NCBI GenBank assembly: GCA_016871015.1
Contig: VFZX01000041.1
Coordinates: 1 to 32,643 of the forward strand
Reading direction: 5' to 3'
DNA from: Acidobacteriota bacterium
Lineage (GTDB): Bacteria > Acidobacteriota > Terriglobia > Bryobacterales > Bryobacteraceae
Length of the DNA stretch: 32,643 nucleotides
Shown: positions 1-32,643 of the stretch, piece by piece
Layout of the letters: each line of letters starts with the position of its first letter
Numbering within the stretch: position 1 is the stretch's first letter
Program-made: the position numbers and the translations under genes
Notes under the pieces: model-generated
Told to the model about the DNA's origin: nothing
What the model saw: the letters and a program-made list of their open reading frames with translations, nothing else
Database searches by the model: none

Positions 1-74
1 AGGATCAACGGGCCGGTTCGCATTGCTACTAGGAGGGTTCGGCGGATTACAGGCACAGCAGTAGAGGCGTCCGG

Positions 75-168
75 CTAGATGGTCACGCTTTTTCGTCCTG
101 GAGCCATCTAGGCAGGGTACTGAACCAGCTGTGCGATTTCGCTAAGGCAGCAGCGGAGGTAGCCTACC
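75..168 (+). promoter_or_regulatory. Structured 5' leader of the exopolysaccharide operon (class unknown)
   Basis: Three inverted repeats lie between the window edge and the first start codon. CTAGATGG (75-82) pairs perfectly with CCATCTAG (104-111). GCTG (128-131) pairs with CAGC (148-151) and encloses GCG/CGC (133-135 with 140-142). GGTAG (158-162) pairs with CTACC (164-168). The spacing and order suggest a folded 5' UTR, possibly a riboswitch or protein-binding leader. I could not match it to the c-di-GMP-I (GEMM) core or another riboswitch class I know. A weak GGAG (174-177) sits 13 nt before the ATG at 191. The hairpins are seen; the regulatory role is inferred. Confidence 0.4.
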
Positions 169-190
169 ATATCGGAGCTATCCAAACAAA

Positions 191-2260
191 ATGAGATTCA
201 CCGCCCTCCTCACAATCGCACTACTGGCGTCGACGGCCGAAGCAGGCCACAAACGCGCAAAACCACCGGTGACCGCTGTCGCGCCGGTGAATGATGACGA
301 TTCCCCAAAAAAGAACCGGCCATTGGCGCCCGTGATCACAACAAACACGACAAACGCCATGGCCACTACCGCAACTCCCGCCTTCCGGCCTCTACGGATG
401 AAGCTCCTGGTTCTCGCCGCCGATGGAAACGAACCGGGGTTCGCCGCGATCCGGTCCACGCTGGACCACATGGGCACTCCCTACGACGCCGTCGTGACCA
501 GCCAGCAGCCGTTGCCTCCGCTCTTCACCACCGACAGGGGACTCTATCAGGGCATCATCCTGACCACGGGCAACCTGGGGTTCTTCGACGGAACGGGATA
601 CCGCAGCGCCCTGTCCCCCGGGTCCTGGGCCGCCCTGGATGCTTATGCCCGCGACTACCGGGTGCGCACCGTCAGCTATTACACCTTCCCCGAGGCCCGC
701 TACGGTCTCGCCTACACTGGAGCCAGAACCACGACATCCGCTTCACCAGTGGAGGCCTCGATCCCCTCGGCTGGCCAACCGCTATTCAGCTATCTCCGTT
801 CTGGCGCCACAGTCAAGATCGCAAACGCTTACCTTTACCTTGCTAATCCGGTTACCGCAACAGGCGAGACGACCACCCGTATCATGACGATTGCCGGGTC
901 GACCGCGGGGGTGATCCACACCAAGGCAGATGGACGGGAGTACCTCGCGCTTACCTTTGACCAAAGCCCCCATCTGCGCCATTCGATGCTTCTCAACTAC
1001 GGACTGATCGACTGGGTCGCCCGCGGAGTCTTTCTCGGGTCCCGCCGGATCTACCTCTCGCCGCAGAATGACGATCTGTTTCTTTCAAGCGACCTCTTTG
1101 TGTCCAACATCCCAGCCTGCCAGCCAGTTGGCGCCGCCGCTGATCCGACGTTCGATCCGGCAGATGCATGTCCTCTGATCCGGATGTCGGGGAGCGACGT
1201 GAAAAGTTTGGAGGACTGGCAGGGCAAGGTCAGAGACCGTAGCCAGACGAAGGGCTTCCGGGTGTCGATGGCCTACAACGGATTCGGGACAACCACGGCC
1301 AGCGGAGCCGCCTCGAACGATCCACTGACGAAAGAAGCCAGAGCCCGGCGGAAGGACTTTTTCTGGGTTTCCCACACCTGGGACCACGAGAATCTCGACT
1401 GCTTCAACCCAGTGCCAAACAGTGGGATCTGCCGTAGCGCCACCTACGCGGAGTCCCTCTTTGAAATAGACGAGAACCGGAAGCTGGCCACGGCGATCGA
1501 CCTTCCGCTCGACACCACCAGCATGGTGACACCGGGAATCTCGGGTCTCAACAACCCCGGGTTCATGCTTGCCGCCTATACACGCGGCATCCGCTACCTG
1601 GTCACCGATACCTCCCGCCCTGGCGGATCTCCGGCGATTCCCAACACCGGCATTGTTAGCCCGCTCCAGCCAGGCATTCTCTTGATCCCACGGCGCGCGA
1701 CCAACATCTTCTACAACGTGCACGTTCCAACCCTCGGAGCCGTTGGATCCGAACCGGACGAATACAACTTCTTCTTCGGCCCGAACGGCATCTTCCGGGT
1801 TGGCGGCCCAGGCGGGCCTCCGTTCTTCACCACGAACCAGAGCTATGCCCAGATCATCGACCGCGAGAGCGACGCATTAATTTCCTACATGCTCCGCTTC
1901 GAGATGTACGGTTCGATGTTCCATCAGGCGAATTTTGTCCGCCACACGGGGTCAGCTTCTTTGTTTACGAACCTGATGGACAATACGTTCTCGAAGTTCG
2001 CCGAGCTGTGCAACCTTCCGATCGAGAGCCTCCAGCAGTCCGAGATTGGAGCCAAACTGCGCGCCCGGATGGCGTTTCTGGCGTCGGGCGCCACCGGCCT
2101 GTACACGCCGGGATCCGGTTCAATCACACTGTCTTCTCCGGTCGCAGTCAAGATCCCGGTGACCGGCGCTTGTGGTGGAACCTGCGAGACCTATGGTGGG
2201 GAGAGCCAAAGCGAAGTCACTGTGTCCGCCGGGGGCACGGTCCGGGTCTCGGTGAACTAA
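191..2260 (+). CDS. Secreted Agd3-like (CE18-type) polysaccharide deacetylase
   Basis: A 689-residue protein with an N-terminal signal peptide (hydrophobic stretch at about residues 4-18, small residues before the mature HKRAK). A Rossmann-like N-terminal part starts near MKLLVLAADG. The deacetylase part carries the two metal-site signatures of CE4-like enzymes: NDD at residues 293-295 and HTWDH at 395-399 (HxxxH). The whole arrangement resembles Agd3, the deacetylase acting on fungal galactosaminogalactan. The predicted role is removal of N-acetyl groups from an exported amino-sugar polymer, outside the inner membrane. It is the first gene of an operon containing PelF- and PelG-like genes, and its TAA is followed directly by the next ATG. 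A PelA-type hydrolase domain is not apparent. The deacetylase fold is fairly sure; the exact substrate is inferred. Confidence 0.72.
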   Translation: MRFTALLTIALLASTAEAGHKRAKPPVTAVAPVNDDDSPKKNRPLAPVITTNTTNAMATTATPAFRPLRMKLLVLAADGNEPGFAAIRSTLDHMGTPYDAVVTSQQPLPPLFTTDRGLYQGIILTTGNLGFFDGTGYRSALSPGSWAALDAYARDYRVRTVSYYTFPEARYGLAYTGARTTTSASPVEASIPSAGQPLFSYLRSGATVKIANAYLYLANPVTATGETTTRIMTIAGSTAGVIHTKADGREYLALTFDQSPHLRHSMLLNYGLIDWVARGVFLGSRRIYLSPQNDDLFLSSDLFVSNIPACQPVGAAADPTFDPADACPLIRMSGSDVKSLEDWQGKVRDRSQTKGFRVSMAYNGFGTTTASGAASNDPLTKEARARRKDFFWVSHTWDHENLDCFNPVPNSGICRSATYAESLFEIDENRKLATAIDLPLDTTSMVTPGISGLNNPGFMLAAYTRGIRYLVTDTSRPGGSPAIPNTGIVSPLQPGILLIPRRATNIFYNVHVPTLGAVGSEPDEYNFFFGPNGIFRVGGPGGPPFFTTNQSYAQIIDRESDALISYMLRFEMYGSMFHQANFVRHTGSASLFTNLMDNTFSKFAELCNLPIESLQQSEIGAKLRARMAFLASGATGLYTPGSGSITLSSPVAVKIPVTGACGGTCETYGGESQSEVTVSAGGTVRVSVN

Positions 2261-3544
2261 ATGGCGCTGTTCGAACGCACCCTGGTACGCGCCGGCCTGG
2301 TGGCGGTAGTGGCAATCACTGCCGCCGCGATGGACTCCGGGGTCCTGACGCTATCAGCGGCGGTGGAGGCCGCGGGACGCCGCGCCAAGCAGGAAAAGCT
2401 CCGGCTGGATCTCGCACAGGCGCAGGTCCGCATGCTCGAAGCGATGAACCGGACGCGAGTCGACTTCCGCCCAGGATTCAGCCTGTTCTCTTTTACCAAT
2501 CCCCTGCTGCTTGCTACTTCGATCGGCTCGGGATTCTCGATCGGAAAGCCGAACGCGCCATCGCCATTCACCCTGCACAACGCCTGGTTTGAAGTGCTCG
2601 AAGCCGAGCTCGCCGCCGAAAAAGCCAGAGTCCGCGCCGAAGGAGAAGCTGTCCGCGCATACTTCCGCCTTCTCGAAAAGCAACAGCTCTCAGGCCGGGC
2701 CAAGTCGCTCGCCGCTTCGGTGGAAGGCTACGGACTCGAAGCAGAGCGGTTGCTCCGGGAGGCGCGCATCACGGAACTCGACCGGCTCCAGACCTCACAG
2801 CGGATCCTCGACTTGAAGTCCGCCGCCATTGAAGCGGAGTCGGCCCGGCGGGACGCGGCCATCCGGCTCGCGAGCCTGACAGGGATGGAGGACTTCGAAC
2901 GCCTCCGGGTTCCCGACGAAACCAGCCAGCCCTCACGCGACCTTCACCAGGCTGGCAAGATCGAAGCCATCTGGGGAAACCGCGGGGACCTCCGCCTTCT
3001 GCGCGACCGGGCTGGCGACCTGCGGAGAATGAAAGCACGCCGGTCCCCTGGGAATGTCCAGGTGGGATTCGGGCGCGTCAGCGGAGTACGCGGGTCCCGC
3101 GCCGCTGCCAACAACTTCCTTCTCGGCGGCAATACGGGACGAATCGATTTCAACCTCGGGTTCCCGTTGACCCGGACCGGAGAGAAGGAGGCCGCGAACG
3201 AGGTGCTGGACGTACGCCTCAAGATGATCGAAGCGGAAATCGAGCGGCTGGAGCAAGACGTCCGCACGGAGCTCATGACCCTGCGCTCGGCTGCGGCGGC
3301 GGCCGAGGAACGTGCCGGCTTGGCGCACCAGCGGTGGCTGAATGCATCCAAGGCCCGCGAGCTTATCGCTGCCCGTGTCGACGCCGGGCTTGAGTCCCGG
3401 CCAGCACTGCTCTCCGGCGACTTGGCCGCGTTTGAAGCCTATGCTGGCCACTTGGCGGCCGGTTACCTGTACCAATCGTATTTACGGATTATCAACGCCC
3501 CGGCCGAACCTCCGGCCGCCGGTGAAGGAGGATCAGGTGAGTAA
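2261..3544 (+). CDS. TolC-like outer-membrane efflux protein
   Basis: A 427-residue protein with a hydrophobic N-terminus (about residues 9-23, probable signal peptide). Long heptad-rich helices follow, such as LEAELAAEKARVRAEGEAVR, in two similar halves, as in the outer-membrane efflux (OEP/TolC) family. The length is slightly short for TolC but normal for the family. These proteins form trimeric outer-membrane channels with a periplasmic helical barrel. The ATG follows the deacetylase stop codon with no spacer, and the 3' end overlaps the next gene by 8 bp, so translation is probably coupled. In this operon it may be the outer-membrane exit for the polymer, a job done by PelB/PelC in Pseudomonas; that role is inferred. 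The start is probable, though no strong ribosome binding site precedes it. Confidence 0.75.
   Translation: MALFERTLVRAGLVAVVAITAAAMDSGVLTLSAAVEAAGRRAKQEKLRLDLAQAQVRMLEAMNRTRVDFRPGFSLFSFTNPLLLATSIGSGFSIGKPNAPSPFTLHNAWFEVLEAELAAEKARVRAEGEAVRAYFRLLEKQQLSGRAKSLAASVEGYGLEAERLLREARITELDRLQTSQRILDLKSAAIEAESARRDAAIRLASLTGMEDFERLRVPDETSQPSRDLHQAGKIEAIWGNRGDLRLLRDRAGDLRRMKARRSPGNVQVGFGRVSGVRGSRAAANNFLLGGNTGRIDFNLGFPLTRTGEKEAANEVLDVRLKMIEAEIERLEQDVRTELMTLRSAAAAAEERAGLAHQRWLNASKARELIAARVDAGLESRPALLSGDLAAFEAYAGHLAAGYLYQSYLRIINAPAEPPAAGEGGSGE
3525..3531 (+). promoter_or_regulatory. Ribosome binding site deciding a GTG start
   Basis: AAGGAGG lies 5 nt before the GTG at 3537, inside the end of the TolC-like gene. 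It supports the GTG start for the adaptor over the upstream in-frame ATG at 3342, which lies deep within the preceding gene. Confidence 0.8.
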
Positions 3545-4688
3545 GGTCCGGATTGTTGGGACCCAGAACGGGTTCTCAGGAGCTCGAGTTGAGCGCATCG
3601 CCCGCACTGTGCAACAAAATGCTTGGGTGGGTGTGAAGGCGCTATTCGCCGTGACGCTAGCCGGAGCGGTGCTGTTAAGCGCGGCCAAACGGCCGGCAGC
3701 GGGTCCCACGGCTCAGGAAACGGTTCTGCCCGCACTGGTCCACCCGGGCGCAGTACAGGACGTTGCGGCCGGCGCGCCCGGCAAGATAACCGCGATCCAT
3801 GTCCAACCCGGTGCATGGGTGGAGGAGGGTGCGCTGCTCGCGGAGATCGAGAACAGCGAGTTGGAAAGCGATCTCGATCTGGCCCGGGGCCGGCTCTCCG
3901 CGGTTCGCAAGCGCATGGCTCTGGAGGGATCGGCTGGCGTGGCGCCTCGCGCCCGGCTCAAGGCGGCGGAAGCGCAACTCAAGGCGGCGTTGCGCGCGCG
4001 CGATTCCGCGCGCAACCGGATGAAGGCCATTTCGGCGGAGATCGACGCCAGTGGGAACGGTCGCGCGCACCAGATGGTGCAACGCGTCCGTGATCTGGCG
4101 GCCAAGAGACTGGCAACCGCGGCGGAGCTTGATGCCGCCGAACTCGCCGCCGAGAATGAGCGCCGGGCGGGTTCCGACCGCCGCGATACCCGCTCGCGGA
4201 TTGCGCAGGAAGCCGAAGCCGCCGAGGGCCAGGTGACGCTGGCGCAGCTTCAGATCGACACGCTCCGCGCGGGGTCAGGTAGCGCGACGGATATCGATGT
4301 CCGGGAGGCGGAATCGGCTATTGCGAAGCTTGAGCGGCGGATCGCCGCGCTTCGCGTGACGGCTCCGCGCGCGGGCCAGGTGTCGTTCGTGAACGCCTCC
4401 GATGGAGGCGCCGCCGTCGAAGGCCTGGTGCTCTTCCGAATCAACGACTCACACCGTCTGCTTTTTGAAGTGAGCGCGCCACCCTCAATCGCACGGGACG
4501 TCCGCCAGGGAGATCCGGTGACCGTCCGCGTGCCGCTGGATCCGCCAGTGGAAGTTGAGGCCAAGGTGGATGAAGTCGTATGGACGCCGCATTTATCCCA
4601 CGGCTACTCAATCCGGGTGCGCGTCGACAACCCCGATCCAGCGGCGCTCGTCGCGGGGCTCGAGGGTTCCGTCGGCTTCCGTCATTGA
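3537..4688 (+). CDS. HlyD/membrane-fusion-type periplasmic adaptor
   Basis: A 383-residue protein read from GTG. It has an N-terminal membrane anchor at about residues 30-50. A biotinyl-lipoyl-like half motif follows (GKITAIHVQPGAWVEEGALL). Next is a long alanine- and arginine-rich coiled coil, then the second lipoyl half (LRVTAPRAGQVSFVNASDGG) and a beta-barrel region (VRQGDPVTVRVPLDPPVEVE). This order is diagnostic of HlyD/RND membrane-fusion proteins, which bridge an inner-membrane transporter and a TolC channel. It sits between the TolC-like and PelF-like genes, and no ABC or RND pump lies beside it. It therefore may link the PelG-like transporter to the outer-membrane channel; that pairing is an inference. 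Confidence 0.75.
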   Translation: MSKVRIVGTQNGFSGARVERIARTVQQNAWVGVKALFAVTLAGAVLLSAAKRPAAGPTAQETVLPALVHPGAVQDVAAGAPGKITAIHVQPGAWVEEGALLAEIENSELESDLDLARGRLSAVRKRMALEGSAGVAPRARLKAAEAQLKAALRARDSARNRMKAISAEIDASGNGRAHQMVQRVRDLAAKRLATAAELDAAELAAENERRAGSDRRDTRSRIAQEAEAAEGQVTLAQLQIDTLRAGSGSATDIDVREAESAIAKLERRIAALRVTAPRAGQVSFVNASDGGAAVEGLVLFRINDSHRLLFEVSAPPSIARDVRQGDPVTVRVPLDPPVEVEAKVDEVVWTPHLSHGYSIRVRVDNPDPAALVAGLEGSVGFRH

Positions 4689-4695
4689 CATCCAC

Positions 4696-6168
4696 ATGAC
4701 CTCCCGCCCTTCCATCCTGCTTTGCACTGAGGGAACCTACCCGCACTACCTGGGCGGCGTCAGCGTCTGGTGTGAGCAGTTAATCTCGAACATCCCCGAG
4801 GCGGACTTTCATGTCCTGTCGGTGGTCCACACACCGGTGCAGCCGGTTCGTTTCAAACTCCCGGCGAACGTAGTCTCGGTGACGCCGGTCGCGCTGTGGG
4901 GAACGGAATTCCCAGGGGACCGTTGCGAGCCCGTTTCCGAGCTCAGCGCGCGGCGTGCGGCGACGGTACCGGCGGTGATCGCGGAGCGATTCGTTCCACC
5001 GTTCCGGTCGGTGGTCCGTTCGATCCTCAACTCGGGTGCGAACCCGGATGCGCTCGGGCGCGCATTGCTCGATCTCCACGGCTACTTCCAGTCCTTCGAC
5101 CTATATCAGTCGTTCTGCGGCCAGGCCTGGGAGGCGTTCCTCGGAGAGATCGCCGAATGCCCACGGTTCCGCGGCATGACTCTCGCGGAAGCATCCATGT
5201 GCCTGGGATGGCTGGCGCGATTCTTCTCCATTCTCACCACTCCCCTGCCACGCGCCACCGTGACCCACTCCTCGCTCGCTGGGCTGGCGGGCATTCCGGG
5301 AGTTCTGCTGCGGATCCGGGACGGCGTCCCCTACGTTCTCTCCGAGCACGGGATCCTGCTGCGCGAGGTCTATGCGAGCATGGCAAACTCCGAGTATCCC
5401 GACGCGTGCCGCGCGTTTCTCATCGCCTACCACCGGGCCATCGCCGCGGCCAATTACCACTTCGCCGATGTCATCACGTCCTTGGGCGATTTCAACGCCG
5501 GATGGCAGAAGCGCTTCGGAGCCCACCCAGGCAAGATCCGCTACATGCCCAACGGAGTGGATCCGCGCCGGTTCCTTTGCGCTCCGGCTCCGGCCCCCCG
5601 GCCTACCGTCTTGACCCTGGCCCGCATCTATGCCCTGAAGGGCATCACGAACCTGATCGAGTCCGCCGCGATTGTCCGCCGGTCCGTTCCCAACGTCCGG
5701 TTCCGGATCCTCGGCGAGATTGCCGACATCGACTACTTCGATGAATGCAAGGCGCTGGTGGCGCGGCACGGGCTGCAGGACCACATCGAGTTCTGCGAGT
5801 CGGACAATCCGGCCGAGGAGTACCGGAGCGCCTGGGTATACTGCCTTCCAAGCGTCTCGGAGGCGATGCCGTTCGTGATTCTGGAGGCGATGATGAGCGG
5901 ATGCCCGGTGGTTGCCACCAACGTCGGCAATGTCGCCCAGACACTGGGCCAGTGCGGTCTGCTTGCGCAGCCCAATAATCCGCTCGACCTGGCGGCGCAG
6001 CTTGTAACGCTGCTTCAAGGTCCCCACGCGCCGGAGCTTCGCTCCCGCCTGGCCAGCAGCGGCATGCAGCGGGCCAGGGCAACCTTCACGATCGAGGCCG
6101 CGACCGGCCGCTTCCGCGAACTCTACCAGGAGATTACCAAATGTCGACACCTGTCCCTGGTGTGTTGA
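4696..6168 (+). CDS. pelF: PelF-like GT4 glycosyltransferase
   Basis: A 490-residue protein, close to the roughly 500 residues of PelF. The N-terminus carries the PelF signature ILLCTEGTYPHYLGGVSVW and a long N-terminal domain. The C-terminal half is a GT-B family 4 domain with the nucleotide-sugar loop around RIYALKGITNLIESA and the EX7E motif (E389...E397, in SEAMPFVILEAM). PelF is the cytoplasmic UDP-sugar polymerase of the Pel exopolysaccharide, probably using UDP-GalNAc. The ATG at 4696 is 7 nt after the HlyD stop. The longer frame from 4555 would run inside the adaptor gene and is rejected. It overlaps the PelG-like gene by 28 bp, matching the pelF-pelG order seen in pel operons. The family call is strong; the sugar specificity is inferred. 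Confidence 0.82.
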   Translation: MTSRPSILLCTEGTYPHYLGGVSVWCEQLISNIPEADFHVLSVVHTPVQPVRFKLPANVVSVTPVALWGTEFPGDRCEPVSELSARRAATVPAVIAERFVPPFRSVVRSILNSGANPDALGRALLDLHGYFQSFDLYQSFCGQAWEAFLGEIAECPRFRGMTLAEASMCLGWLARFFSILTTPLPRATVTHSSLAGLAGIPGVLLRIRDGVPYVLSEHGILLREVYASMANSEYPDACRAFLIAYHRAIAAANYHFADVITSLGDFNAGWQKRFGAHPGKIRYMPNGVDPRRFLCAPAPAPRPTVLTLARIYALKGITNLIESAAIVRRSVPNVRFRILGEIADIDYFDECKALVARHGLQDHIEFCESDNPAEEYRSAWVYCLPSVSEAMPFVILEAMMSGCPVVATNVGNVAQTLGQCGLLAQPNNPLDLAAQLVTLLQGPHAPELRSRLASSGMQRARATFTIEAATGRFRELYQEITKCRHLSLVC

Positions 6169-7655
6169 CCGGCCCGCGGATGCCCGATTCACGGGCGCCG
6201 ATCGACGAATTTGACGTCGCGGTCAGACTCGAAACCCAAGGCGTCACAGACGAAGTTGCCCACGCCCTTTACGGATACGGGAGCACGATGCGGATGGCGG
6301 TGGCCGAGTTCCCGCGCATGGCCAGCGAGGCTTCCGGCCTACGGGTGCCGGCGCCCTCCGAATCGTGGTTGAAGGCCTTTCTGCACGGCGCGTCCTACGC
6401 CGTGCCGATGTTCATCTCGGCTCTCGCGATCGCGCTACAAGGATTTTCTCTCTGGGGTGGAGACCTGGAAGGCGAGACCGCGTCGGCGGTCGCCGTGGGT
6501 GTGGTAGCGAGCTTCATCCTTGCCGGCGGATTCGTCCAGGGGCTGGCATTGCGCATGTCGTTCTACCTGGGGATCGGTGAGCATTCGAGCGCCGTGAAAG
6601 TAGCGGGGCTATGGTCCGGCGCCGGAATGCTGTTTCTGTGCTCCGCGTCAGCGGTGTTCTTGGCGGTCAATACTCTTTTCCGCTGGATGCCGTTTTCGCT
6701 TGGCGTCACCTCCGCTGGATTCGCGATCTCGCTCGGAGCCCTCTTCCTCGCATCGGCTGCGCTCTACGTGCTTGAGATGCGATTGGCCGTGGCGGGCGCA
6801 ACACTGGCGGGCCTGGCGGTTACAACAGTGTGTGTCCGCATCCTCGATCAGCCGGTGCTGCCGGGCCAGTTCCTCGGCATATGGACCGCCACCGGAGCGG
6901 CCGTGGCCGCCGCATGGTCCAGGCTCGGACCGCTCTGCCGCCAGTCCACCACCACGATCCGGACATTCACTGTCGCGCGTGAGACGCTGATCGCCTGGGC
7001 AAGCGCGGCGGCGGGCGTGTTGTACTACTTGCTGCTATTCTCCGACCGGATGATAGCGTGGACCGCGGGCACCCAGGCCGCGCTCCTTCCCGTCATGTTC
7101 CGGGGCGACTACGAGACCGCGGTAGGACTGGCCATGATCCTATTCGTCCTGGGCGCCGGATGGGTACATGCCAGTACAGCTGCTTTCCGCCACTGGGCGC
7201 AGGATTCCCGGACCGTCGCCAGTGCCGCCGAGCCCTGGCGCTTGAACCAGAACGCCGGCCGGCGCCTGCTGGGCGGTATCCCCTTGTTTCTGCCGCTGCC
7301 TGTGCTTGGCGCGGTTGCCATCTATTACACCGCACAGAGCCTGGATCTGCTGTCAAGTCCGGAAATGGAACGCGTCCTCGTGGTTGCCCTAACGGCGTAT
7401 CCGCTGCTTGTGATCGGCCTGTGGGGACGCTCGATTCTCGAGATGCTCAACCTGGTGCACCACGGGCTGCTTCCGGCTGCCGCCGCGGTGTTGGCCGACC
7501 TGGTCATCGGCTACGTGCTAACGCGGACCGGGACCTACAGTCTCGCGATCTATAGCTTTCTCTGCGGTTCAGCGGTTTTCGCCGCGGGCATGATCCTCGC
7601 CGCCCGGCGGGCGTGCCGCCAGTTCGATCACCACTACTTTGCCGCCCATCTCTGA
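6141..7655 (+). CDS. pelG: PelG-like polysaccharide transporter (polytopic membrane protein)
   Basis: A 504-residue protein with roughly 80 soluble residues at the N-terminus followed by about 12 hydrophobic segments. AGGAG (6128-6132) lies 8 nt before the ATG, inside the pelF-like gene. A segment containing VLYYLLLFSDRMIAW resembles the conserved tyrosine/tryptophan-rich helix of PelG, the inner-membrane MOP-type protein that works with PelF to synthesise and export Pel. The order pelF then pelG with overlapping ends is the strongest support. The soluble N-terminal extension is unlike typical PelG, which begins close to its first helix. It could instead be another MOP-superfamily flippase; the PelG call is moderately sure. 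Confidence 0.62.
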   Translation: MSTPVPGVLTGPRMPDSRAPIDEFDVAVRLETQGVTDEVAHALYGYGSTMRMAVAEFPRMASEASGLRVPAPSESWLKAFLHGASYAVPMFISALAIALQGFSLWGGDLEGETASAVAVGVVASFILAGGFVQGLALRMSFYLGIGEHSSAVKVAGLWSGAGMLFLCSASAVFLAVNTLFRWMPFSLGVTSAGFAISLGALFLASAALYVLEMRLAVAGATLAGLAVTTVCVRILDQPVLPGQFLGIWTATGAAVAAAWSRLGPLCRQSTTTIRTFTVARETLIAWASAAAGVLYYLLLFSDRMIAWTAGTQAALLPVMFRGDYETAVGLAMILFVLGAGWVHASTAAFRHWAQDSRTVASAAEPWRLNQNAGRRLLGGIPLFLPLPVLGAVAIYYTAQSLDLLSSPEMERVLVVALTAYPLLVIGLWGRSILEMLNLVHHGLLPAAAAVLADLVIGYVLTRTGTYSLAIYSFLCGSAVFAAGMILAARRACRQFDHHYFAAHL

Positions 7656-7657
7656 GC

Positions 7658-9112
7658 ATGGACTACTCACACATCCACACTCTTGCAGGACTCCTCCGGC
7701 TCACGCTGGGAGGCTGCCTGATTTTCCTCGTGCTTCCCTACCTGGCGGTCCGCGGGCCCAAGCCCCGGCTCCGGCCCTGGTATGAGGACATGGCGGCCGG
7801 ATTCACCAGGGTCAGCTTCTGCTTGCTGTTCGGGATCGCAGCGCTGGGATATTTCAGAGCCGCCCTTCCAGGCGCCGGCTTGGTGCTCTATGTGGGTTGG
7901 CTCGCGGCCGCCGCGCTGCCATCGCGATGGCATGGCTTGCTCCCGGGTGCGGCGATCCGTACGCGGATCTTCACGTTCCTCGAATCCCCCCGGCCGCTGT
8001 TCCGGGCAGCCTTGCGGTGGGAGCCTATTCCAGAGCCGCTGATGGCGTTCTTCGTGGTACTAGCGGTCTCGGCGTTCGCATATGGCGCGTCTTTGCTGTT
8101 GCCCGGATTCCGCTTCATCCGGCCAGGAGACGCGGAACAGGCTCTGTCGTTGTACGCTTTGACATCTGGGGCGGAATGGGATGCGAATCCGCATGTTGTG
8201 TTGCTCGCTCCGTTGACGTGGTTCCTTGGAGCGGGAGCTCCCGCGGCCGTAAGGCTGGACACGGCACTGCAGCTTGTTCTGCTCTCGTTCTCGATTTTCG
8301 CCTGCGCGATGCGGTACGCCCCGGCCGCTGCCACCGGGCAGGTAGCCGCCGGATTGGGATTGGTGGCCTGGGTGGTAGCGGAAGGTCCTCTGTCTCAGCG
8401 TTCCGCCGCGCCTGAGCTCACCGCGATTTTCGCGCTGCTGGCCGCTGCCCGCGCGGGCAGATCGTGGACTGATTCGGGACTGGCATTGCTGTCGATGGTG
8501 TACACCGGCGCGGACCGGCCGGTCCTGCTTTGGCTCGCCGCCGCTGCCGCCATCGTGGCCTGGGTAATCGCAATCGCACCGGCGCGCTGGATCACGAGGC
8601 CATCCCTCGCCTGGACTCCGGCCCTGGCTCTGATCGTCTTCTCGGCGCAGGGCCGCCCCTCCACCCCGGAGACGTTTCAGTACGAGTCCGCCGCGCGCGC
8701 CACAGCCAAGATCGTGAGCGGGCAACGGGACCGCGACTGGATCCTGATCTCCTCAGGCCAGGAGGCCGCCCAGATCGCAGGCCACGGATGGCATGTGCCG
8801 CTTGCCGGGTTGGTCGCCCGGATGGAGCAGGGCGGCGAGCCAGCGATGCCCTACCAGGCCCGCAATGTGTTCGTGCTGATTGAGCGGCGTCCGTTGCGGA
8901 CGGGGCTCCGCAGCCTGGCGCCGGGATCCGGTGATCCCGCCTACTTTGAAGCGACTGACGCCGGCCGTGCGAGTCTCCATTTCCGCGCGGCGCGCCTGAT
9001 GGCACGCTATGCGGCGCTGTTCCCGGAAACGGAAATCTACTACCAGGACGAAGATGTGGTGGTCTACCGGATCAATGCAGCAGAAGCACCGAACAGGGAG
9101 CGTTCCAGGTGA
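7658..9112 (+). CDS. Unrecognised polytopic membrane protein of the exopolysaccharide operon
   Basis: A 484-residue protein that I do not recognise. About ten hydrophobic segments occupy residues 1-340. A soluble C-terminal domain of about 140 residues follows, starting near TPETFQYESAARATAKIVSG and ending RINAAEAPNRERSR. The layout resembles membrane glycosyltransferase-like or Wzy-like proteins with a terminal periplasmic domain, but I see no diagnostic motif. The ATG at 7658 is 2 nt after the pelG-like stop, so it is probably the last gene of the operon. It may replace the regulatory or assembly role of PelD or PelE, which are absent here; that is speculation. Its last 41 bp overlap the 3' end of the opposing universal stress gene. 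Confidence 0.6.
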   Translation: MDYSHIHTLAGLLRLTLGGCLIFLVLPYLAVRGPKPRLRPWYEDMAAGFTRVSFCLLFGIAALGYFRAALPGAGLVLYVGWLAAAALPSRWHGLLPGAAIRTRIFTFLESPRPLFRAALRWEPIPEPLMAFFVVLAVSAFAYGASLLLPGFRFIRPGDAEQALSLYALTSGAEWDANPHVVLLAPLTWFLGAGAPAAVRLDTALQLVLLSFSIFACAMRYAPAAATGQVAAGLGLVAWVVAEGPLSQRSAAPELTAIFALLAAARAGRSWTDSGLALLSMVYTGADRPVLLWLAAAAAIVAWVIAIAPARWITRPSLAWTPALALIVFSAQGRPSTPETFQYESAARATAKIVSGQRDRDWILISSGQEAAQIAGHGWHVPLAGLVARMEQGGEPAMPYQARNVFVLIERRPLRTGLRSLAPGSGDPAYFEATDAGRASLHFRAARLMARYAALFPETEIYYQDEDVVVYRINAAEAPNRERSR

Positions 9113-9935
9113 CCTTGGCGGAGACGCTGCCGAGCATCCGGTGTTTCAAGTCGCACTCTCCCGAGGACATAAGCACCACCAGGTCATAGTCGCCCGAATT
9201 GGCCTCGGACAGGATCTCGTCGGCTGGCACGCCGCTGCGGATGACTGTGTTGACCGATACTTCGCGCGGAAGCTTGTCCCTTGCGCTTTCGAGGAACGAC
9301 TGGGCTTCGGTGGCCAGCTCCCGTTCCCACTCCGAGTGCGGTTCCCCGGCGAGGTCCCAGTCGAGGTCGCCTTCGGTGTCCTGAACATCGACCGGACGCA
9401 CCCAATGCGCCTCCACGACGTGCATCAGGGTGACTTCGCCGCACTGGCCCACAAGGTCCATCGCCTTCGCCAAGCCCTCCAGGCCCGTCTCGGAGCCATC
9501 CAGTGGCGCCAGGATCTTAAGTGGTCCTTCCGATGCGCCGGGCCGCGCGACCAGGACCGTCGAGGCCGCGTGCTCCACAACCCGGCTCGCCACGGGGCCC
9601 AACCCGGCCGCAGGCGTCCCCTGGCGGCTCGCCGCGGCGATTGCCAGCACATCGTGGTCCTGGGTCGCGCGGATGAGGATCCGCGAAGGCGATCCGCTCT
9701 GGGCCGAATCGCGCACCCGGACTCCCTCTTCGGCCAAACTGTTTGCTACCCGCGCGGCAATTGCGGCGGCGCGCCGCTCGAGGCGGTGCGCGAGTCCGGC
9801 GCGCTTGGGGTGGACCTTTGGGGCGATGCAGACCAGTTCCACTTCCGAACCCGCCGCTGGGAGGATCCGGCATGCCGAGCGCAGGCTTTCGACGCTTTGA
9901 CGCGCTCCATCTGTTGCCATCAGGATCTTGATCAT
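9072..9935 (-). CDS. Tandem-domain universal stress protein (UspA family)
   Basis: A 287-residue protein with two Usp repeats. The first begins MIKILMATDGA and the second near LKILAPLDGSETGLEG. Each shows the family beta-strand/Asp start and a C-terminal glycine-rich nucleotide-binding stretch; the second is clear (LGSVSAKVTWNAPCSVLLL). Usp proteins are cytoplasmic and often bind ATP, and they support survival under stress. The ATG at 9935 is preferred over the TTG at 9947 because GAGG (9941-9944) lies 5 nt upstream. The gene is last in a groEL-baeRF-usp operon, with an 8-nt gap from the baeRF stop. Its 3' end overlaps the opposing membrane-protein gene by 41 bp. Confidence 0.85.
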   Translation of the reverse strand: MIKILMATDGARQSVESLRSACRILPAAGSEVELVCIAPKVHPKRAGLAHRLERRAAAIAARVANSLAEEGVRVRDSAQSGSPSRILIRATQDHDVLAIAAASRQGTPAAGLGPVASRVVEHAASTVLVARPGASEGPLKILAPLDGSETGLEGLAKAMDLVGQCGEVTLMHVVEAHWVRPVDVQDTEGDLDWDLAGEPHSEWERELATEAQSFLESARDKLPREVSVNTVIRSGVPADEILSEANSGDYDLVVLMSSGECDLKHRMLGSVSAKVTWNAPCSVLLLH

Positions 9936-9943
9936 GGCGGCCC

Positions 9944-11071
9944 TCAATACCGAAGCAGGGCGGCCAGCGCGACGCCCTTGGGCATCATCGAACCGGGCAG
10001 CATGAACACCCTCCCGCCGTAGCGCAGCGTTTCAGAGACAGCGGCATTCACCAGGTCCTCCTTGACTTGGCCTTGCCGCGAAGCGGCACCGGTCACTTCA
10101 ACGTCCTCAGCCGCGATCAACTCGTGCACCCGCCCCGCCTTGGCCGCGTTGAGCACGGCATGCACTCCTGTCCGTGCGCGGCGGCGGTCCGGCTGCTCGC
10201 GAAGATACTCCAAGGCCGCGGCTCCCAGCCCCCTGTAGTTTTCCTCGGCGGCCTGCAGGGCGCGTGGGCCGATCTCCGCAGCCGTCATGGCCTCGGCGTT
10301 CCCCACGATCTCCGGCCCCAGGATGTTGGCATGCTTTGCCACCTTCTTGTAGAGCGCGGCTTCTTCGTGGACTCCGGCCAGGACCAGCGGCCGGTCGCGC
10401 AGGAGCCCTTTCAATCCGCGATCCAACAACGCGAAGAAATGGCGCAAATGGCTCTGCGCCTTTTCACGCTCCGAAGATGTGCCAAAATGCACGGACTTCA
10501 TCGAACCAGTGGACGGTCCGGCCGCCGAACGGTTTTCCAAATCATGATCCGGCGTGTCGAACGCGGTCGCCTCATCGACACTTGCGGGCACGCCTTCTGG
10601 CAGCGGCGTCTCCGAACATCGGCCCTCATGGCAGCGGTACAGCTTCACGTTGTTGCGGCTCAGCCCGAGGACGAACATCTCTTGCCGGGTCACGGCGCCC
10701 TTGATCAGCGGAGCGAGCCGGAAATGGGGACCAGCGGTCACACTGGCTTCGGCCACATCAGGAGCAGAAGCCGCAAGGAACGAGCCTGGGGACCGGAATA
10801 GCGCATAGCCTTCACCACCGGAATGGTCATTGACCGATTCGGCGAACTCCTCAACTGGCACCATCAAATCAGCGGGCGGGACGTGGAGTTTCGCCAATTC
10901 CTTGGCGGCGGTCCGGATCATTCCGGCGATCAAAGTCGCGCGTCCTGGCTCCGCGGCGCCTGGGTGGCGTGGCGGAATCAGCATCGTGATGCAGGGTCCC
11001 TCGTGCGCGGCAAGGCGTTCGAGCATGGGCTCGTCGAGTCGAATCGTGGTTACTGGAACAGCGGCGGTCAT
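9944..11071 (-). CDS. baeRF-family (bacterial archaeo-eukaryotic release factor-like) protein
   Basis: A 375-residue protein. An N-terminal region contains HEGPCITMLIPPRHPGA. A middle domain has VLGLSRNNVKLYRC followed by HFFALLDRGLKGLLRDRP. An eRF1 domain-3-like C-terminus runs from ALEYLREQ through GRVHELIAAEDVEVTGAA to VNAAVSETLRYGGRVFMLPG. These are features of the baeRF families described as bacterial relatives of eukaryotic and archaeal eRF1, probably ribosome- or RNA-associated. The precise activity is unknown. GGGAGG lies about 6 nt upstream of the ATG. The gap to the groEL stop is 15 nt, so co-transcription with the chaperonin and Usp is likely. The context suggests a stress or translation-quality role. 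The subfamily is not assigned with certainty. Confidence 0.7.
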   Translation of the reverse strand: MTAAVPVTTIRLDEPMLERLAAHEGPCITMLIPPRHPGAAEPGRATLIAGMIRTAAKELAKLHVPPADLMVPVEEFAESVNDHSGGEGYALFRSPGSFLAASAPDVAEASVTAGPHFRLAPLIKGAVTRQEMFVLGLSRNNVKLYRCHEGRCSETPLPEGVPASVDEATAFDTPDHDLENRSAAGPSTGSMKSVHFGTSSEREKAQSHLRHFFALLDRGLKGLLRDRPLVLAGVHEEAALYKKVAKHANILGPEIVGNAEAMTAAEIGPRALQAAEENYRGLGAAALEYLREQPDRRRARTGVHAVLNAAKAGRVHELIAAEDVEVTGAASRQGQVKEDLVNAAVSETLRYGGRVFMLPGSMMPKGVALAALLRY

Positions 11072-11086
11072 ATTGGCCTCCCAGAT

Positions 11087-12712
11087 CTACGATGCAAGCT
11101 CGTGGCCAAATCCCGCGGGCGCTGGCTTCGTCTCCGGAACCTCGGTCAGGGTGGCCTCGGCCAGAAGCAGGACACTGGCCACGGACACGGCATTTTCGAG
11201 CGCAATCCGCACCACCTTGGCCGGATCGATGATGCCCGCCTCCATAAGGTCGGTGTATTGCCCCTTCGCCGCGTCGAAACCGAAATTCCCTGATCCGGAC
11301 CGCATGCGGTCCGCCACCACTCCGCCGTCGAACGCGGAATTCTCCGCGATCTGCCGGACGGGCGCCTCGAGTGCCCGTTTCAGGATCCGCAAACCTGTCC
11401 GTTCGTCGCCTTCCGTGAGGAGTTCCTCGCGTTCGACGGCGGCGGTCATGCGCAACAACGCCAGCCCCCCTCCCGGAACGATTCCTTCCGCGATTGCGGC
11501 CTTGGTGGCGTTGATCGCGTCGTCGTAGGCCTCCTTCAAGCTCTTCATCTCGGCTTCCGACGGCGCGCCCACGCGGATCACGGCAACGCCGCCGCTCAGC
11601 CGCGCCAGCCGCTCCCGCAGCTTCTCTTTGTCATAGCTTGACGTGGTCTCCTCGGCCTGGGCGCGCAGTTCGGCGATGCGGCCGTCGATGGCGCGTCTGT
11701 CTCCGGCGCCTCCGATGATCGTCGTGGTGTCGCGCGCGATCACCACGCGCTTGGCCGTGCCGAGCTGCCCGGGCTCGACGTTTTGGAGCTTCACGCCGAG
11801 CTCTTCGGCCACGGCTTCACCTCCGGTGAGAATAACGATGTCTTGAAGCATCGCTTTCCTGCGGTCGCCAAAACCCGGAGCCTTAACCGCGGCGCACGGC
11901 AGGACCCCGCGGAGCTTGTTCACCACCAGAGTCGCCAGCGCCTCAGCCTCGACGTCTTCGGCGATGATCAGCAGCGGGCGGCCGGACTTGGCGATCTGTT
12001 CGAGCAGCGGAAGCAGATCATTCATGTGCGAGATCTTCTTCTCGCTGAGCAAGATGTAGGGGTCGCTCAGCGTCGCCGTCATCTTTTCCGGATCCGTGAC
12101 GAAGTACGGTGAGCTGAATCCGCGGTCGAACTGCATCCCCTCCACAACCTCGAGCGTGGTTTCGGTTGTGCGCGACTCCTCGACCGTCACCACGCCGTCA
12201 GGACCGATCTTGTCGATCGCGCCCGCGACCATCTTCCCGACAACCGGGTTGTTGTGCGCGGAGATCGTGGCGACGTGCTCTTTTTCAACGCTCGATGCGA
12301 CGGGCCGCGCCAGCGCCTTCAGTGCCTCAACCGAGGCTTGGAGCCCGCGATCGAGACCTCGCTTCAAGTCGACCGCGCTGGCCCCGGCGGCGACATTGCG
12401 GACTCCCTCGGCCACGATCGCGTGGGCAAGGATTGTCGAAGTGCTGGTGCCGTCGCCGACCGCGTCACCCGTGCGCTCGGCTGCCTCGCGCAGCAGTTGG
12501 GCTCCGATATTCTCGGTGGGATCCTTAAGCTCCACCTCCTTCGCGATCGTGACCCCGTCATTGCACACCAGCGGTTTGCCGAACCGCTTCTCGATCAACA
12601 CACATTTGGACTTCGGCCCCAGCGTGACTCTGACCGCATCGGCGAGCGCGGTGGCTCCGCGGAGGACCTTTTCTCTGGCTTCGGACCGGAACAGAAATTG
12701 TTTGAAGGCCAT
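11087..12712 (-). CDS. groEL: GroEL-family 60 kDa chaperonin (secondary, no GGM tail)
   Basis: A 541-residue group I chaperonin that folds proteins in an ATP-driven ring. Conserved ATPase motifs are present: [41 protein letters not shown] and [10 protein letters not shown], which keep the key aspartates. The glycine-rich segment [16 protein letters not shown] is also present. The C-terminus ends AGFGHELAS and lacks the Gly-Gly-Met repeat of the main GroEL. No groES lies beside it. Both points suggest a secondary paralogue. ATG 12712 is chosen over the upstream frame start at 12766 because the protein then begins MAFKQF, and an AGAGGAG-type site lies about 8-9 nt before it. It heads the operon with baeRF and usp. 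Confidence 0.92.
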
Positions 12713-12773
12713 GTCGGTGAACTCTCCTCTACTGCCTGCAATGCACGCGTCATGCCAAACCACCACTCATTGC

Positions 12774-12779
12774 TATCCT
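12774..12779 (+). promoter_or_regulatory. Extended -10 hexamer, possible leaderless promoter
   Basis: TGCTATCCT (12771-12779) matches an extended -10 element (TGn plus TATCCT). Its hexamer ends 6 nt before the ATG at 12786, so transcription would start at or next to the start codon. No Shine-Dalgarno sequence precedes that ATG. No convincing -35 box is seen. The motif is visible; leaderless transcription is inferred. Confidence 0.4.
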
Positions 12780-12785
12780 CTCGGC

Positions 12786-13568
12786 ATGGAGCCTGAAGAG
12801 CAACGGCAACTCCCTCTCAGCCAAGTCCGCGAACTGAAGCCCGGCAGCATGCACTACCGCGCCTACATCGGATCGGCCGGATCCTATGACGCCACCGCGG
12901 CCATGCAGTTCAACCTGATGACCGCGCTCGGACTCCGCGAGAAGCACACCCTGCTCGACATCGGTTGCGGCGGGCTGAGCGGAGGAAGGCTGTTCATTCC
13001 CTACCTTCTCCCGGACCACTATTTCGCGATCGAGCCCAATCCGTGGCTGGTGCAGGACGCCATCGCCAACGAGACCGGGAACGACCAGGTCCTGCTCAAG
13101 CGCCCGCAGTTTCTGCACAGCAGCGACTTCCCCCTGCACGCCTTCGGCCGCAAGTTTGACTACGTCCTCGCGCAGTCGATTCTGTCCCACACCTCTCGCA
13201 AGCAGATGGAACACTGCTTCCGGCAGGTACGGGATGTTCTGGAGCCGAAGGGGATCTTCGCCGCCAATCACGCGATCGGTGCCGCGTACGAGGGCGGCGA
13301 GTGGGTCTACCCGAACTTCGCCACGTATCCGACTGCGTTCCTGATCGACCGCGCCCAGGAAGCGGGGCTCAAGGCATTCCCGCTGATCTGGACCAACCAC
13401 TACTCCCTGATCTGGATGACTTTCGTGCGGGATGACTACCCCGGCGAGCTATCCTGGCTGGGCGCGAACACGGTGGAGCAGAAAGGAATGCGGATCCTCG
13501 AACTGTCATCCGAGAACGCCAAGCTCAAGCGGAAGCTCGCCGAAGCGGAAGCCAAGCTCAAAACTTAA
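12786..13568 (+). CDS. SAM-dependent class I methyltransferase with a C-terminal coiled coil
   Basis: A 260-residue protein. The SAM-binding motif I is LLDIGCGGLSGGRL, with the acidic ribose-binding region at FAIEPNPWLV. A later strand reads KFDYVLAQSILSHTS, as in methyltransferase type 11/25 families. The substrate is unknown. The last about 35 residues (LELSSENAKLKRKLAEAEAK) form a charged coiled coil, an add-on that could mediate oligomerisation. The ATG at 12786 lies 73 bp from the divergent groEL start, so the upstream part of the open frame is groEL antisense and is rejected. The stop overlaps the convergent sulfatase stop by 4 bp. Confidence 0.75.
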   Translation: MEPEEQRQLPLSQVRELKPGSMHYRAYIGSAGSYDATAAMQFNLMTALGLREKHTLLDIGCGGLSGGRLFIPYLLPDHYFAIEPNPWLVQDAIANETGNDQVLLKRPQFLHSSDFPLHAFGRKFDYVLAQSILSHTSRKQMEHCFRQVRDVLEPKGIFAANHAIGAAYEGGEWVYPNFATYPTAFLIDRAQEAGLKAFPLIWTNHYSLIWMTFVRDDYPGELSWLGANTVEQKGMRILELSSENAKLKRKLAEAEAKLKT

Positions 13569-15028
13569 TTAGAACGTGAAGCGTAACTGTAACCAGGGTT
13601 CGGCTTCGGCACCACGGCTTTCGTGCCGCCCAGGAAGCCCTCAATCAATGTGTTGAGCTCGGCTACCTTCGCCGGGTTGGCCCTGGCAAGGTTACGCGTT
13701 TCGCTCAGATCGTCGCGCAGATTGTAGAGCTCGAACCGGTCGGTCTGATCCTCGTTGTCGCACCAGAAGCGGATCAGCTTCCAGTCGCCGCGCCGGACAT
13801 AGGTCGCCGGACGCCCGCCGGTCACCGGCGTGTAGTGCGGGAAGTGCAGGAACACCGGTCCGCGGTCGTGCGAGCGTCCTTCAAGCGCGGGAACGAAGCT
13901 GACTCCGTCGATCTTGTGGCCCGGATGCGCGACACCAGCCATCGTGAGCAGCGTGGGATAGAAGTCGATGCTCTGGATGATCACACTGGAGACCGCGCCC
14001 GGCTTGGTCTTGCCCGGCCAGACGACGATGCATGGCTCGCGCGACCCGCCTTCATACGACGTCGCCTTTCCCGCGCGCAGCGGAGCATTGCTCGTGACCG
14101 GCGTGTTCGCGTACTCCGGATGCATCATTCCCGGCTTGCCCGGATTCCAGAAGACACCGCCGTTGTCGGAGAAGAACACGAAGATCGTGTTGTTGGCGAG
14201 GCCCGCCTCGTCCACGGCCTTCATCAATCGCCCCACGGCCTGGTCGAGACTCTCCACCATCGCGCCCGCGACCGGATTGTGCTGCGGATCGGTCAACTCC
14301 ACTTTGCGCGCGTACTTTGCCACCAGCTCAGGCTTCGCCTGCCACGGCGAGTGAACCGAAAACACCCAATAGTTCACGTAGAACGGCCCGCCCTTGTTGG
14401 CGGCGATGAATCGCTCCGCTTCTTCCGCCATGCGATCCTCGATGTGCTCGCCGGGTTTCCCTTGGCTGGGCCAGAACTTCCAGGGTCCGCCGAGATAGCC
14501 ACCCGCGGGTCCAGGACCTGGGAAGTGCGGCGTGTCCTGATCGAATCCCTGGTGCAGCGCGTCGTAGGGTTCCGAGCCCAGATGCCACTTGCCGAAGTGC
14601 GCCGTACGGTAGCCAGCGGACTTGAGCGTCTCGGCCAGCGTCACGTAGTCCTGCTTCAGCCGCGTGATCGAATTCGGCGTCAGCGCCTTGTGGTGCGGCT
14701 GGGCCTTCGGCGAAAGTGTCTGCTCGAGAATCACCTGCGGCAGGTGGCCCGCCGGAGTGGTGAATCCAAGCCGCGCCGGATACAGCCCGGTGAGGATGCT
14801 GGCGCGCGTCGGCGAGCAGATGGGCGCGGCGGCGTAGGCTTGCGTGAACCGCATTCCGCGGGCTGCAAGCCGGTCGATGTTCGGCGTCTCGTAGAAGTTG
14901 CTACCGTAGACCGAGGTATCGCGCCAGCCGAGGTCGTCGGCGAGGATGAAGATGATGTTAGGCCGCCGTTGCTGCGCGGACAGGGACGCCGCCACCGGCG
15001 TTGCGAGGAAGGCTCTGCGCGTGAGCAT
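13565..15028 (-). CDS. Secreted Cys-type sulfatase
   Basis: A 487-residue alkaline-phosphatase-superfamily sulfatase with a Tat-like signal (TRRAF at the N-terminus). The metal-binding aspartates sit in LADDLGW (D31, D32). The maturation motif is C71-S-P-T-R75, in which the cysteine becomes formylglycine. A downstream FFSDNGGVF completes the metal site. It hydrolyses sulfate esters, probably on sulfated polysaccharides, in the periplasm. The gene is last in the operon after the PPC-like gene, with a 4-nt gap. No formylglycine-generating enzyme or anaerobic maturase is adjacent; the FGE-like domain at the right edge of the window is part of a different protein. The class is sure; the substrate is unknown. 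Confidence 0.9.
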   Translation of the reverse strand: MLTRRAFLATPVAASLSAQQRRPNIIFILADDLGWRDTSVYGSNFYETPNIDRLAARGMRFTQAYAAAPICSPTRASILTGLYPARLGFTTPAGHLPQVILEQTLSPKAQPHHKALTPNSITRLKQDYVTLAETLKSAGYRTAHFGKWHLGSEPYDALHQGFDQDTPHFPGPGPAGGYLGGPWKFWPSQGKPGEHIEDRMAEEAERFIAANKGGPFYVNYWVFSVHSPWQAKPELVAKYARKVELTDPQHNPVAGAMVESLDQAVGRLMKAVDEAGLANNTIFVFFSDNGGVFWNPGKPGMMHPEYANTPVTSNAPLRAGKATSYEGGSREPCIVVWPGKTKPGAVSSVIIQSIDFYPTLLTMAGVAHPGHKIDGVSFVPALEGRSHDRGPVFLHFPHYTPVTGGRPATYVRRGDWKLIRFWCDNEDQTDRFELYNLRDDLSETRNLARANPAKVAELNTLIEGFLGGTKAVVPKPNPGYSYASRSN

Positions 15029-15032
15029 CCTC

Positions 15033-16829
15033 TCATTCCACCACTGTCAGCGTCAGACCGGGGACCGGACGCCGGTAGAAGTTCCAGTCTCCGTGATAGA
15101 TCGGGCCGATCATCGTCGCTGTGTGCGCTTGCGCCGCCGCTCCGCCCGGAGCCTTGCCGAGAATCCGGATGCGGTGGACACCCGGCGGCAAGTCCCCGCG
15201 CACCCGGAGCGCGATCTCGGGGATGATCATGTCGGCGCCATCCGCGTTCGGCTCGAAGAGTTGATCCCGCCGGAAGGTGTGCTTTGGCGGAGTCATCTCC
15301 GCGGGCAGCCCTTCCATCCGGACCTCCACCTCGTCCGTGAATCCGGACTCCCGCACCAGGTGGACCTTGATGACACTCTCCGTTCCCTTCTTGACCACGA
15401 AGTTCTCAGGTGTGGTGAAGAGCTGGAATCCCGGGGCCCGCCGCTCGACTTTGAGCCGGTAGGCGTAATCGGGTCCGCCGCGATTCAGGCGGTCGCGGAC
15501 TTCTAGCAACAGCGGCCCGTCCTGCTTCGGCGTATAGAACAGGCTGCTGTCCGGGTTGCCCAGCAGTCCGCCCCAGCCCGCGACGACATCGTCGTCTTCG
15601 CTGAGCTTGGATCCGTCCTTGGATCGAAGCAGCAGCACGGTGTCGAGCTGCGGACCGCCGAGCTGCGCGCTCAGTGTCCAGACGTGGAGCGGCTCGCCCG
15701 CGTGGCCCATCACTTGATGAACATCGCGCTCGCGCGGAGCGCTGAGAACTCCGTTGATGCTGTAGGCGGACTCGCGTAACGCCGCCGGATCCCCTTCGTT
15801 GAACTCGGGCAGCTCACCGATCTCGACGCTGGGGCCTTCCGCGGCACCAGCGTCGCCGTTAATCCACAGCCGCCACAGTCCTGCCGCGGCCTGCGCGGGG
15901 ATCGCGAACTCCGCGGTTCGCCCAGTGACGCGGCCCTCGATCCGCGGGACCTCCGATCCGTGCGCGGGATCGGGTTCGAACCGGACCGGCATCGTGTAGG
16001 GATACGTCATCCGCGCATAATCTCCCCGCCGTGCCTGTGTCAGGTATGCGCGTTTGGCATCGGCCAGCCCGGAGCCCTGGATCGTGAATCGCGTTACCGA
16101 ACCGCGCCGCGCGCCGAGCGGATTGATCGACCGGATCACCGGCAGCGCGGAGATCCGCAGGACATAAGCGTTGTTCTTGCCAAACGTGAACCCGCGCGGG
16201 CCGCGATACTGATCGAGCTTCACCGTGTGGATCCCGTCCTGGGCGAAGACGTGCTCGATGAGCGGATTCTCGTCATAGTGATTGCGGTCATCGTTGTATG
16301 CGATCCGCACACCCTTCGGATCCAGCAGCATCATGCGCGACTCAACCGCTGATCCGTGCTCCATCGCACGAAGGTCGAACACCCAACGCTCACCCGCCTT
16401 CACGGGAAACCGGTAGACATCAATGTCGGCCGCGCCATCGAGCCGCCCGTAGATCTCCACCGGCAACTGCCGGACCTCGCGTCCCTTTTCTTCAACCAGC
16501 GCCGGATACCGGCCCACATTGAACAGCAGCGAGCTTGTCGGTCCGAGCGCCGTCATCACGCGCAGCATGTGTCCGCCCGGAGCAGCGGCCGGCGCGATAC
16601 GCAGTACTCCCGCAACCACGCCTGTCTCCCGTTTGGTGAAGCGCAGCCATTCGAGGTCGGCGCAGTCGAACTCGACGCCAGTTGTGCCATCCAGGCGCGT
16701 TCCGAGGATCTCGATTTCGACTTCGGTTCCGGCCTGTCCACCCATCGGATGCAGGCGGATCAGCGAGGCGGGCTCGAAGTCCGCCGCGGCGGCGGCAAGC
16801 GTGAACACCAGCGGGAACAGCGCGCGCAT
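15033..16829 (-). CDS. Secreted IPT/PPC-like multidomain protein
   Basis: A 598-residue protein with a signal peptide (MRALFPLVFTLAAAAADFEP). An IPT/TIG-like fold near the start is suggested by GGQAGTEVEIEILGTRL. A pre-peptidase C-terminal (PPC)-like domain follows (IDVYRFPVKAGERWVFDLRA), then a second IPT-like segment (PLGARRGSVTRFTIQGSGL). Another PPC-like stretch contains DSSLFYTPKQDGPLLLEVRD, with a final beta-rich region. No catalytic motif is visible. Such proteins commonly sit with DUF1501 and DUF1549/DUF1553 genes in Acidobacteria and Planctomycetes, and may bind or position a substrate. It is spaced 6 nt from the DUF1501 gene and 4 nt from the sulfatase, so an operon is likely. Domain names are moderately sure; the function is unknown. 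Confidence 0.7.
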   Translation of the reverse strand: MRALFPLVFTLAAAAADFEPASLIRLHPMGGQAGTEVEIEILGTRLDGTTGVEFDCADLEWLRFTKRETGVVAGVLRIAPAAAPGGHMLRVMTALGPTSSLLFNVGRYPALVEEKGREVRQLPVEIYGRLDGAADIDVYRFPVKAGERWVFDLRAMEHGSAVESRMMLLDPKGVRIAYNDDRNHYDENPLIEHVFAQDGIHTVKLDQYRGPRGFTFGKNNAYVLRISALPVIRSINPLGARRGSVTRFTIQGSGLADAKRAYLTQARRGDYARMTYPYTMPVRFEPDPAHGSEVPRIEGRVTGRTAEFAIPAQAAAGLWRLWINGDAGAAEGPSVEIGELPEFNEGDPAALRESAYSINGVLSAPRERDVHQVMGHAGEPLHVWTLSAQLGGPQLDTVLLLRSKDGSKLSEDDDVVAGWGGLLGNPDSSLFYTPKQDGPLLLEVRDRLNRGGPDYAYRLKVERRAPGFQLFTTPENFVVKKGTESVIKVHLVRESGFTDEVEVRMEGLPAEMTPPKHTFRRDQLFEPNADGADMIIPEIALRVRGDLPPGVHRIRILGKAPGGAAAQAHTATMIGPIYHGDWNFYRRPVPGLTLTVVE

Positions 16830-16835
16830 CGCCGT

Positions 16836-18089
16836 CTACGCGAACAGCTCTTTGACCACGGTGCCGTCCTTGTTGATGCGAACCGGACGGCCACCCGCCC
16901 GGTACTCCTTATGGGCGTCGATGCCGAGCGCATGATAGACGCTCGCGCCAAGGTCCTCGATCGTGACGGGGCGGTCCACGGGTTCGCCCGCGTGGCGGTC
17001 CGACGCACCGACCACGAGTCCACCGCGGACACCCGCGCCCGCGAGCGCCACTGAGAAGCCGCGCGGCCAGTGATCGCGGCCGCCGGAGAAGTTGATCTTC
17101 GGAGTCCGTCCAAAGTCGCCGATGACCAGGACCAGAGTTGTCGCCAGCAGTCCGCGCTGTTCGAGATCCTCGAGCAACGTGGGAAAGGCCTGGTCGAAGT
17201 CCGGAGTGAAACGCTTGACGCCCTTTTCGTGTTCGCGGTGGGTGTCGTAGCCGCCGTGAAACACGGTGGCCAGGCGGGTGCCCGCCTCGATCAGCCGCCG
17301 GGCAAGAAGGCAGCCCTGCCCGACCCCGGTGCGCCCATAGGCGTCACGGATGGAGTCCGGCTCGGAGCGGATGTCGAACGCCTTGCGGGCCGCTGGTGAG
17401 GCGATCAGGTCGAGCGCCTTCCGCGAGAACTCATCCATCTCGTCGAGGAGCGGCGAATCGGTCGCCTTGCGGAACTGCCCGTTCATCTTGTCGAGCAGGG
17501 ACCGGCGCGCTTCGGATTCCTCCGCCGTTACGCCAGCGGGCAAAGTCAGATCCTTCACCGCGAAGTTCTTGGCGTTCGGATCGCCGGTGACGAACGGGTC
17601 ATGCGCGGAACCGAGGAATCCGGCTTCGGCGGAAAGATCCTTTTCCGGGATCGCGACGAACGGCGGGAGTCCATTGCGGCCGCCCCGCTCCTTCGACATC
17701 ACAGCGCCGTAGCTGGGATGGAGCAGATCGTTACGCGGCCTGGTCCCGCTGAAGATGTACTGCCGGGCCCGTTCGTGGATCGCTTCGTCGGAGTACATCG
17801 ACCGGATGACGGCGAACTTCTTGAAGGCCTTCGCGGTCCGCGGCAGCAAGCCCGAAAAGTGGACTCCCGGGACTGTGGCCGGCGCGGTGCCGAAGCTGCC
17901 CCGGATGTCGGCTGGAGCATCGGGCTTCGGATCGAAGAAGTCGAGCTGGCTCGCGCCGCCGCTCTGGAAGATGACGATACAGGCGCGCTCGCTCTTGCCG
18001 GTCTCCGCGCGCAGCAGCCGCGGGAGGCTCAGGCCGCCGAAAGCCAAGCTCCCGGCGCGGATGAAGTCGCGGCGCGTAGACGGGCTCAT
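16836..18089 (-). CDS. DUF1501 protein (Tat-exported, sulfatase-fold relative)
   Basis: A 417-residue DUF1501 protein. The Tat signal is TRRDFIRAGSLAFGGLSLPR. The conserved N-terminal block is IVIFQSGGASQLDFFDPKPD and the C-terminal block is VIGDFGRTPKINFSGGRDHW. The family belongs to the alkaline-phosphatase/sulfatase superfamily and nearly always accompanies DUF1549/DUF1553 proteins; its biochemical activity is not established. It lies 12 nt after the PSD1-type gene and 6 nt before the PPC-like gene. The length is normal. Confidence 0.88.
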   Translation of the reverse strand: MSPSTRRDFIRAGSLAFGGLSLPRLLRAETGKSERACIVIFQSGGASQLDFFDPKPDAPADIRGSFGTAPATVPGVHFSGLLPRTAKAFKKFAVIRSMYSDEAIHERARQYIFSGTRPRNDLLHPSYGAVMSKERGGRNGLPPFVAIPEKDLSAEAGFLGSAHDPFVTGDPNAKNFAVKDLTLPAGVTAEESEARRSLLDKMNGQFRKATDSPLLDEMDEFSRKALDLIASPAARKAFDIRSEPDSIRDAYGRTGVGQGCLLARRLIEAGTRLATVFHGGYDTHREHEKGVKRFTPDFDQAFPTLLEDLEQRGLLATTLVLVIGDFGRTPKINFSGGRDHWPRGFSVALAGAGVRGGLVVGASDRHAGEPVDRPVTIEDLGASVYHALGIDAHKEYRAGGRPVRINKDGTVVKELFA

Positions 18090-18101
18090 GATCCGGTCCT
18101 C

Positions 18102-20483
18102 TCAATGATTGATCTGGAACTCGCGGGATACCAGTGTAGCCCAGAGCAAGCCCTCGAGAGCTTTCCGCCGCGTGCGTCCAGCCGCTTGTTCCGAGCGCAG
18201 AAATTCGCGCACGAACTCTTCTTCGGCGTCGTCCGGCTGGCGCGCGAACGCCCGCTCGTACAAAAGGCGCGCGACCTCCCGGTCGCTGGCAGTTTCCCAG
18301 GCAACAAGGATATTCTCCTTGTTCTCCACTTTATCCTGGATGGTCTTGCCGTTCATCATGTGCAGCGTCCGGGCGAGGGTCGGCGATGCGGAGCGCTCAC
18401 AAAGGATGTCGCGGCGCGGGAATCCAAACGTCACCAGGAAGTAGTCAGGACCGTCCGGTTGATAGATCTCCATGGCGCGCGTCCCTTTCGGATGATTGGA
18501 GAACGTATGCGGCACTCCGCTCACCTGCGACACTGAGTCGAGCAGCGCCTCCGCGGGGATGGGCCGCGGCTGATAGCGCGCGAACAGCAGACGCTCGAGT
18601 TCCGGCGGATTCGGCGGACCCTCCGGCGGACGCGAGGAGAGCTGATAGGTCCGCGAGTTCAGGATCGCGCGGTGCAGCGGCTTGAACCGGAATCCGCCGG
18701 CGGTGAAGTGGCGCGCCAGTGCGTCGAGCAGCTCGGGATTCGACGGCGGATTGCTGGACCGCAAGTCGTCGAACGGCTCAATGATTCCCGCGCCGAAGTA
18801 CTCGTGCCAGATCCGGTTGACAGTGGCACGCGCAAAGAACGGATTCGCGGGGGAGGTGATCCATGCGGCGAGCGCGGCGCGGCGGTCCGCTTCACCGGGC
18901 GGGACGCTCCCAGCGCCCAGCAGCTTCGGCGCGACCGGCTTCTTCGTCACCGGATGCGTGATCTCGCCCTCATCGTCGAGATACCAGGTCCTGCGGTACT
19001 CGCCGTATCCGTGCTTGACCCGCATGCGCGCGAAGAACGCGGCGACTCCGTAGAAGTCGTCCTGCGTGTAGTTTTCCAGGGGATGGTTGTGGCACTCGGC
19101 GCATTCCAGCCGCACGCCCAGGAAGAGCCGCGTCACGGTGGGCACGGCGCGCGTGAATTCAAACTTCTTGAGCATGAAGTCGGTGGCGGGAGCCCAGAAG
19201 GCCGTGGCCGGCGTGATGAAGGTGTCGCCCTCGCTCGTCAGGATCTCGCGGACCATCTGGTCATAGGGCTTGTCGTCGGCCAGCCAATCGCGGATCCACT
19301 CCTTGAACATGCCCATCGACCGGCCCTGCGAGTTGAGCTGATTGTTTCGGAACCAGTCCTCGAATTTGACCGTCCAGAAGACGGCGTATTCAGGACGGGC
19401 GAGCAGCCGCTCGATCAGTGCCGGGCGGTCCGGGTTGGCCGTGAATTCTCTCGTCTCCGCGGGAGTTGGCGGGCGTCCGATGGTGTCGAAATAGACGCGC
19501 CGCAGGAATTCTGCGTTGTTGCTCAGCGCGGCGGGGCGTACGTTGAGCGACCTCTGCCGTGCCGCGGCGAGCGTGTCGATGAAGTTGTCCGCGGCGGCAG
19601 CAGTCCCGTCCGGCGGCCTCGCATCGGTGACGCCCACCCGGATGGCCGCCGTGTGACCCATGCCGCGGGCCAGGACCGCCGCCAGTCCACGCGAGCCCGG
19701 GCGCAGCACTCCCGCTTCGACACGTGCCACGGACTCGTTACTCGCCGAGTAGCGCACCTCGCGCGTCATGTCGCGTGTGGTCCCATCCGAGAGCCGGCCG
19801 ATTACCGCCACCGGCTGCGCGTTGCCGCCTTCGGTGAGGACCACTTCGGCTGGATAGGCTTCCAGCTTGACCAGCCGCGCTCCGGCTGATTCGAGCTTCG
19901 CGCCATTGCGAAGCCACTCGAACAGCGTGCGGTATTCTTCCGAATTCCGGTCCATCAGCCGACCCCCGCCATGCGGGACTTCGAACAGCGGCTTGCGAAG
20001 CAGCAGGCTCTTGGCGGGATCGGTGAGATCCACGCGGCGGCCGCCGTTCGCCTCGACGATCATCGCGCGGTCCGCCGTGGTGTCGTAGCCGAACAGCGAC
20101 AATTTGAATCCGTTCTGGCCCGCCGGAGAGCCGTGGCACCCGGATCCGTTGCAGCCTTTGATGGTGAGCACGGAGATCACGTCGGGCGAGAATCGCGGCT
20201 CGGGCCGGGCGGCGGACTGGGCGCGGACTTCGATGCGCGTCCGCGCGGTCTGGCTGCCACAGCGGGCGAGGATCTCCGCTGAGCCGGCGTTGACGGCGAT
20301 CGCCATTTTCCGCACAGGATCAACGCGGACAATCCGCGGATTCGTCGACCGGATCACGCAGCCCCTGCCGGTGACGACGAATTGTTGGGACGCGCCAGGT
20401 CCCGCCAATACGATGTTGTCCGGCACGATCCCGGACGCATTGCATACCGCCGCCGCGCCCGCCAAGACTAGAATCCGGAGCAT
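18102..20483 (-). CDS. DUF1549/DUF1553 (PSD1-type) secreted protein with heme-like motif
   Basis: A 793-residue protein with a signal peptide. A Big_2-like Ig domain comes first (SGIVPDNIVLAGPGASQQFV), then a cytochrome-like motif C111-N-G-S-G-C116-H117, a CX4CH rather than the classic CX2CH. A second Big-like domain follows. DUF1549 starts near residue 300 (NNAEFLRRVYFDTIGRPPTP) and contains LGVRLECAECHNHP, a second CXXCH-like site. DUF1553 starts near residue 540 (WITSPANPFFARATVNRIWH). The family is assumed to take part in secreted degradation of complex polymers, but the reaction is unproven. It is the first gene of the four-gene operon that ends with the sulfatase. A dyad AGTCT-ATTG-AGACT (20492-20505) lies just upstream of its ATG. 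Confidence 0.88.
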   Translation of the reverse strand: MLRILVLAGAAAVCNASGIVPDNIVLAGPGASQQFVVTGRGCVIRSTNPRIVRVDPVRKMAIAVNAGSAEILARCGSQTARTRIEVRAQSAARPEPRFSPDVISVLTIKGCNGSGCHGSPAGQNGFKLSLFGYDTTADRAMIVEANGGRRVDLTDPAKSLLLRKPLFEVPHGGGRLMDRNSEEYRTLFEWLRNGAKLESAGARLVKLEAYPAEVVLTEGGNAQPVAVIGRLSDGTTRDMTREVRYSASNESVARVEAGVLRPGSRGLAAVLARGMGHTAAIRVGVTDARPPDGTAAAADNFIDTLAAARQRSLNVRPAALSNNAEFLRRVYFDTIGRPPTPAETREFTANPDRPALIERLLARPEYAVFWTVKFEDWFRNNQLNSQGRSMGMFKEWIRDWLADDKPYDQMVREILTSEGDTFITPATAFWAPATDFMLKKFEFTRAVPTVTRLFLGVRLECAECHNHPLENYTQDDFYGVAAFFARMRVKHGYGEYRRTWYLDDEGEITHPVTKKPVAPKLLGAGSVPPGEADRRAALAAWITSPANPFFARATVNRIWHEYFGAGIIEPFDDLRSSNPPSNPELLDALARHFTAGGFRFKPLHRAILNSRTYQLSSRPPEGPPNPPELERLLFARYQPRPIPAEALLDSVSQVSGVPHTFSNHPKGTRAMEIYQPDGPDYFLVTFGFPRRDILCERSASPTLARTLHMMNGKTIQDKVENKENILVAWETASDREVARLLYERAFARQPDDAEEEFVREFLRSEQAAGRTRRKALEGLLWATLVSREFQINH

Positions 20484-20607
20484 CCTGACCGAGTCTATTG
20501 AGACTGGAGTCCTGCTGTCAACACGGGGTTGGCCGCGCCGATAAACGCTTCTCGCGTGGGTACTCGGTGCAGGCGAGCTACACGCAATCAGCCCCTTTTG
20601 TTTGTTT

Positions 20608-20757
20608 TCAACAAGTTGCCGGGTTCGTTTTGAAAAACGCTATCTCCGCGGCCCATGCCATCTCCTTGCGCCGGTTGTGCCCTCGCGTGCTTCGACGCGG
20701 CTTCAATATCGCATGGGCAAGAATCAGACGGCGACACGCATGGTTGCAACTTGTTGA
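20608..20757. repeat. Nested inverted repeats, potential 150-nt folded element
   Basis: An outer 12-bp perfect inverted repeat pairs TCAACAAGTTGC (20608-20619) with GCAACTTGTTGA (20746-20757). Inside it, GCCCATGC (20651-20658) pairs with GCATGGGC (20711-20718). The centre is a hairpin CGCGT (20684-20688), loop GCTTCG, ACGCG (20695-20699). All three nest, so the segment could fold as one long interrupted hairpin in DNA or RNA. It ends 88 bp before the Cas6-family start. It could be a structured RNA, a degenerate mobile-element remnant or a regulatory leader. The pairing is seen; the role is unknown. Confidence 0.6.
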
Positions 20758-20835
20758 TAAAGAGGGAGAAATAATTCTGCGTTATCCGTGAAGCAGAAAA
20801 ACGCGGTGCCACGGGGGCTCCGCCGTGCAAGAATT

Positions 20836-20839
20836 AGGA
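20836..20839 (+). promoter_or_regulatory. Ribosome binding site deciding the Cas6-family start
   Basis: AGGA lies 5 nt before the ATG at 20845. The upstream in-frame GTG at 20788 has no comparable site, and the extra 19 residues it would add are basic and unlike the Cas6 N-terminus. Confidence 0.5.
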
Positions 20840-20844
20840 TCACT

Positions 20845-21744
20845 ATGGCGGGTGTTTTCCTGGTCAGGCCGTTGCGGTACGAATTCCAGGCGGTGGACCG
20901 TGTGTTCATCCCTGCAGGAAAAGAGGAGAACGTATTCCGCGGGGCGATGGGGCTGGCGTTGAAGCGAGTCTGCTGCGGACCGGAATGCCAGGGGACGGAG
21001 ACGTGTGACTCCGAGCCGGTTTGCGGGTACCGGCGGATCTTCGCCCCGAAGCTTACGGATGGTCCGAGCGGCGTCTCCGATCCGCCACGTCCGTTTGTGC
21101 TGCGCGTGGCGGACCGGTTCGCGGGTTGGATCGAGCCGGACGGGCGGTTTGAGATCCGGGTCCACTTGTTCGATCCGGCGGTGGATCCGGTGCGGTATTT
21201 GACGGTGGCATTGGCTCAATTCGGTTCGATCGGGTTGGGGCCAAGCCGGGGGAGGTGCCGGCTGGCGGAGCCCGACGGAGCGCGGATCGCGGCAGAGACG
21301 CTGCCCCCTCCGCTTGAGCTGGATTTGGGATTCGGTGTTGAGCCATGCGATCGCATCGAAGTAGAGTTCGTGACGCCGACCGAGATCAAGGTAGACGGCG
21401 CAGTGGTGGCGCGGCCCGAGTTCCGGATGCTGATGGCTCGCGTGCGGGACCGGGTGTCGAGCCTGATGCGGCTGTACCAGGGGGCGGGTCCGGAGATCGA
21501 CTACGAGGGGTTCCTGGCCGAGGCGCGGGAGGTCCGGATGGTGGGGAGCGAACTGCAGGAGCGGGCTGCGGTCCGGCACAGCAGCCGGACGGGCCAACGG
21601 CATCCTTTGGGAGGGGCGGTGGGGAAGGTGGTTTATGAAGGTCCAGTGGGGAAGTACCTGCCGTGGCTGCGGGCGGCGGAGTGGACCGGAGTGGGGCGGC
21701 AGACGGTGTGGGGGAAGGGGCAAATTGCGGTCAGATTGATGTGA
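20845..21744 (+). CDS. cas6: Solitary Cas6-family (PF10040-like RAMP) protein
   Basis: A 299-residue protein. The N-terminal block has VFRGAMGLALKRVCC followed by cysteines C43, C44, C48, C54 and C60, then GYRRIFAP and PPRPFVLRV. This order is typical of the Cas6 'C-terminal domain' family. The C-terminal block (about residues 244-299) reads RHSSRTGQRHPLGGAVGKVV, then YEGPVGKYLPWL and TGVGRQTVWGKGQIAV, the glycine-rich RAMP signature. Cas6 is the endoribonuclease that cuts CRISPR precursor RNA within repeats. No CRISPR array or other cas gene is visible in the window, so this one is orphaned or serves a distant locus. Its coding strand is markedly G-rich, unlike the C-rich gene that follows. 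The family call is fairly strong; catalytic activity is not shown. Confidence 0.75.
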   Translation: MAGVFLVRPLRYEFQAVDRVFIPAGKEENVFRGAMGLALKRVCCGPECQGTETCDSEPVCGYRRIFAPKLTDGPSGVSDPPRPFVLRVADRFAGWIEPDGRFEIRVHLFDPAVDPVRYLTVALAQFGSIGLGPSRGRCRLAEPDGARIAAETLPPPLELDLGFGVEPCDRIEVEFVTPTEIKVDGAVVARPEFRMLMARVRDRVSSLMRLYQGAGPEIDYEGFLAEAREVRMVGSELQERAAVRHSSRTGQRHPLGGAVGKVVYEGPVGKYLPWLRAAEWTGVGRQTVWGKGQIAVRLM

Positions 21745-21785
21745 GGGACGGGCGTAGGGCAAGTGCCAACCAAGCCCGTTGCCTT

Positions 21786-21791
21786 CATAAT
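21786..21791 (+). promoter_or_regulatory. Possible -10 box
   Basis: CATAAT lies 18 nt before the ATG at 21810, in the 65-bp gap after the Cas6-family gene. A GAGGAG-type site follows at about 21796-21801. No clear -35 box is seen, so this is tentative. Confidence 0.3.
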
Positions 21792-21809
21792 GGAAGAGGA
21801 GCCGCCCTC

Positions 21810-23129
21810 ATGACCCGCCGTCAGTTTGCATCCCTCACCACAGCCGCGAGCTACAACCGCATCCTCGGGGCCAACGACCGCGTCCGCATGGGCTTCATCG
21901 GACTCGGCAACCGCGGCGACCAGGTCCATGACGCCTTCCTCGAACACGGCGACTCCCAGACCACCGCCATCTGCGACCTCCGCGAAGACTACCTCGACCT
22001 GGCCCAGAAAAAGTCGCGTGGGACCCCGCTACGCGTCATCGACTACCGCCGCGTCCTCGACAGCCGCGACGTCGACGCCGTGGCCATCGCCACGCCCGAC
22101 CACTGGCACGCCATCATGTTCAACGAAGCGTGCAAGGCCGGCAAGGACGTCTATGTCGAGAAGCCGCTCTCGTTAACCGTTTTCGAAGGCCGCCGCATGG
22201 TCGAGGCCGCCGCGCGCCACAAGCGTGTGTCACAGGTCGGGATCCACCGGCGCTCGTCGAAGTTCCTCAAGGAAGCCGTCGATCTCATCCAGTCCGGCGG
22301 ACTCGGCAAGATCACCGTCGCCAGGAGCTACCACATCGTCAACGAGTGGCCCAATGGCATCGGACGTGCCGCCGGAGCGCCCCCTCCCAATGAACAGGAA
22401 TGGGAGCGCTGGCTTGGGCCCGCGCCGAAGGTCCCCTACAACGCGAACCGGACCTATTACAACTTCCGCTGGTTCTTCCACTACTCGGGCGGACAGCTCA
22501 CCAACATGGGAGTCCACTACATGGACATGATGCGGTGGGCATTAGGCAAGGGAGCTCCGCGCGCGGTCACCGCCCTGGGCGGCAAGTGGGCCGTTGAGGA
22601 CAATCGCGAAATTCCGGATACGCTCGAAGTCCTGTGGGAGTTCGACGGCGGGCTGATGTTCTCTTTCAGCCAGTACAACGCGAACTCGGCGCCCGGCAAC
22701 CTGCAGAACTCGGAAATGGAATTCCGCGGGACCAAGGGCACCCTGTACCTGCATGGGAACCGCTGGGAGGTGGTCCCCGAGCCGGTGTCGGATCACGCGC
22801 GCCCAGTCCGCACGCCGATCGGCCGAGACGAGCAGCGGCGCCTGGAACGCTCCGGCCGCAAGCCGCTCATCGAGCCGCGCGTGGTGAAGGGAACGGCCGG
22901 CACCGAAGCCCACGCCCGCAACTTCCTCGACTGCGTCAAGTCCCGCGCCAAGTGCAATTGCGACGTGCTCGAAGGCCACCTGTCGACCTCGGCGACCATC
23001 CTCGGCAATATCGCCCTCAAGACGCGCAGCTTCCTCGAATGGGACGCGCGGACGGAGAAGTTCACCAACAACGCGGCCGCGAATCAGCACCTGCACTACA
23101 AGTACCGCGAACCGTACCGGCTCGACTAG
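21810..23129 (+). CDS. Gfo/Idh/MocA-family oxidoreductase (Tat-type N-terminus)
   Basis: A 439-residue protein with a short twin-arginine start (MTRRQF). The NAD(P)-binding Rossmann motif is MGFIGLGNRG. The family signatures VAIATPDHWHAIMF and GKDVYVEKPLSLT include the lysine of the EKP motif. The C-terminal domain contains GGQLTNMGVHYMDMMRW. Such proteins oxidise or reduce sugars and polyols; many in Acidobacteria and Planctomycetes are exported with their cofactor and act on glycosides. The start at 21810 has a GAGGAG-type site; the longer frame from 21663 runs back into the Cas6-family gene and is rejected. The HemW-like gene begins 3 nt after its stop, so co-transcription is likely. The substrate is unknown. 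Confidence 0.85.
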   Translation: MTRRQFASLTTAASYNRILGANDRVRMGFIGLGNRGDQVHDAFLEHGDSQTTAICDLREDYLDLAQKKSRGTPLRVIDYRRVLDSRDVDAVAIATPDHWHAIMFNEACKAGKDVYVEKPLSLTVFEGRRMVEAAARHKRVSQVGIHRRSSKFLKEAVDLIQSGGLGKITVARSYHIVNEWPNGIGRAAGAPPPNEQEWERWLGPAPKVPYNANRTYYNFRWFFHYSGGQLTNMGVHYMDMMRWALGKGAPRAVTALGGKWAVEDNREIPDTLEVLWEFDGGLMFSFSQYNANSAPGNLQNSEMEFRGTKGTLYLHGNRWEVVPEPVSDHARPVRTPIGRDEQRRLERSGRKPLIEPRVVKGTAGTEAHARNFLDCVKSRAKCNCDVLEGHLSTSATILGNIALKTRSFLEWDARTEKFTNNAAANQHLHYKYREPYRLD

Positions 23130-23132
23130 CCG

Positions 23133-24197
23133 ATGTCCGGCGTCTACATCTCGCACCCGTTCTGCAACCAGAAGTGCACCTTCTGCAACTTCGCGTCGGA
23201 TGTTCTTCCGGCGGCGTGGGAGCCGCGTTACGTGGCGGAGCTGGAAGCCGAGATCGCGGCGCACAAATGGGAATGGACTCCCGATACGGTGTACTTCGGC
23301 GGAGGCACGCCCAACCGCCTGGACCCGGATGCGCTGCGCCGCCTGCTGGACCTGGTCCCGGGCGGGCCCTGGCGCGAGGTGACGCTCGAAGCGGCGCCCG
23401 GGAACATCACCCCCGCCCGTGCCCGTGCCTGGCGGACCGCCGGGATCACGCGCGTGTCGCTCGGCGTCCAGTCGTTCGACGCCCAGGAGCTGCGCCACAC
23501 CGGCCGCAAGCACACGGCAGAGGTGGTGGCGCGCGAGATCGAGGTCCTGCGCGATGCCGGGCTCGGCAACATCAACATCGACCTGATTGCCGGACTGGCG
23601 TACCAGGCCGCGGATTCCTGGCGCCGGTCGCTCGAGCATTGCGCGCGGATCGCGCCGCCCCATGTTTCGGTGTACATCCTGGAGGTCGACGAGGACTCGC
23701 GGCTTGGCCGGGAGATCCTCGTACAGGGAGCGCGGTACGGCGCGGCCCACATGCCGTCCGGCGATGAGGCCGCGGATTTCTATGAATGCGCGGTGGATTT
23801 TCTAGCGGATATTGGCATCCGGCGGTACGAGATCTCGAACTTCGCGCGGCCTGGGTGCGAGTCGTTGCACAACTTGAAGTACTGGCGCCTGGAGCCGTAC
23901 GTGGGCTTCGGCGTGGACGCTCATTCATTCGACGGGCGGATGCGCACGCAGAATACGGACTCGGTCGAGGACTACCTGGCGCGCAGCTCGCGCGGTGAGC
24001 CGCTCTGGATCGAGCAGGCGGAACGAGCGGCGAACGAGCATCTCTGGGTTGGATTGCGGTTGATGGAAGGGGTCCCGCGTGAACCGCGCCTCGACCGGTT
24101 CATCCCGCTGGGGCTGCTCGAACCGGTGGGGGCGAATGTCCGGCTGACGCGGCGCGGGGTGTTGGTGTCGAACGAGGTGTTCGCGCAGTTACTGTAA
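23133..24197 (+). CDS. hemW: HemW-like radical SAM protein (HemN family)
   Basis: A 354-residue radical SAM protein. The [4Fe-4S] cysteines are C11, C15 and C18 in HPFCNQKCTFCNF (CX3CX2C). YFGGGTPNRLD and the SLGVQSFDAQELRHTGR block are typical of HemN/HemW. The HemW C-terminal half includes RYEISNFARPGCESLHNLKY and YVGFGVDAHSF. HemW is thought to be a heme chaperone and not a true coproporphyrinogen oxidase. The protein is slightly shorter than usual. It lies 3 nt after the oxidoreductase gene, and the DoxX-like gene begins 9 nt downstream. No other heme genes are near. Confidence 0.85.
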   Translation: MSGVYISHPFCNQKCTFCNFASDVLPAAWEPRYVAELEAEIAAHKWEWTPDTVYFGGGTPNRLDPDALRRLLDLVPGGPWREVTLEAAPGNITPARARAWRTAGITRVSLGVQSFDAQELRHTGRKHTAEVVAREIEVLRDAGLGNINIDLIAGLAYQAADSWRRSLEHCARIAPPHVSVYILEVDEDSRLGREILVQGARYGAAHMPSGDEAADFYECAVDFLADIGIRRYEISNFARPGCESLHNLKYWRLEPYVGFGVDAHSFDGRMRTQNTDSVEDYLARSSRGEPLWIEQAERAANEHLWVGLRLMEGVPREPRLDRFIPLGLLEPVGANVRLTRRGVLVSNEVFAQLL

Positions 24198-24206
24198 GAT
24201 CGGGTC

Positions 24207-25394
24207 ATGGTGCGTTGCATCGCCGTCCGGTTCCTCCTCTGCTACTTCCTTCTCTACACGGTCCAGGCCCCGCCCTTCTGGAAACCGCTCATCGATTGGA
24301 CCGGCAAACATGTTTTCGGCATTAGCGGTGACATTTCGTTCCGCTTCAACGGCAGCGGCGACACCACCGCCCACTGGCTGCTGACGTTCTCGATGCTCTT
24401 GGTGGCCACGCTCGCAACCATCGCCTGGACCCTGATCGACCGGCACCGCACGGACCCTTCACGCCTCCACCAGTGGCTCCGCCTGTTGCTCCGGTTCTCG
24501 CTGGGAACCGCCCTCATCTCCTACGGCTCGTTCAAGCTGATCCAGTCCCAGTTTCCTGCTCCCTACCTTGCCCGGCTGATCCAGCCGTTCGGCGAGGCGT
24601 CACCGATGGGAGTCCTGTGGACCTTCATGGGATTGTCCGCGCCGTACAATTGGTTCACAGGTGCGGGCGAGTTCATCGCCGGAGTCCTGGTATTCTTTCC
24701 AAGGACCGTCACGTTGGGCTCACTCACCGCCATCGGAGTGATGAGCCACGTGGTCATGCTCAACTTCAGCTACGACGTCCCCGTGAAGCTGTTCTCGGTT
24801 CACCTGCTGCTGAAGGCGGTGGTTCTGCTCGCACCGGACTTCCGCCGCGTGTTCGATTTCTTCGTGCGCAACCGCGGAACGGCGCCGGCCGACATCCAGC
24901 CCTTGTTTGCCCGTCCACGGTTCAATCGCGCCGCGCTGCTGCTTCGCTACGCCGTCCTGACCGCGATGGTGATCTCGACCCTGTACGCGTCGCACCGGCA
25001 GCGGCAACAGATGCTCGACATGCAGGCGCCCGCGCCGCTGCGTGGCATCTGGGAGGTGGAGGAGTTCGAGATGGACGGGCGCGTCCGGCCCCCGCTCACG
25101 ACGGATATCTCCCGCTGGCAGCGGCTGGTCATCGACTCAAAGCAGGCGGTTCTCATCAAGGCGATGGATGGGAGCAGCGCGTTCTACAAGGCGGACCCGG
25201 ACGTGAAACAGAAACGGCTGGGACTTGCCGGAGGCAAGCTCACCTACACGATGCCCAAGCCAGACGAGCTTGTGGTCGAAGGCCCGTTCCAAAGCTCGAC
25301 GATCCGTGTGAAGCTCCGGCGGTTGCCGGAGTCCAAGCAGCTCCTGATCAACCGCGGATTCCACTGGATCAACGAAGCGCCCTTCAACCGGTAA
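24207..25394 (+). CDS. DoxX-like membrane protein with a soluble C-terminal domain
   Basis: A 395-residue protein. The first about 280 residues hold some six to seven hydrophobic segments, including FSLGTALISYGSFKLIQSQF, AGEFIAGVLVFF and LLLKAVVLLAPD, an arrangement like DoxX-family proteins. A soluble region of about 115 residues follows (LRGIWEVEEFEMDGR to the end), beta-rich and without a recognised motif. The function is unknown. A TAAGAT hexamer (24195-24200) lies 6 nt before the ATG, so a separate short-leader promoter is possible. Its 3' end overlaps the convergent fliS-like gene by 11 bp. The DoxX assignment is moderate. Confidence 0.6.
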   Translation: MVRCIAVRFLLCYFLLYTVQAPPFWKPLIDWTGKHVFGISGDISFRFNGSGDTTAHWLLTFSMLLVATLATIAWTLIDRHRTDPSRLHQWLRLLLRFSLGTALISYGSFKLIQSQFPAPYLARLIQPFGEASPMGVLWTFMGLSAPYNWFTGAGEFIAGVLVFFPRTVTLGSLTAIGVMSHVVMLNFSYDVPVKLFSVHLLLKAVVLLAPDFRRVFDFFVRNRGTAPADIQPLFARPRFNRAALLLRYAVLTAMVISTLYASHRQRQQMLDMQAPAPLRGIWEVEEFEMDGRVRPPLTTDISRWQRLVIDSKQAVLIKAMDGSSAFYKADPDVKQKRLGLAGGKLTYTMPKPDELVVEGPFQSSTIRVKLRRLPESKQLLINRGFHWINEAPFNR

Positions 25395-25785
25395 CCGCGA
25401 GCGCGGCCTGGTCCAGCGCCACCGGAGTCCCACACCCCTCCCAGCCCTCGAGCAAGGTACGCAGGAGCCGCTCGGCTTCCTCCAGTGGAGCGTCCTTCTG
25501 GTGGAAATTCGCGTCCTGAATGAGCCGCTGCACATAGTCGTACAGCTCCACGAGATTCGTGCTCAGCTCGCCGCCCCGTTCCCGGTCGACCGACAACATG
25601 AGCTCGTTGATGATCGAGCCCGCCCGCGCCAGCAGCCGGGCGCGTTCCTTGATATTGCCCTCGCGCAACCGGACCCGCGCCTGGGCGACGGCCTCAATCG
25701 CCGCCCGGTACAGGATGCGGACTAGCTCCACCGGGCTCGCCTGCAAAATATCGTTCTCCCAATACGCCTGATGCGCCTGATACAT
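25384..25785 (-). CDS. fliS: FliS flagellin export chaperone
   Basis: A 133-residue helical protein matching FliS in length and pattern. It opens with YQAHQAYWENDILQASPVEL and then VRILYRAAIEAVAQAR, followed by ARAGSIINELMLSVDRERGG and LVELYDYVQRLIQDAN. FliS binds the C-terminus of flagellin in the cytoplasm, prevents early polymerisation and aids export. AAGGAG lies about 6 nt before the ATG. It follows flaG with a 15-nt gap, forming a two-gene operon. No other flagellar genes are in the window. Confidence 0.85.
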   Translation of the reverse strand: MYQAHQAYWENDILQASPVELVRILYRAAIEAVAQARVRLREGNIKERARLLARAGSIINELMLSVDRERGGELSTNLVELYDYVQRLIQDANFHQKDAPLEEAERLLRTLLEGWEGCGTPVALDQAALAVTG

Positions 25786-25800
25786 TCGTGCTCCTTGCGG

Positions 25801-26088
25801 TTAGCGTCTCAATTCAAGCTCATCGGCCATCCGGAGCACATATTCAGGCGGAAATTGCTGGATCACCTCGCGCGTCTTCTTGTCGATAATGCGGACCACC
25901 GGCCGGCCGGTCTCCCGGTCGAGCAGGAAGGTCAGCTCACGGTCGCTGCCGAACTTTTCGGTCTCGTTGATCTTCTTCACCGCGCGGATCAGCTCGCGGT
26001 TTTCCGCGCGCAGCTCTTGCGACCGTGCCTCCTGCGTAACCACCTGGAATGTCACCGCATTGTGCCGTTCCACTGCCGGGATCTCCAT
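25801..26088 (-). CDS. flaG: FlaG-family flagellar protein
   Basis: A 95-residue protein with the FlaG C-terminal pattern LTFLLDRETGRPVVRIIDKK followed by TREVIQQFPPEYVLRMADEL. FlaG proteins are small and influence filament length; the exact action is unclear. The ATG at 26088 is preferred over the GTG at 26127 because it has a perfect AAGGAGG 8 nt upstream. It lies directly upstream of fliS, the usual gene order. It is divergent from the second Gfo/Idh/MocA gene (68 bp between the two starts). Confidence 0.82.
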   Translation of the reverse strand: MEIPAVERHNAVTFQVVTQEARSQELRAENRELIRAVKKINETEKFGSDRELTFLLDRETGRPVVRIIDKKTREVIQQFPPEYVLRMADELELRR

Positions 26089-26096
26089 ATCAAGGG

Positions 26097-26103
26097 CCTC
26101 CTT
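26097..26103 (-). promoter_or_regulatory. Ribosome binding site deciding the flaG start
   Basis: AAGGAGG on the minus strand lies 8 nt before the ATG at 26088. The alternative GTG at 26127 has only a weak G-rich stretch. Confidence 0.75.
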
Positions 26104-26156
26104 CCGCTCGACAGTCTCTTCGTCCACGGCCCCGGAAACTTGAGAACATATGTCTT

Positions 26157-27491
<1,335 letters not shown>

Positions 27492-27507
27492 GAAAGCCGA
27501 AGCAGTC

Positions 27508-27583
27508 TGGTGGGCCCTGTTGGATTCGAACCAACGACCAACGGATTATGAGTCCGCTGCACTAACCGCTGTGCTAAGGGCCC
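27508..27583 (-). tRNA. tRNA-Ile2 (anticodon CAU, lysidine type)
   Basis: A 76-nt cloverleaf including an encoded CCA. The acceptor GGGCCCT pairs with AGGGCCC. The D stem is GCAC/GTGC and the anticodon stem GCGGA/TCCGT, with loop CTCATAA (anticodon CAT). The T arm is GTTGG-TTCGAAT-CCAAC. A CAT anticodon could mean Met, fMet or Ile2. The start GGGCCCTTAGC and the ACTCATAAT anticodon arm closely resemble E. coli tRNA-Ile(CAU), so Ile2 is preferred. This tRNA needs TilS to make lysidine and then reads AUA codons. It is convergent with the oxidoreductase gene (16 nt between). Confidence 0.9.
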
Positions 27584-27624
27584 TCCGCCGCTTCGACTTT
27601 AGCACGAAAGCCCCTACGGAAGTG

Positions 27625-27630
27625 TATAAT
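27625..27630 (+). promoter_or_regulatory. -10 box (TATAAT) for the DUF1501 gene
   Basis: A perfect TATAAT lies 29 nt before the ATG at 27660. It is followed by the palindrome CCCTATAGGG (27640-27649) and by AGGGAGG (27646-27652), the ribosome binding site. No good -35 box stands at the usual spacing. The same stretch read on the minus strand gives ATTATACAC about 40 nt before the tRNA, so the element may serve both directions. Confidence 0.5.
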
Positions 27631-27659
27631 TGAAGCCGACCCTATAGGGAGGCCCCACT

Positions 27660-29108
27660 ATGCTTTCGATCCCCGGACGCCCCGGACGAACCTGCGACGG
27701 ATGGTCGCGGCGCGAGCTGATCCGCGCGGGAGGGCTGAGCCTGCTCGGCGTCAGCCTGCCCCAGATTCTCGAGATGGAGGCAAAGGCTGCCTCCCCCGCC
27801 GCCGCGCGCACGGAGCCAGGTGCACCGGCCAAGGCCAAGTCCGTGATCATGGTGTTCCTCCAGGGCGGTCCGAGCCACATCGACATCTGGGATCCGAAGC
27901 CCGACGCCCCGTCGAACATCCGCGGCGAGTTCAAGCCCATCAAGACCAAGGTCGACGGCATCCAGGTGAGCGAGACCATGCCGATGCTGGCCGGGGTGAT
28001 GGACCGCGTGACGCTGATCCGCTCGATGAGCTACACGCCGAACGGACTGTTCAACCACACCGCCGCGATGTACCAGATGATGACCGGGTGGGCGCCCGAC
28101 AAGGTCTCGCCCTCCGGGCAGCTTGAGCCTCCCTCGCCGCGCGACTTCCCGCACATGGGCTGCCACATCGGCCAGATGTTGCCCCCCTCGGGTCCGATGC
28201 TGCCGTTCGTCGAGATGCCACGGCCGCTCCAGGAATCGAACGTGATCGGAAAGGGCGGCGCGGCCGGATTCCTCGGCAAGGCGCATGATCCCTACCGGCT
28301 GTACCAGGACCCAAACAAGGATGTCCGGCTTGAGGATCTGACGATGCGCCCCGAGGTCTCCTCCGAGCGCATGAAGGACCGCTTCGAACTGCTCAAGGGA
28401 ATCAACGGCTCGATGAAGGATCTCGAAAAGGCCGTCAGCTCCTACGCGCTGAACGAGTACTACGGGAAGGCGTACGACCTGGTGCTGTCGGGTAAGGCGC
28501 GCGACGCCTTCGACCTGGCCAAGGAGACCGATAAGGTGCGCGACCGCTACGGGCGCGTCACGTTCGGACAGAGCCTGCTCATGGCGCGGCGGCTCATCGA
28601 AGCGGGCACGCGGTTCGTCCAGGTCAACTGGCCGTCAGTGGCCAACGGAAATCCCGAAGTCGACGCGTGGGACACCCATGCCGCCAACTTCGGTCCGCTG
28701 AAGAATCTCCACTGTCCGAAGCTCGACCGTGGCCTGTCCGCCCTGTTCGAGGACATGGACCAGCGCGGGCTCCTCAAGGACACGCTCGTTGTCGTGACCG
28801 GCGAGTTCGGACGCAGCCCGAAGCTCGGCGTGTCGACCTCTGGCAACGTGAACTCGCCCGATGGCCGCGACCACTGGCCCTATTGCTACACGGCGATCGT
28901 CGCGGGCGGCGGTACGCGCCGGGGCTACCAGTACGGAGCCTCCGACGCGCAGGCCTCCTCCCCTGCCGACAAGCCGCTCCACCCGGTGGACCTGGTGGCG
29001 ACCATCTACCACAGCCTGGGGATCAATCCGCGGATGGAAGTTCTGAACGACCTCAAGCAGCCGCGCGCGCTGGTGGAGGGCACGCCGGTCGCCGGACTGT
29101 TCGCCTGA
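27660..29108 (+). CDS. DUF1501 protein, second copy (Tat-exported)
   Basis: A 482-residue DUF1501 protein. The Tat-like N-terminus is SRRELIRAGGLSLLGVSLPQ. Family blocks include VIMVFLQGGPSHIDIWDPKP, FGQSLLMARRLIEAGTRFV, VVVTGEFGRSPKLGV and DGRDHWPYCYTAIVAGGG. It is longer than the copy at 16836-18089 and, unlike it, has no DUF1549/DUF1553 partner beside it. AGGGAGG 7 nt upstream and a TATAAT box support the start. The activity is unestablished for the family. Confidence 0.88.
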   Translation: MLSIPGRPGRTCDGWSRRELIRAGGLSLLGVSLPQILEMEAKAASPAAARTEPGAPAKAKSVIMVFLQGGPSHIDIWDPKPDAPSNIRGEFKPIKTKVDGIQVSETMPMLAGVMDRVTLIRSMSYTPNGLFNHTAAMYQMMTGWAPDKVSPSGQLEPPSPRDFPHMGCHIGQMLPPSGPMLPFVEMPRPLQESNVIGKGGAAGFLGKAHDPYRLYQDPNKDVRLEDLTMRPEVSSERMKDRFELLKGINGSMKDLEKAVSSYALNEYYGKAYDLVLSGKARDAFDLAKETDKVRDRYGRVTFGQSLLMARRLIEAGTRFVQVNWPSVANGNPEVDAWDTHAANFGPLKNLHCPKLDRGLSALFEDMDQRGLLKDTLVVVTGEFGRSPKLGVSTSGNVNSPDGRDHWPYCYTAIVAGGGTRRGYQYGASDAQASSPADKPLHPVDLVATIYHSLGINPRMEVLNDLKQPRALVEGTPVAGLFA

Positions 29109-29687
29109 TCAGCCAAGAATCCGGTTGTGGATCGCTGACAGCGTCATCGCCGGTGGCGTGGTCATGCACTGGGCGATGACTCTCCGCAGCACTTTGTTCG
29201 CGAACCGCTCGTAGTCGTCTGAGGATTCGAACACACCCACGATGTAACAGCCATCGGGCGTGAGTCCGCAGACGTGGTAGGAACGGCCCGGAAACGGGAC
29301 TCCGCCCGCTTCCGCTTGGAGGCGCGCGACCGTGGTGTCGTACTCGGCCACCGGACCGGTCATCTTGACGGCCAGGATGTAGGGCTTGACGCCGGTGGCG
29401 GCGACGCCTGCGATCCGCCGGTGGACGGGATAGAACTTGGGCGCCACCCTGCTGTCCGCCATGTGGGTCTGGATCAGCGGCCCGAGTGTCTTGGCGAACC
29501 GGTCGAAATCGGCCTGGGATTCCCAGACATCAATGACCTGCCATCCGTCCGCGGTGGCGGCTGCGGCATGGAAGGTGCGGCCCCGAGGCGCGGATTCACC
29601 CGCGGCTTCGAGGTCTCGAATGATGGCGTCGTACTGGGCGGCGGTTGCGCCCGGGGCGTCGAATACGAGCAGGATGGGTTGTGACAT
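29109..29687 (-). CDS. Tandem ferredoxin-like (dimeric alpha/beta-barrel type) protein
   Basis: A 192-residue protein made of two similar halves of about 95 residues. Half one has ILLVFDAPGATAAQYDAIIR and GWQVIDVWESQADFDRFAKT. Half two has YILAVKMTGPVAEYDTTVAR and GCYIVGVFESSDDYERFANK. Each half resembles an antibiotic-biosynthesis-monooxygenase or EthD-like fold, in which two copies would form one barrel. No catalytic residue can be named, so the function is unknown. The ATG has a GGAG about 8 nt upstream. Its stop abuts the DUF1501 stop (convergent, 0 nt between). Confidence 0.7.
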   Translation of the reverse strand: MSQPILLVFDAPGATAAQYDAIIRDLEAAGESAPRGRTFHAAAATADGWQVIDVWESQADFDRFAKTLGPLIQTHMADSRVAPKFYPVHRRIAGVAATGVKPYILAVKMTGPVAEYDTTVARLQAEAGGVPFPGRSYHVCGLTPDGCYIVGVFESSDDYERFANKVLRRVIAQCMTTPPAMTLSAIHNRILG

Positions 29688-29780
29688 TGTTGGTCTCCGG
29701 TGAGGGTATACGGCGGCGGGAGGTGAATGGATGCCTCAGCCGCGCGAATTCAGTCCAAACACGATTACACTTGAAGAACA

Positions 29781-30203
29781 GTGGCCGCGCCATACGATAT
29801 CGAGCTCGCCGGGCAGTTGAGCGACCGCGCGGTCGAGCTGTCGATGCTGGGCGATGTCGAGGAGGCCTACGGCCGGCTTGACGCAGCAGCGAAGCTCTAT
29901 CACGAAGCGTTCGAAATCGGCGAAAGGGCCGCGGACGCCGTGGCAAGTCTGGATGCGCCTGAACCGGACCGCTCGGTCTACCACCGGAGTGGCGCGGCGC
30001 TTGCCGCTCAAGCCGGGAAGTACGAGGCCGCCGAAAAACTGATCCAGCGCGGGCTCCAGGGCGATCCTCCATTCAGCATCAAAACGGAACTGGAAGAGTT
30101 GCTCGGCGACCTCCCGATTCTCCGCACGACCAAAGTCAACCTCCGGAATCTACCACCGAGTCCGAGGTTGTGGCTCGTTCCAAACCGGCGCAATCATGCC
30201 TGA
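29781..30203 (+). CDS. Small helical TPR-like protein, partner of the NACHT gene
   Basis: A 140-residue protein read from GTG. Residues 7-45 (LAGQLSDRAVELSMLGDVEE to YHEAFEIGER) and about 75-95 (AALAAQAGKYEAAEKLIQRG) look like two separated TPR-type or MIT-like helical hairpins. I do not recognise a named family. The last 8 bp overlap the start of the DUF4062-NACHT gene, so the two are probably translated together and may act as a pair. A TACACT hexamer (29766-29771) lies 9 nt before the GTG and no strong ribosome binding site is present, so a short or absent leader is possible. Confidence 0.6.
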   Translation: MAAPYDIELAGQLSDRAVELSMLGDVEEAYGRLDAAAKLYHEAFEIGERAADAVASLDAPEPDRSVYHRSGAALAAQAGKYEAAEKLIQRGLQGDPPFSIKTELEELLGDLPILRTTKVNLRNLPPSPRLWLVPNRRNHA

Positions 30204-32643
30204 CATCGACCGCGTCTTCCTCTCCGCCACCAAGACCGACCTCACCCAGCACCGCCTCTCCGTCCGCGGCGCCATCCTCGACGCCGGCTGCTTCCCCGTC
30301 ACCATGGAAAACTTCGCCGCCGAGGACAGCGCCCCGCTCGACGTCTGTCTCCGTGAAGTCGAATCCTGCCAGGCGCTCATCGTCCTCTCCGCCCACCGCT
30401 ACGGCTGGATCCCTCCCGGCCAGCCGGACCCCGGCGGCAAGAGCATCACCTGGCTCGAATGCGAACATGCGCAGAAGCACGGGATCCCCATCTTCGCCCT
30501 CCTCGTGGACCCCGCCCATCCCTGGCCCGAGGAGATGCGCGAAGAGTACCGCACCATTCTCGCGCTCCGCCAGCTCCGCTTCACCCCCGAACTCGGACTC
30601 GAGGTCCAGGACGCCATCCGGCGCTTGGGCGAGTTCAAATCCTGGCTCGGCAACGGCCGCATCATCGACCAGTTCGCCGACCCGGCGAGCGCCGCCAAGG
30701 CCGTCCTCAAAGCCCTCAACAAGTGGCGTCCGCGCGACAAGCCTGCCACCCCGCAGTCCGACCCCAAGGCCGCCGAAGCCTACCTCGACGCCCTCCGCGA
30801 ATCCACCCAATGGATCGACCTCCGCGGACTCAAGGTGGGCTCCAACCGCGCCACCCGCGTCGAGATCGAAAAGATCTACGTCGGAATCAAGACCTCCGGC
30901 GGCGAGCGCTCCATCCCCCTGGAAAAAGCCCTCCACCACCGCCTGCTCGTTATCCAGGGCGACCCCGGCAGCGGCAAGACCACCTTCCTGCGCCGCATCG
31001 CCCGCGAGCTGTGCCGCAAGGAAGGGCCCTCAATGGACCTGCCCGTCCGCGGCTTCCCCATCTTCCTCCGCACTTCCGAGATCGACCGCCACATCGCCCT
31101 GGCCGACGGCGAACGCGGCGCGCCCTCCCAGCCCGACTCGCCCCAATGGATCGCACATTTCCTGGCCACCGGCGGCTGGGGTCTGAGCACGGCGTTCGTC
31201 GAACAGAAGCTCGCAACGCCCGGCACGGTGGTCCTGCTCGACGGGCTGGACGAGGCCGCATCGGGCGCACGCCGCCGGATCCTGGCGCGTCTGCTCGAGA
31301 AGGCCACCGCGCGCTACAAGGACTGCCGCTTCGTGGTCACCACCCGCCCCCAGGCCTACCAGGGCGAAGCCGTGCTCGCCGGATTCGAGACGGTCAAGAT
31401 CGAGGAGTTCGATGACGAGGCGGTGGCCCAGTTCCTGCACCTGTGGGCGGGCTGCCTGTTCTCGAATCCGGACCAGGCCGGGGCCCACATGTCGGAGTTG
31501 CGGCGCGCGCTGGGGACCAAGCCTGAGATCCGCCGCATGGCGCGGAATCCGGTGATGCTCACGGCGCTGGCCGTGGTCCAGTGGAACGAGGCGCGGCTGC
31601 CCGAGCAGCGGGCGGAGCTGTATGAGTCCGTGCTGGTGTGGCTGGCGCGGTCGCGGGAGATGCGGCCAGGCCGGGCTTCGGCGGAGACATGTCTGGACCG
31701 GCTCGGCGACGTGGCGCTCGGGATGCAGAGGAATCAGAAGGGGCGGCTGCGGCAGATCGAGCGGGGGGCGGCCGCCAAGCTGATCAAGGGCATGGATCCG
31801 AAGGAGGCGCTCAGCTTTCTCGCCGAGGAAGAGGTGGATAGCGGGATCCTGGTGAGCCGCAAGGAGGTGCTCGAATTCTGGCACCTCACCTTCCAGGAGT
31901 TTCTGGCGGCGCGCGAGCTGGCCGGGATGAAGGACGAGGACCAGTACACGGAGGTGCTGCGGGACCGGCGCCTGTATCATCCCGAATGGCGCGAGGTGAT
32001 GCTGTTGCTCGCCGGGATTTTGAAAGTGAAGCAAGGCTCGGGCAAGGTCGACGGGCTGTTCGAGAAGATCACGGCGGAGGTGAAGGACGGCGCATTCGAG
32101 GATCAGGCGCGCTGCGTGGCGCTCTTGAATGGAATGATCGAGGACCTGCGGCCCACCGGTTACCAGCCGTCGTGCGCGAGGTACCAGGAGTTCCTGGGCA
32201 GGATGAAGCGGCTGTTCGAGCCGGGCGGCGCGGCAGGGTTGGATCTGAAGACGCGGGTTGCGGCGGCGGAGGCGCTGGGGCAGGAGGGACATCCTGGGCT
32301 GTGGCTGCCGTCTCAAGAGCAGTATTGGGTTCCCATTCCCGGTGGCCCGTTCACGATGGGGGCGCAGAAGAAGGATCCGAGGAAGCCGAACTACGACCGC
32401 CACGCCCGGAACGACGAGCCGGTCCGCGAAGTGAACGTGACGCCGTTCCGGATGGGCCGTTATCCGGTGACGGTCTGGGAGTATGGCAAATTTGTCGAAG
32501 CAGGGGGCGCCGAGCCTGGGGGGTGGCTTGAGCAGCAGCTTCATCCAAGCCGTCCGGTGGTGTATGTGAGTTGGCACGACGCGGTCGCCTATTGCAAATG
32601 GGCCGGATGCCGGTTGCCCACCGAGGAGGAATGGGAGTTTGCG
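30196..32643 (+). CDS. DUF4062-NACHT-FGE (STAND-type) protein, cut by the window end
   Basis: An open frame of 816 residues without a stop before the window edge, so the C-terminus is missing. Residues about 5-105 are DUF4062 (RVFLSATKTDLTQHRL, HRYGWIPPG, ITWLECEHAQKHGIPIFALL). The NACHT ATPase has Walker A GDPGSGKTT (255-263), Walker B VVLLDGLDEA (345-354) and a sensor-like FVVTTRPQAY. A helical region contains RNPVMLTALA and FWHLTFQEFLAARELAGM, typical of NACHT proteins. From about residue 710 an FGE-sulfatase (C-type-lectin-like) domain begins (YWVPIPGGPFTMGAQ, RMGRYPVTVWEY, RLPTEEEWEFA). STAND NTPases act as sensors or switches, often in defence or signalling; the role here is inferred. 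It overlaps the small TPR-like gene by 8 bp. Confidence 0.88.
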   Translation, partial: MPDIDRVFLSATKTDLTQHRLSVRGAILDAGCFPVTMENFAAEDSAPLDVCLREVESCQALIVLSAHRYGWIPPGQPDPGGKSITWLECEHAQKHGIPIFALLVDPAHPWPEEMREEYRTILALRQLRFTPELGLEVQDAIRRLGEFKSWLGNGRIIDQFADPASAAKAVLKALNKWRPRDKPATPQSDPKAAEAYLDALRESTQWIDLRGLKVGSNRATRVEIEKIYVGIKTSGGERSIPLEKALHHRLLVIQGDPGSGKTTFLRRIARELCRKEGPSMDLPVRGFPIFLRTSEIDRHIALADGERGAPSQPDSPQWIAHFLATGGWGLSTAFVEQKLATPGTVVLLDGLDEAASGARRRILARLLEKATARYKDCRFVVTTRPQAYQGEAVLAGFETVKIEEFDDEAVAQFLHLWAGCLFSNPDQAGAHMSELRRALGTKPEIRRMARNPVMLTALAVVQWNEARLPEQRAELYESVLVWLARSREMRPGRASAETCLDRLGDVALGMQRNQKGRLRQIERGAAAKLIKGMDPKEALSFLAEEEVDSGILVSRKEVLEFWHLTFQEFLAARELAGMKDEDQYTEVLRDRRLYHPEWREVMLLLAGILKVKQGSGKVDGLFEKITAEVKDGAFEDQARCVALLNGMIEDLRPTGYQPSCARYQEFLGRMKRLFEPGGAAGLDLKTRVAAAEALGQEGHPGLWLPSQEQYWVPIPGGPFTMGAQKKDPRKPNYDRHARNDEPVREVNVTPFRMGRYPVTVWEYGKFVEAGGAEPGGWLEQQLHPSRPVVYVSWHDAVAYCKWAGCRLPTEEEWEFA

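Follow-up and report, generated by a model that had tools for sequence, protein, structure and literature searches.

The locus described here raises the question of whether an operon that joins PelF- and PelG-like genes to an Agd3-type deacetylase is a divergent Pel operon or a different polysaccharide machine. It lies in the window, the 32,643-nucleotide stretch of DNA analyzed in this study, which belongs to a soil Acidobacteria genome (G000). The evidence used to address the question consists of predictions, mostly from MAG contigs.

Organization and Conservation of the Operon

Six closely packed genes on the forward strand form a single operon at positions 191-9112. From 5' to 3' they encode an Agd3/CE18 deacetylase, a TolC-like outer-membrane efflux protein (OEP), an HlyD adaptor, a PelF-type glycosyltransferase, a PelG-like transporter and ORF6. 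The successive spacings are 0 (agd3/oep), -8 (oep/hlyD), 7 (hlyD/pelF), -28 (pelF/pelG) and 2 (pelG/ORF6) bases. Position 1 of the window is the edge of its contig (G000:C41:1), 190 bases ahead of the agd3 start. Scans for promoters and terminators gave matches no more frequent than in shuffled sequences. The sequence-only reading had recognized the Agd3, PelF and PelG-like genes correctly, while the HlyD/OEP pair and ORF6 were left unnamed in it.

The identical six-gene order is found in seven other genomes of the family (G001, G510, G538, G540, G555, G556 and G627), with protein identities to the window of roughly 24-72%. In G540 the agd3 copy is broken and the order is otherwise kept. Because the order recurs in seven further genomes at this level of identity, the operon is more than chance, and a chance or frame artefact was ruled out. 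Family matches, synteny and co-occurrence all support the cluster at 191-9112 as real.

The Agd3-Type Deacetylase

The first gene (191-2260) encodes a 689-residue Agd3-type polysaccharide de-N-acetylase with CE18 and CBM87 domains, as the sequence-only reading had proposed. Both Pfam domains score above their cut-offs of 27.6 bits (Agd3_CE, 70.6 bits; CBM87_Agd3, 65 bits), and the profile matches the solved Agd3 structure 6nwz at E 1.9e-51. All of the catalytic motifs CM1-CM4 (DD, HxxxH, R and H) are present in the window protein when aligned with 6nwz, with residues assigned to the named motifs according to published passages. Residues D294, D295, H395, H399, R501 and H578 are invariant in 20 of 20 aligned homologues. 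This alignment (A4) holds 20 of the 25 agd3 genes, with split copies counted once; L040, L042, L048, L053 and L054, whose reading frames are fused, broken, very long or at a contig edge, were left out. Since the protein belongs to the CE18 family and its catalytic residues are conserved, we infer that it removes acetyl groups, and it is a predicted metal-dependent CE18-type de-N-acetylase of a GalNAc polymer. A signal peptide read by eye indicates that it is probably secreted. At four loci (L039, L051, L052 and L054) agd3 was found without any other match by eight profiles in the stretch.

PelF and the PelG-Like Transporter

The fourth gene (4696-6168) encodes a PelF-type GT4 glycosyltransferase, in agreement with its earlier designation as PelF-like. 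It scores 154 bits against the NCBIfam PelF equivalog NF038011 (cut-off 100) and 141 bits against PF11997 (cut-off 23.3). The PelF tree contains two well-supported groups, in which Agd3-linked PelF stands apart from that of canonical Pel. The Agd3-linked clade comprises 21 rows including the window PelF (support 99/98), among them seven Agd3-linked PelFs of other phyla, Deinococcota and Actinomycetota (99/98). Four outgroups, Paenarthrobacter, Cetobacterium and Thermus have long branches in this tree and are of unsure placement, and the alignment A6 includes one canonical PelF (L041). A partial match in G016 (103 bits, profile positions 264-484) is above the cut-off and was counted as neither Agd3-type nor canonical.

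The fifth gene (6141-7655) overlaps pelF by 28 bases, as had been noted, and encodes a membrane transporter of the MOP superfamily. Its AlphaFold (AF2) model (mean pLDDT 84.7) has the MATE/MOP fold of MATE, WzxE and MurJ proteins, with a best Z of 26.4 and 3.8 A over 401 residues. This fold and the place after pelF agree with the PelG assignment made from sequence alone. The sequence similarity is weaker than that assignment implied, as the protein scores 17.2 bits against PF16933 (PelG), below the cut-off of 29. Across 11 aligned copies, two pass this cut-off, four score 17.2-28.6 bits and five give no match to PelG at E <= 1; hhalign of the PelG-like profile with one canonical PelG was not significant. 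Two relatives match E1-E2_ATPase below its cut-off (E 3.7e-06 and 0.026), so that composition may explain part of the weak PelG scores. The predicted transporter is for these reasons termed PelG-like, a name based on its fold, its place in the operon and a weak similarity in sequence.

The HlyD/OEP Pair and ORF6

The second gene (2261-3544) encodes a TolC-like duct of the outer-membrane efflux protein family. It matches PF02321 at 26.6 bits, a few bits above the cut-off of 22, and its profile gave a single weak match to solved structures (1yc9, E 0.028). The third gene (3537-4688, scanned from 3522) encodes an HlyD/RND-type periplasmic adaptor, with 54.5 bits for HlyD_3 (cut-off 22.2) and 49.3 bits for HlyD_D23 (cut-off 30). 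Its start codon is GTG with an AAGGAGG site ahead of it, as read from the sequence. The adaptor has one N-terminal membrane stretch (residues 29-51), and its profile matches structures of MacA, MexA, EmrA and AcrA. Thus, the adaptor and outer-membrane duct families of an HlyD/TolC tripartite exporter are both present in the operon, and a Pfam scan of the six genes identified no inner-membrane pump.

ORF6 (7658-9112) encodes a conserved polytopic membrane protein with 24-57% identity in nine aligned relatives. It has no Pfam or NCBIfam family and no PDB sequence match. Its AF2 model (mean pLDDT 71.7) gave nothing in Foldseek at E <= 0.001 (best E 0.13). The top 16 VIA-align rows have Z values of 8.6-11.8 (best 8.3 A over 330 residues), a range warned of for helical models, and by title and family knowledge we take them to be GT-C enzymes or complexes holding one. 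In GT-C glycosyltransferases the first outer loop carries a conserved acidic residue; residues 148-200 of ORF6, where the topology is uncertain, contain no column with an acid in at least 8 of 10 rows. The fold is possibly GT-C-like, which is put forward as a lead only.

Co-occurrence of Agd3 and PelF

Agd3-type PelF was identified in 13 of the 237 genomes surveyed in the family. In all 13, genes for HlyD and the PelG-like protein adjoin pelF, including two genomes with Agd3 on another contig, and OEP homologues and Agd3 are also present. Agd3 occurs without Agd3-type PelF in one genome, Agd3-type PelF occurs without Agd3 in none, and 223 genomes have neither (Fisher, 1.6e-20, on genome counts uncorrected for descent). 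At the genus level the co-occurrence is 9 of 9 of 76 (p 7e-12, likewise uncorrected for descent). The pairing of CE18 with pelF in a genome, for which a survey of neighborhoods had been suggested, recurs in 13 of the 14 genomes in the family that have Agd3.

Two hydrolase genes accompany the block in many of these genomes. A GH114 galactosaminidase gene lies beside agd3 in nine of the 13, and a GHL15-like hydrolase gene (gene A) is at the locus, also in nine of the 13. GH114 (PF03537) had no match in G000, with two controls matched. Gene A of G000 runs off the right end of contig C132. From the positions of gene A and agd3, this end and the start of C41 are probably neighbors; the two ends show no overlap, and positions 1-190 of the window have no firm similarity to the upstream region of a relative.

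Canonical Pel Parts

The only PelF above the cut-off in G000 is the window copy. Family-member protein queries found no match in this genome for PelA (at 1e-5; control G599, 1085 bits), for PelB (at 1e-10; G599, 1472 bits, with G556 matching too) or for PelD (at 1e-5; G599 and G556 both matching). PelC and PelE are absent from the six genes of the operon by Pfam scan. PF16933 had no match in a scan of G000, and the same profile scores a canonical PelG of the family at 395 bits. The PelD profile PF16963 was uninformative, with no match in 16 genomes or in any control. A canonical pel operon was looked for elsewhere in G000 as assembled and not found, there being no second PelF above the cut-off and no match for PelA, PelB or PelD; this accords with the claim that the cluster occurs without PelA, a full pelA-G operon being what would have made the cluster unrelated. 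With G556 set aside, the 12 genomes carrying the block also had no match for PelA or PelB, with control G599 matching, and the PelD query gave one weak match (31 bits) in G001.

G556 carries a canonical pel operon as well as the Agd3-type block. The PelA of this operon is without the HIDGDG and HTYSH segments, its deacetylase core having been lost, and agd3 lies directly 3' of pelG. By comparison, G596 and G599 have PelA with both segments and no Agd3. The decayed PelA and added agd3 of G556, the one genome in which such an exchange was seen, suggest that Agd3 may be interchangeable with the PelA deacetylase.

Comparison with Known Systems

The operon shares with canonical pel (pelABCDEFG) a polysaccharide deacetylase and a PelF-type GT4 whose gene overlaps that of a PelG-like MOP transporter downstream. 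It differs in that its genome is without PelA, PelB and PelD and its PelF falls in a separate group. The fungal galactosaminogalactan cluster, whose genes include uge3, gtb3, sph3, ega3 and agd3, places agd3 next to a gene for GH114, an arrangement shared by nine of the 13 relatives but not by G000; it uses another synthase and is not known to have bacterial export parts. The fungal protein compared with the window was the solved Agd3 (6nwz). Several Deinococcus and Streptomyces agd3 loci have a sugar epimerase, whereas none was found among the six genes of the window operon. Passages on the Bacillus cereus operon pelDEA(DA)FG describe a deacetylase that carries a carbohydrate-binding domain at its N-terminus, an arrangement like that of Agd3, in a pelFG operon (PMC13254593). 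However, PelADA is CE26/CBM114 in a Gram-positive operon with pelD and pelE, and the window enzyme is CE18. The cyanobacterial XcsA-XcsB-TolC model of cellulose export, in the passages of PMC12430437, likewise joins an HlyD-like adaptor and a TolC duct for a synthase-made polysaccharide. It has a BcsA-type synthase and does not place its three parts in a common operon, and it is described there as unconfirmed by experiment.

The sequence-only reading considered a bacterial pelFG cluster with an Agd3-like enzyme to be a distinct variant. This novelty did not hold, since a 2020 publication had already described agd3 operons in bacteria and the variant is thus known in outline; seven plasmid loci of Deinococcota and Actinomycetota also carry agd3 with pelF. 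In the passages of Bamford et al. (2020, PMC7229062), bacterial Agd3 homologues are encoded together with a glycosyltransferase and a multi-spanning membrane protein in operons that also have GH114, which is highly consistent in or near them and not universal. Actinobacter, Deinococcus-Thermus and Proteobacteria are the groups named there, and some operons of Gram-negatives include Pel outer-membrane genes. The window operon shares agd3, the glycosyltransferase and the multi-spanning membrane protein. It differs in its occurrence in Acidobacteriota, its HlyD/OEP pair in place of Pel outer-membrane homologues, and ORF6. In the literature passages covered, no such operon from Acidobacteriota with its own HlyD/OEP route was found, with detailed overlap with Figure 8c of PMC7229062 possible. 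The HlyD/OEP pair is what sets the Acidobacteriota version apart, and this export variant, rather than the general kind of Agd3 operon, appears to be new.

Proposed Function and Alternative Explanations

Family membership and gene neighborhood make it likely that the operon directs an exopolysaccharide, a partly de-N-acetylated GalNAc-type polymer. In the cytoplasm, PelF would use a UDP-sugar to build the chain, and the PelG-like MOP protein would carry it across the inner membrane. The HlyD adaptor would connect the chain to the TolC-like duct in the outer membrane, and Agd3 would take off acetyl groups during or after export, giving a cationic, adhesive polymer. Where present, the GH114 and GHL15-like hydrolases would trim the chain. 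ORF6 would be a conserved extra beside this machinery. We give about even chances to the wider proposal that Acidobacteriota possess a second machine for GalNAc polymers, evolved separately, where the chain passes from the PelG-like protein to the operon's own HlyD-TolC-type duct and not to PelB/PelC and is matured by an Agd3 interchangeable with the PelA deacetylase.

An ordinary Pel operon whose standard parts have diverged beyond recognition would also account for a PelF above the equivalog cut-off with a MOP-fold protein next to it, and passages of PMC7229062 ascribe partial de-N-acetylation and a GalNAc-rich composition to Pel as well as to the fungal polymer. We consider it unlikely that the operon makes Pel in this way, as canonical pel parts are readily recognized in the same family, G556 has both systems, the PelFs form two well-supported groups, and queries that match in control G599 find no PelA, PelB or PelD in G000. 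A similarly low probability is given to HlyD and OEP being an efflux pair that merely sits in the operon while the polymer leaves by another duct. Both proteins belong to generic efflux families and could serve another substrate; the seven plasmid loci with PelF and Agd3 are without HlyD/OEP in the stretches examined, and G227, which belongs to a different family in the phylum, matches HlyD and not OEP at the locus. Actinomycetota are monoderm, so a missing outer-membrane part is expected there. Arguing against a bystander pair, HlyD adjoins PelF in 13 of 13 genomes, even with Agd3 and OEP elsewhere, and no inner-membrane pump is encoded among the six genes.

The operon might instead modify or degrade an outside polymer, such as soil fungal galactosaminogalactan, given that the fungal polymer is a substrate of Agd3 and that shared soil habitats are noted in passages of PMC7229062. 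Copies of agd3 without the adjoining block (L039, L051 and L052) are in keeping with such a role. Nevertheless, the operon also encodes a PelF glycosyltransferase and a MOP transporter, which indicates synthesis, and of the 14 genomes in the family with Agd3, 13 have Agd3-type PelF too. We consider this explanation very improbable.

If the proposed synthesis and export of a GalNAc-type polymer is correct, cationic polymers of this type would be extended to a major soil phylum. The operon would also provide an operon-encoded test case for TolC-type polysaccharide export. Lastly, the natural exchange in which the PelA deacetylase is lost and Agd3 is added would allow a direct test of the idea that deacetylation chemistry is common to Pel and the fungal polymer.

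Operon layout and gene identities

Six genes on one strand (191-9112, + strand) encode, in order from base 191, an Agd3-type deacetylase, an OEP, an HlyD adaptor, a PelF-type GT4, a PelG-like transporter and ORF6. Their junctions measure 0, -8, 7, -28 and 2 bases, and the operon is real and coherent. The window is contig C41 of the G000 assembly, which totals 8.66 Mb in 720 contigs. The sequence-only reading had called the deacetylase an Agd3/CE18 type, and the Pfam models agree, with 70.6 bits for Agd3_CE and 65 bits for CBM87 far exceeding the cut-off of 27.6 that applies to both. The PelF-like assignment likewise held, at 154 bits against the 100-bit cut-off of the NCBIfam equivalog model. 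The six named relatives of the window Agd3 are all from Acidobacteria or Bryobacterales MAGs.

The catalytic residues D294, D295, H395, H399, R501 and H578 are invariant in all Agd3 rows of alignment A4, which covers 20 of the 25 agd3 genes at the fetched loci. The Agd3 profile matches the solved Agd3 structure 6nwz at E 1.9e-51, and the alignment pairs these same motifs; heparan N-deacetylase/sulfotransferases are weak matches among solved structures.

Conservation and co-occurrence

With G000 counted each time, Agd3_CE matched 14 of the 237 genomes in the window's family, 3 of the 61 nearest relatives and 2 of a phylum-wide set of 396. The family PelFs over the cut-off form two classes, canonical (374-463 bits, 9 genomes) and Agd3-type (118-180 bits, 13 genomes); a partial PelF in G016, at 103 bits, was assigned to neither. 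Agd3 is present in all 13 genomes with an Agd3-type PelF and in one of the nine with a canonical PelF (G556). In G485 alone, Agd3, at just 28 bits, comes without an Agd3-type PelF. Fisher's test of Agd3 against Agd3-type PelF, with kinship ignored, gave p values of 1.6e-20 for genomes and 7e-12 for 76 genera.

HlyD, PelF and PelG are adjacent in 13 of 13 genomes with an Agd3-type PelF (the block genomes). OEP occurs in all 13 and adjoins HlyD in ten. ORF6 directly follows PelG in 11, the G581 copy being a fragment where the fetched sequence stops; in the other two it was not reached, as the contig (G548) or the fetched stretch (G015) ends first. In G015 and G581 the HlyD-PelF-PelG genes are on a different contig from the Agd3-OEP-GH114 locus, and the parts are therefore kept in the same genome though apart. 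These two genomes carry two (L006) and three (L038) agd3 copies, respectively, around one OEP gene. Outside the family but within the phylum, G227 also carries Agd3, PelF, HlyD, PelG-like and ORF6 genes, arranged in a different order, and its locus gave no OEP match. The agd3 gene is broken by one TAG in G519 (L048:8604-10550) and split into two matches in G540 (L053:50-2150), each in an otherwise near-complete block; decay or assembly error may account for both.

Canonical Pel components

At the thresholds used, searches found no PelA, PelB or PelD relative in G000, and no PelA or PelB in any of the 12 block genomes that remain when G556 is set aside; the positive control, G599, matched. Thus the absence of PelA from the window's genome was upheld, and no canonical pel operon was detected elsewhere in it as assembled.

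G556 has a second, canonical-type pel operon besides its Agd3-type operon, in the order PelA-like, TPR, GAF, HEAT/TPR, PelF (428 bits), PelG (395 bits), Agd3. The TPR protein (1484 aa) matches PelB, the GAF protein matches PelD and the HEAT/TPR protein stands in the PelE position. This operon is on contig C57 (L060:12484-14043 and L041:9860-11908), and in it agd3 directly follows pelG. The PelA-like protein is 519 aa long, and the 742-aa PelA of G596 matches it only at residues 4-265 and 552-726; it lacks the central deacetylase segment, the counterparts of the HIDGDG and HTYSH segments of the G596 and G599 PelAs being altered or missing in it. Six other canonical loci were fetched, in which a whole PelA is visible in G596 and G599 alone, both keeping HIDGDG; G595 has a PelA piece at a contig edge, and the G533, G652 and G639 stretches end before PelA. 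Agd3 had no match in these six stretches, nor genome-wide in the eight other canonical-PelF genomes. The simple reading of these sequences is that Agd3 took over PelA deacetylation in this operon, a possible natural exchange seen in one genome, G556 (97% complete, 6% contamination).

The PelG-like transporter and ORF6

The PelG assignment stood in fold and fell short in profile score: the window protein reaches 17.2 bits against the Pfam PelG cut-off of 29, and its AlphaFold model (mean pLDDT 84.7) adopts a MATE/MOP fold. The top structural match reaches Z 26.4 with 401 residues superposed at 3.8 A, and further matches include WzxE and MurJ. For these reasons it is named PelG-like. Two of 11 aligned copies exceed the cut-off (39.8 and 29.2 bits), four score 17.2-28.6 bits and five have no match to the PelG model at E <= 1. 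ORF6 is conserved, at 24-57% identity across nine relatives. The best structural rows for its model are GT-C enzymes (Z 8.6-11.8), Foldseek gave no significant match, and the aligned relatives have no conserved acid in the loop where a GT-C would have one.

Associated hydrolases

A GH114 gene adjoins agd3 divergently in 9 of 13 block genomes; none was found in G000. In one GH114 protein (L013:6836-8308, - strand) TIGR03437, the Solibacter uncharacterized C-terminal domain, scores 172.8 bits. Gene A, a hydrolase-like gene, is at the locus in nine of the 13. Pfam GHL15 matches seven of its nine members, with 3.5e-10 as the best value and just 0.19 for the first member, and the gene A profile weakly matches GH114-type and PelA hydrolase structures. 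In G000 it lies at the end of contig C132, which probably adjoins the window start; no overlap between the two ends was found to prove the join.

PelF phylogeny and plasmid loci

In a tree of 35 PelF sequences, one clade (99/98) unites 14 Acidobacteriota Agd3-type sequences with seven Agd3-linked sequences from Deinococcota and Actinomycetota plasmids. The nine canonical PelFs are separate (98/99), with one long-branch Paenarthrobacter row among them. Independently of the tree, the window PelF matched 14 plasmid records at 1e-30, the best 11 being exactly the 11 non-Burkholderia records among the 13 with Agd3. In all seven loci read of the 11, agd3 lies within 5 kb of pelF, one pelF being annotated under another name. 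Six of the seven have an annotated endo-alpha-1,4-polygalactosaminidase. The PelG-like profile matches the gene after pelF in three (D. ficus 42.5, Streptomyces 35.9, D. aquaticus 21.9 bits), and the HlyD and OEP profiles had no match in the seven loci (21-26 kb fetched each). Two Burkholderia stagnalis loci have agd3 and no PelF match.

Other features of the window

A row at 9072-12766 (-) is made up of a Usp with two domains, a protein resembling bacterial archaeo-eukaryotic release factors (baeRF family 3, 9944-11071, 92 bits) and a gene at 11087-12766 whose sequence looks GroEL-like. A second row (13565-20483, -) comprises sulfatase, DUF1501 and DUF1549/DUF1553 genes and a 598-aa protein with no Pfam family over cut-off; the gene at 27660-29108 has homologs in common with its DUF1501 gene. 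A tRNA gene (27511-27583, -) is the window's sole Rfam match over gathering score. Lastly, a DUF4062-NACHT-FGE-sulfatase protein (30196-32643, +), a STAND-type ATPase that may act in conflict or defence, runs off the contig end; PADLOC gave weak ATPase matches only.

Relation to known systems and proposed mechanism

The claim that a pelFG cluster with Agd3 and without PelA would be a distinct variant was too strong in its general form, because Bamford et al. 2020 (PMC7229062) had described operons that encode bacterial Agd3 homologs together with a glycosyltransferase, a multi-spanning membrane protein and GH114, in some cases along with Pel outer-membrane genes. The part that appears to be new is the exporter (HlyD/OEP), which the sequence-only reading missed. 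The PelA deacetylase is CE21 (PMC12022489), and B. cereus PelADA is CE26/CBM114 in an Agd3-like arrangement (PMC13254593). For cyanobacterial cellulose, export through HlyD and TolC has been put forward but awaits confirmation (PMC12430437); the main text of a pel operon survey (PMC7112194) contains no HlyD, TolC or Acidobacter. Among open-access papers, which leave out most subscription journals and so are weak evidence of absence, Agd3 and Acidobacteri- met only in PMC13245733, whose subject is a fungal polymer together with bacteria of the rhizosphere; Agd3 with HlyD was not found, and neither were PelF, PelG and HlyD together.

Gene identities, order, co-occurrence and the PelF clade are observed, and the family functions suggest the most likely mechanism. 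PelF would synthesize a GalNAc-type chain, the PelG-like protein would transfer it across the inner membrane and HlyD would form the bridge to the OEP duct, while Agd3 would partially deacetylate the chain and the hydrolases would trim it.
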